Source: Ilex aquifolium | Lineage: Eukaryota > Streptophyta > Magnoliopsida > Aquifoliales > Aquifoliaceae | Direction: 5' to 3' | NCBI GenBank assembly: GCA_951799425.1 | Contig: OX637395.1 | Location: 16,974,951 to 17,038,950 of the forward strand | DNA: 64,000 bases | Shown here: positions 1-64,000 of the stretch, in pieces | How the letters are laid out: every line of letters begins with the position of its first letter | How positions within the stretch are numbered: position 1 is the first letter of the stretch | Position numbers and translations under genes: made by a program | Notes under the pieces: model-generated | Databases searched by the model: none | Seen by the model: only the letters and a program-made list of their open reading frames with translations | Told to the model about the DNA's origin: nothing

Positions 1-223
1 TTCATTTCAAAAATTAAGTTCTTCTCTTCAAATCAATCTTCTTTCTAAAATTAAATTATTTCCTAAAATAATTTGGGAATGAAATTAATTCTCACACTAG
101 ATTACTGACAATAACCAAACACTGAATATAAGATTACTATGGTAAGTGAAACTCGGGTATCTCATTACTAGGAATGAGATACTCATTTCCAAATAAGATT
201 ACTGTCATCCAAACATGCCCTAA
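1..223. repeat. AT-rich, MITE-like segment
   Basis: No coding potential. The segment ends in a GGGCATGTTTGG-type terminus (read on the minus strand) and contains repeated GATTACTG and ATTACTATGG words, as in many small plant MITEs. I could not define both ends or a target-site duplication, so this is a weak call. Confidence 0.3.
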
Positions 224-272
224 GATTTCACGAAATTAGCCAATTACAAGGAATAATTTCCTAACAAAGGTT
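224..272 (-). repeat. Terminal fragment of copia-type LTR family R1
   Basis: About 50 bp on the minus strand reads TTAGGAAATTATTCCTTG and then TAATTGGCTAATTTCG. This matches the beginning of the longer R1 copies at 2022 and 23757. Only the LTR tip is present. Confidence 0.4.
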
Positions 273-660
273 ATTCAAACCTCGAGACATAGTACTATAA
301 AGCCATACAACTAACAATGGTTCAGGAGAACTTAATGCAATAAATTCTAGATGTGATTTAGTTGAATGTTTACCACATATTTTGGTATAATGTGTGCTCT
401 ATGCAAATATAACTCCAAGGAGCATAATTCGAGATATTTTCTCTCCTTGTGATCATACGTCGCCTCTCGACACAAAAGAAAAATGGCATATGTCCTATCA
501 TCCTTAAACAAGAAACACCCCCAAAAACTTTACCTATGCATATTGGAACAGTTCATACAGTATAATGCATTATAATTTACTAAACATCTATTTTGTCTGA
601 TTTTGGCAGCCAAGCATGCATGCATGCATTCTATTTTTTAAGAGAGATGAGAATGGAGGA
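273..660. other. No gene seen
   Basis: Non-coding AT-rich sequence with a short alternating GCATGCATGCAT run near 611-628. I see no exon, RNA or definable repeat boundary here. Confidence 0.5.
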
Positions 661-669
661 AAAAATTTA

Positions 670-1211
670 GGGTAAACTTCATTTTACCCACTCGTGGCTT
701 ATCCCATTTGCACATAACCTCGCTATAAATTAAAAATAGCATATAACCCCATTGTGGTTGTCGGACTAAAATGCATTACTTAACTCCGTTAACGACAAGA
801 TTAAAATGACATTCATACCCCTCCACTCTTCTTCTCCGCCAACCCCACCCAATTCTTCTTCTATCTAGTCTAACAGACCACTCAATATCCATTCAATCAG
901 ATCCCCCAAGATACCAAAGATCAAAAGAAAATTGAAATCATCTAGCCATGCCACCACCACTCACCATCAAACAAAAAACCCAAAATCCAATCAAACAAAC
1001 AAAATCCAAAATATAGAATCCAACTAAGCAAACTTCCAAAAACCAAACCTCTGTATTGCCAATTGTTATGGGTCCAAAAATCCAAAACACCCTTCAAGGG
1101 TTGCCGTGGATGGTTAGAATGGAGACGACCCCAGAAGAACTTGTGAACATGTTGGTTTTGATGTGAATCTGCTACTCGTCTTCTCTCAACAACACATGTA
1201 TTATATACGCA

Positions 1212-1254
<43 letters not shown>

Positions 1255-1859
1255 TCCTATTTTATTATTTTTTGAGTTTAGATTAATGGATTTTCTCGAT
1301 TTTATGGATTTAATTTTACATTAATTAGGTTTGTTTGAAAGACATTCAAGGGTTTGGTGGGTTCTTCAATTTGAATTTGATTGGGGCTATCAAAAGGAGA
1401 AGGTGGGTGGTCGTAGAAGTGGCAATTGATGGAAAAGGGGAGAGCTCTCTTAGTGTATGTGTGTGTGTGAGTGCAAGAGAGATTATGTGAAATTTTGAAA
1501 GGTGGGATTGATAACCAGTTTGAACTCTCATGCATGTGGTGTGGCTTATGGAGGTGGTGCAAACTGGAGTGCTGGTGGCTATATTTTAGGCTGAACTAAT
1601 AGCAGTGTGCAACTAGTTGGAGGGTTGCAAAAGGAAAGAGGGAAGAGTGAGGTAAGGGTATTTAGGTCTTTTCAAATTTTTATTTTTCATATTTCATCTC
1701 CCAAAAGGCGTGTGGTCCTCAAACCCAGTTAAATTGAACAGAAAATATAACAATGCATTTAAGTCCGACAACCACAGGGGAGTTATATGCTATTTTTAAT
1801 CTACTGGGAAGTTATGTGCAAATGGGATAAACCACAAGGGGGTAAAATGAAGTTTGCCC
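670..1859. mobile_element. Non-autonomous MULE with 9-bp TSD
   Basis: Terminal inverted repeats of about 115 bp start GGGTAAACTTCATTTTACCC on the left and GGGCAAACTTCATTTTACCC on the inverted right end. The element is flanked by a perfect 9-bp duplication, AAAAATTTA, at 661-669 and 1860-1868. A 9-bp duplication with long TIRs is the Mutator-like signature. The interior has no transposase. It holds a C-rich, UTR-like stretch with ATGCCACCACC near 950 and a TA microsatellite, so captured host sequence is possible but unproven. Confidence 0.9.
1213..1252. repeat. (TA)n microsatellite
   Basis: About 20 uninterrupted TA units inside the MULE at 670-1859. Confidence 0.9.
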
Positions 1860-2710
1860 AAAAATTTAATCTCCAGTACCGTTAAAGTTAGGTAACAGTG
1901 ACAGTAACCATAACAACAACACCTAGTTAACCGTTATTGTCACTATTTGGTGATCGTTAACGTAATTTGAAATCATGGATAGCAACCAATCAAATTCAAC
2001 CACCTTAGCAGCACTGGAAACTATTAGGAAATTAATTTTGTAATTGGCTAATTCCGTGAGGTCACGTGTAAATCAAAACTAAATCTATGGTTATGATGTT
2101 ATAAAGTTGGAGATCGAAGCAAGGAGGAAAGATGAAGTCCAAGCTACAAAGTCACACTTGAAGACTTCCTTGGAATCCTTCTAAGTTTAGGAAAAGGTAT
2201 ATGACCTAAAGACCTAGTTACCTTGGTTATTTTTAGTTTGGTTAACTTAGATTAATTAAATTGGATTTAGGATGAATTTCATACATGGGTCCTGTTCATT
2301 ATTATTGAAAACACTTTTTGAAACTCAAAGGTTGCTTTGAAAAGATCAAATGAGTCGTGGAATGGATCTTTCCTGAACAATACCCCTCGGTGCTCAACAG
2401 CATAAGTTTTTGCTACGTTTTTAACTTAAAAACTAGTAAGGACTGTTGGATACTCATTGGCCTACAGCTTGAGCGGTCTAAACTGCTCAAGCAAAAAAAG
2501 GAGCAAAGGCAGTAGGTGACCGCTGGCTAAACTGCTCAAGCGATCCCAATAGGTGAGGTCTGGAATTGTTCGTTTTTCTGTTCCAATGACCGCTGGCAAA
2601 CTGCCCAAGCGTTCTCTCACGAGTCTGAATTTTTTTCTGCCCCAATAAAACTCTAATATTGAGACCAGTAGATATAGGATAATGAAACAGTATTTTCTCA
2701 CTAGGGTAAG

Positions 2711-5441
2711 TGTCACAAGGGTCAAAGTAGACACGAATTTTTACCTTATGATGACACTAAGATCCAACACTCAATTCAATTCACATGCACTCAAGAGGCT
2801 CACTGAGACAATATATCGAATAAGTTATGGGCAAGAATTAAACACACAACAAGCACACGAGTTTATAGGCCAACACGACTATCCTTTTACTTCTCATGCA
2901 ATTATAAAGGAATTCGGCTAAGGGAGAGTTACAAAATGTGTCCAATCACTCTTATTGGATACTACAGACCTAGCATAGGTATTTAAACCTACATGCTAGT
3001 TACAACCCAACTGCCTAAGTAATGCTGGCACCAACCAGCTTTAGCCAAATTAGCTACAGTTGACATCCCAACTGTTAGGATTGCTGGCACCAATCAAATT
3101 CACCTTTTAAGGATCTGGGTGGTTTTGCCACACCCACACAATGTTGTTGAACCAATCAGAAGCATCTGGCATAGCTGGAGCAATTGTGCCTTCGTAACCA
3201 CCGCATAAGTCAGTCAGCAACTACCTAAAACCGCACCACATGATCAACAACATGCCATCCTTGTCAACCCACAACATCTTATTTCCATTGCCAACATGAC
3301 AAGCCATGCCCAACCCATGGCTTGGTCTTCCAAGCATGCAATGCACCTCAATCAAAGCCCACAAGCTATGCATTGCTCATTTTTTTGTGCCCAACATGTC
3401 CATGCATGTGCAGCCTCCCACAGCTATTCATGGGGCTTCCACCAACAACGGATCCCACCGATCATCGATCCCATAGGGAACCATCTTTGCAACACCAGAG
3501 TGCTTAGCCAAGCATATGGGGACATTGGTTGAAGCACAGGGCATCATTGGGTGAGTCACTTGCATGCCGTAGCCATGCCAACGAGCTAAGAGGCTCCCAA
3601 ATCACCCCCACCAGAAGAACTCGATATCCTCGTCGAGAGGTTGTCCCAATACTCTTTGATCTATTTCTCAAACTGTCAAAGAGTAACATCTCTTTCTCAA
3701 CTAGCATCTGCCTCGAAGCCACCTTTCCAATGAACCATAGAATTAGTCTGACGATTCTTCTTACTCTGATCTATGGTTCTATAAGACAGAATTTTGTCGA
3801 CCTTTATGTCTTGTTTCCTGATTACAGGTGGAACCCTCCTAGCTTATGCAAGGTTGCTAGAATTATGCTTCTCAAAAGTAGTCTGACAAGCATCATTTCA
3901 ATCCTACTTCTAACCCTTCTTAAGCAAATCAATTAGGGCGTTGCACTTCTTTGAATAGTTCTGAATGAACTTGCAATAACAGTTGGCTAAACCAAGGAAA
4001 GACTACAATTCCAACACCTTGGTCAGTGTAGACCAATCACCAATTTCTTTCACCTTCCTCTCATCCATCCGGATATGGCCTTTTGCTAACCTGATGTCCA
4101 AGAATATCACTTCTCGGTGATAGAATTCACACTTTTCATTCTTGACATACAACTGGTGCCCCCAAAGCCGTGAAAAACACCTTCCTTAGATGGTCTAGGT
4201 GATCTTCTAAAGACTCACTATAGACAACAATGTCATCTAAATATATAATCACAAGCACTTCATTGCAATCATAAAAGACATCATTCATTAAATTGCACCA
4301 TGTAGCTGGGACATTTGTGAGCCCAAACAGCATTACAAGGAATTCAAAGGAACTATAAAAGTTACACAAGTCCAGCTTTGCATAGAACATCGCTTTGGAG
4401 AGCCTATCCAACATATCAACTACATTGGGAGCAAGATACTTGTTTTTGAGAACCTCGTTCAAGGCTCGATAGTCAGTGCACATCCTTAGCGAATCATATT
4501 GTTTCTTTTGGAATAGCATTGTGGCTCCGTAAGGCGCCTTAGAGGGTTTCATGCTGTCAGAATCAAGCAACTCGTTCAACTGCTTTCTCAATTCTGTCAA
4601 CTCCATGGGCGACATCCGCTAAGGTGCTCTAATAGAAACAATATATCGAACAGGTTATGGGCAAGAATTAAATACACACCAGGCACACGAGTTTACCGGG
4701 CAGCATGACCCAACTTTTTACTTCTCATGCAAGTACAAATGAATCAGACTAAGGGTCTATTACAAAACGTGTCCAATCTCTCTTATTGGGTACTACAAAC
4801 CCTAGCATCTGTATTTAAACCTACATGGCAATTACAACCCAAACCCAACTGCATTGGCAATGTTGACACCAACCAACTTTGGCCAAATAAGCCATTCAGT
4901 TGACATCCCCCAACTGTTAGGATTCCTAGCATCAATCAAATTCGCCCTGAAGGAGCTAGGTTGTTTTGCCACACCCACACGATGTTGTTGAACCAATCAG
5001 ACGCATCTGGCATGGCTAAAACAATTGTGCCTTCGTCACCGCTGCATGAGTTAGTTAGCAACTGCCCAGAATCACCCCACATGATCAGCACATGCCATCC
5101 TTGTTAGCCCACAACATCTGATTTCCCTTGCCAACGTGTTAAGCCATGCCCAGCCCATGGCATGGTCTTCCAAACATGCAATGCACCTCAATCGAAGGCC
5201 ACACGGCAATGCCTTGCTTGTTTTCATGTGCCCAACATACCCATGCATGTATTGTCTCTCTAGGCCATACAAGTGTTGCCTCCCTCAGCCATGCATGGGG
5301 CTTCCACCAGCACCGATAAGGAGCCATCTTTGCAACACGGGAGTGCTTAGACAAGCACATCGCCACCTTGGCTAAGACATGGGTGTTGTTGGGCGGGGCA
5401 CCCACATGCCATAGTCGTGCCAACGAGCTAAGGGCCTAACA
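2711..5441 (-). mobile_element. Deleted Ty3/gypsy retrotransposon nested in R1 LTR
   Basis: On the plus strand it starts TGTCACAAGG and ends GGCCTAACA, with imperfect flanking 5-mers GTAAG and ATAAG. The segments near 2808-3610 and 4648-5441 are direct repeats of each other, that is, the LTRs; the right one has lost about 90 bp. Between them, on the minus strand, lie only a reverse-transcriptase remnant and short debris. Gag, protease, RNase H and integrase are missing, and RT sits about 30 bp from the LTR, so a large internal deletion has occurred. Confidence 0.8.
3917..4615 (-). pseudogene. Ty3/gypsy reverse transcriptase fragment
   Basis: A 159-residue open stretch (4136-4615) carries the RT core: SKAPYGA, RMCTDYRALNE, DLCNFYSSF, FGLTNVPATWCNLMND and the catalytic YLDDIVVYS box at about 4230-4245. 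Past a frame break, translation toward 3917 still gives KCEFYHREV and FLGLANCYCKFIQNYS, the RT thumb/RNase H connection of gypsy pol. The N-terminal third of RT and everything downstream are gone. It cannot act on its own. Confidence 0.9.
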
Positions 5442-5975
5442 ATAAGCCTCCTTAAGCTAGGAAAAAAAAACTAGAAACTATCTAGAGAGCTAAGAAAACA
5501 ATTCTAGCCTCCCTAAATCCAAAAGGCCACAAAATCTACCTAGATCATTCTTATGTTTACACCTTCAACCTTGAAAAGTTAGAAAGATCTTTTAGAAACC
5601 ATTAAACCTACATTGGAGAACGAAATCTAAGGAGGATTCCAAGAGATCAAGGAAGATTCCAAGGGTGGATCGTGCAATTCAGTTCGTCACCTAATGAAAC
5701 TATTACTCAAGAGCTTGTGGTAGACTCTAGGGTGAAGATTTAATTTTAGAAAACATCTAATAGTGGACTTGGTTGATGTATAAGCCTTTAGTCCTTGCAA
5801 TCTAACTTTGAGTATAGTGGATTAGGTCAGGTGGACTACAGTCACGTAGTTTTTCTTAAAAAAATTTCCACATAAAAAATGTTTACCTTGTGTTTGTACT
5901 TGTTTATTCTATACTCTACGCATACTTACAATTTTTACACTCACCCAAAACCTAGTTCACTCGCTGAGTCTCTTT

Positions 5976-6045
5976 GCATCCATAGTTGAATGGTTAAAGC
6001 GCCCAACTAAGGCAAATTCGTAGGTTCGATTCCCCACTGGATGCA
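5976..6045 (+). pseudogene. trnI-CAU: Plastid-type trnI-CAU pseudogene
   Basis: The 70-nt stretch has intact acceptor arms (GCATCCAT and ATGGATGC complement), a D-arm TGAATGGTTAAAGCGCCCAA and a T-arm GTAGGTTCGATTCC. From my knowledge of the plastid tRNA-Ile(CAU), about five bases are missing from the anticodon loop, including CAU itself, so it cannot decode. It is an organelle-derived insertion, direct from plastid or via mitochondrial DNA. Confidence 0.8.
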
Positions 6046-6349
6046 CTTGGAACATTCAATTCAATCCCTGCTCACAGAATTGCTACATATAGCTCACCCT
6101 TATAGCTTATGGGGTACTTCAATCGCTAGGATAAGAAAAATGATAGATGACTGAAAATCCCGCTTAGAGATTGCAATTATAGTCAGAGTAGGAGTTCCCA
6201 TCCATCATCTCCGTCGAGGCCTCATTTTACCTGCCAATTAAGGTTGATCCGTCGAATTGAAATCTCCATTATCTTCAACAACTAAGGATGAGATTACCAT
6301 CGCATCGACTTTAAGGTCACCTTGATTAGGCTCTTCACCGTATAGACCT

Positions 6350-6700
6350 TTTAGGGCTTCCCCCAATGTGATACCAAAGGTCTGCCTCCTTTTGTGCGCC
6401 CCTCACCTCCCCCATGAGAATGATCCACTAGATTAATTGCAGCACCACGAACAATGGGACGTCTACCTAACTACCGTCTTTATCCAGCTTCTCTAAGCTT
6501 ACGTGCACCATGGTTGGGATTCAAAACTATACCAATAGTAGCACGACATCGGGAATCAATAAGTTTTTTAACATCCAAAGGTAACGGCACAAGCCTTTAA
6601 GAGAGTTTAGAGGGTGTTGGTTCCTTCATGATTTTAGCAAAAAATCCTGCAGCTTGAGCCAGCTTTGCACCTTAATCTGGATTACATTCAATATCATGTA
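6350..6700 (-). pseudogene. rpl2: Mitochondrial-type ribosomal protein L2, C-terminal pseudogene
   Basis: Minus-strand translation gives, in order, [65 protein letters not shown] and [17 protein letters not shown] followed by WGKP. These are the signature blocks of the L2 C-terminal domain, and the [10 protein letters not shown] wording is the mitochondrial/bacterial type rather than the plastid one. Several stops interrupt it (after NPD, after REAG, before LGRR). It is either mitochondrial DNA moved to the nucleus or a fragment of the nuclear gene for the mitochondrial protein. Confidence 0.8.
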
Positions 6701-7077
6701 CCAAACAAGACGTACAATACCTTAAGTCCTTCTCAAAGACGATTTTCTACCATCTTCCTTCGTTTTGTTTCATGCCTAACCAAACCCTATGTAGGGTTTT
6801 TATTGAGAAGATCCCCCTCAACGCATACCCTTGCGACACTCAGTCAAGAAAGCCTAGGGTTCGGACCGTCAATTAACAGCACTTTCCCTACTACGTTAAC
6901 AATAAATCTAAGGTAGTAGTCTTGAAAAAAAACAAAACAAAAGATTCAAAAACTAAATCCACATAAGAACGATTGAAGATTCACTCTCTCGACTGATGTC
7001 ATGCTAACTTCAACATGACATCATCATCATCATACAGACACCGGAACCCACCCCCACACTTGAAATTCCCTACTGAT
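6701..7077. other. Non-coding flank of the organelle-derived patch
   Basis: No gene recognised. A short run of ATC triplets lies at 7020-7031. The organelle-like patch may extend into this stretch, but I see no further organelle gene. Confidence 0.4.
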
Positions 7078-7082
7078 AATTG

Positions 7083-9487
7083 TGTAAAACCCAAGAAAAA
7101 AATTAATTATTATTAAAATCTTAATTAAAGGGGTAAAATTGTAATTAGTTGTTAAAGCATGGATCAAAAACGTGAATTTTTATATAATTCAGATGACGAA
7201 ACAGACCTCACCGTTGAATTCGTCTCGCGAAATCTAGCTACACAATAAATTTTTGTGAAATTCTGAGACAGTAGAATTTTTCACGTGTTACGAAGCGATC
7301 GGGTGTCACGTGACTAAAATAATTGCGATCAAATTTTATTCGCGAGAACCAAAAAAATAATTTAAAGTTAGTTCAATAAAAATATACTAAACTTAACACG
7401 GGACTAGATTTAATTGATTCGGAATAAAATTTGACCTGTTAAAAAGAAGACGTGTGGCGCGATGTGGGTCACACATTTAAACTATATAAAGTAGAAGAAT
7501 TTTTTTGTCTTCCACTTTAGTCTTCCAGCAGCCAGCCAAGAGAGAGAAAAGAGAGAAAGAGAAAAAGAAAGGAAAAAAAGTAATTTTCTTGATCTTCTTC
7601 CTTAGATCTACGAAGATTAAATCGTTTAATCGCTTCGGGCCAAGAATTAAAATTGCTCTACGCAACGAGAGTTACTCAACCATACCAAAGATCACATTTT
7701 TCTCCAAAAATATCAAAGACGAGAATCAATGACTAAGACTTGGGAAGCTAAATTCGGGCTTTCCTTGGAGTTCTACTATGTGGGCTCACGCTACGAGAAG
7801 TAGGGTTTCTCCTATTTAAATGTAATTTCAACCTAAAAGATGGCATATGAAATGGGAAGGCTAAGGGTGTACATCACATGTTAGGTCTTGACAAGTGTAA
7901 CTAGTGGGTCAAATATAGGATTTATAATTAACCTTGTAATTAGTAAAATTCTATTATGAGTAACTTGGTATAAGTTAATGTTAGTAGTTTAAAGCATGTT
8001 AATTGTACATTAGCATAACTTGATGTTTTAATGACATATCAAATTTAATAAAATTATTAGCTTGTTATGTGATTATGAAATAATATGTATGTAAAATGAT
8101 TATTTAACATATGATTAGTGTAGTGAACTTGTGCTTATATATATAATTAATAAACATGTTGTCATATTGGAAGTAATAAGCATGCTAGTTGTGTAAATTG
8201 ATGTGCCCTCTAGGTGTTTGTTTAAATGTCTAGGTGAATACAAGTATGTTAGTTGAGTTGATTATCTTACATAACATGCTTAGAATTGTGTTGAAAATAT
8301 CATTATATTGCATTTATTATGTAATGGATATTGTAAATGGTACCAAAGGTAATTGCACATTGTATTGCATTATGCATCGGTTGCACTACATTCATGGGCG
8401 TTGACATAGGTGAGAGTATGTGCATGGTATGAGATCAATCACCACATAGATGGTTGACCGTGGGCTCGGAAAAGTCGCACCAAGGTCCGGCTAAGTCGCA
8501 CGTGTCGGGGTGTAGCAAGAAGAGCTAGATTCTCCCTTGGGTGCAAGACCCGCTTATTTAGTTTATACACTTTCTGGTGGTGCAATTCTAAAAAAGTTTA
8601 ACGACGAAAACAGAGCCTCAGGTGGGATGTCCTGAAAATCCATTGATGGTGTGGTGTCCCATTGATGAAATACCATAAATCATCTCCCCACAAAGACACA
8701 AGAAAATGAATTAATTAGTCATTAAGTATACATAACACCAATAACGGGGGCTTGGAATACTCATATACATACGCATGGCATTGCATGTGTTGTGGGAGCC
8801 CGGGATAGGACTCGACGTTGGTCTTGCTTGCGTGAGTTTCATCTCATGGCATGACATGATTTATGACATTTGTTCATAATAGACATATTTGAATGAATGC
8901 ATGAAATGATTGTTGCATGTGACATTTCATATGCATTTGGGTTGAGAGATATCCTCTATAGAAGTTACCCTATTAAGTGTTGGCTCACCCTTTATTGGAA
9001 CATTTTTCAGGTATCGCACAGGCTTCCACCGAAGGCGAGGCCATGAGCCCGCTTTGACAACAGAAGTGGTCTGTGGCTCTTATTTTGACTTTGTAGTCCC
9101 TTGTATATGTTTACTTTTAGCCTTGTATAATTTTTGTAAACAAAAACTTGTTTTATATTAAAAAGGCATGTATATGGGACTCTTTGGAGACATTTATTCT
9201 TTTATGAACGAATGTACGTAGAGATGATGATTATGGTAGTATCCGATACTATGCAATTGAGTATAGATAAATGGACCAATGTGGTCAATGTTGTATGATT
9301 GCACAGGTTGCATTTTAGATAGAGCTCATCATACAAAGGAAACTCTACCCGAATTTTGTTAAGTTATGGATCCTAATAAATTGGACATAACGACGTGGTA
9401 TCGAGTTACACGATATCTATGGGTATTCCGCGGGTTGATGGATGATCAACAGAATAATTACGGACACCCAGATTTTGGGGTGTCACA
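7083..9487 (+). mobile_element. 2.4-kb solo LTR (family R2), 5-bp TSD
   Basis: It begins TGTAAAACCC, ends GGGGTGTCACA, and is flanked by a perfect AATTG duplication (7078-7082 and 9488-9492). There is no internal retrotransposon sequence, so it is a solo LTR left by LTR-LTR recombination. The copy at 19189-21539 is the same family in reverse. A TATA box (TATATAAA, 7483-7490) followed by a polypurine leader marks the likely promoter. Open frames at 7477-7732 belong to this leader and are not genes. Confidence 0.88.
7483..7490 (+). promoter_or_regulatory. TATA box of R2 solo LTR
   Basis: TATATAAA lies 400 bp into the LTR, followed about 35 bp later by a GA-rich leader. This is the expected U3/R layout. 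Confidence 0.5.
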
Positions 9488-9492
9488 AATTG

Positions 9493-10028
9493 TGGTAATT
9501 TTTATTTATCAATTTGAAGTCATCTAAATAGGGTTTGTTATTTTTGAATTTTTTTGGAAAAATAGGGACGAATTGGTTGATTCTCTTATTTCAAGAGGAT
9601 TTGGGGGTTTCTTCATTTCAATCTACACTAAAGAGGTGCAAATTGGACTTAAGTGTGTTTCTCTGTGATGCCCAGTGAATTGGTCCTTGTGTGGTTTTGA
9701 CATGAATTTTGGGCAAATGTAGGTGTCGACCAATTTGTAGGAGTGTTTCCAGCCAAGGGCTTTGTTTTTGGCTTCCTTCTTGTGTTTGAGGACCTATCTT
9801 GTGATTTCAACTAATAGGCTAATTTATAGTTTATGTTGTTTCGCAATTGGATTTATTTGAGAGCATATTTGCTCCCTTTGTGTATTTCAGCCCTTTGTGT
9901 GATTAGTGTAGTGAATTTCTTTTTCTAGTTTCCTACTGCTCTCTATTTGATTGTGGTTTCTATTATGGCGACGTCGAAGGAGGCAAAGGCTTCGTCCCTG
10001 GATGATCAGATTCGCCAAGTCTATTTTG
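9493..10028 (+). mobile_element. Copia-like leader and gag start
   Basis: A long non-coding leader precedes an ATG at 9965 that opens MATSKEAKASSLDDQIRQVYF, the kind of N-terminus seen on copia gag. The frame is cut by the hAT element at 10029. The continuation is at 10747. Confidence 0.45.
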
Positions 10029-10746
10029 CAGTATTATCATAATTGGACTGGACCAGCCGATCTGATTGGTAAACCGGCAGTTAAAAGTTAAGAGGTATAA
10101 AATCTGATTTTTGGGCAATTTTGCCCTAGATCTGTCGTCTTCTTCTCGGCTTCGAATTTTAGAATCTTAGATCTCTATCTTCCCTTCTCCGCTTCAAATT
10201 TTCCTCTAACTCTATAAGTCCCCCCTTCTTTCTCTCTCTCTCTCTCTCTCTTGGAGACCACCTGGTGTTGTACCATTTGAGGCGTAAGGCTTGTGGGAAG
10301 CTATTACGGTTCCAAGCTATTTCCGAAATCGATGTGTACAAATCTAAGCCCTAGGAGCTTTGAGGTCTCTCTTTCATGTGTGTGTGTAGGTAGGTGGATG
10401 CCTACATAAATATTTATGGTTTATATTGTTATTTTTGCTTGGGTGGGTTCTTGAATTTTTTGTTTATTTAAGCATTTTACATCTAATTTTTAGCTTCATA
10501 TATTGTAATATGCGGATTCTAGGTCTAATTCTTAGCTTCATGTTATTGCCATTTCCTTCTCTTTTAATTTTTGGTGTGTACCTTAATTTGTAACGGCAAG
10601 GAATGGGAGCTGGAAGACCTGAAATGTCAATGATCACACACACAGAGACCCGTCTGACCAGTTGACCCAATGGTTAAACCAGTGAACCACTGACCCGGTC
10701 CATCTGTAGGGTTGATGTCCTATCCAGTTCGATTCTGATAACTATG
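10029..10746. mobile_element. hAT-like MITE
   Basis: The ends are inverted repeats: CAGTATTATCATAATTGGAC on the left and CATAGTTATCAGAATCGAAC on the inverted right. The flanking octamers CTATTTTG and TTATTTCA are only a weak duplication. The interior has no transposase and contains a CT microsatellite (about 10229-10250). The end sequence resembles that of the element at 30145-31052, suggesting one superfamily. Confidence 0.65.
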
Positions 10747-11030
10747 TTATTTCATGGATGATCAAATTCAACCGATTATCACTGTGAAGCTAAATGGAAC
10801 CAACTATTATTCTTGGTCTCACGCCATTAAAGTGTTTTTACGTGCTAAAAGGAATGTCAACTACTTGACTAAGAGTCCTCATCCTCAGAAGTCTAAAGAT
10901 TCTACAGACTTGGTGATGACGTGATTGTGGCTTTAGTATAGACGCCTCCAATGTTCAACTTCTTGATACAGTTAAAAAGATATGGAACACTCTTAAGGAG
11001 ATGTACTCACAAGAACATAATGTGTACTTT
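10747..11030 (+). pseudogene. Copia gag N-terminal fragment
   Basis: Translation from 10755 gives MDDQIQPIITVKLNGTNYYS, then WSHAIKVFLRAKRNVNYLTK. The NGTNYYSW and hydrophobic KVFL pattern is the start of the copia gag (retrotran_gag_3-like) domain. A stop appears near 10920, after which another frame reads VKKIWNTLKEMYSQEHNVY, also gag-like. It is truncated by R1 LTR sequence from 11031. Confidence 0.75.
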
Positions 11031-12047
11031 GGCTAATTTAAGTTAATTAAATTGGATTTATGATAAATATTGTACATGACTCGTGTTCGTTTTTATTGAA
11101 AAAGGTTTTTGAAACTCAAAAGTTGTATTGAAACATTAAATGAGACATGGAATGGATCCTTGTTGAGCAATGCCCCTTGGTGCTCAATATGACAAGTTTT
11201 TGCTACGCTTTTGGCTTAAAAACCAGTGGGACTACCCGATGCTCGTTGTCCAACAGCTCAAGCGGTCTCTGAACACTTGGTGAACAAAGGAGAAAAGGCA
11301 GTAGATTGACTGCTGGCTAGACCGCCAGAGTGGTCTACCAGACGGCTAGAGTGGTCTGGCTTGAGCGGTTCCAGTAGTTGAGGTCTAGAATTGTTAGTTT
11401 TATCATTCTAGTGACCACCGCCCGAATGATCCGCTAGCCAATAGTTTGAACAATCTCTTAGCAAATTTGAGTTTTCTTGTGCCCTAATTCAACTCTATTT
11501 GCGAGACCTACATATATGGGATGGTCTTTTCTCACTAGGATAAAGCCTCTTTGAGTTAGAAAAAGACAAGAGACTATCTAGAAAGCTTAGAAAACAAACT
11601 CTACCCTCCCTAAATCCAAATGGCCACAAAATCTACCTAGATCAATCTTATTCTTACACCTTCAACCTTGAAGAGTTAGAGAGATCTTGTAGAAACCATC
11701 AAACCCATAGTGGAGAAGGAGATCTAATGATTATTCCAACTTCCAAGAGATGAAGGAGGATTCCAAAGCCGAATCATGGAGCTCGATTTGTCACCTAGTG
11801 AAGCTATTACTCCAGAGCTTGCGGTGGACTCCGAAGTGAAGATTCAAGTTGAGAAAACATCTAACTATAAACTTGGTTGAGGTATAAGTCTTTAATCCTT
11901 GTAATCTAACTTTGAGTACCGTGAATTAGGTTAGGTGGACTATGGTCCCGTGATTTTTCTCGCAAGAATTTCCACGTAAAAATTATTTGTCGTGTGTTTG
12001 TTTTTGTTTCTTCCTTACTCTACACATACTTGCATTCTTTACACTCA
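11031..12047 (+). mobile_element. Copia-type LTR family R1, copy B
   Basis: Unbroken copy of the R1 LTR lacking about the first 200 bp. It aligns to copy A (2230-2710 joined to 5442-5943) throughout and serves as the empty-site reference for the gypsy insertion in copy A. It contains the GACCGCC/GCTCAAGCGGT word cluster at about 11255-11450. Confidence 0.7.
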
Positions 12048-12468
12048 CCACATGTTTGATAATATGTTTGAATGATTAATTCTATATATTTATCTCCTTG
12101 TGGTTGTGGTTTTAGCGATTGGGCTTTGGAGGGATAAGGTTGGTGGATTATGCTAAGTTGTGATTGAGTAAAGATTGGCATTTTACATACATTCAATAAT
12201 TGAAGGGTTTGCTTGTTAAACTGACAGGTTTAAGCATTAATTGAATAATTAATCGATAATTGTGTGAAATAGGTTTTAATAGGACAAAAATTCCGCGATT
12301 GAGTTCTATAAGACCTATTCAACCCCCCCCCCCCCCCCGGGGGGGTAAATCCACAACTATAACTAGCATGTCGGGTACAATCCAAATGCACTCTCAAAAA
12401 CCCTTCGCATCAGTTTAAAAATTGGCAGAGCAATGACGTGACAGCTAAGTACAGGTGAGAAGAAGTAC
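12048..12468. other. Intron 5 start (minus strand) with C16-G7 tract
   Basis: From 12468 leftwards this is the beginning of intron 5 of the minus-strand gene, starting GTACTTCTTC. At 12323-12345 there are sixteen C followed directly by seven G, which is either a true homopolymer palindrome or an assembly fault. No exon seen. Confidence 0.5.
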
Positions 12469-12564
12469 CAGGTGCCAACCAAGCTTTAGTTGAATTACTT
12501 GGCAGTGGAGCCAGCCACAAAATGTTTCGCAAATTCATTGAATCATCGTACGTCACATTCGACC
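12469..12564 (-). CDS. Exon 5 of the unknown-function gene
   Basis: 96 bp, acceptor CCTCAG before GGTCGAATG, donor CCTG before GTACTTC. It encodes GSNVTYDDSMNLRN and ILWLAPLPSN. It ends in phase 1; the next exon was searched for on the minus strand down to position 1 and not found. Confidence 0.85.
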
Positions 12565-15500
12565 CTGAGGAAAATTATTAAAAATTTGTTAATACCATAA
12601 CAAAATCACAATAAAATGGCTGAAATGTTCGTAGTATCTCCATAATTTATTTTAGGTCATGAATTCATTTTAACATCTCAGCAATGCTTAATTTTCTGAA
12701 GTTGGGAAGAATTTGGGAGGAAATGAGCAAGATAGTAGTGGAGGGTTTTATAGTATATTCATTTTTCTAAAATTTCTTTGAGAGAAATGACATTACAAAA
12801 TAAAGAAGGTATACTTAACAATTGTATATTGTCCCAAAAGAATTTCGGAGGAATGAAAAAAATTAAACAAATCCAATAATGTAGTTTAAAGATAATTAAA
12901 CTTGAAATACCTTTTTGACAGAAGCCCATATTATAGGGAAATACTTCTTTCTCATATGCTGGATATTCTTTAGCATGGAACCTGCCAAATTTTGCACCCT
13001 AAATCCATCAACATGCAATAATTAAGCAAAATGTGTCCTGCTACCTAAGGTCATAAGTCGTGGCAGTGGAAAGTATTTGTTCTTACAATACTCATATTGA
13101 AAGAAAATAAATTAAGCAAATAGTTGATAGCGAATGTGATGGGGATGGTATGGGAGTTGGCTAAACATTACAGATTTATTCTGGGAGATCTATTTGGATA
13201 TGATATAGTATTTATCATTTTCTTCATTTTTTCTCACTTTTGGAGACTTATTTGTCTTTTTGATTATGTATTTGGTTTGTTGTTTTGTATTCCTTATATA
13301 TAAGGGAATAAGGTTCTTGTTTTACTTAGACTTGGATTTACTGAATATTGAGAATTGCTGCACCTTTCTTCTCATATCATCCTTTTCTTCTCATATCATC
13401 CTTTTCTTCCTCTCTTTTCATACCAACAAGGGTCCATAGACCGCGACTAAGATTCAAGTACTGTTGAAAAGACTAAAGGAATGGGGAATGACTACCCGTA
13501 ACAAAGCACAAGCGAATACGAGGCGACCATACCTAAATAAAGTGTTTTTGATCCTTTATTTGAGTCAAATGTTGGATCATCACTTGTCATGGAACTTGAT
13601 GAAAAGTTTGTTGAGTTTGCACCTATGCAAAATGTTGAACCCGTTTTTTACCGTCCCACTAATGAGAATTCTTTTGAGATTGTCCAATCCCAATCCCTTC
13701 AGGAGAATGATCAGATTGTCAAATCATCTTTTATCATTCAAGAATTCAGTCTACTGATTAAGGATTTTCATGAGATTTGATCATTCTTCTTGTGACACAG
13801 TTGATTATGTTCCTTTACTTACTGTTAGGAGTTCACTCGAGTCTTTTACTAATTATTTCCACGATCAGGGCATTATTATTACTTCTTTACCTTTAGCTTT
13901 GTGTCTCAGTGTTATTTAAGGTGTAAAGCGAACCGAAGCAATCAAGGCTCTTGAGGCCTAGGCGAGAAGCGAGAGGCGAAGCGAAACGCTTCATCGAGGC
14001 GAAGCGAAACGCTTCATCGAGGCGAAACGCTTCATCGAGGCGAAGCGAACAATAAAAAAAAAAAACAAATATTTTAATTTAATTACTTTTGAATATCCAA
14101 GTTCTAATTTTATGAATATCCATTTATTTGTTTATGAATGACACTATCACACTACAATCAAAGGACAAACAACTAAGTAATAAAACATATTAATCAACTA
14201 ACTATTACAGTCACACTACTATCAGACAAGCAGAGAAGAAAAATCAGAGAATCAGAGAAGCATAATCAGAAACAGAAGCAGTAGAACAGAAACACAAACA
14301 GAATAAGCAAAAATAAAAACAAAAAACAGCAGAAACAGAATCAAAAGCAGCAACAGAAACAAAATCAGAAACAGTAGCATAAACAAAATCAGAAACAGCA
14401 GAAACAGAATCAGAAACAACAGAAACAGAATCAACATAAAATTAGAAGCATAAGCAGAAACAGCAAAAATAGAATCAACAAAAAATTAGAAGCAGTACAG
14501 AATCAACAGTAGAACTATAGAAGCAGCAGAACCATAAGCAAAAGAACATACTGACTGTCGAAGAAGAAGACAGAAATAGAACACACAGAAGCAGAAGAAA
14601 AGAACATACCTTGGTTTTCGAAGTAGAAACAGAAGCAGCAGTAGCACTGTAGAAACAGACGAAGAAAAGAAGAGAAGAAGAAGGAGAGAAGAAAAATACC
14701 TTGGATTTCTATTGAAAAAGAAGACAGAAGCAGCAGAAGATGAGCTTTTTGTCGAAGAAGAAGAAGAATAAGAGAGGGCCAGAGGGGCAAACTTGTCGGA
14801 ACTTCATCAGGAAGGAGCAGTAGCAGCAACGACCAAGCAACCAGCACCTTCTATCGCAAATTTAGGGTTTGGGTTTGTATATATTGGGATAAGGGGGCTA
14901 TTGGGTGTATGGGTATCTCATAATTTAGTTCCAATTGCTCCAATCCAACGGTCTATAACAAAAATAAAATAATCCAACGATCCATAATAAAAAAATAAAG
15001 CAACTTAAAAAACTTGACAAAAGCATCGCTTTTCTCGCTTTTTCCTAAGCGAGCTTTTCACAACACTGTTGTGTCCATCCGAATATTGTCAAATGGAATC
15101 TAATGGAAATGTTTGTGCTATTTTCAAGTTTGGTCTTAATGCTTATTTGCTTATTTTTCCATTAAATTTAAGCATTAGTTCAATTTTTTGTATACGGCGA
15201 ACATGATGCTTTATCGAGGTACTTTAGAGCCTCCTATTTTGTTAATAGAAATTCCTATATGTGGAGTTACTTCTCCAATACCATCTCTAGTTCCTACTCT
15301 TTCGACACTTTCACCGCAATTTATCAGTGCTTTGGATAGAGGTTATCAGTGTCCTATAATTCAGTAGAGGAATTGTCGTGTGATACTCTTGCTCCTTGGA
15401 TTACAGAGAAGGAGCTCCGCCTATTTGATTCTATTCTCTTGGAATACTTTTGCTTTGGTGGCCCTCTAAAGGAGAGTTTTTCTCAACTTGGAGAAAATGA

Positions 15501-18500
15501 TAGGGATCGAGTTGGCTAAATATTACAAATTTATTCTGTGAAATTTATTTGGATATAATTTAGTCATGAATATTTTTGTTTGTATTTTTTAACTTTTCGA
15601 GACTTATTTGTCATTTTGATTATGTATTTGCTTTAGGGTTTTGTATTCCCTTTATATAGCAGAATAAGGTGCTTGTTTTAGATTTGGATTTTGAGAATTG
15701 TTGCTCCTCTTGCCCTAATTTTTTTCTCTTCTCTTCTCTTCTCTTCTCTTCTTTTTTCATCTCCTTTCTTCTTATATTTTCATCACATCATTCCCTCTTC
15801 CCAGTCTACATCATTCATTCACCGAATTAAAAGATGGGTAAATTGCACCGTTAGTCCCTAAGGTTTGTCATTTGTTGCACTTTCGTCCCCGAAGTTCTAA
15901 TTTCGTCCTCATGTTAACACATTGAAGCAATATGGTCCTTAGTCCTAACTACCGTCTAAATTACTGACGAAAAACCAGCACATGACTGTCATTAAGGGTA
16001 ATTATGTCATTATCCAACACACTCCTATATCCAAACATCTTTATTCCAAGTTTAGAAAACATTATGCCTCTACCCAAACACACTTCTTCCTTATCAATTT
16101 TTGTTGCTTTTTTTCTCGCTGTCACAAGAAACACTTAAAATAGAGCACATAGCAAATACACAACACTCAGCTCTTTCTCTTTCTAAACAATACACAACAC
16201 CCACCTGCTCTCTCTCTCTTTCTCTCTCTGTTTTTTTCAACAGGCAAACAAAACAGTCACTACACAGAATCAAACAACTTTATGCCATCACCTCTTCTGC
16301 CAATCCAATTGAAATCAGCAATTCAAAATCCACAATTTAACCTAATCACCATTCAATAGAAAATTATCTCAAACAAAACAAAATAAAATTTACAAATCCA
16401 AACCCAAATCGAAATCAGACTAAAAATAAAAATCAAAAGCAGATGCAAAATCTCAATTCAGCACACAGCCAACCTATGATTTAACCCAATTAATTTCTCT
16501 AATTCAAAACCCAAATAAACCACAAAAATGAAACCCACAATGTCGCTGCCACTGCCACAAATTTACACCCACCACCTCTCTATGCCGCCACCATGCTGCT
16601 ACACACGTACACCATGAAACACCACTTGAAATTCTACCACTTCAGTCAACCAGCTGTAGAATTTCACTTCAACCCATTACAAACCCACAATTCAATCCAA
16701 TGAAAACCTAACCTAGATATGACAATTAAAAATTAATACAGAGAGAAATCGGTGGGGGAGAGAATTAGAGGGAGCATTTGGTGGAGGCAAGTGGAGTGGT
16801 GGTGTATTCACAAGGGTGAGAAGCAGAGAAATGGAGAGAGAGAGAAAGAAACAAACAGAGATGGGTATAGGAGAGATTGGGAGTTTTCTTGGCGACAAAA
16901 CAGTGAGATTGGTTGAATGGTGTTCGGTGGGTTTGGAGGCGTGATTCCGAGTTGCAACAGAGGTTGAGGGTGGAGGTCCTGAAGGAGGCACGAGAAGGTT
17001 TGTGTTGGTGGGCTTTCAACTGGGAGAGAGAGAGATTGTCCATACCTTGCAAGTGGAATAATTGGCAAAGTTTGGAGGAGAATCTTTTGGATCTTCGACA
17101 TGGTCACCTTGAAGAGGCGAACTCAACAAGAGACAGACAGAGAGAGCGAGACTGGGAAAGGAGAGAGAGAGATGGTCTTGTTGGAAGGGTGAAGGCAGCG
17201 TGGTGTAGGTGGGCGCCATGGCTGTTCGCCAGTTGTGACAGAGAAAGGATGGGGAGAGAAGATTTTAAGAGGATAAGAGAGAATGTCGTCTATTTCTTCA
17301 TTTTTTAACATGTTAAAATGACCAAATTATCCTTAACAGCAGCCACATGCGATGCACGTGATGATTTTCCGTCACTAATATTAATGGCTGTTAGGGCAAA
17401 GGACTACAATAGGAGTACATGTAAACATTGAGGATTAAATTGACGAAATTAAAATTTTAAGGACCAAAGTGCAACAAGTGAAAAACTTCAGGGACTATTA
17501 GTGCAATTGACCCTTAAAAGAAATGTAATTTACAATTACCTACCTTCAAGTTCCATAAATACAGAAACCTAGCTACTTTCTCTAAAACTACAAAGACCTC
17601 TTGCATTTACCATCACAGACCCGTCTAATTTACATAATCACTTCAATTGGTAGAAAGACTTCTATGCCTAAGTTTATCATTGTATATTAAACAGGCTGTC
17701 TCTTGTGAAGTGAGAGGAAGACTAAATTGGTCTAAAACTAACTTTCCAATACCTTTTCTAAAGACTTACCCAATTCATTACCTTTGATGCATTGTAATTT
17801 AAGTAAACACTCAAAATCGCTAAAATACAAATAACAGAACCATAACCAGATCACATATATCTGACTTCTATGCCAGTATTAGCAGAAAAACAATTGAAGT
17901 GTTTGAATTAATTCCTAGTGTGAGTAGTACTTTAGAAAGTCTTTTTTGAAAAAAACAATTACCAAACAAGATTAAATAATTGATAAATTTTTCCTTAAAA
18001 AAGTTCAATTTGCAAGAAAAAATTACATTTACCCATCCATTAAAGAAAATATGCACAAGCCTCAAATCACATTATTGGTTTCTCGAATTTCAGAACAAGA
18101 AAGTCTTCCCATTTTTCGCCTTCCGGTGCTTTTCCTGCTTTTATTTCCCTTCCTTATCTCGAAGAGCGGTTTGTAGGTAGGTTTATGGGTAAGCTTTTCT
18201 ATTAACACAATCTCAACCATGTTCGACAAATAACTCAAGTTCAAGATTAGAAGAACATCAAATAGCACAGATAGTTTGATCATACTCTTCTATAAACTTT
18301 GGCTAAGTTGATACCTTCAGTGGGAATCATGCTGTGGCGGCATAATTTACCACTCCTAGGGACCAAAGATTTTGTTTACAATGCCAAGTATTTTCCAACA
18401 TTTTAACCCACACAAAACCTCAATAGACGGGTTAATATAAGAATATGTGTTGAAGGGGCATGTCAACTTACAAAACACCAAGTCTTCCAGAGTCCGTAGC

Positions 18501-21500
18501 AAGAAAAAGGTGTCCATGAAATAAGTCATAACGATTTAGTGATACGTTCAGTCCGATACTGGCACCCCGAGCAAGAATAAGTTGGAATAAAAACTCAAGG
18601 TATGAATTCAACTCCTACAAAAATGACAAGATTATGCACTATCGATGAATAGAATCAAACAATTGACAAGATTATGCACTATCAATGAAAAGAATCAAAC
18701 AAGCCCCGATAAGAAATGAAAAAGATAAAAAATAATTAAAAGCCATTATACTATGGTAACCTCATTTATAAAATGCCTCCCATATTGAGTTCTAGTAAGC
18801 TCACAACGATCCTCGTTTGATCCTTCAACATCGGGTACCTGTCACATTAGTAAAGGAATGTGCATTATGTTCGAGAATTGAACAGAACAAATCAACGGTA
18901 GTGATCTTCAAAAGAGGCAACAATTGTCAGAGATGGGAATAATTCTACCAGTTTTTTTACTGAAGTCAAATTCATTACTTGTCATATTTGTCTACTTGTG
19001 AGAGCAACATTTGTTGTTAGATTCACCACATATCCCGACTGACATCCATGCAAACACACATGGACAGGACTGGACATGAGTGCTATCTCCTCCCTTCATC
19101 ATATTTTCCCAACAGAGATTTTTTTCTTTCAATTTGTATAATACTTGTTACAATTTACATATGAAAACCATCTCTTCAGTACCAAAAATGTGACGCCCCA
19201 AAATCCAGGTCCTGATTATATCGCTAATTCAATTATCTTCCACTAAACCTTATTAATTAATTCAAGGTCTTGACCCAGAGGGCCAATTCCAACGAAATTT
19301 ACGCAGAGGAAATTTAGACAGAGTCTCTTCTGTAGGAGAACTCCACCAATTCACAACCTGTCTCAACAACAATGATAATGACCATCCAAAGTCCATTGTA
19401 ACTATCTAAACAAGATTCCTTACATTAAACATTAGCTCACAAAGTCTATAAGCCAACATGTAAAGTCTTTAAGTTTCGAGATTACATGCCCAAATAAGTA
19501 CAAGTCATTTACTTGTCAAAAGAATAGATACAATTTCCCACATGCCTTTACAAAAGAATACACAGGAGTTGTATAAACCAAAATACAAGGCTGTCCAAAT
19601 AAATACAAAAGGAACTTAGGAGTATCTAATTCATCAAAATAAGAGCTCCACCTCCGGCTCTATCCTCAAGCTGGGCCCAAGTGCAGGCTATCCGCGGAAA
19701 CATCAACTGAACCTGAAATGTTTTTTCCACGACGGGATGAGCCAAAGCCTAGGAGGGTCTCTGCTATAAGGTAGGCATCCCAACCCAATGATCCATGTTA
19801 TGGGTGATACACATTCATATACATCAAACATTCATATATGTAATGTACAACATAAATAAATGCTACCAATAATGCCATGACATGAGATAATGTTTCATGC
19901 ATGCATAATCAACTCCGAACCCAACTCGGGCTCTCACAACACATGTAATGTCATGCTCATGAACTGGACACTTCATTCCCACACAATCAAATTAACTCAA
20001 TGACCTTGTCATTTATTATCTCTTTTTCGGGGTAGGTAGAGTAATTATGGACTCTCACCAATGGTTTGCCTAACCAACACAAATTTCAAGACTTGCACCA
20101 CCGGTACGGTGTACACTGACACACTTTTATGAGCTCATTACACCAATGGCTAAGTGTATGACCTATATAACTGAGCCTTGCACTCGAGGCAGAATTTATC
20201 CCATCATTTTATTATCATTGTTACTGTGAGACTTAATCGGACTTTTGCCCAATTTCCAAGCCCCACACTCACCTATGTGATAAGTGACCAACCCATGTAC
20301 ACACAACACTACCATGCCAATATATCGTGGATGTAATGTAAAACTCGTGCACATGCCATGTATGCCCAAATGCAATGAAATGGACTTACAATCTCAAATA
20401 CCAAAAGAAATGCATATATTTATCATCATAGAATTTCATCAAATATGTAATGTGCATCAAATTACACACGTAGCATGCTTGTCACTTTCAACTTAGTAAA
20501 ATGTTTATTAATTCAATAAACATAAATTTCAATATAGCGACATGTTTATTAATTTCAATAAACATAAGCACAATTAACCATACTAGTCATATGCTAATTT
20601 ATCTATTTAACATTCATATGGATTCATACCCATATCACATGTTAATAAATCAATTAATCATAATAGAGTTCCAGTGTTCCACAAATTAAAAGATTAATTA
20701 TAAATCATACATTTAATCCAACTTACATACACACAATAGTTTGGAATTAGAATCAATATAAGGGAACCCCACCTTGTGTTTGAAGCTTTAAAAACCCCTC
20801 AAAGTGTAGGCAAAATAGTGGTGAAGAAGCCCTTTGAAGTGGTCTTACAAAACTTTAACAAAGCCAAGCAAAAATGAACAAGATGAACCGAAACAAACCC
20901 AAAACCGAGTCGACCCAGCTACTGTCCATAAAATTCTGGGCAGCAAAACGAGAGGGAATATGAGTGATCTTGGTATCAATGGATAGCCCTCGACGAGTAG
21001 AACACCGATCGAATTTTAAAGGTTGGATTGAGAGATAAAATTCAAAAAAGATGGGAAAAGTTGAAGAACTCTGAGCTTTCACTCTCTCTCTCTTTCTAAC
21101 ATTTTCAGCCAGGAAGAATAAATGGAAGACAAGTCTTCCAATGTAAGCCTTGTATTTAAATACTTAGTGTATAAAGTGTCAAGTGTCCCCCGTTGATTGG
21201 TCTGAAATCTACCAAAACCAATTACAATTTGACATGTGTCAAGCTTGGATAAGGGTGCTCTAACTAATTATTTTAAATACATTGTGGGTCCCGCGAATAA
21301 AAACCTAGCAGCTGACATTTAATCGCGTAGCACCCAACTGCGTATCTCACCTCATAATACGGATTTTTTTTTACTGTCTTAGAATTTAACGAAATTTGCA
21401 CACCTAACTCATTTTCTCGAGACGAATTCAACGGCACAGACCAATTTATCATCCATGCTATGAAAAATTTCAGATTTTAACTTTGCCTTAATACCGCATT

Positions 21501-24500
21501 ACACGTTTAATTAATTTATTAAATTTACTAGGTTTCACAAAAAAAAAAAACATTTATCAATTGATTCGCCTATACCAAGGTAACAATAAAAAGAATAAAA
21601 AAAGTCAAAAGTTGTACTCTCAGTCATTAACTTATGAGCAAACTTGTTCAACCATTTATTTTTGGATAAATTACAGTCACACCCCCTGACATTTGACTTT
21701 ATTATACGGACACCCCCTCACGTTTCAACAATTACACTGAGACCCCAATGGTTAGACGGAGTTAACTATCTTAATAAAAAGATTATTTTGCCCTTTTGTT
21801 TAACACAAACTTAAACCCAAACCCCAAGCCCTAACCCTAATCTTCGCCTCCTCTGCACAGTATTCCCAGTGCATTCTCTCTCTCTCTCTCTCTCTCGACG
21901 AAAAACTAACCGAAAATCATCGGTCTCCTCTCTCTCTCCCTCAGCCCATCTCTGTGTGTGTGTCTATATATATATATACACTTACATATATACATACACA
22001 CAGACAGAGAAAGGGAAACCCTGCCTGAAATCGCAGTGTCCATCACCACTTCCCACCAGCGTCCACCACCCATAACCACCAACCCCACTTCCCACCAGTG
22101 TCCGCCACCCACAACCACCAACCCCACTTCTCACCAGTGTCCGCCACCCACAACCACCAACACCACTTCCCACTAGTTTCCGTCGCCCACAATCACACAC
22201 CACCAACACCACAACAAAGCCATCACCGCCAAAATCCAAAAAACTCAAAATCCGAACCCACCCTCAAGGCACAGCCAAACACCTCAAAATTAAAAACTTG
22301 CCTTAGCCATCCACCACTTTTAGCCACAGCCAAACACTTCAAATCTGAGTTCTTCACAGTCGAAGGGGGCGCTATATTGTCCATCAGCCACACACACAGA
22401 GACAGAGAATCTCAAGCCGTGGGGGGGGGAGGGGAGGGGTTTGTTTCTGGGTTGGGGACTCGCGGTGCTTGGTGGATTTCACTGGAAGGTGGGTTATGGC
22501 AGTGGAGATTAATGGTTTGGTGGGTTTGTGTTGTGGATTTGGGGGCAAATTGGGTGGGTTTGTGTGGTGGATTTCACTGGTGGTGGAGGCGGCAATTGGT
22601 GGTGCAAGGAGATGGTGTTAATGGTGTTAATTATGTAAAAATTAGAATTGAATTTTGGGGCCAAATTTAAATTAATTAATGAAATTAACTATAATTGAAA
22701 GAATTTTGGAGATAAATTACCTTAATTAGTAGATTGGTTTGATTTAATTAAATTTTTTAGGACAAATTTGATTAAGAGATTGTTAATCTCAATATTATAA
22801 GGGTAAGAAAGTCTTTTTGATGAAATAGTTAACGTCTATCATACAAAAGGGGTGCGGTTGTCACAAGTGTTCAAATGGCAAAGAGTCTTAGTGTTATTTT
22901 TGAAACGTGAGGGGGTGTCCGTGTAATAAAACCAAATGTCAGGGGGTGCGAGTGTAATTTACCCTTTATTTTTTATTCTTTGGGGAGAAGAAAAAGAACA
23001 TTTTGGAATTTTCTAGTTAAGGATCATCCCACAACCACACGCACGACCTAGAGGGGGACCGAGAAAATTCCCTAGTTAAGAGAGGTTTTTCCTATTTATA
23101 TCTTCGGAATTAGAGTAGAATTGAGGACCAAGAAAACCTAAAATCGCGAAGAACTGCTCAAGCCAGAGGATGTTCAGAAGGCGGTTGTCACTGGAATGAA
23201 AAATGAAATTCAATTAGTCGAGCAGGAACCACTCGAGCGGTCAGGAAGGCGGTCTCCACTGCCTACTTCTCAGCCTTCGCGGGATTTTCCCTAATGGATT
23301 CAAAGACCACTCTAACCAAAGGCGAGCGAGCAGAGAGCAGTCCCTAATGTTTTTTAAGCTAAAAATCAAGCAAAAACTTGAAGTATTGAGCACCAAGGAG
23401 TGTTACTCAACTAGGATCTGACAAATGACTCAAAACTATATTTTCAAACAAGTTTCAATATTTAGAAAAAAAAATTCATAAAAATGCCCGAGTCATTCAC
23501 GGATTAACCTAATGAGCTAAAGTATTAAACCAATGGTTCTTAGGTATCTAGGTGACTAGGTCATTACCTTTCCTAAGCTCTTGAAGGTGCAATAAAGATC
23601 TCTTGATTCACCTTTGAATCTTGAACTCCTCCCTTACTTTAAACTTTCGGATCTTGATTTTTCAAGTATCATGACCATGGACTTAGATTGAGATTCATAA
23701 CAAGACTTCGCAAAATTAGTCAATTACAATAAACAATTTCCTAACAAATTTATTGTTCTCATCCCACTTTCCTAAGTCTATACATTTTCACCTTTCAAAT
23801 TCCAACTTGTGAATAATATTGAATTTCAAACCATGAGTACAACAAAAGTCCCACAAGTACTAATACCAGAATAGCAAGTGGAAAATTCAATGCATAAACT
23901 CACTAAGTTAAGAGAGGGGGGACCGAGAAAATTCCCTAGTTAAGAGAGGTTTGTCATATTTATATCTTCGGAATTAGAGTAGACTTGAGGACCAAGGAAA
24001 CCTAAAATCGTGAAGAACCGCTCGAGCCGGAGGATGGTCAGAAGGCGGTTGTCACTCTATATGAATATATGGGTGGTGTGAATATGCAGGTGTGCACGAA
24101 AGGGCAGGTAAGATAGTGTTCCAATTCATACAAAAATTTGTCAAAATGAAACCTAATCGCATCCTTGCATAACTATAATTAGCAACACTTGACAAGACTA
24201 TCCAATACGTGCTTAAATAACAGACCATTCTGTTATGTGCACTTTTTTGGGAAGTATAAATAAACGAAAAATAGAATTGAGGAAAGAAAAACTCACTTTG
24301 AGGGAGGTAAAAACATCCGCTAGTTCACTACAGCAATTTGAAATTTTGAATCTGTTTCTGGTCCTCGAGCTAACCCTGCTAAGAGTCAGATCTTCTTTGT
24401 TGGAATCCAGGATGAAGTGAAGCTGTAGATTCTCCATTGTTTTGGTTTTATTGAAGTTAGCATACCTATCAAATATTTAGGAGTCCGTATCATATCTACC

Positions 24501-27500
24501 AAGCTTAAGGCAATTGATTGTCATGCTTTTATTAGAAGAGCTAAGGCACGCATTAAACTCGGGTCAATAAAACTTTGTCTGTGTCATATGCAGGGAGGTT
24601 ACAGCTCATCCAGTCAGCCCTATACAGCATGCAAACTTACTGGTGTAGCCAATTCATTCTTCTCAAATTTGCACTAAAGAAAATTGAACAGCTATTGAGA
24701 TCTTTCCTTTGGTCTGGTGCTGACATGAAATCTTCTGGTGCTAGTGTGGCTTGGGAGGATGTTACAGTACCTAAGAAAGGAGGGTTTGGGATTAAAAAAA
24801 TTACTGAAATGGAACAAGGCCTTAAGGTTGAAGCATATCTGGAATCTGTTTACTAATGAAGGCAGTTTATAGACCCAGTGGATTAAAGCTTATTATTTGA
24901 AAGGACAGAGCTTTTGGGAAGTTAAAGTTTCTCATTCTTATTCATGGAGTTGGTTGAAATTTCTAATAATAAGGCATCTAGCTAGACCACTTTTGAAACA
25001 TGTAAATGGTGATGGGAAGAATACTAAACTCTGATTTGATGACTGGCACCTCCATCGGTTATTGATAACTCAATGGTCTCAAAGGGTTAAATATGACTCT
25101 GATCTTTCTAAGGATTCTCTGGTTAGTACTACTATGCATAATGATCAGTCGAATTGGCCTCTGGTTAATCCCCATGCTCTAAAAGACATGCATAGGGATA
25201 TGCCTGCTTATAAACCTTGTAGTGAGAGGAAAGATTTGATTCATTGGGTCCCCTCTGCAGATGGTTGCCTTTCAGCTGATTCCACCTGGAACTTTATCAG
25301 GTCTCCTCTCCCTAGTGTCAGTTGGTATCACATTCTCTGGTTTAATGAAGCTGTTTGTAATACCCCGTTCCATTTTGGCAAGGAACTAGTTAGGGAATAT
25401 TATCTTGGAAGGAATAAGAAAAATTTTAAAGAAGAATTTAGAATAGCCTAGAAGAATCTAGAATGTTGGAGAAGTTTCTAGAAAGTTTTAGAAGATTCTA
25501 GAAAGTTCAAGAATAACCTAGAATAGTCTAGAACAATCTAGAAGAATCTAGAATGTTGAAGAAGTTTCTAGAAAGAATCCGAAAAGTTCTAGAACAATCT
25601 AGAGAAGTCTAGAATATTTTAGAAGGTTCTAGGAAATACTAGAAGATTCTAGAGGGATTTAGAATATTCCGGAAAGTTTCGGAACGGCTTAGAAGGTTGG
25701 AGAAGACTTTAGAATATCATAGATGAATCTAGATACTTGTGGAATTGCCATGTGCAAAATAAGGTTGAAACCTAGAAAGATCTAGGAGAGGGGAGATGGT
25801 AGAATATTCTAGGGAATCTCCCCTAAAAATGTCACATGTCAATATTCTCTAGAATAATCCTAGGATGCCTATAAATAGGGCATTTGGGGATTGGATTAAG
25901 TATACAAGTGCACAAGTAGTCTTCCACTTTCAAGAACGAATAGAGAGTAAAAGAGAGAGAGAGAGAGAAAAGGAAGGTTGGATACTTCATCTAAGAAGAA
26001 ACGAAACCGTGGAAGAACAATGTATGCGATCGGCAACATCTCACTCTACTTCGGGTGACAAAGCATTTCCTTTGGACTTGAGGTGAGTGGTTTGGCATGC
26101 TACATATTTTCGAAAATTCCCCGTATCCCTAAACATTTTAAAAACAATACATCATACTTGTTCATTACTACCTTTACAAAATGTTTTACTAAGTGTCTAA
26201 ATACTTGTGGCATACGATTCTCCTTACTTTGATGAATTCTTTTGTGAAGTATTATGACTCAATCACTTGTTTATATGGTGAGACTTAGTGATGGTGAATG
26301 GGACCAAAATTAAAAGTCCAGGGAAATTATTCCTCTGTGTGCGGGTGACTCTAGCCACTAGGGAACAGACCCGGGGGAGGCTGAGGTGACCCTAGTGCTC
26401 AACGGTTGAAGGAACAGTATCTGGTGCGTCCTGGTGACCTTCACCGGATCGTCTTAGGGAACAGTTCCCGGGCACTAACCCCGTGGTGACCTTAAGAACG
26501 ATGTTGGATCCAACTCTGAGATATATTCTAGCATTTGGTATTTGGTTCCCATCAATTATTGGATATCGTACAGTCTCCACCATTATGATATGATTCACCA
26601 TTGTGGTATGATTTCTTGTTGAAATCCGATTGTGTTATTCTTGAGAAATTGGTTACCTTGCTGAAATTATTTTTCCAAATCTTTGATTTACATGTCGTAT
26701 GCCAAATATGTTTTTCAGCCACTTTGAATATGCATGCCTTTCCATACTGGGCTTTTTAGCTCATGTTTTCAAAATAAAATTTTTCCAGGTAAATGATTAG
26801 AGTGTCAATAGCGGACTCAGGGAATTGATTGGGGACTAATAGTGTTGTGACCTTCGTAGTGTATATCGTATAGCCATCTTTACTTGTTTGGATAATTGGG
26901 GCAAACAAGTTTAGGTATGTTGACTTTGACATATTGACATGAGATCAATTTAGTGTTAATGTTGTTTTCCACTCCTATATTATTAGTTTATTGTTAGGCT
27001 TACGTGTTCCATAGGTTATAGATCTATGGTTCACGGCCGGTCATGCCCTTGGAGTTGGGGTGTGACACTGTTCCTAGATGGAACTTTGTCCTATGGCTAG
27101 CAATTAGAAGAAAATCATAACCAAGGATAGATTGTTACCCCTTTGAAACTATATTGATCCTGAGTGCATTTTATGCAGGGCTGCCCTAGAGAACCATTGT
27201 CATCTGTTCTTTGAATACAATTATTCTATGAGTACTTGGAGCTCAATTGCATGCATGTGTGAGCCCTCAATTTGTTCAACCTCATGGGATAGTTTATTAA
27301 ATCATGCTGCTATCAACCGGAAGGGAAAATCAATACAGAATTTGGTTGCAAAATTATGCCTTTTTGCCTCTGTTTATTACATTTGGCAAGAAACTAACTC
27401 AAGGATCTTTTGTAATTCATTCAAAGATTCTGATACAACCTTCAGGATATGATATCTGATTAGAGAAAAGTTGTCCGCTTTGAAGCTCTTAGATTCTTTG

Positions 27501-30500
27501 TCTAAAGCTTCTTGTGCACAGTTGGAATATTTTTGTCAACTGCGTATTAGCTTGAAGTTCTTCACTTGGGTCTTGCTCTTTCCGATGTACCCCATTGCAA
27601 ATTGAGGAAGTTACGGACAACTATTTTCTGGTGATTTGTGCACTAATATTAATTGTTGAACTTCTAAAAAGTTTTGGGCTTGCCTGATTGAAGGCTTCTG
27701 ATCATCTACTCCAAGTTGGTGTTGTAGGGGTACTCTATTGCTTGACATATGATCTCTTTTTCATTGTATTTTGATTGAGGCCTTGTTTCAAGGGTTTTTC
27801 TGATTTTTTCCCTTTCATTGTAAGAGCTTCATGTCCTATTCAATAAAATTCCATTTATTTATCAAAGAAAAAAGGTATTTAAATACAAATTGGTAATAGC
27901 TAGCAAGATAACCAACACACCCCACTACCTAGATAACCACCCACAAGCACCATACCACTAATACATTAACTAAATAACCCTCTAATAACTAAATCTGAAA
28001 TTATATACAAAAATAGGCACACAACACATTCAAAAAAAATCAAATTACAAAAACCGTAATGGGAACGTATCCATGTCGGACACCGACACTCGTCGGACAC
28101 TCTTGGACACGTGTCCGATACTCTTTTATCCGTGTAAATAACTAAACGATAAAGCTTTAATTTCAGACACATTGCCGACACTTCTTTGGTGATGTGTCTG
28201 ACACCTCTTTAGACCATGTCTACTACTAAACAATAAACATGTATTGACAAGTAATTAAAAACTTAAAATTTTGACAATAAGAATCTTATATTATGACAGA
28301 ACATATAATTACCAAGACTAAATATGTTAAAATCGTACTCAAAATATGATAATAAATTCAAAAAAATTTTAAAAAAGAGAAACTGAGAAAACAATAACTA
28401 ATTATTTAAATTATATATGTTTGGTACACGTCTAAAATTAATTGATGATTATTGACTATTATAATGCTTTAGTCTAAAAGTTCACACTAAATGACTAAAC
28501 ATAATAATTACATATCATAAAGTACTCATTTCTTATGAATAATATATCATTATCACTATATTTTTGTGATAAATTATATAATTTTATATATAAAACACAA
28601 TTATTTACAGTGTATCCCCAACGTGTCCGTGTCTTATTTTTTTCAGAAATGTTGTATCTACGTGTCCGTGTCGTATCATATTCGTGTCCCGTGTTCATGT
28701 TCGTGTCTGTGCTTAAGATCCCACTTAAGATCCCATTAACGGATAAATATCTAACAATTCCAATGAACTACCCAATACCCCACCGTTCCACCACCCATAA
28801 AACTAGTCGGCTTTATCGTATTAGGTTCCTTATATATAGGTTCACTGTTTAGCTTCCTTATATTTAAGATTACTTATCTATCTATATAATATGGGACGAG
28901 ATTTCAAATCCTTAATTTTCTTTAACTTTTCGCGGCTAAGATCACTTTAGAAATATTGCAAAACCAATCTGATGGTTGAAACTAGGGGTGCAACTTGGGC
29001 GGGCCAACCCGAATTCAACTTGAGTCCAACCCAAAAAAAACAGGGTTTGTGTTAGAATTTTTAATACTTGAATTGGGCCTGAACAAAAAATTCCCAACCC
29101 GAATTGAATTTGGGCAAGCCTCGAGTTGTTTGGTTCAACCCCAATATACATAAATATATAAATATATTTAACTAGGGTTAGTATTTATCTTCACTCTTTA
29201 GATTCCAGACTTTACTTCACTTCAAGTCTTCATCTCTGCGCCTCCATCACTCACAGATCCCCCTCTCACTCGTCACTCTTCCCTCTCTCAGCCTCCCTCT
29301 CTCAATCATCACTCGTTTGAGTCGTCTCAAACTCTCAACCTCCCTCTCTTACTCCCTCTCTCTTCATCTGTGCTTCTCCATTCATCTCAGATCACTCGAA
29401 AAAATCAGATCTACACTTAAAAAAATCAGATCTACACTTCAAAAAATCAAATCTACACTTCAAAAAATTAATCCGAATTAAGTAACTCAAGCCCAACCCG
29501 ATTTTTAACCCAAAATCAGCCTGAATTAAGTAACCCGAATTCAACCCGAGCCAGTCCGAATTAAACTCGGGCAGTACTCGGGTTGAGTACCTCGGGTTGA
29601 GGTAGGGTTAGAGTTGAAGATTATATACCTAGGGTTGAGCTAGGATTGACCTCTCAACCCGCCCGAGTTGCACCCCTAGTTGAAACTTACTCTTCAAGTT
29701 TTGTTTTCCAACCCAATACTTTCCTCAACGGTTTCCATGTTTCACGCCATCCAATATCCCTAAATTGACGCAATCTTTCTCCATGCCCCTCTGTTCTCAC
29801 ATCGGCAAATTCTCAAATCCCTAAAATTTCCTTAATAGTGCCCATGTTTCACGGCATTCACACCCCTTAATTGACTAACTCTCTCACCACGCCCCATTCA
29901 CCGCCTCAACCATATATACACTTTCAAATTAAACGCTAACCAGCGTTAATTTGTCTCTTTGACTCTCCAAACTTTGTTTTCCCTCTCTCTGTCTTTGTCT
30001 CGTGCTCTCCCTCGCCAACCATCGCCGACACGAGAGACCGCCGATGCCAGCCCAACGCCTTCCCAAAACACTGGTGTATCGTCTATCTCTTCTACTTCTC
30101 TCTCTTCCTTCCACGCATTCCTGCAACTCAGAAATACTCACTATCCTAGTTATCAAATCGTGTATCGGAAGGCTTATCGTTTTTTAAAAATAGTATATCG
30201 TGTATCGTAAGATACGGTACAATTTTTAAATAAATAATAATAAAATATATATACCTTTGAAAGAAATCATACACTCATAAAAACAAAGCATTTCAATAAT
30301 ACTCCACCAACTATTCAAATCATCAACATAGTTCACTAATATTATAATGCAAAATTCACAACCATAGTTCACTAATTCAAACTTCAAACACCCAAGAGAC
30401 TTCTAATCCAAATTTCTAACATCTATTTAGATAAAAGGCAGCTACAGCTGTAGATCCAGATCCAGGGCTGCTTCGATGGCTTCTCTGGTTTTTCGGCCCT

Positions 30501-33500
30501 CGTCGATGAAGAACAGAGAGAAGACGGAGACTGGGCTTCAAGACACTGGGTTCGTCGTCATCAAGAACAGAGAGAAGAGAGAGGAGCTAGACTTCATTGA
30601 TGTGAAGAACAGAGAAAGCTACTGTGTTTCGTCGTCGTGAAGTCTGAAGAATGTCGTCGAAGGCTGCTGTGTTTCGTCGTCTTCGTCGTTGTGAAGTCTG
30701 AAGAACAACCAGGTCCCAGAAGACAGCGAACAACGAAGAGGAGAGGAAAAGAGGGATTTTCTTTTTTTTGTAAACCCTAGCCACTAAAACGACGTCGTTT
30801 TAGTGGCAGGGATAAAAAAATCAGTCTCTTATTAACAAAAAACGACGTCATTCCATCCAAAAAAAAAAAAATTAAACAGCCTCTGCGCGTATCGTTCGTA
30901 TCGTACCGATACGTATCGTATCGTAAAAACGTATTGTGTATCGGATGATATAACGCAAAAACGATATAAAACTAGGATACGTATCGTTTTACCTCCGTAT
31001 CGTAACATATCGTACAATACGTATCGCGTATCGTACGATACTAACAACTATGCTCACTATGATGCACACACTGGATAGACACCTCTATGCTTCCCCACAC
31101 AAACTCCCACAATTACCCATCTCTCCAAACCCGATAAATAGACACTAAAATTCGGGGATCAAACGTTGTTTTCTCCTCCAATGCCGCCAATTTGAGCCCC
31201 TTCCTCCTCTCTCCCCACCAAACCCACCACCAGTGAGCCTTCACCACCAACGATGCCAGTCCAGCGCAAGGTATCTACCTGTCTTTGTCTCCCTCTCTCC
31301 CCGTCTCTGTTCTCTCATTTCCTTCCCCTTTTCTCTCACTTTGTCTTCCTCCCTCCCAATCTCTCCTCTCCACATCCCCCTCTCTGTATGCACACCTTTC
31401 TGTCTCCACTCCCTCCCTCTTGCCCCACAGCCATTCTACCCTCCACATGCAACTTCACCCCCCCACTCTCTGTCTGCACATCAGCTACTTGGTAAAATGT
31501 CTAACACACGTCGTGAGCGAGTTGATTTCCACCCTTTAGTGTTTCATTGTCACTAACTTTTAGAATTCCATAGGTGACTAAATTTTAATTTTTTTGGACA
31601 TTAGGGGCCACAACTCCACTTATTGTCACAAAGAAACTACAAAAAAATTCTCCCCTAGCACAAACATAGTGCCTTCAATGACCCGCCACCGTGAATTCCC
31701 CACCTAATCCAAATATGTTTGTTAATTATTTTGGTTTCCCATGGCCGTAGCTTGTGATCCAATTCAATCAAAATTAGTTTTTTTATTTTCAATTTTGTCT
31801 CGATCTCAATTTCATATTCTATTTTGGTTTTCTTCTAGGTCCAGAAAGCAATAACAAATGCTGCAAAGAGAAATTACATGGGCTTTGCCACGGTACTCTT
31901 ATTCCACCACCTTCTCAGTGATTCTTATTTAAAAATCATCTATAATGTCTTTGGGTTATTTTTGGTTTGATTGGCACCTGCCTTTACACGAAAGAATTGG
32001 AATTATTGTACGAATTTCCTTAGATTTGTTGTATATTCTGTCTTAGTATCAGTTGTTTAGACTAACATCTACTGATCAAAATCCAAACACGGCTTTGGGT
32101 GGAGGCATGGTTTCCCATTTAACAACCCATGTGGATATATGGAATATCAAAGCTAAACATGGGTATTATTGCATTTCTTTTGGTAGTTGTACAATATATA
32201 TTTGAATATATGCGGCACAGAAACATTAGTGCTAATCTACATTGTTAAATGACCCTCAAATGTCTTGGCCATCTTTGTTTTGAATTCTCAAGGCATTTGA
32301 ATCCTCGTACATGTTCTTGCTCTAAAATGATCCCAAAAAATGGTTTGGGATCCTAATTAGAGTGAATCAATGGATAGAATTAGAACCTATTGTTGATTAC
32401 AATTAAATAGAGACTTTGACGCCACAGTTTTCTTGATGAATTAATTGGTGATTTTCACCATCTCATAATTAGTATGTTTGAATTGAAATTAAATAATGGT
32501 TGTGATTCAAATTATATTTCGGGTACTGATTTTAATTTGAATAATATTTTAGGGCCATGTCAATTGGAGATTAAATGGTGTAGACATGTAGTTTTACTAA
32601 AACCAACAAGTATACTTTTATGGAAATTACATGATGAGTGTGACTCATTTGTTTTCAGAGTTAGTTGTCATTGGTATGCGGGGGTGTGTTCCGTAATTCT
32701 GTCTTTTTTGGTTTTGTTAATTGAAATTGAATGTATAAGCAATCGATCTTTGTTCAGTTTCAATTAGACAAACAACTAAACTGAGTACAAATGAAGTTTG
32801 ACTTCTTTGCTTTGTATGTTCTTTTTTATTCACTTTTAATTCTTTGCTTTGAGTGTTGTGAACAAAATTGCATACCTAATTTGCAAATTAAAGGAGCATA
32901 ACTTAAAAGATTGTCGAAATTCTTTGTCCACTGTTGTAATATTTTCCCGACATTGCAGGTATTTAACCTCCCCCCCCCCCCCCCCCCCCTTGAACTCTTA
33001 TAAAATGTTTTGATTAATAATTGTATTGTATGTATAATAGAATTGATTGGAGGGGGCAATTTCTGTTCGTCAGCTTTGTGGGAAATTGTGGATATTAGGT
33101 GTTTATTTAATGGATTGTATGAAAGGTTATCGAGTTCTGTATACCTGTTACGATTACTGAGTCTTTAGAAAATAATTTTTTTCATGGAATTTTTGGTGGA
33201 ATGTTGGTACATTTAACGACAATGTTCCTGAATTTTTTATCTATTGATACATGTAGAAGTTATTGTAGAAGTTGTAATGCATCTCCTAATTCATGCATCA
33301 CCTGTATAATAAGGATATTCATTATTTGTAGTTTTCTCACCTGGGTCCATGTCATTTTTGTTGTTTTAGGACATATAGATGGAAGATGAAGTATGAAAGA
33401 ACCTATGATCCCCTCCATACCAATATATGTAGGTGTAAGAGAAGCAAAACACAATTGTGCAGTTGAATTTGGGGTGACTCTTTTGTTTCTATTCTAAACT

Positions 33501-34696
33501 TGATTTGGTGAATCTGCAGTTTCGGCTTTTTCATTATTATTCATTAAACTTAATTTCGTGAATATGTTGAATATATAGTTTCGCTTTTTCGTTATTATTC
33601 ATTAAACTTGATTTGGTGAATTGGTTGAATATATAGTTTCAGCTTTTTTGGATATTAGGTGTTTATTTGATGGACTAGAACTATTGATCTACTTCATCCG
33701 AGTTCGTAAGAAGTTTAACTGTTGTGGAAATGCTTATTAAACCATCCAAGTTGTGAATGCATGTTGAAATATATTTGTGGTCCTGTTTTGGAAGAAATTT
33801 TGCCTAATTTTTTTTTGTTTTTTTGTTATTTCGTGCCTTCAGAGTTCAGGCACGGACAATTGCTGGTCTATCTAATATGAGCTCGAGAAGCTTTTCCTCT
33901 CACAATCACCACTTATAACTACCATTTTACTATCTCCCTAATTAACCACCCTTCACTCAAATTTTTTCAAAAAAAAAATCAATTTCAATTCCTATAGACT
34001 CTAAGAATTTCTTAACTACCCATGTTATGTGATGGGAAAAAAAGAAAGGCCCGCCAGGGAGAGAATGAACGAGCCGGAGCAAGAAGGATTAGAAATTCCG
34101 AGTATGCCCGCTAGTTTATATCATCTTACAATGACTATATTCGAACATGTAGACAGATATACCCCTGACATGGGGGCAAATACATACCTAAAAACAGAAG
34201 GAAAAGAAAAGAAACTCACAGAGATCATTTTTGGATCAAGCGTGCGATGAATAGCCCCAGGATCACGGCCAGAATCAACCGCCAGGCGAGCGAGCTCCAT
34301 CACCGGCGCAGGCGGCCACCAAATGAGCTCATCCTCTTCTCTCCTAGTCCTACTCTGACTACAAGTTAATTTTGAACTCAGTGCCCGTAGAAAGGGGCTA
34401 CTGTCGGAATGTGGACTGAGATGACTTGGGGTGAAGGGGACGAGGAATTTGAAGCAGGACCTGAGTTCTTGGGCTACTTCGGCATTGATTGCTGAGGCTT
34501 GTTGGGAAGTGCCGAGAACAGAAAGCAAGTCGGAAGCGGTGGCTTTGAAATTGGGCTTGGGATTGGGATTGTTAGGCGAGTTTGAGTGAGATTTGAGGAA
34601 GGAAATGGAGGGGGAATGCGACGAGGTTGTGTAGGAGGCTGCCAGAGAGAGGGAGAGAACAAAGGCTACTCGAATTGAGAGAGATGGATTGCCCAT
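12469..34696 (-). CDS. Conserved plant protein of unknown function, five exons seen, 3' end missing
   Basis: Exons in transcript order are 34220-34696, 18761-18838, 18472-18614, 12911-12981 and 12469-12564, totalling 865 bp with no stop codon. All junctions are GT-AG and phases match across every join (phases 0, 0, 2, 1). The start at 34696 is the first ATG, in good context (G at -3 and +4), followed by a hydrophobic stretch at residues 8-22 that could be a signal peptide or membrane anchor. Residues 25-50 are Ser/Pro/Asn-rich; the rest is compact with motifs LIWWPPAP, VPDVEG, ELTRTQYGRHF, RYDLFHGH, FHAKEYPAY, FPYNMGFC and ILWLAPLP. I recall a single-copy, uncharacterised land-plant family with these motifs but cannot name it with certainty. 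The exon after codon 288 is not in the window. Introns 1 and 3 are filled with transposons, yet the frame is clean, which argues for a live gene. Confidence 0.85.
12911..12981 (-). CDS. Exon 4 of the unknown-function gene
   Basis: 71 bp, acceptor TTGGCAG, donor AAAAAG before GTATTT. It encodes FHAKEYPAYEKEVFPYNMGF. The split codons on both sides join exons 3 and 5 in frame. Confidence 0.87.
13464..13780 (+). pseudogene. Gag-like remnant of the small LTR element
   Basis: Two overlapping frames describe one broken protein: MTTRNKAQANTRRPYLNKVF, then after a one-base slip ELDEKFVEFAPMQNVEPVFY and on to a stop at 13780. No catalytic motif. The family is not recognised beyond its position just after an LTR. 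Confidence 0.4.
13976..14046. repeat. Tandem GCGAAACGCTTCATCGAG repeats
   Basis: Three to four near-identical copies of an 18-26 bp unit containing the palindrome-like GCGAAACGCTTC, just inside the left TIR of the hAT. Confidence 0.8.
14225..14840. repeat. Degenerate purine repeat (AGAAACAGAATC-type)
   Basis: About 600 bp built from AGAAACAGAA, AGCAGAAAC and GAAGCAGCAG words with drift. Both strands are open for 60-110 codons because the composition avoids stops (poly-Leu/Phe on the minus strand). I treat these frames as repeat artefacts. Confidence 0.8.
15724..15758. repeat. (TTCTC)n microsatellite
   Basis: Six to seven pentamer units inside the right LTR of the small element. Confidence 0.85.
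15836..17513. mobile_element. Non-autonomous MULE in intron 3, 9-bp TSD
   Basis: TIRs of about 115 bp start GGGTAAATTGCACCGTTAGT and, inverted right, GGGTCAATTGCACTAATAGT. The flanking 9-mers TTAAAAGAT (15827-15835) and TTAAAAGAA (17514-17522) match 8/9. There is no transposase. The interior has CT- and GA-rich runs and overlapping open frames on both strands (16713-17311), resembling captured 5' UTR sequence from a plant gene. Confidence 0.85.
17523..18471. other. Remainder of intron 3, no gene seen
   Basis: AT-rich, non-coding on both strands; it probably is original intron sequence, since it ends in the splice donor GTAAGT of exon 3 (on the minus strand). Short frames at 17868-18283 show no protein-like content. 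Confidence 0.6.
18472..18614 (-). CDS. Exon 3 of the unknown-function gene
   Basis: 143 bp, acceptor TTTTTGTAG, donor GTTTT before GTAAGT. It encodes ELNSYLEFLFQLILARG, then RYDLFHGHLFLATDSGRLGV. It ends in phase 2. Confidence 0.9.
18761..18838 (-). CDS. Exon 2 of the unknown-function gene
   Basis: 78 bp, acceptor GTGACAG, donor AATGAG before GTTACC. It encodes VPDVEGSNEDRCELTRTQYG and RHFINE. Phase 0 at both ends. Intron 2 is only 146 bp. Confidence 0.9.
19189..21539 (-). mobile_element. 2.35-kb solo LTR (family R2) in intron 1
   Basis: On the plus strand it begins TGTGACGCCCC and ends CTAGGTTTCACA, with AAAAA on both sides (19184-19188 and 21540-21544). It is the reverse-oriented relative of 7083-9487, sharing the GTTGAATTCGTCTCG block. 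No internal domain is present. The duplication is poly-A and so is weaker evidence than a complex one. Confidence 0.85.
21664..22964. mobile_element. Non-autonomous MULE in intron 1, perfect 9-bp TSD
   Basis: TIRs start GGATAAATTACAGTCACACC and, inverted right, GGGTAAATTACACTCGCACC. The flanking duplication TTTATTTTT is exact (21655-21663 and 22965-22973). The interior carries a telo-box-like CCCTAACCCTAA, a CT run, a 39-bp minisatellite and a T/G-rich tract, again like captured plant UTR/exon 1 sequence. No transposase. Confidence 0.92.
22048..22200. repeat. 39-bp minisatellite, about four copies
   Basis: Units begin CTTCCCACCAGTGTCCGCCA and end CCACAACCACCAACCCCA, with few changes. The repeat keeps several frames open and underlies the 190-codon frame at 22098-22670. 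Confidence 0.88.
23040..23760 (-). mobile_element. Copia-type LTR family R1, copy C (reverse)
   Basis: Minus-strand reading from 23760 gives TTTGTTAGGAAATTG, then the TGAGCACCAAGG/GCAAAAACTTG block and the GAGCGGT words shared with copies A and B. A TATA-like GATATAAATAGG lies at about 23089-23100. The LTR tail is involved in a local duplication (see 23053 and 23916). Confidence 0.65.
23053..24056. repeat. 140-bp direct duplication (23053-23192 and 23916-24056)
   Basis: Both copies run from GGGGGACCGAGAAAATTCCC to GGCGGTTGTCACT with about 90% identity by eye. They correspond to the promoter-proximal part of the R1 LTR, so the second copy may be a remnant of a second LTR or a local duplication. 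Confidence 0.8.
24345..25355 (+). pseudogene. LINE ORF2 C-terminal region, part 1
   Basis: Translation shows ANPAKSQIFFVG, IPIKYLGVR, SYAGRLQLIQSALYSMQTYW, IEQLLRSFLWSG, VAWEDVTVPKKGGFGIK and LKGQSFWEVKVSHSYSWSW, the usual order downstream of the LINE RT active site leading into the zf-RVT domain. Stops (near 24419 and 25033) and frame breaks (near 24580 and 24855) interrupt it. Confidence 0.88.
25431..25741 (+). promoter_or_regulatory. Tandem GAAnnTTCTA array (heat-shock-element-like)
   Basis: About 31 consecutive 10-bp units, nearly all opening GAA or GA, with only a one-base phase slip near 25585. The best block is 25471-25513, where GAA and TTC triplets alternate every 5 bp for nine units with one mismatch. 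The definition of a heat-shock element (alternating nGAAn and nTTCn pentamers) is established knowledge; that this array binds heat-shock factors is inference. It lies 130-440 bp upstream of the LTR TATA box. Confidence 0.75.
25870..25877 (+). promoter_or_regulatory. TATA box of the array-bearing LTR
   Basis: TATAAATA in the context GATGCCTATAAATAGGGC, a strong plant TATA box, followed by a GA-rich leader 70 bp on. Confidence 0.7.
27073..27873 (+). pseudogene. LINE ORF2 C-terminal region, part 2, with 3' tail
   Basis: It continues the zf-RVT region: PRWNFVLWLAIRRK, CILCRAALENHCHLFFEYNY and SVYYIWQETNSRIF. The C-x2-C and H-x4 pattern (CILCRAALENHCHLFF) is the zinc-binding knuckle of reverse-transcriptase-associated domains. 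A stop near 27450 is followed by further in-frame sequence to about 27603, then an untranslated tail and poly-A. Confidence 0.87.
27874..28060. other. Intron 1 sequence, no gene seen
   Basis: AT-rich, non-coding. Confidence 0.5.
28065..28725. mobile_element. TIR element with GTGTCCGTGTC-type ends
   Basis: The left part has GGACACCGACACTCG and GGACACGTGTCCGATAC; the right part has the inverse series (GTGTCCGTGTCGTATC, TTCGTGTCCCGTGTTC). The middle is AT-rich and non-coding. The ends are inverted and of the right kind for a small DNA element, but I could not fix exact termini or a duplication. Confidence 0.5.
28726..28974. other. Intron 1 sequence; possible Helitron 5' end near 28875
   Basis: The word TCTATCTATATAATATGGG near 28875 resembles the TC-initiated 5' end of many plant Helitrons, but I find no matching CTRR 3' end, so no element is called. 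Confidence 0.3.
28983..29678. mobile_element. hAT MITE with perfect 8-bp TSD
   Basis: TIRs are TAGGGGTGCAACTTGGGCGG and, inverted, TAGGGGTGCAACTCGGGCGG. The flanking octamer GTTGAAAC is exact (28975-28982 and 29679-29686). 696 bp, no transposase. The subterminal parts carry many AACCCGA/TCGGGTT words on both arms, typical of hAT transposase-binding repeats. Confidence 0.93.
29687..30136. other. Intron 1 sequence with an internal 70-bp near-repeat
   Basis: Stretches at about 29717-29790 and 29828-29900 are diverged copies of each other (CATGTTTCACGSCATYCA core). From 29950 on it is CT-rich and ends in ATGCCAGCCCAACG, similar to ATGCCAGTCCAGCG at 31252. No gene called. Confidence 0.45.
30145..31052. 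mobile_element. hAT-like element with perfect 8-bp TSD
   Basis: The ends are CCTAGTTATCAAATCG and, inverted, CATAGTTGTTAGTATCG. The flanking octamer CTCACTAT is exact (30137-30144 and 31053-31060). Both arms are filled with TATCGTAT/CGTATCG words, an extended subterminal repeat. The centre holds a GA/CT-rich segment with GTCGTCG runs (30470-30800). No transposase. Confidence 0.9.
32970..32989. repeat. Poly-C tract (20 C)
   Basis: Twenty uninterrupted C in an AT-rich setting. Similar tracts are at 12323 and 53466. Confidence 0.9.
33491..33650. repeat. 60-bp tandem repeat, about 2.7 copies
   Basis: Units run ATTAAACTTGATTTGGTGAA to TAGTTTCGCTTTTTCGTTAT with few differences. Non-coding. Confidence 0.85.
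34220..34696 (-). CDS. Exon 1 of the unknown-function gene
   Basis: 477 bp, 159 codons, from ATG (34694-34696 on the plus strand as CAT) to ATCTCT before the donor GTGAGT. It includes the hydrophobic N-terminus (residues 8-22), a low-complexity Ser/Asn/Pro stretch, a CFKFLVPF block at 81-88, ELIWWPP at 123-129 and a conserved end MELARLAVDSG at 133-143. Confidence 0.88.
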
Positions 34697-34792
34697 CTCT
34701 CTCTGTGACACACACAGTGTCGCTCGCTCTGTGACCGTGGTGCTCGCCCGGAGTGCGAAGGAAATTAGGATAAATTATAGAGAAACTAACGG
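34697..34792 (-). promoter_or_regulatory. 5' leader of the unknown-function gene, cut by a MULE end
   Basis: About 95 bp of CT-rich leader (CTCTCTGTG, GACACACAC words) separate the ATG from the terminal repeat of the 10-kb MULE. The original promoter must lie beyond the element, to the right of 44817, unless the element now supplies it. No TATA box is evident in the remaining leader. Confidence 0.5.
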
Positions 34793-34859
34793 ATCTTTTG
34801 ACCAAAGCCGGCCCCACCAAAACTTTATTATTAAATTCAGTCGGTCTTAAACTTATTTG

Positions 34860-35100
34860 TCAAATCTTGTCCCTTCTTAAAAACATCCTTTTAAATGAAA
34901 TCTTCTTAGATAAAAATGTAATTTGAAATGACTCTTTCAAACCAAATAAAATTGTTGTTTAAATCGTCATTTAGAATGACCTCTTTTTGATAAAAAGTCA
35001 TTTGACATAACGTGGATAAATTGTTTAAATCGTCACTTAGAATGGTATCTTTAAATTTGTCATTGATAATGACATTTACAAAAAAATATATTGAAACAAC
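34860..35100. repeat. Left TIR palindrome series CGTCATTTNNAATGACG
   Basis: Five diverged units spaced 30-55 bp apart, e.g. CGTCATTTAGAATGAC near 34970 and CGTCACTTAGAATGG near 35033. Confidence 0.75.
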
Positions 35101-35559
35101 CACTAACACTATTAAATTCCTTACACTAAAAACGTTATTTAAACTGATGTTTTTAAATTTTACAGACGTTACTTTATGTTTTCACTATAAAAGTTTGTTA
35201 TGTTTTTTGGTAATATTTAATTTAGTTTAGTTTTTTTATTTTAACTTAAAAATAAATTATTAACCATGTTAAAATCAAGTTATGAATTAAAAAAAGTTAA
35301 TACATTACATTACATTACCAAAAATGCATAAAATACTATTTGTCTATACATGAATTTTGTGACTGATTTTAAGAATTTTGTATATGTTAAAAATTTGTTT
35401 ATTCCAAAATAATGTCATAAGTTCATCACACAATGAGATTTGACCAACAAAAGTGTATAAAACATGCAAATATGGAATGATACTTATATATTAAACAAAA
35501 CAACGTTATTGCATTAGACTGTAAAAAATACAGTTTATCAATATTGTGGTTGATGTTGA

Positions 35560-36240
35560 AAGAAACATAGAGGATTACCTAATATACATAAACTCGATGG
35601 AATAAAAATGTCGAATGCATCATCACTTAAATCGACATAATCAAAAAGTTTATAATCGAAAACAAGTAATGGATCCTCTAAATTTGAATCTCAGCATAGT
35701 CAGGATCGAAATGCTCAATTTTTGCATACTCAATTGCATGCAAACGATTAAGTCGACGTTGCATCTGATCATTTTCACATTTAAGTCATGCTATGATCTC
35801 TTCATGGTTGCTAGAGTTTTGTGGATCATATATATCAGTCAAACGTGCTTTCGGTACCATTAGCCAATGTCAATGACAATATGCTTCAAGCTCACAACGT
35901 TTTATCATATAACTGTCGTCATCTTGGTGTATGTTCGATATGAACACTCGGAGGCGGATAGTCGGTCGCAGGGCCAACAATCATGTATCCAACTTGACCG
36001 AATGGGTGATAAGGGTCGATTGGCTCATTGCGGAACTCACGCTTTTGTCCATATCAAGTTACACCGGTGGAATCTGTGTAGGATCCAATTGAATGAACTA
36101 TGTTCGACGATGCTTGTCGGCTAGTCGAGCGTTGACATTCGTTGGCTGTAGATGAACTATGTTCATTGTGTGATGAAGAACCTTGGATGGTTTGACTGAA
36201 TTGCCTATTTGATGTGTGCCTAGACATTTTTTGGGTTATG
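35560..36240 (-). pseudogene. Decayed MULE-internal coding region, unknown
   Basis: Minus-strand frames with protein-like content: MSRHTSNRQFSQ with a Ser-rich stretch, then REFRNEPIDPYHPFGQVGYM and IVGPATDYPPPSVHIEHTPR, then DPLLVFDYKLFDYVDLSDD. Stops and slips between them. I do not recognise the family; it may be a second MULE gene. Confidence 0.4.
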
Positions 36241-36275
36241 ATGTACACAATTGAAAATGATGGTTTATATATATA

Positions 36276-38187
36276 CTAGCAATTGACAGTGCCTGAAAGC
36301 ACGGTGTTACTCGTAAATTAGTTACAAATATTTACTCATACATAAATGTAAAGTAAAATACAACATTGTAGTAAACGACAAACAAAATGAGTCCACTAAT
36401 ATTTTTTGTAACATCAACCTACATTCATAGCATATATTTCCACATTAAATTGTTACGCCACGGAAATTATGTTATAACTACTAAAACATAATAATTCAAA
36501 CATTTGAAAAAATATATCAGTTGACAATATTCAATGTTATGCTTTTGATTTAAAATCCACGATTTTAACATTCATAATCAACTTTATCTAAATAATAACA
36601 GAATTCATAACTAATAGAATGAAAATTAAAACAATACTCCCACAAATAAACTAAGTCTGCAGATGTTGTCAAATGACCAAATATAACTATTATAAATTCA
36701 ACTGACTTCCAAAAGATACGACCTGACTATTAAATTTGTATGATTCGAGTTTATAGTAGTGCTTTTAATTTTATATCATTCTTATCGATTGTTTATATTC
36801 TTAGTATATTTTCTTAAACTAAACGTTATTTAGTATTGAATTATTTAGTAAAGATTGTTGCTTCGTGTTGTTCACTAAATATTGAATTTGTATAATTCGT
36901 GTTCATAGTATTGCTTATAATTTGTATCGTTTCTCTCGTTTGTAATTTTGTATCATTTTTCTCGGGTATTTAGATTTGGATTATTTAGTAAATATTGTTG
37001 ATTTGTGTTGTTCACTAAATATTGAATTTATATGATTCGTGTTTGTGTATGAATTTAATCTTGTATATTTTAAATGTTAAGCATATTTTCTTTAATATAT
37101 CTCTTGATATCTAAGTTGCCCAATAACTTGAATTTAATCTTGTATATTTTACATGTTAAGCATATTTTCTTTGTTAAATTAGATTTTTTGCAAGTTATGT
37201 TTTTTTTTATTGATTATGGAAAAAACAAAATTGACAATTAAATTTGTATGATTCGAGTTTATAGTAGTGCTTTTAATTTTATATCATTTTTTTCGGTTAT
37301 TTATATTCTTAGTATATTTTCTTAAACTAAACGTTATTTAGTATTAGATTATTTAATAAAGATTGTTGCTTTGTGTTGTTCACTAAATATTAAATTTGTA
37401 TGATTCGTGTTCATAGTATTGCTTATAATTTTGTATCGTTTATCTCGTTTGTAATTTTGTATCTTTTTTCTCGGGTATTTAGATTTGGATTATTTAGTAA
37501 ATATTGTTGATTTGTGTTGTTCACTAAATATTGAATTTGTATGATTCGTGTTTGTATATAAATTTAATCTTGTATATTTTACATGTTAAACATATTTTCT
37601 TTGTTAAATTAGATTTTTTGCAAGTTATGCTTTTTTTTATTGATTATGGAAAAAATAAAATTGACTATTGCATTTGTATGATTTGTGTTTGTAGTATTGC
37701 TTGAATGAAAGAGAGAGATACAGAGGAATATTTTCATAATATACTATCTCTCTGTGATATATACTATCTATCTATAGAGAGATGTAGTATTTGCTTGAAT
37801 CAGATACTATCTAATATTTTCGTGATATTTTTGTGAGATACAGAGAGAGTACAGAGGAAAATATTGTGGAAAATTGATATTTTTTGTGTGAATTGAGCGT
37901 GAGAGAGATAGAGATACAGAGGAATGAGAGAGAGATTTGCTTGATTTAAGGAAAAGATTTGGGGGAATTAAATTTTGGAATATCAATTTTGGAAACTATA
38001 AATTTTGAGCAGCAAAAATATTTCAAAGAGTTAATGTGGTACGTCAGATCAAAACGATCTGAGACGTCAATAACTCGAGACAGTTTGAGATAACGTCATC
38101 CGTTAGATGATGCTTTTTTTTGTCACGAAACGATCTAGACCACTCTTTGTCTCTAAAATTCAAATTCATTCTACTTTATTATATAGA
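36276..38187 (-). mobile_element. Non-autonomous Helitron inside the MULE
   Basis: On the minus strand it starts TCTATATAATAAAGTAGAATG after an A (38188) and ends with a GTGC-loop-GCAC hairpin followed by CAATTGCTAG before a T (36275). TC start, CTAG end and insertion between A and T are the Helitron hallmarks. 1.9 kb, no Rep/helicase. The interior holds a large tandem duplication. Confidence 0.85.
36730..37710. repeat. About 508-bp tandem duplication in the Helitron
   Basis: The unit starting TTAAATTTGTATGATTCGAG at 36730 recurs at 37238 (period 508), and its beginning recurs again at 37668 after an 80-bp shorter copy. Within each unit TTGTGTTGTTCACTAAATAT occurs twice, so there is a sub-repeat too. 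Confidence 0.85.
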
Positions 38188-38469
38188 TGGAATACAATTT
38201 TATACAAATTTGACAAGACATTTACTGTATACGACTAACATAACTTGACACTGATAAAATAATTATATGATTTCATAGTGATAAAGTAATGATATGACTT
38301 CACAATGATAAAACAATGACATAAAAATTTAATGACAAAGGACTGACTTGACACTACACTAATTACACTAATAAAGCTATCTCACAAATGTACAATGATT
38401 ACCACTTTTCAAGATATGGCATTAGAAAAAATAATTGCACATTTACTACATTTTTTAATCTTCATCAGA

Positions 38470-38885
38470 CATATAATCATCTGACAAGTATTATGCATTA
38501 GATAATACATTGTTTTGCTCAACTGGTGTCAACTCTCGTCCATATGCAGTTCCCACAATGTCTTTTGCTAGTTGGAGCATGTAATAGCGACACCTATGCA
38601 CTAGCATTCTATTATTCTATCTTCGAACACATTTTACTGCTGATTCGTAGTCTCTATATTCCAGCGTTGCATTGTTAGTGATCGAGGCACTGATATGCCA
38701 AGTTGTCTTAGTTGTGTGAATAGTTCATTCGATTCATTAGCACGAAAATCTCACTCTTGTCTTACTCCTGCATAATACTCTTTTGGATCGAAAAATCTCT
38801 CAATCTTGTAATCATCGTTTTGCCCTTATAACAACCATACCTGTTTACGTCTATAATTGTTAAATCTTGTAGCGAAATTTGATGT
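38470..38885 (-). pseudogene. Decayed MULE-internal coding region, unknown
   Basis: Minus-strand translation from 38885 gives MSTSNFATRFNNYRRKQVWL, NDDYKIERFFDPKEYYAGVR, FRANESNELFTQLRQLGIS and VPRSLTMQRWNIETTN, with single stops between. It looks like a genuine but dead coding sequence. Family not recognised. Confidence 0.45.
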
Positions 38886-39515
38886 AGACATAATTTTTAG
38901 TGTTTGTCATATCAATCACAAATAAGGTGTTTAACTAGTAGTGTCCAAACTCTAGTGTGCTGAACAGGTTACAACAGTCAATAGTATGTTATCACTTCAG
39001 CTCATGGTTTGCTGAAACCCATTCAGGGTTTAGTCACTTCAGCACATGACATTAAATAGTCATGAGCCGTCACTTTTTGTTCTTCAGCCTTATCCAATGC
39101 CAATTAGTTGTAATTTCAGAACATGGTTTTTATTGAAATGCTCACCAGTTCACCCTCACACCTTATTGGCAGTTGTGTGTATTCATTACAACACATGGTT
39201 CATCAGTAATCACAGGGTTTTGTCATTTCAGCAGGAAATTCATTGATTCAGTGGGTTGTCACTTCATGATGTGGTTTGTTAAATAGTCATTTAAGTGCAA
39301 ATCCATCGAATATAGTTCAGTGCATTGTCAATTTATGGGTAACAGTAAAAAAATCAATGTATTGCCAAGTCATGGGTAACAGGAAAGCAATCACTGTATT
39401 GTCAAGTCATGACAGTCCTTTCTTAGTGAATTGATATGTCCATCAAACCTTGATCCTTCAGGACTATGTATTCATCGTGTATAAGTAACTCGTTGAACAA
39501 AACTCATTTCCAACC

Positions 39516-39788
39516 ATGAATTATAGTGTGAGAACGTTATATGAAACTATGGGTTATCACTGGGCCTTAGAGGATGAGTTCTTCTATCCACTGAATTCTC
39601 GTTTACATTATTCAAGTAGGGCTATAAGCACCATGAGGGTTGAATTCCAATATCGTTTGACAGAGCGAGAAAATCTTAGTAAAAATATGCGAACTTACAA
39701 TATACAAAGGTCTCGACAAATTGTCATCCATATGCCAGTTGAGATACCTCAACAATTGGAGCGAGCATTGTATCGTTTTTTGAGTTGA
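39516..39788 (+). CDS. Hypothetical 90-residue protein
   Basis: ATG to stop without interruption on the plus strand, opposite to the transposase. Mixed composition with RALYRFLS at its end, rich in Arg, Tyr and Ser; no signal peptide, membrane segment or known motif. It lies between an irregular CACTTCAGCACATGG repeat region and a 30-bp tandem array. It could be a captured exon or a chance frame. Confidence 0.3.
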   Translation: MNYSVRTLYETMGYHWALEDEFFYPLNSRLHYSSRAISTMRVEFQYRLTERENLSKNMRTYNIQRSRQIVIHMPVEIPQQLERALYRFLS

Positions 39789-39954
39789 GAACAATCGCAT
39801 GTCAATCCGTTTGAATCATTACAACCTCTATTGTAATGTATGAGACCATGCTGAAGAAGGGTTAATGGAAGAAACACGTGTAAGTTTCCTCTTAAGTGGA
39901 GATGTTGGATGTATTTTTGATGTCGAGATTTCTGACAAAGATGTTGACCCATGA

Positions 39955-40155
39955 AACATGTTGTGTGGAGAAGTGTTATGATAGTGTTGTGTTGAGAAAT
40001 ATTATGTTAGTGTTGTGTGGAGAAATGTTATATCAATGTTTGTGTGGACAAATGTTAGGTTAGTGTTGTGTGGACAAGTGTTAGGTTAGTGTTTGTGTAG
40101 AGAAGTGTTATATTAGTTTTGTGTTGAGAAATGTTATGTTAGTTTTGTTGTCTCC
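39955..40155. repeat. About 30-bp tandem repeat, six to seven copies
   Basis: Unit TAGTGTTGTGTGGAGAAATG plus TTATGT, repeated with substitutions. Non-coding. Confidence 0.85.
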
Positions 40156-40339
40156 AGATCCTATTATTGTTGTATTGAGATTTAAATGTGAAGTGTTATG
40201 TTGAAGTTGAGTTAAATGTGTTGTGTACAATATTGATTGTGTATGTGAAAACTTGATTAAAGACTACAATAGAAATTCATAAAATAATTATAATCACAAA
40301 TTTACAAAAGAAAGCTTTTTACAGTTCCAAAAAATCTAA

Positions 40340-41090
40340 AAATATATCAAAATCATGTCTCACATAGAGGTGGTCGCCTATGTCGCTTCGGCTGTCTCTC
40401 AACCTCATGCTCAGTATCCTGTGGTTTAGCCTGTGACACATGTGACACACCGACATCATCGCCATGATGTGCATGACCTCGCCCTTGGGCCAGTCCTCGA
40501 CCCTATCGTCTGACTCGAACTCGCGGTCCGGCTTTCACATGACTTATACCTATAAGTGTAGCATCATGTGTCAACCCCTCCTTAGCTAACAATGGATCTA
40601 GTAAAGGATGCTCAAGAGAAGGGGTAGGCTGGAATGTGTACGATAACCCCATTGTTGCATGACACCACATGGGTGTCAATGTAACTGATGTGGTGCCACC
40701 TGCTGACACTACTAGTGGAGTGGAAAAAGGAACATCCAAAGGTATAGAAGAATGCCACTATAAATGTAGGGGTCGGTAAATGTGACATCCCATCTATAAA
40801 GTTTAACAAATTTATTAAGACATAATAATACTTAAAATATCTATTTAATGTCTGATCATTATTACACACCTACAACCAACGGGGCCATCATGTACTACGT
40901 GCGCATCAGCATTGTCATGTGCAACGCCCACATGAACATCGACTTCATCTCCTAATGCATCAGGCCCATCATGTGTAGGCGGAACATCTTCCTGGCCATG
41001 AAATGCAACTGCACCATGGGCCATGTGCTGTCATGGCAGCACACACTGTGGAACAATGTGTGACAGACGCTCCTATGCCCACAACTACAT
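40340..41090 (-). pseudogene. Decayed coding tail, possibly plant-mobile-domain-like
   Basis: The minus strand reads VAFHGQEDVPPTHDGPDALG, DEVDVHVGVAHDNADAHVVH, then TPMWCHATMGLSYTFQPTPS and, before a stop, VERQPKRHRRPPLCET. A hydrophilic linker ending in a basic RRPP tail recalls the ends of plant-mobile-domain proteins carried by some MULEs, but that is a weak resemblance from memory. Confidence 0.35.
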
Positions 41091-41387
41091 ACACAATATG
41101 TTGATTGTAAATTTATACAGTTACAAGAAAATATGTAAGCACAATAAAAAATGCAATCCATTACCTAAATCATAATAAGTGGACCACTAATATCCTTTTC
41201 ATTCCGCTTGGTAGAAAACACATCTCCCGGTACAATCATGAAAGGGTTGCACTGCCCCAACTAAAAGTGTCGATCGCATCAAGGTTCGCAAACAATAGTA
41301 AGAATATAAGCTTAGTCCTGCTCGACGACTTATCTCCAAAAAAAAACCCCCTAATCAACAATAGTATGTACGCTCGAGCGTAACATG

Positions 41388-43302
41388 CTACAAACCACTC
41401 AGTCGCATCAGGTGGAATCGCATGGCCCTAACCTTCCACACTAGATCATTTAAATACGTGTTCTTAGAAGTTGTGTTGAAATTACTTTGTACATGCCTAA
41501 GACAGAAATAGTGATAAGCGTATAGCACATTCCACCCAGAATCAACTTGCTTAACCGCTGAGATTCTACCTTTATGTCGATCTGATATTAAGCATATACC
41601 AGCTCTATTCAACATAACAGATTGGCCTACATGATATAGGAACCAACCCCAACTTTCACAAGTCTCCTCATGAACAAACGCAAATACCAGAAGAAAAATT
41701 TATTTCTGAGCGTCAATACCAGTAGCAATCAGAAGCTTATGCTTATACTTGTCATTTACAAATATGCCATTAATGCTAATTACAAGCTGACAATGAAAAA
41801 ATTTATCAATCGAAGCTTTAAAAGCCCAGAACACTTTGCTAAATATGTCGAAGGTGGGAGCACGAGCTTCGTACTACCATCTTATAATCGTCCTGGGGTT
41901 GTATTTTACAAGATCACCCATAAACTTGGGCAAGATATTGTAAGAACTATCCCAGTCACCGAAAACCTTTGCTATGGTCTTATTCTTCGCATTCCACGCC
42001 TTCTTGTACATTTTCAAATATAGATATTCTTTTTTCACCATTTCTATGATAATGGGAATTGTTATATTTGGTGTAACCTGAACAAACTCTCAATCCATCG
42101 AGAAATAAAGTCCGCATCAAGTTGACAGCGGTCCTGATTCAACTGTGGATAGAAACAAGTGTGAGGTCCTTCATATCTTGTGATCACAAACATTTCGTAG
42201 TTTGCCTTGATAGCCGTCCGTAGCCTCCATTTGCATCCACATTCTACATGCATCTTGCACCTCAAAACCCAACACGTTTTGTTTGTATCAACAACAACAT
42301 ATTGTTGATGCATCTTTAATGAATACAATGTCACTGCCATCTCCAACTCTTTTTTATTCCTAAACACTATACCTTTCGACAATTCAGGTCTTGTTGGATC
42401 CCATGTTTTAAATTCATGCAAATTGCAAAATTTGTCAATTTCATTTTGGGTTCCCAATTCAATATTTTGTGAACAATGCTGACTTAGGCTCGTGCATATG
42501 AACTTCACCATCGTCCTCGACAGAATTACCTATGTCATTGTCATCATCAGACTAATCAGTCAATAATTCTTCTGACAATTCTTCTTGTTCGTAATACTCA
42601 TTCCGATAGTAGCACATATTCCTTCATATGTATTATTAGCAATCTAATGCATTAAAAGTTCTTGGATGGAGTCCATTGGCGCCAACCTTGGGCTAACTGT
42701 TATCATATCCATCCGCTGGTTACCTATGGTAGGACTGTAGTGTTGCTGAGATGAGCATTCGGGAAAAGTACTAGACTCTATTTCTGACTGTGCATGTTTA
42801 TACCAATTGTATTCTTCCATACACTACATCGTTACAGGGGTGTAATAATCATCCATCATTGCTGAAGGGCCAACCATGGGATATACGGTTGTTGGCTGAG
42901 TAGGGAAGCGTGTGGACCACCATCAGACCAACCATCCTGACTTCCTCCAATGTCATCGGACCTAGCCTATTCACTCACATACAAATCCACTTTGTTGACA
43001 CATTGATTGTCAAATATAACATCCATCATTGCCTCCACACCATTGTTGTCAACAACTTCTAATTCCATATATGTAAAGATGTTAGTTTCCAATGCAGTAA
43101 GAAATCTATAGATGAGCTTAAAGTTCTATTTATTCCTATCTATCCTCATCACATCATGCAACCTATCTACCAAATCCGAGTGACTTGTGTCATGAGCTAC
43201 CTTTATCACACCCTTATAACCATTATCATACCCTAAAACATCATCGTTTTTACTAATCTTACCACCCCAATAAACTATCACAGATGCACTTCTTCTAGCC
43301 AT
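41388..43302 (-). pseudogene. MULE transposase (MURA-type) pseudogene
   Basis: Start at ATG 43302 (MARRSASVIVYWGG). After a poorly kept N-terminal part comes the MuDR DNA-binding region (42062-42511): GIVFRNKKELEMAVTLYSLK, CGCKWRLRTA and FVITRYEGPHTC. After one frameshift near 42085 the DDE-fold region follows: FWAFKASIDKFFHCQLVISI, then KYKHKLLIATGIDAQK, FAFVHEETCESWGWFLYHVG, GICLISDRHKG and HYFCLRHVQSNF. Stops lie at about 41866 and 41695. The first catalytic Asp of the usual ISIDG motif is Asn here (ISING); the second (SDRHKG) is kept. The C-terminal third, with the third acidic residue and SWIM finger, is lost or unrecognisable. Confidence 0.88.
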
Positions 43303-44499
43303 TCATAACAATTCTATAATAAAGACATCAAAAGTAACATTAGATATCGTTGACGTGTAAAAATTCAATTATATATATTGTTACTCGAACTAACACTAAG
43401 CCACAGACGTTAGGTTAGGTTAATTTCACCATTGAAACTTTTGCACCTTATGCAAAATCCTAGCCATACTGAGTAAAAATAGAAACAAAAATACCTTCTA
43501 AACAAGTGATAGAAACAGAAAATGAAAGATATTCCGAAAAGTATGGAAGTAACAAAAGATGTTCTGATAACCAATTATGAACAATTAATTTAACAAAAAC
43601 TAAGAACAAATTTGCATCAAAGTTGTCTCAATCAAATTTACACCCACTCAGTAGAAACAACTTCAAAGCCAATACTTCCCCACAATAAACTTCAGAGACA
43701 GAAAAAATAACGATAGTGAACCTACTCACCCATAATTTGTAACAATTCAAAAGCACCTCATCCTCAATTTACCAAATTCAGAAGAGGTAAAACTCAAAGA
43801 CAAAGAATACAATACTCGGCTGGACCTTGTTTATTCTGTCAAGGGGTTCCTCATATGTTTCGGTTCAATAAACTCAATTTATTTATTTATTTTTCGATGG
43901 GTGGAAGGGCTACAAGAATTTCTGGAAAAAATAATAATTTAAGAACCATTAAATGCATAATTAAACAGAGAACAACAGCTAGGTTCATAACATATTTGAT
44001 TTGTTTTCTCCTCTTGTCTACTCTGTATGTAGGGATTACAAAAAAAAAAAAATTGTTCATTCTAAGTGCCCTGAACTTTGATTCTATCTCTTTGTTCATT
44101 CTTGGATCTCTTCATTCATTCTATCTATTTGTGCACTTGTGGACTGATAAGTAATACTCAAAGCAGAATGAGAGAGAGACAAAGAGACAAAGAGAGAGAG
44201 AGAGAGAAAAATACCGTCAGTGGGTCACCGGAGTTGTGGTCAAAACTCGTCGAAGGAGAGGGACACAGAGAGAGACACACACAGAAATATTTGTGAAATC
44301 CTTTTCCGGACTGGTCTTCATCGGAGGTAGGCGCCTGCGCCGGATTTGTCTTCGTCGAAGAAGTGGAGTGGAGAGGGTAACTGGAGAGAGGGTACGGGTG
44401 ATTAGGGATTTTTTGATTTAGAAGACTTAGGGCTTTTGTGATTTGGGAAAGTGGCTTTTAATTTTATTTGCCTAAAGCAACATTTGCAATGACAATTTT

Positions 44500-44735
44500 A
44501 AAAACGTCATTTAGAATGACGTTTTATGCCAATAGTTTGTGAGAAGCTGTTGTTTATGCCCTAACTCCGTTAGGAAACCATGTATTTTCAAAATGAATAA
44601 TAAATCGTCATTTTAAATAACGATTTTAAAGATGTCATTTTCAATTATGCTTTTATAATTTTATGCAGTTTGAAAACATCATTTGGAATGACATTTTTAC
44701 CCAAGAAGACGTCATTTGAAATGACGTGTTTAGGA
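44500..44735. repeat. Right TIR palindrome series CGTCATTTNNAATGACG
   Basis: Five units including two perfect palindromic cases, CGTCATTTAGAATGACG near 44504 and CGTCATTTGAAATGACG near 44710. Mirror of the left TIR series. Confidence 0.8.
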
Positions 44736-44818
44736 AGAGACTGAGTTTGAGAAATAAGTTTAAAACTAATTGGGTTTGGGAATAAAGTTTTGGTGGGGGC
44801 TGGCTTTGGTCAAAACCT

Positions 44819-46045
44819 TGAAAATTACGATAAATATTATTTTTTCCTACAAAAATTTATCAAGTCCTATTATTTTTGTTTCATATCAATGGAATCATAT
44901 TCTTGATATTTTATTTCAATTAAGTCCTAAATTATATTATACTTAGGGTAACCCGTATCTGAAGGCATGGTGCAATATGAATAATTTTGAGAGGGATGTT
45001 GGTGACTGTTTAATGAGTCTATTTGAGATCATTGGATGAACTTATTGAAGTCTGTCTTATTCTGTATTATAGAATTATAGACTAGGGGTAACCCGTGCCT
45101 GTAGACTAGGGGTAACCCATGCCTGAAGACACGATGCAATGTGAATAGTTTTGAGAGACATGTTAGTGGCTATTGGATGAGTCTATTTGAGACTGTCGGA
45201 TGGGCTTATTGAAGTCTGCCATATTTTATACTATAAAAGCTAATTTAATTCTTACCATTTAACTATCAAAATCCTTTCATTTTTTTTTGCATTCTTAGAG
45301 CCAATTAAGAGGACAAAAATTTCTTACTTACAAAACTAATATTGAAACCCCATAAAAAAATAAAAAAAACATGCCTACCATAAACTTCATGACAAAATCC
45401 AAAGAAAGTCTACATTTTCTTTTTTTCTTATCTCAATGGGGTACCCAATCTTAAAATCTGAGACAATATTTTCTGATTATTTAATAAAATAAGAAATATT
45501 AAAAAAATTACAGCAATAATGTTTGTCGATTAATTCCACTTTAATGTTGTTATTAATTTAAATACAACTAAAATAAATTCCTAACTTAATCATTTTAAAT
45601 CCAACATAAATTAATAGACTAATTTAAAACAAACAAGATAATGTATTAATAGAATATGCAATATAATAATATTACTTTAATCAAAGTAAGAATTAACTTG
45701 TTGTAAGAAGAAAACACATCATATAGCAATTGAAAAGTCCTAAGGGAGTGCCACCGAAGTTTAACTACCAAAAAGAATGCAAAGTCACATAACAATTGAA
45801 ATGCCCTAAGAGTGTGCCATCGAGTTGACATAAGAATTCAAAAGAATGAAAGTGTTTTGCTAACTAAAAGGTATGGATAAAATTGGAATATAATTGAAAT
45901 ATGACTTAATTGAAATAACATATTAAAAATAGGATTTCATTGATATAAAACAAAAATAACAGGACTTAATGGATATAAAATAAAAATAATAGGACTTAAT
46001 GGATGTTTATAGGGAAAAGTAATACTTATTGGTAATTTTCTTTCA
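44819..46045. mobile_element. TIR element abutting the MULE
   Basis: Inverted arms of about 120 bp: left GAAAATTACGATAAATATTA and AAGTCCTATTATTTTTGTTT; right, inverted, GAAAATTACCAATAAGTATT and AAGTCCTATTATTTTTATTT. The centre is AT-rich and non-coding and holds the Helitron-like units. No duplication resolved. Confidence 0.6.
44944..45240 (-). mobile_element. Two tandem mini-Helitron-like units
   Basis: Two head-to-tail copies of about 140-150 bp share a GACAGACTTCAATAAG-like start and a GCCTTCAGGCACGGGTTACC-like end finishing in CTAG before T. A third copy of just the 3' end (GGCACGGGTTACCCCTAG) sits between them at 45085-45105. Confidence 0.5.
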
Positions 46046-46400
46046 TCGCTCAACCTTGTCCCATCTCTCATCTTTCCCCCCATTAACTATTACGTTTCTT
46101 ATATTACTCATCTAAAAAAACACTTACCAGCTTCAACTTTTTATATCAATTGTCACGCTTGAAACATTACACCTTTCATTATGATTATTACCTTCATATA
46201 TTACCCTCATTCATAGATATTGAAGTGCACATAATTATATTTTCGGACATTTTTTGCTCAAAATATATAAGATATTTAGTTTTGGGACTGTAAACCCCCA
46301 CATTCTTATCATTATATAGTAACGTAATTATGTTTTTGAAATGCTCATATATGTAGTGAGGGAAGAATGGACTATATAGGTTGTAAAAATAGAAGTTAAG
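46046..46400. other. No gene seen
   Basis: AT-rich, non-coding; probably the outer part of the LTR fragment at 46400-46962. Confidence 0.45.
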
Positions 46401-46962
46401 AAGTGTTCCAGAGTTAGAACACATTTTTTTTAGAACTTGGGTAGAAAGAATTTTAGACACTGCCTTAGTGTTTGGACCATAACTTTTTATTCTGATGTCC
46501 GTTTGATCTGAAATTTTGACAGTAGATACTAGACTTTCAGGGATACAAAAGTTTATTTCACAAAAAATTTCCAAATCAACCTCTAAATAGGCCAAAACTT
46601 CATTGGAACTTTAGCTAAAAATTGGGAGAACGTTCGAAATTGAATAGAAATTCGAACGACAGTGAGTCCCAGTACTTTGGTGTCTGCAGAGCTCTGATGG
46701 AAATGCAGAAGTACTGGGAGCAACCAACGTTCGAACGCCAAAGTGACGTTCGAACGTGAAGTAGGAAATTTCACTACTGACGTTCGAATGCCAAATGACA
46801 TTCGAACGTGAGTTACGAATTTTGAGTTTCAGATTCGTGCACAGGGGACCATTTTGCCCACTACAAATACTTAAGGACACCTCCCTTAGCTCCATTTCAA
46901 CATTTCTAACCCTAGAGAGGCTTAGAGAGGAAGAAAGAAGGGGAAAAACAAGCGATTAACGT
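46400..46962 (+). mobile_element. LTR fragment with ACGTTCGAACG palindromes
   Basis: It carries four to five TTCGAAC-centred words (46632-46812), then ACTACAAATACTTAAGG and a GA-rich leader (46910-46945), an LTR U3/R arrangement in plus orientation. It is cut off at 46962 by the truncated Tat/Athila LTR. Family not identified. Confidence 0.5.
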
Positions 46963-47868
46963 GTTTATATCAATTCGATTTTATTTAAACAATTGGAATC
47001 GAACTATGGAATTACTAATTTAAAACTAAATCTAAATTTAGAAATTAAGGATTGAATTTAATGGATAAAAGAATTTAAGATTACAACTTCCCCTAATGTT
47101 TCGTATAAATCTTTTCACTCTCTTTCCAGTTAATTGATCAAATTAAGTTGTTAACTAAGATTTCAAAATTATTTATCAAACTTCTTCCGATAGTAAGATA
47201 AACATATCTCTCCCAATTAAATTACTATATTCCTATGCAAAATAAGTTGGAATAGATTCATTAAGTTCAAACTCTCATAAAAGTTACACACGGTATATAG
47301 GTATATTCATATCCTATACACAAACTCAGCTATTCAATCTTAAGAAAAATCAACCAGATGCATGTCATCGTATTCCGATCTAAACCTAGAATTCATCTCC
47401 CAATTTCATCTAGGTTATCAAATTAATTGTTCGCCACACAATTATATATTAAAAACAAAATATGATAAACAACTTATATATGATCAATAAGAACTAGAAA
47501 CGAGAGTAGATCAATTTAACTAAATATCATGTTCGTTTGCAATCTTAATAAAAATTTAGTTCATAATGTAATTGAAAAACATCATCCTCAAATTAAACAA
47601 CATCTCAAAAAATCAAGAACTAAAAGTAAGAGAAAAGGAATGAAAATTTAGTTGCAATCTTCAATCTCTCTCTAGCCTTCAATCCCGATTTTCTTCGTGT
47701 TGCTTCCTTCAATTCTTGCCTTCAATTTTCTATCAATCCTTGGTCCTTCTTTTCTATGATATCAGCCCCCAAAATCAGTCTATCTCTATCCCAACTCAAA
47801 CCCTAGCATATATGTAGCATTAGGGTTCAATTTCGGCCCCAAAACAAGTCAGAATTCGCATCCAATTT

Positions 47869-47960
47869 AAAACAGGCGCCTAGGCGCTTAAAATCAGCGC
47901 AGGGGTGTTGACTTTCTGCCCTTCAAGCGCCTAGGCGCTGGTCCTAGCGCAGCTGCGCTG
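47869..47960. repeat. GCGCCTAGGCGC palindromes in the Tat LTR
   Basis: Two GCGCCTAGGCGC-type palindromes plus AGCGCAGCTGCGCT, in the U3 part of the LTR. Confidence 0.8.
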
Positions 47961-48173
47961 ATCCCCTTTTAAGCCTAGAGCTTCCCTTGTTGCTTAGTCT
48001 TCAAAAATCCAACACTTAGGCTCCCAAATGACATTGTTTCCTTCCAAATGATAATTCATACAAAATAACATTAAAACACACAAAACAAATAAAAAGGAAC
48101 ATAAAATACTTGAAAACTTGCAATTTCACCAAGCCAAGAATACTCAATTCGTAGGTATAAAACTCACTCATCA

Positions 48174-49873
48174 AATACCCCAAAACTTAAATATTTGTTT
48201 GTCCTCAAGCAAAATACTAAGAACAAAACTATAAAAAATTAACCCTAACAACCAACTACTCAAACAATGGATCAATATGAATATGAATAATGGCCCCAAA
48301 AGTTACTACAAATATAATTCACGGGAAACTTCAAAACAGTGCTAAGTCTAACAATTCAATATACTCCTTACTTTTACCTCCGCTCATGACCCTTTAAATA
48401 CATGTACATATCCGAACTGTTCAAACTAGTCATCACTCAGATACATTTACGTAATCAAGCGCTCCATAGGAGATATTCAATATCAACTCCATGAACTTAC
48501 GTTTCACATAAACCTCTACTAATTAAGGCAAAACATATAACTATAAGGTACAAAGATTTTTTTTTTCTCTTTTTTTTTTTCTTCTTCTTTTTCATTCATT
48601 CGGTGAGTGCATTTTATGCTCCATCTCACCTCCTATTGAACGAGTGCGTTTTACGCTCCATCTCGTTCTCAACATGTATTTATGAGTGAGTGCATTTTAC
48701 GCTCCATCTCTACTCACCACATGCCCCTTTCTTGTTTCTTGTCTTCCTATTTTTTACTCAATGTATAATTTTTCACATCAAATCAAAATAATTTTCCAAA
48801 TTTTTCTTTTTTTTTACTAACCCATCATAACCAATATTTCCCCCAAACTTATATAAATGCCTAAACTTTGCTTTGAATGATGCTTAAATAAATTTTCTAG
48901 AGTTTCGCTGATATCTCCCACAAGCACTTACCCAAATAAATTCTCTAAATGATAACTAACCAAACAGATGGATATGTGCTCATGCATGAAAGGATCATAA
49001 ACAATGTAAAACCAACTAGTATGTCAAACTACAAACTTAACATGTTCATCAATTTCCCTTGAATTGACAATTAATCCCATTTATCATTAGTCATAATCAA
49101 ATTCACTCAACTCATTGCACAAGTTGTACTAAAACATGCAATCTAAATGCATACCTAATAATGCAAACAAGAATACACCCCCAAACTTAAACTAAACATT
49201 ATCCTCAATGTATAAAGTAGGAAAAATTAAGACAGAGGACTTCCCTGAGAATAGGCTAGTTGGCATCATCGCCAGCGTCCTCGTCGTCTGCTGAATCGGG
49301 AATGTATTCAGGAAACATAGGTGGACTAGGAAACTCACGTTGCAAAGCTTAATCTTTACCCATGGAGAATGGAGAAATCTTTGGTGCTAGTTGAGACTCA
49401 TTGATGCCCATGAGAGGTAAGATTATTACATAAAAGAGGTTGAGAGATTCAAGATGATTGAATGAAATTTTGGGTGAATAAGAGTTGGGGTGTATGTATT
49501 TTTAGAGGTTTGAAATTTTTGGGAGTGGTAGGAGTTGATTTGGTGAGCTTCTTATCCAAGAATGTAGAGCTGAACTCATTTATAGTGCTAATTTTTCTTC
49601 AGGTACAAGGGCTGCTGCACTGTGGAGGCCGAGAGGAAGCTCCTAGACGCTGGTCTTTGCTTCGATCCTCGGTACCTGCAGGCTATTGACACTATAATTA
49701 AAATGCACAAACTTACTAATATCATGATTACTCCTAAAAAAAATAAATAATAAATAATAAATAATAATAAAAACTAAATTGACATAAACATAAAATCAAA
49801 ATTAAAAGCTAAACTTTGGGTTGCCTCCCAAATAACGCTTGTTTTATAGTCATCAACCTAACTACTCCCTGTT
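48174..49873 (-). other. Tat/Athila 3' non-coding region and polypurine tract
   Basis: On the minus strand the region ends with the purine-rich AAGTTTTGGGGTATT just before the LTR start TGATGAGTGAG (48173). It holds three GAGTGCRTTTTAYGCTCC units at 48603-48712 and a short broken frame near 49250-49410. No gene. Confidence 0.7.
48603..48712. repeat. Triplicated GAGTGCRTTTTAYGCTCC motif
   Basis: Three copies of GAGTGCRTTTTAYGCTCC plus ATCTC at about 48605, 48644 and 48687, spaced about 40 bp apart. Each contains GAGYGYR and its near-complement, so it can fold into a small hairpin. Confidence 0.8.
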
Positions 49874-52411
49874 TCATCCCGGGTCGGCAAGGGTAATTGA
49901 GGTCTTTTGAGGATCAATGTCGCCGCCCCAATAGTGCTTCAGTCTCTGCCCGTTCACCTTGAAAGTTCTCTTCAAATTGGCTTCCTCGACTTCAACCACT
50001 CCATGTGGGAACACCTTAGTAACAATGAATGACCCTGACCACCTTGATTTGAATTTTCCCGGGAAGAGCTTTATCCGCGAATTGAAAAGGAGTACAACTT
50101 GACTTGGCTCAAACTTCCGCTCAATGATCTTCTTGTCATGCCACATTTTTACCTTCTTTTTATATAGCTTGGTGTTCTTAAGGGGATCTGAAATACAACT
50201 TCCTACAACTACCTTATTCACTGCATCTTCCACCAAATCAACTCGAAAACATTCTTTCGCTTCATTTGGAAATTTCATAGCTGAAAATACATTGAATGTG
50301 ACCTCTTGATCTTAGACTCGCATAGTTAGCTCATTTTTCTGTACATCGATAAGTGTTCTTCCCATTGCTAAGAATGGTCACCCAAGAATAATAGGTATTT
50401 CTCTATCTTCCTCACAATCTAAGACTATGAAATCAGCTGAAAAAATGAACTTATCCACTTTAACTAGAACATCCTCAACTATGCCCCTTGGATAAGTGAG
50501 TGATCTATCCGCTAGCTACAATGTAACATTGGTAGACTTTGCTTCATTCAAACCCAATTGCTGATAAATTAAGAGCGGCATTAAGTTAATATTAGCTCCC
50601 AAGTCACACAATGTTTTCCCAAAAAACTGGCTGCCTATTGTGCATGGAATTGTAAAGCTACCCGGATCTTTGAGCTTTGGTGGTAGCTTCTTTTGAAGGA
50701 TAGCACTACACTCCTCTGTAAGTGTCACTGTCTCAAAATCACCTAGTTTTCTCTTCCTTGACAAAATTTCCTTCATAAATTTCACATAGCTAGGCATCTG
50801 CTCCAATGCATCTGCGAAAGGGATATTAATTTGGAGCTTCTTGAATACTTCCAAAAATTTTGAGAACTGCTTATCCAACTTCTTTTTTTGCAAACGTTAT
50901 GGAAACAGCACGGGAGGCACAATAGGACTCTGCTTGCCTTCATCAGAATTTACCACTGGATCTTTTTCCTTCTTTTCATGTTCCACATTCTTGCTATCTC
51001 TATCTTCATCCTTACTATCATATCCAAGTGATTGTCTTGGAGTTCCACCAACAACTTCAGATAGTTCTTTTTCGCTTCGTAATGTAATAGCCTTGCAGTG
51101 CTCCTTTCCTTCTCTCTTAGGATTGATCTCCGTATCACTAGGTAAAGTGTCTTGAGGTCGGTTGTTAATGGCATTAGCAAGCTGACCCATTTGATTTTCC
51201 AGGTTTCGAATTGATATTTCCTGAATGTTCATCCTGGTCTCATTCTGTGCTATATACCTGGAAAACAACTCCTCCAAATTTGACTTCTTTTCCTGCTGTG
51301 GTGGAGCTTGATTCTGAAAACCTGGTGGGTATGATTGTCTTGGAGCAGAGCTTTGGGCTTGATTATTATTCCATGAAAAGCCCGGATGATTCCTCCAACA
51401 AGGGTTATAATTGTTGGAATTATTGTTATATTGCTGCCTGTTGTGGTTACCAATGTATTGTACCGACTCTGGATTAATTGCACATTGATCACTCGGATAG
51501 TTCCCTGCACACAATTCACAAACAACTGCCACACTCTGAATAGGTTGCACCCCTAGAGCATCAATCTTCTTTGATAACGTAGCAATCTGTGCAGCCAATG
51601 CAGTAACTGCATCAACTTCATAAATCCCTGCTACCTTTGGTTGATTGATCCTTGTAGAGAGCCACTGATAATTGTTGGCAGCCATCATCTCCAATAACTC
51701 GTAGGCTTCATCGAAATTCTTCCCCATCAATGCCCCTCCTGCAGCTGCATCGATACTAGTTCGGGTAGCACTAAACAACTCGTTGTAGAACGTCTAAACT
51801 TGCAACCACTTAGGAATACCATGGTGATGACATTTTCGGAGTAAATCTTTAAATCGCTCCCAAGCTTCATAGAGAGTCGTAGAATTATGTTGTGTGAATG
51901 ATGTGATGTCATTCATCATCCTTGCAGTTTTAGCAAGTGGAAAGAATTTAGCTAAGAATTTTTGAGCTAAATCTGTCCATGTAGTAATAGAACCCGGCGG
52001 CAATGAATGCAACCAACTCTTTGCCTTATCACGAAGTGTGACAGGAAAAATTCGGAGTCTAATCGCATCTTCAGAAACCCCATTATACTTGAACGTGTCG
52101 CAAATCTCCAGAAAACTCACCAAATGATCGATTGGGTCGTCATTAGGCAGACCCCCAAACTGCACTGAATTTTGAATCATTTGGATGGTACCTAGCTTGA
52201 TCTCGAAACTGTTTGCTTGAATTACGGGCCTTTGAATGCTCGATTGTATTTCCGTAACAAGCGGCATAGCATAATCTCTGAGCGATTTCTATCAATCTTC
52301 AGTCATAGTTTCTTGATTATTTACTTCTTGACAATGCTTTCACAAGTTTCGGAGCCTTCTTTCGATTTCGTCTTCGTACGGTAGTAGTTCCTGACCTGTA
52401 GATCGTGTTTG
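49874..52411 (-). pseudogene. Tat/Athila gag-protease-integrase tail, one frame with stops
   Basis: Starts near 52411 (MQTRSTGQELLPYEDEIERR). Gag core at 51797-52210: FGGLPNDDPIDHL, RIFPVTLRDKAKSWL, FLAKFFP. Zinc knuckle CELCAGNYPSDQC near 51500, with Tyr where His is usual. Protease at about 50530-50650: CDLGANINLMP. Then, near 50165, a jump to the integrase C-terminus: KMWHDKKI, VLLFNSRIKLFPGKFKSRWS, FKVNGQRLKHYWGG. Everything is in a single frame; eight stop codons interrupt it (52340, 52292, 52289, 51794, 50897, 50516, 50378, 50312) but no frameshift does. Confidence 0.9.
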
Positions 52412-52521
52412 CATACAAAATTCAATAGTACTTGCGAAAATAATTAAAACAAAAAAATTAAATAAGTTTAAACTAAGATCAAATTGATTGAAATTAATAT
52501 TGAAATAATTACTAGAATAAT

Positions 52522-52539
52522 TCCCCGGCAACGGCGCCA
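52522..52539 (-). other. Primer-binding site (tRNA-Asp type)
   Basis: Minus strand TGGCGCCGTTGCCGGGGA, just inside the 5' LTR. This sequence is the well-known primer site of Athila/Tat elements. Confidence 0.88.
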
Positions 52540-53364
52540 AAAACTTGTTGTCCAAATTTGATATCGACAATTTACGGGCAAGTATACACGATCAACAAGT
52601 AATAAAGTGATAAGTAGAGTATCGTTCCCATGGAGAATTATTGCTAATAAAACTTTATATCAATTCGATTTTATTTAAACAATTGGAATTGAACTATGGA
52701 ATTACTAATTTAAAACTAAATCTAAATTTAAAAATCAAGGATTGAATTTAACGGATAAAAGAATTTAAGATTACAACTTCCCCTAATACTTCGTATAAAT
52801 CTTTTCACTCTCTTTCCAGTTAATTGATCAAATTAAGTTGTTAACTAAGACTTCAAAATTATTTATCAAACATCTTCCGATAGTAAGATAAACATATCTC
52901 TCCCAATTAAATTACTATATTCCTATGCAAAACAAGTTGGAATAGATTCATTAAGTTCAAACTCTCATAAAAGTTACACACGTCATATAGGTATATTCAT
53001 ATCCTATACACAAACCCAGCTATTCAATCCTAAGAAGAATCAATCAGACGCATGTCATCATATTCTGATCTAAACCTAGAATTCATCTCCCAATTTCATC
53101 TAGGTTATCAAATTAATTGTTGGCCACACAATTATATATTAAGCACAAAATATGATAAACAACTTATATATGATCAATAAGAACTAGAAACGAGAGTAGA
53201 TCAATTTAACTAAACATCAGGTTCCGTTGCAATCTTAATAAAAATTTAGTTCATAATGTAATTGAAAAACATCATCCTAAAATTAAACAACATCTCAAAA
53301 AATCAAGAACTAAAAGTAAGAAAAAATGAATGAAAACTTAGTTGCAATCTTCAATCTCTCTCTA

Positions 53365-54203
53365 GTACATCCTCAAGTACTAACTACGTAGGTTGTGGAC
53401 CTCTTTCTTTAAATTTTAGGGCTTCTTGATCAAAAAATTTGAATTTGATTCCCCATTTTGCAGGTCCCCCCCCCCCCCCCCCAAATTGACAAGAAAGCCC
53501 TACGAGACTTTAGGGCTCGTAAATCTGCTATGGGCTTACTGTGTCTTCTGAAGTAATTCCCTTGGACATCGAATCATCTCCTACCACTGCCCATGTCAAG
53601 AAAATGAAGAATATTATAGAAAGGAAGATGCCTATGACCGAGCATGTGGAGGGCATTCTTGCCCTTATTTCTTATGCTAGATTTGGCGATGCTCCAAGGA
53701 GTATGTGGAGCAATGCAGACCTTGCTTTGAAGAAGTGTCAGGACATTGTTTTTGGTCCTAAAGTCCAAGAAGTGATGGAGTTGGACACATTCAGGATGTC
53801 CAAAATGTTGGCTCACCAATTTTGTAGGGTAGATCCTTTTGATCTTTCCCTTTTTTTTTTTTCACTTATTCTTTCCTTTGTGGCTAGCATCTCAGTGTTT
53901 CTGGCTCAATTGGGTTTCCATTTTGGCCACTACGATGATCTGTGCTCCTTTTATGACAGAGAATCCTAAGAAAGAGAAATTTGAAAACACCCTTAATGAC
54001 TCCCTTTCTGCCAAGGAGCTACTATCTTGCAATGAGGAGTTAATGCGAGTTCGTTTTGAATTAAATCACATCCAGAACTCCCTAGAGATGGAGAGGGCTT
54101 CTAAAATTGGATTGGAAGAGGCTTTGAGGATTTCCAAAAAGGAGGCGAGCAAGGCCAAAGAGAAGGAGAAAGAGCTTTCAGACCAACTTGCAACCCTTTT
54201 GTA
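53365..54203 (+). pseudogene. Fragment of Transposase_28-type gypsy ORF, copy 1
   Basis: Plus-strand translation: EVIPLDIESSP, GDAPRSMWSNADLALKKCQD and VQEVMELDTFRMSKMLAHQF, then an apparent intron (about 53829-53958) and a coiled-coil exon with ELLSCNEELMRVRFELNHIQ and KKEASKAKEKEKELSDQLA. It matches the order in the longer copy at 56899-58975. These are the middle and end of the plant protein class annotated as putative gypsy-type transposon. Confidence 0.65.
53466..53482. repeat. Poly-C tract (17 C)
   Basis: Seventeen C directly after CAGGT, at a probable splice-like junction. Confidence 0.9.
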
Positions 54204-55095
54204 AGGATAAACATTACCCTTATGCGGAATGGAACATCCCTCACGATTACACACTTGGGATTAAAACACCACCTAGAGGGGGTGAATAGGTTAATTTCAA
54301 TTTCGATTGAACAAACACCGAGTTATAACCTAATCTACCATAATTACCTCTTTCTCAAAAATTAATTTAGCAATTAGATATTGAAAACCCCTTAACGAGA
54401 ACTACCCTTGAAACCCATGAAGATTAGTGTAATGAATTTGTCAATTTTATCAATTAACACTCAATCTCTTATAGTGATCCAACTCACTACCAGTCCACTA
54501 TATGCAACAAGAATGCTCAATCAATCATATCAACAAACACATAGAACACGTGCATGCTAATCACAAGTATGTACAATAAAATTGTAAATAACATAAATGA
54601 TTTATTGACATGAAAACCATTCACGGGAAAAATCAGGGGGAACCACTCAGGGTTCACCAAAGCCTAATTCACTATCTTATAGTCAATGTACAAGTACTCG
54701 AGTCTTATATCTCAACCAATACCATGATTGGACGCTTATTTCCTTCAATAGATCTCTCTAATACATACACTGTCGATGTCGTGGATAGCTTAACTTGAAC
54801 TCCCCACCATAGGATTCGTTTAGGCCTCGAGCACTCCTAGGATGCACAATGCACATGCTTAAAGTGGGTTTGGTAGAACCAAGTAAGTTCTACTTCTCCA
54901 AGGTGTGAGGTTGGATAGGAATCACAAGATGGGTTTAGCCTTTTGATTTTGGGATCTAGGGTTGCTAATAAGCTCTCAAGGTTCTAGATATACGGAATCT
55001 ACTCTCAAGAGTATTACCCTAGCATAGGAATGACTCTCTATTTATAGACTCAAAATAGAGTTTTCCTTGGTGACTAAGTAAATTAAAATTTGTGA
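54204..55095 (-). mobile_element. Probable copia LTR, reverse orientation
   Basis: Starts GTAAGGATAAACATTACCC and contains CACCACCTAGAGGGGGTGAA, a phrase common at the edge of plant copia LTRs. On the minus strand there is an AT-rich TATA-like block near 55040 (TCTATAAATAGAG) followed by a leader. Ends not resolved. Confidence 0.5.
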
Positions 55096-56898
55096 GTGAC
55101 TGCTCAAGTAGTGGGAGACTGTTAAGTACATAATATTGTGTATTTTATGTCTCAAACTAGTCATTTTAGCTTTGCACATTAGTTATATGTTCTGTTTCAG
55201 TTGAGTTTGTGTTTTATGTGGAAATATTTTTTTTGCAGGTAATTTGATGTAAGGACAATGTTTTATATTCATTTTGATGCCTTGGAGAACTTAGAAAGTG
55301 AGCTAGATGAGCCAGACATTGAAATAAGAGCATTGAAGCAAGAATTCAGCTAAAGAGTAGTTGAATCGGTAGGAGTTGTATCGGTTCAACAAGCAGTAGA
55401 CAGAGGTACTACAAGTAGCAGTGTTCTCCTACCCGTTTATATAAAATAGAAACTTTGCTACTGGTTTGTTCCTAGTTTCCTACTGGTTCATTTGAGGTCT
55501 GGATAAGCAGAGGAAAGACCTACCAGTTCATTATAGTTTCCTTCCAGTTCATTCAAAATCGAAACTTTCCTACTGGTTCTAGCATTATTGTTCCACTAGT
55601 TCATCAGAGTTCAAAACCAACGAGGACTCTTATTCGAAAATTCTATCGGCTGAATTTTCAAAGAAATCTTCTAAGATTCTTATTGGTTGAGGGAGAGATA
55701 AAGGAGGAAGGGGATTTTCAACTGATACTTCCTTTGGGGGAAAAGCCAAAATATATATCCTCTTTAGCGTTTTTTGAGGGGGGGCTTCCTCTTCATCAGC
55801 TTCTTCGTTCTTCAGCGTTTTGGCTACTAGGGTTCTTCAACGTCTTCTTCATCATTTTTCTTCTATAGTAATTACGGAGAGCATTATTTTTATACTTGTT
55901 TTATTTCATTACTACAAATGAAGTACTTTCGACTCCTCGTTCTTTGTTTTATTTCTTTACTGCAAATGAAGTACTTTCGATTCCTTGTTCTTGTAATCGT
56001 TTTCAATACATGGTATTTGGTTAAATTGGATAAGGGATTCTCATTCGTGAATGAGTAATTTTGACCTAAATTGGATTTCAATGTTTAAAGTTGTTTTTGT
56101 TGATTGAAATGATTGCTTTTGAAAACATAGTTGATTTGTAGACATCTTTGCTTAATCATAGACAGTTAAATTTGGCACGATTAATTCATAGAGTCCCTGC
56201 AATCAACATGGTATTAATTCTTTCATAAATTAATTCTGTCATCAAGATACATGTTTCCTAAATTTTGAGTTTTAGTTGAATTCCGTCCAAGTGAGTTTTT
56301 GATTACGATCTTGGATAAGTTATAAATTAGGTCAAAATACTTATTCACTATGAGATGAACTTTGATGATTATCCATTTATCCTGTCCATTTTGATATTGT
56401 TTCATAGTTTTTATTGATCATCACCACTATTTGATTCAAAGGTTTTTTTTTTTTTTTTAATCTTGTCACTATTCGAATTTGTCCTCGTTTTCCCTAAGGA
56501 GATGACCTCGGTATTTTTTGAGTTATTATAAGATATAATTTCCTACGCTTGGGAAGTAGTTTTAGATTTTACCACATTAATAGACAAGCAGGGAGCAGTG
56601 GCTGCTGAAATGAAAAAAAGAATTCAAACCGTAGCAACTTCAGCAATCGCATTTTTTGAGCGATTTTGAATTTTGAATTCTAGTGTACTTCAGTTGGGCT
56701 CTCCCTTTCAGAGTTTTTTTCTACATATTTTGTTTTCTTGCAAAGAAATCCTCTATAGAGAATTTAGGGTCCTTCTAGAATCCCCAATATGTTATCATTC
56801 TTACAAAGATTTCTAACCTTTGTTCGAATCTTTCTCAATTCTCTGATAGTCTTGCTCCCCCTTCATTTTAGATTCGGCATAACTGTTTTCCTTCCATG
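55096..56898 (+). mobile_element. Probable gypsy LTR and leader
   Basis: It begins after GGGAGACTGTTAAGTACATA and includes repeated CTACTGGTTC/CTACCAGTTC words (55440-55610), a TATA-like AAATATATATCC at 55748 and a CT-rich leader. Further on, GAGATGACCTCGGTATTTTT resembles the LTR end of Tat-like elements. It leads into the frame at 56899. Confidence 0.45.
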
Positions 56899-58975
56899 GC
56901 TTCTAAATGTACTTCTTCTATACACATCCTCCCTGTATTGCACAAGGCAGACCTTGTGAATTAGGACCAGAACTTTTCTTGGAGGAGGCTTCGACATAAC
57001 AACATGCGCAACTCGATTTTTATGCCAAAGGGTCTGGAATAGCATTATTGAGAAACATCTTGAGAGAATTAGGGCTCACTCCATTCCTGACTCCATTCAT
57101 CTGAGAATTCCTACCAATGACGAGAAGGTTTATAATTCCCTCAAAGGTGAGGTTTGTTTTTATGAAGTTGCTCTGATTTCAAGGCTAAGGTTTCCTATCC
57201 ACCATTTCATTCATAGCTTCCTGTATTTCACCAATATTGCCCTTGCCTAGCTTACCGCCAATAGTAGGAGGATATTGATAGGTCTAGGTGTTCTCTAGGA
57301 CTCTGTCTCAAGTACTGTCATGTTCCCCTATGTGGGGGAAATTTTACATTTTTTACAGGCTAAGGTTGGCATTGGCCAAAGGTATGGTTGGTATTATCTG
57401 ACCGAAAAATCTATTAATGTTGACCTCTTGACCAAGATTCCTTCTCTTCTGAAAGAATGGAAAAAAAAATCTTCTTTGTCTCTGGATCAAGTTAGGAATT
57501 CATCCCTTCTGAACCTTTGGTGTCTAATCTTACTAGGATTCTTACCTGATGGGGTGATGTGTCTTTCTCCTCTGGTAAGTGTTATGTTGCTTCTTGGATA
57601 TTTTCCTTTTGCGCAGGAACAAAATTGACTAATAATTTTTCTTTGTTGCGATTGAATGCATGACCTTTCCAGAGGAGCTTTAGAATAGAATAAAGGTGTT
57701 GCAAAACCACAAAGTCAAAGATTTTGGTTTTTTGGTCACCGATGTCAACCTCTTTAAATACCAACTTGGGCCAGCCCCTTCAACCACACTGGTTGCTTAA
57801 GAGTAGGTTGCCAACCTTATTTCTTTGAATTCTTGATTTCTAGATCAGGATTTTTCTCTGTTTCCTGTCTTTGAAGGTCTTCCCCCTAGAATTGACAAGA
57901 AAGCTCTAAGAGAATTCAAGATGCACAAATCTGAAGGTCTTTCCATCCCTCCTCTATCGATTGCCAAGAGACTAAGGTCTAGGGGGTCTCCTTCCGTAAA
58001 TGTTTTTCCCTGCAGTTTCTTCCGAAATGATTCCTTTAGATATGGAATCCTATCCTGACACCACTATAAGCAAGAAGAAAACAAAGGTTACTAAGGGAAA
58101 GCTTTTTATGGCTTAACCTGCGGGGAGCCTCCATGTGCCCCCATCTGTTGTCAAGTCTATTGATGATCCAAGGACTATTTGGAGTGATCCCGACCTTGCC
58201 ATGCAGAAGTTTTAGGACTTTATATCTAGATCTGAAGTCCAGGAGGTGATGAAGCTGGTTTCCCTTTTTTCCTTATTGTTGCTCTACCCTATTTTTTTGG
58301 CAATCTAGCTTCTACTTTGATTAGATGGCCATACTTACTACTAGAATGACATGCTCTTCCTTATTGGAGGAAAACCCTTGGAAAGACAAACTTGGAGCCA
58401 CCCTTTAGGATGACATGTCCACCAAAATAGAGCAACTATCGTGTGAAGCAGAACTAGTGCAAGTTGGTTCAGAATTAGAACACTTATAGAGTTCCCTAGT
58501 GATTGCGAGGGCTTCGAATAGGGGACTAGAGGAAGCCTTAATATTTTCCAAAGAGGAGGCATGTAGATTTAGGGAGAAGGTAAGAGTTGACTAACTAGTT
58601 GAAGTCTTATGTAGAGAACTTCCAACATCTAATTGATAAAGCCAAGGTAATTGTTGTGGCTGCCTATTAGAAACCCCTAGAATATACCACTTTGGCATGG
58701 GCTGCTACAATGAGGGCTTCAAGGAATTTTGCCGTCTGACTGTGGCCAATTTTCTTAATCTAACTTATCATCAATTAAGTTGGATAGTGAAGATACTCCT
58801 CCCAAATAGGTCATTGGGGAAGAGGGGAGCTCCACCATTGCCTTTGACTCTTCTGAAGAGGGTGGCAAAATCCGACCCCAAGGTGATTATATATATATAT
58901 ATATATCTCTCTCTCCCCCTCTCTAAGAATGTTATGTGTTGGGGCAGAAATTTGCCCAACCTCTGTGCAAGCTGA
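56899..58975 (+). pseudogene. Transposase_28-type gypsy ORF, copy 2
   Basis: From ATG at 56899: a diverged start, then IHLRIPTNDEKVYNSLKGEV, CFYEVALISRLRFPIHHFIH, FLYFTNIALA, LTANSRRILIGLGVL and the block QRYGWYYLTEKS. Next come LPPRIDKKALREFKMHKSEG, DDPRTIWSDPDLAMQKF and SRSEVQEVMKL, an intron-like gap, a coiled-coil part and YNEGFKEFCRLTVANFLNLT. Several stops. This order is typical of plant proteins with the Pfam putative gypsy-type transposon domain; their role in the element is unknown. Confidence 0.7.
58884..58906. repeat. (AT)n microsatellite
   Basis: About ten AT units followed by CT units. Confidence 0.85.
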
Positions 58976-59560
58976 TGAGCTAGTCTCCTTGATCCTTATC
59001 ACCTTTCTAAGTGATTTGAATAGGTTAGCAAATTCTATATTCAGCTCTTTGGGACTTCAAAAGACGATTTCACAAGCTGGAATACCTAAAAAGAAATTCA
59101 AAGACCAGAGGGGGAGCTTCGGGGGTCGACCCTCTAATGTTGAAGTTAGTCTTTGCTGGAAGGGATCTCAAGGTATTTGTTAGAAAAGTTCTTGCGTACC
59201 TTTGGTCTCCCTCAAGCTCCCTTTTATAGTGTTTTAGATGAATAATGGTAAGGAGTGGACTCTAGGCTCCTTTGTTTGTTTTGGGAGGTTAAGTCTCATT
59301 TCTTTTGAGGAGTCTTGTCTCCCTTATCTTTGCAAGACTCTCGTTTTGATTGAAGTCTGTCTCTTCGAGTGGCGGGAAGGACTCCTCCTAATGAGGGAGT
59401 CTTTTGAATCTCAAATAGGCATGATAGAAAGGCGGGGGCACCTTTGAATTGAGGGATGTCTGCCTGTTAATCATTTATCTCTTGTAGACTTGTTGTTAAC
59501 CTTATCTTGGAGGCCTTTTGACTTTTGAATTGTAGATAACATTATCCCTAAAATCCCCTT
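58976..59560. other. Gypsy-like debris, no domain recognised
   Basis: Moderately GC-rich plus-strand sequence with short frames that carry no motif I know. It lies between two gypsy coding fragments and is likely retrotransposon-derived. Confidence 0.4.
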
Positions 59561-59567
59561 TACGTGC

Positions 59568-59902
59568 TTGTTGGGTAAGAGAAAGCTGATTCAACTCACT
59601 ATGGACCTTAGGGTCATGGACATGTCAGAGTTTGACATCATCCTTGGGATGGATTGGTTGGCAACACACCGAGTAGTCATCGATTATGATCAAAAGAGGG
59701 TCACTACTTATACACTAGAGGGTGCCTGTTTCAAGTTTAATGCAGAAAAGCACAACATTTTACCCCAAGTCGTGTATGACTCTCGTTGGCGTAGATAGTT
59801 GAAGGGTTGGCTTGCAAGCCTTACACTTGAGGAAGAGGCGAGATAGGAGTTGGGTCTACCTCAGGTAGTTTGCGAGTATACGGATATTTTTCCTGACGAG
59901 TT
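59568..59902 (+). pseudogene. Ty3/gypsy protease-RT linker fragment
   Basis: Translation: LTMDLRVMDMSEFDIILGMD, WLATHRVVIDYDQKRVTTY, then YDSRWRR stop LKGWLASLTLEEEAR stop ELGLPQVVCEYTDIFPDEF. DIILGMDWL and VVCEYTDIFPDE are the classic end of protease and the start of RT in plant gypsy pol. The frame is cut by the LTR starting at 59903. Confidence 0.88.
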
Positions 59903-61773
59903 TGTGACACCCCAAAAATCGGAGGTCCTTAATTTAACGAAATTCGGGCAGAGTCTCTTTTGTACGGGAAGCTCTACCCAAAACACAACATGTGCAATAT
60001 ACAATCACATGACCCATCCGAGGTCCAATATACAACATTGACCGCACCGAGTCCATTTATGAGTAAACATTGACCACACCGGGTCCATTTATCCATACTC
60101 ATATAAAAACATATAAGGTTATATTAAAAGTAGTCAATATAAGTTCGATTATAATTCTTTTACATATATTACATGCCCAAAACATAGTTTAAACAAAAGT
60201 TTTACAAAAACCAAGGTTAAAGGCCACAATTCGGCCTCTTTTCACCCTTGAGGCTCCAAATGAGAGCCGTCCACTAGTGTGTATCCCGCACCTGAAATAT
60301 TTTCCCGTATAGGGTGAGTAACGCTCAATAGAGTATCTCCTACAGAGGCTACTCCCCACCCTAGATGCATATGAATGTGCACATGTAACAATCAACAACC
60401 TGTAACACCCCAAAATCCACCTTGGACGACATTACAATTTAAAACCATTCACATCATGAGAGCAACTAATAAATTTCATAAACAAAGAAACTTTCATTCA
60501 TCATCCAAAATAATAGACCAAACCATGGTCATTACATCCAAAAGAATATGCCCAACTATGGCAACTACATTCCAAAAAAAATCAACTATTAATTTGCAGC
60601 GGAATAACAAAATATTAATATGAACAATATTCCCAAAAGGGATCCCCTCGTCTAGCACGGAATGAGAAAGATCCTATATAGTTCCCTCCGGATCTACATG
60701 CCCCTCAGCTTGAGTTTCCCAAGGCACCTGCTCATCAACTCCGAGCCCTTCCTCTAAATCATAGCCTGAAAATATATTATTTGTAGGGGGTGAGCACTAA
60801 ACTCTATAGCAACATCCTCCTAAACTCGAACAAGGTTTAGAAAACATATAAAACAAGTTGGTCTCATTTCACAAATATCATATATAACTTTTGAAGTAAA
60901 ACAGGGACATTTTAAAACAGATCTCAAGTTTAAGTAGCGACATTAAATTAAATGAGCAGTAAAAACCCAGCTACAATAAATAACCATTTCCAAAATATAA
61001 ACCATTTTCCCACAAGACCTTGTAGAATCTCATACTTCCACAAGTCCTTGTAGGAAACCATTTCCACAACAATAACAGTAATCCATAGCTCGAATATTCC
61101 ACAACAATATGTATATGTATCTCAAACATGATGCGAGGCAAACCCCATGAATCAACACATTGAGTAATATCTAGCCCACACACACACACACAAATCTTCT
61201 CAAAGATATCCATCATTTAGGAAGGGCGTATGTCATACCAATGGCAGTGACGTATCCAACCCAGACATTAGTATACTAACCCTCTGACACGGCACCCGTG
61301 AGCGAATAGTGGTTTAGTCTTACCAAAGCACTAACCCCACTACGAGTGGTAGGAAAAATGCAAACTCACACGGAGCAAGCAACACGTCTACCCACTCTAC
61401 GATATCTCGTCAAAGGCCACCCATGGTCATCCCACACTCATAAGAGATACAATACCGAACTCAATTTCTCAATTTACAAGCATATCTCAAAAATCTCCAA
61501 ATTTATCATGTGACAATTCCAATAACCAATAAAGAAAAATACAAGAGATCACAACAACATCATTTTATTACTCACACAAAGCACTATAGTTTCGAAATCA
61601 ATAATAAAGAAGAATTTAAAAAGAAAATCCATCACTCTCCAAAAACTAGGGTTTTAAAGCAAGAAAAGAGATTTCATGGGTATTCAACCCTAACTTTGTT
61701 CAAAACATGTAATCTTTGCAAAAAGACAAAGAGATGATGAGTTCATATCATAAATATAATATTTAGAGGCAAA

Positions 61774-61831
<58 letters not shown>
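61774..61831. repeat. (CA)n(TA)n compound microsatellite
   Basis: About nine CA units followed by some twenty TA units. Confidence 0.9.
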
Positions 61832-61833
<2 letters not shown>

Positions 61834-62399
61834 ATACCCTAACATCAATGATCAAGAATGGAAGAAAACTCCTACCTTGAGTCAAGATTTCCAAGCTAAA
61901 CCCAAGCTCTATAGATCTCCTTCCTCCATTTTCTTTCTCCCTTAATCTTCCTTTAGGGTTCTAAGAGGTGTGGGTTGAGAGTGGTGTGAAAGAATAAGAG
62001 AAAAATGGAATGAGAATGGTGTTTTAAGCCTTCCCAATCCCGATTTTTACTGTTCACAGGGCCAAAAATTACATTTTTCCCTGAAATTACAATTTTGCCA
62101 CTAACTATCTCCATTTTGATCTCTATGACCACCCTAAGGTTTTTAGACGTTCCGAATTCATTTTTAATGTTATTTTATCCTAAAAACATTTAGTTTTATG
62201 ATTTATCATACTACTAAAGTAATTTTACCGGAATTTTAAAATACAAGGCCTATGTATATTTTTAATCGATTGACCCCTCCTAGACCCAACATACCACCAT
62301 TGGTACTCCATTATTGTCCATTTGAGACAAATGAGGATGAAAAAGTAGCTTGGGGATAGCTCAGGAGAGGAGGAAATCAGAAAATCAGGAAGTCAGCCA

Positions 62400-62460
62400 A
62401 ACCGTACCGGTACGCTAAGGCTACTGGAGTTTGGCGTACCGGTACGCGTACCAGTACGCT
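62400..62460. repeat. GCGTACCGGTACGC palindromes
   Basis: CCGTACCGGTACG and GCGTACCGGTACGC plus a third half-matching unit GCGTACCAGTACGC within 60 bp, in the U3 part of the nested LTR. Confidence 0.85.
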
Positions 62461-64000
62461 TTGCCTGATCTGCCCAAATGCTCTGTGCATTCACATTTCA
62501 CAATTTCAATCCATTCCAAACCCTTCCAAAACCAACCCAAGCTTATACAACATGCATTTGTATATCAAACATAGTTGGTACAAGTTCTATTACATGTGGG
62601 GGTTTACACAACCATTCTAAACAAGAACATGCAATTCAATGTTGGAATTCTTTTACCATGTCATGCCATGAAATGAGATGAAACTCACTCACGCACTTTA
62701 ACCCGAGCCCTCACCGACTCCCGCAACACAATGTAATGCCAATGTGTAGAAAATGTGTCATTGATGAATTTCATCCAATGATCATTTTAAAATAAAAGTC
62801 ATGTGTTTATAAAACAAGATCATTGTTGGATGCTACCCATCGAATGACTATTTTATCTATAAAACAAAATCTTGTGTCTTTGTTGGGTAGCGGATCTGCG
62901 AAGTTTCACCGCCGGTTCCGCACACCATTACACTTTTCTGGAATTTCACCGCCGGAAAGTGTCTGAACCAAGTAGCCGGATTTTTCACCCAAGGGAGAAT
63001 CTAGCCCTTCTTGCTATACCCGACACAAGTTTTTCGTGCAACCATGCGACTCAGTCGGATTTTCAACCCAACTTTCCCGAGCCCACCCATCAATCACCAA
63101 GTGTGGTGTTTGATCACACCATGCACACACACCCACCTAATGCGATGTCTCCGTGCAAATGCAATGTAATGAACCATTACATGTCAATGTCAAGTCTCAT
63201 ATGTAATGAATGTCATATGGATCAATTTAACCACATACTTCAACATATGTCATGGTAATTTATATCTAATGCACATAATTACCACAATTCATCATGATGC
63301 TAATATATTAACAACATATATCAATTACCTTTTTCTCAAGCATGTCACATATAAATTATGCCATAACAAACTTAATTCTCACATAGGCATTTAACATAAT
63401 ACCTTCAAAGCACCAATCATGTTATCACATAACCTATGTAAATAATTCATTTCTTTCAAAAGGCACAATATAACACGTAGCATGCCCACACAATACCAAG
63501 CTCCAAGAATTTTCACATGGAACTTCACATAACAATTTTAAACTAGAAATTGATTAAATCATTTCTACACCTACTCCATAACCATAGGCAAGGGAAATAC
63601 ATAATTCCATATACCTACCCATTTCCATTTAAACCAACTATAATAGGAAAGTTTTAAAATACACAAAACAGCCCACATAAACCCAATTTCCAAGAGTTTA
63701 CACCAATAGCTTCCACATATCAAATTTAAGCTAAAAATTGGTCTAAGCCACTTTTATACCCAATTCCTCACTTCCATAACAAGAGGCAAGTGACATGTAT
63801 AGTTCCATATACCTACCCATTTCATATGGAACCATAGGTTAGAAGCAAACCAAAGTAGGAGGGAACCCTACCTCTTGGAGCGTGAGATGAAGTGTGGAGA
63901 ACCTCAAGAACACCTCCCAAGACCCAAAACTCTTGATTTCTCCAAAGTCTCCTCTTGGATCTTCGGTGAAATTGTTCGTTCTTGGTATGGTTGCGTAGCT

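Follow-up and report, generated by a model that had tools for sequence, protein, structure and literature searches.

The locus: a solo LTR in a host intron

The window analyzed here is a stretch of 64,000 nucleotides from the genome of holly (Ilex aquifolium). It contains a host gene on the minus strand, presumably resembling Arabidopsis AT3G15110; its exons were located by peptide motifs of an Arabidopsis gene. Exon 1 lies within 34220-34774, in an open frame spanning 34121-34774, for which Pfam returned no match, and is followed by a GTGAGT donor at 34219. Exon 2 begins at 18838, and further exons lie near 18.6, 12.98 and 12.5 kb. Reading of both the donor and the acceptor places intron 1, about 15.4 kb long, at 18839-34219 (minus strand).

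This intron holds a complete solo LTR of 1712 bp on the plus strand (25356-27067, TGTAATACCCCG...GGGGTGTGACA). The LTR has TG...CA ends and is flanked by a 5-bp target-site duplication, CTGTT, read directly at 25351-25355 and 27068-27072; homology to full-length relatives ends at the borders of the LTR, and no internal region follows it within the window. The initial annotation had described a solo LTR antisense to a host gene in one of its introns, and this description is borne out by the two ends with their target duplication and by the minus-strand exons on both sides of a plus-strand LTR. The LTR splits a probable LINE remnant (24429-27452, plus strand), recognized largely from our reading of the sequence; a zf-RVT match to the right of the LTR is weak (E=0.017, below the curated Pfam cut-off), and Pfam gave no zf-RVT match to its left. 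Other repeats in the window include a MuDR-type transposase fragment (42062-42529, minus strand, DBD_Tnp_Mut, E 5.6e-8), two other retrotransposon fragments on the minus strand (RVT_1 at 4136-4618, E 1.2e-13, and Retrotrans_gag at 51794-52288, E 5.3e-21) and minisatellites at 36827-37089 (unit of about 140 bp), 39959-40148 (about 26 bp) and 22046-22196 (about 39 bp).

A TATA box had been annotated at 25870, and TATAAATAG indeed occupies 25870-25878 (plus strand) and is also present in diverged copies. The presumed R-U5 extends from 25896, a start placed from the TATA box, to 27067 (plus strand). Upstream of the TATA box, U3 holds a decamer array at 25431-25741 (LTR positions 76-386), about 130 bp away from it. 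There are 3.0 CG/CHG sites per 100 bp of U3 in the window copy and 2.0 in a young copy; the corresponding values are 4.2 and 2.8 for the array alone and 8.7 and 9.4 for R-U5, with a window average of 7.8. The window copy is best explained as a solo LTR left by LTR-LTR recombination, with an array that is partly eroded. Further downstream in the LTR, a 245-bp unit is seemingly present once in the window copy (26283-26528) and at least twice in the related loci L010 (1450-1939), L011 (258-746) and L012.

The array follows the pattern AGAAnnTTCT over about 30 units in the register of heat-shock elements, with one 1-bp slip between 25581 and 25592. In its 311 bp the trinucleotide GAA occurs 34 times, compared with a mean of 16.2 and a maximum of 25 in 2000 dinucleotide shuffles. 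Sixteen GAA share a single 10-bp phase (shuffle maximum 8), 21 have a second GAA at +10 (maximum of 2000 shuffles 5) and seven are followed by TTC at +5 (shuffle maximum 4). At lag 10, base identity reaches 0.60 (shuffle maximum 0.38), and the count of TTC alone, nine, is not beyond the shuffles (maximum 12). Tandem Repeats Finder reported periods of 10, 11, 20, 30 and 81 for parts of 25431-25741. The near-perfect 10-bp register that had been noted over 310 bp is thus supported by the lag-10 identity and the phase of GAA, but it is interrupted by the slip. The accompanying count of 31 GAAnnTTCTA units was overstated: about 30 decamers do keep the 10-bp register, but only seven carry both half-sites (GAAnnTTC) and five the full GAAnnTTCTA.

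The best block, 25471-25513, reads GAA-TTC-GAA-TTT-GAA-TTC-GAA-TTC-GAA in exact 5-bp steps, which agrees with the original reading of nine alternating half-sites with one mismatch. The mismatch is the TTT at 25486, where relatives sharing this core have TTC, and the longest perfect run in the window copy is five half-sites. The array contains the three or more adjacent alternating nGAAn half-sites by which a heat-shock element (HSE) is recognized (PMC5059998); half-sites for heat-shock factors (HSF) were scored by pattern matching only. A tandem repeat arises as one event, and its units cannot be counted as 31 separate ones; the appropriate null is that one random decamer happens to carry the GAAnnTTC register, for which the chance is about 0.3%. 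A match of the register by chance is unlikely, but not astronomically so.

The decamer array across the LTR family

A genome search with the array as query gave at least 49 matches (40 scored of 136 candidates), the flank at 25760-26136 matched at least 40 places, and the 3' part of the LTR gave at least 66 matches, 40 of which were full-length. A 26-base pattern from the LTR end, allowing up to two mismatches, was found at 109 sites genome-wide and at none in the control. Nine further solo copies with target duplications were recognized among 18 LTR matches examined. At one place (G000:C7:31489012-31496348), five same-strand LTR-end matches are spaced by 1826-1829 bp, which looks like tandem amplification of a unit the size of an LTR.

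The initial annotation had named absence of the array or of its GAA/TTC register from relatives of the LTR as a refutation, and the array came through this check. It was present in 47 of 47 distinct LTRs anchored on both flanks, the window copy included, and in all eight diverged copies fetched from 20 places that were found with the 3' part and judged new by eye; one of the eight has a shortened array. Array length was to be compared with that in full-length relatives, in which the array is likewise present, and it is 192-353 bp in the anchored copies (median 281). An LTR without an array would have entered the anchored count with a length near 0. The 47 LTRs were partly chosen by array and half-site searches, and a further 14 loci were left out because anchoring failed. 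Each of these matches the LTR and contains GAAnnTTC repeats: in L017/L018, which represent one place, the decamer repeats cover the whole array length, and in the other 12 they begin for the most part near the middle of the array, with the upstream part of the array absent from the main match. A second sample was chosen by the flank, without regard to the array, and consists of 30 of the at least 40 flank-match places, including the window. Here the anchored array was found in 26 of 30, and the other four have only the downstream part of the array and an LTR start that is different or lost.

By sequence, the copies fall into at least three LTR types: type A, to which the window copy belongs, type B with a different start and half an array, and type C with the same start and divergence after the array. 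The longest perfect run of half-sites ranges from three to nine in type A copies, is three in all four type B copies, and is three in seven and seven in one of the eight type C copies. Uninterrupted runs of nine perfect half-sites are seen in 22 of the 47 anchored copies and in 9 of the 26 flank-selected ones. The run of five in the window is exceeded in 29/47 anchored but only 12/26 flank-selected copies, 14 of the latter having runs of five or fewer, so that the window copy is a middling member of its family.

This standing bears on the possibility that the host has co-opted the solo LTR as a heat-inducible promoter or enhancer acting in antisense on the surrounding gene. In favor of it, the TATA box and the array are both present in the sequence, antisense in intron 1. 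We nevertheless consider takeover very improbable: the best perfect run here is five and not nine as in 22/47 copies, the nearer host exon is about 6.5 kb from the solo LTR, and in A. thaliana none of 16 ONSEN fragments or solo LTRs had functional elements or a heat response, according to the excerpt of the published study that we consulted (PMC5059998). The last observation argues against assuming activity of the window copy, and any effect of this copy on the host gene is speculation.

Long runs of half-sites set the family apart in the genome. Exact six-half-site runs occur at 73 sites genome-wide (0 with the reversed control; about 0.03 expected) and exact seven-half-site runs give 105 matches (reversed control 0). 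The 100 seven-half-site matches listed correspond to 38 places by count, and by eye all are variants of the core of this family; the eight distinct six-half-site places checked by alignment all lie in this LTR. Among the matches listed, runs this long are found nowhere else in the genome. For comparison, ten small-HSP promoters, taken from the top 15 of 57 HSP20 matches, have longest perfect runs of 3, 1, 2, 4, 2, 2, 3, 2, 4 and 2; these promoters cover 801 bp each and end 100 bp before the domain match, so that more distal elements are missed. Elsewhere in the window, covered by 77 segments of 800 bp, no segment exceeds three half-sites in a row. The genome contains 29 matches to the HSF DNA-binding domain (PF00447).

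The composition of the units is uneven. The TTC half is degenerate in many of them, its three bases being kept in 55/83/64% of 1290 units, and TAGAA is better kept than TTC. In a count anchored on the motif, GAA is kept at 84-97% and the inner spacer is without a fixed base. Alternatively, the array might bind another factor or be structural: it could phase nucleosomes or bend DNA with a period near one helical turn, or it could form self-complementary RNA toward the 3' end of the element transcript, where the array would fall. The 10-bp period and the better conservation of TAGAA are consistent with this, and so is the folding of the array as RNA, which is far better than that of shuffles (z = -6.8, a value reached by none of 100 shuffles). 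Yet self-folding is expected of any palindromic decamer array, whatever its role, and the order of half-sites, GAA-2-TTC-2-GAA, is exactly the HSF code. GAA and TTC would also be expected to give no long A-tracts. On balance a structural role or another binding factor appears quite improbable, and binding by HSF is the reading we prefer.

If HSF binding had been under strong recent selection, half-sites would be expected to vary less from copy to copy than spacers do. Across 48 ungapped pairs of related copies (some copies enter several pairs, so that the pairs are not independent), differences amounted to 155/3932 (0.039) for GAA, 184/3924 (0.047) for TTC, 102/2640 (0.039) for the inner spacer, 84/2638 (0.032) for the outer spacer and 458/10939 (0.042) for the flank. 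Half-sites and spacers thus differ about equally, and no purifying selection on half-sites is visible. Five same-locus LTR pairs, which include the tandem locus L009, are alike in GAA (12/412) and the inner spacer (8/276), with 3/410 differences in TTC, 2/276 in the outer spacer and 22/1197 in the flank. A full alignment within type A gave variabilities of 0.142/0.024/0.051 for the three bases of GAA, 0.242/0.207 for the spacer and 0.118 for the flank; this contrast between GAA and spacer was rejected as evidence of selection because repeat units can misalign there. Decay after insertion probably dominates the differences between copies, and it would mask an earlier constraint.

The similar divergence of half-sites and spacers between close copies would be expected of a neutral minisatellite in U3, in which slippage and unequal exchange expand a decamer and the heat-shock register is coincidental. 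Other observations fit as well: 33 of 47 array lengths are multiples of 10 bp to within 1 bp, blocks are duplicated inside the array (25451-25485 and 25541-25575 in the window are identical at 34 of 35 bases), and a chance register of about 0.3% is small yet not negligible among many repeats. These points have to be weighed against the location of the array shortly before the TATA box in every one of the 47 anchored and eight fetched diverged copies, the nine perfect half-sites in the strongest copies, and the preservation of GAA beside an inner spacer without a fixed base, as counted on the motif. We judge a neutral origin unlikely and favor an array that serves HSF binding.

Full-length elements and their coding relative

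At the loci L010 and L012, about 4.26-4.29 kb of internal sequence separate the two LTRs. The 5' LTR is followed by a primer-binding site, TGGTATCAGAGCC, and the 3' LTR is preceded by a purine tract, AAGGGG[AG]GAAGAA. We take the primer-binding site to be that for initiator tRNA-Met. There is no open frame of at least 150 aa in L011 and none of at least 120 aa in L009, and the longest listed for L012 has 111 aa. Pfam matched none of four frames taken from L011 and L012, two from each. A long internal region without coding capacity, as in LARD-like elements, is found in L009, L011 and L012, and from these three loci read for frames the family looks non-autonomous.

Neither a chromovirus Pol (RT before integrase) with a chromodomain nor a Ty1/copia coding region was found in the window-subfamily copies read, and the coding relative is of the gypsy order. 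This relative is the type B element L013, which encodes gag, aspartic protease, RT, RNase H and integrase in separate frames and has a weak chromodomain match (Chromo 23 bits, below the curated 25.1). The L013/L014 LTR is 86-89% identical to the window LTR over about 1 kb, and L013 holds the downstream part of the array, with only three perfect half-sites in a row. Since Pol and a weak chromodomain match were found in the related L013 and not in the window-subfamily copies read, we describe the family as related to a chromovirus and do not file it as one.

LTR pairs differ at 103/1932 positions in L010 and at 66/1924 in L012, and the pair L048/L047 has 0 substitutions in 2064 aligned bases, with two gap columns. 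At a rate of 1.3e-8 per site per year, the ages are roughly 2.1 My for L010 and 1.3 My for L012, and the insertion of L048/L047 is very recent. The latter element has a target duplication (ATTAC), a primer-binding site and a polypurine tract, and its array contains nine perfect half-sites. LTR identities of 100% in L011 and 98.4% in L009 were not accepted as measures of age because the repeated stretch extends past the LTR into internal sequence. Both look like tandem duplications for this reason and were left undated, and L047/L048 with its clean target duplication was used instead. The apparent whole-element tandem duplications have periods of about 5852 bp in L009 and 6281 bp in L011; another apparent local one is seen at G000:C12:14407373, 14413478 and 14419583, with a period of about 6105 bp.

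Predicted heat response and known systems

The array is real, family-wide in the sampled copies, and rightly placed for an HSF-driven promoter. Our best reading, to which we assign a probability of roughly 60%, is that HSF drives this U3 in the manner of ONSEN and that the element is non-autonomous and related to a chromovirus. This reading builds on the anatomy of the LTR, the array across the sampled family, the rarity of such runs elsewhere in the genome and one very young insertion. The array would act as an upstream enhancer in the U3 of this LTR family, with HSF trimers docking on the alternating nGAAn/nTTCn half-sites and driving transcription from the TATA box downstream. The family would then be transcribed, and formerly have transposed, under heat, as ONSEN does. 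Mobilization would probably have occurred in trans by related chromoviruses of the Ty3/gypsy type, which share the promoter and part of the array. Changes in array length would mainly have come from gain or loss of whole 10-bp units and from duplicated larger blocks, and if heat induces transcription from the window copy, the transcript would run antisense to the host gene. Promoter function driven by HSF is a strong prediction, and heat may activate the family; HSF binding, heat induction, mobilization in trans and any host effect are inferred. A further idea, which we consider unlikely, is that the U3 of this family provides the strongest heat-shock elements of the genome, surpassing those of the sampled small-HSP genes of the host, and that about a hundred LTRs, many of them solo, ride the heat response and rewire or titrate it, as heat-inducible promoters or as an HSF sink.

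Open-access literature, judged by titles and the starts of abstracts, gave nothing relevant for the exact core TTCTAGAA together with a retrotransposon and, among the matches listed, no plant LTR with such an array. To our knowledge, no plant LTR with an array as long as this has been described. The HSE-bearing plant LTRs compared with it belong to copia families, for which the excerpts consulted give three to six clustered half-sites. A non-coding, chromovirus-related family with far longer arrays, and with dozens of copies having runs of three to nine, would be a natural dose series for learning how the number and order of half-sites set the heat response. If the binding is real, the family would extend to plants and to LTR promoters what is seen with Helitrons, where a genome owes its densest HSF sites to mobile DNA.

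The array had been called unusually long relative to ONSEN, and the comparison holds: ONSEN LTRs are described as having a 4P element plus a gap element (excerpt of PMC5059998), and the window copy has about 30 decamers. The same excerpt gives six nGAAn for TERESTRA of A. lyrata and reports that 4P elements in Brassicaceae correlate with up to thousand-fold heat induction. The holly family is like ONSEN/COPIA78, COPIA37, TERESTRA and ROMANIAT5 in having clustered nGAAn half-sites in the LTR promoter region, and unlike this group, with its three to six half-sites, in the length of its arrays and in perfect runs of up to nine (PMC5059998, in part). According to the consulted part of a second study (PMC3907296), nTTCnnGAAn elements are present in all ONSEN LTRs, and an ONSEN stretch described in a figure legend has only CHH cytosines; the holly family resembles ONSEN in its CG/CHG-poor U3.

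ONSEN is a Ty1/copia element, whereas no coding frame was found in the copies of the holly family that were read, and the coding element related to this family belongs to Ty3/gypsy and has a weak chromodomain match; the heat behavior of the holly family, unlike that of ONSEN, is a prediction. The chromovirus L013 of the same genome has a related LTR and the downstream part of the array and, unlike the window family, carries coding domains. For the PHRE LTRs of bamboo, the interacting factors named in the excerpt of PMC8656106 are TCP, DOF and GATA, and HSF is not mentioned there. A parallel lies outside plants: in C. elegans, high-density HSE clusters are described only in Helitrons, and the holly family is like the Caenorhabditis Helitrons in being a transposable element family with very dense HSE clusters, including overlapping tandem elements (excerpt of PMC6927752). 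The Caenorhabditis Helitrons differ in that they are nematode DNA transposons with ChIP evidence for HSF-1 (PMC6927752, same excerpt), and the holly array is an LTR promoter array with a predicted role in HSF binding.
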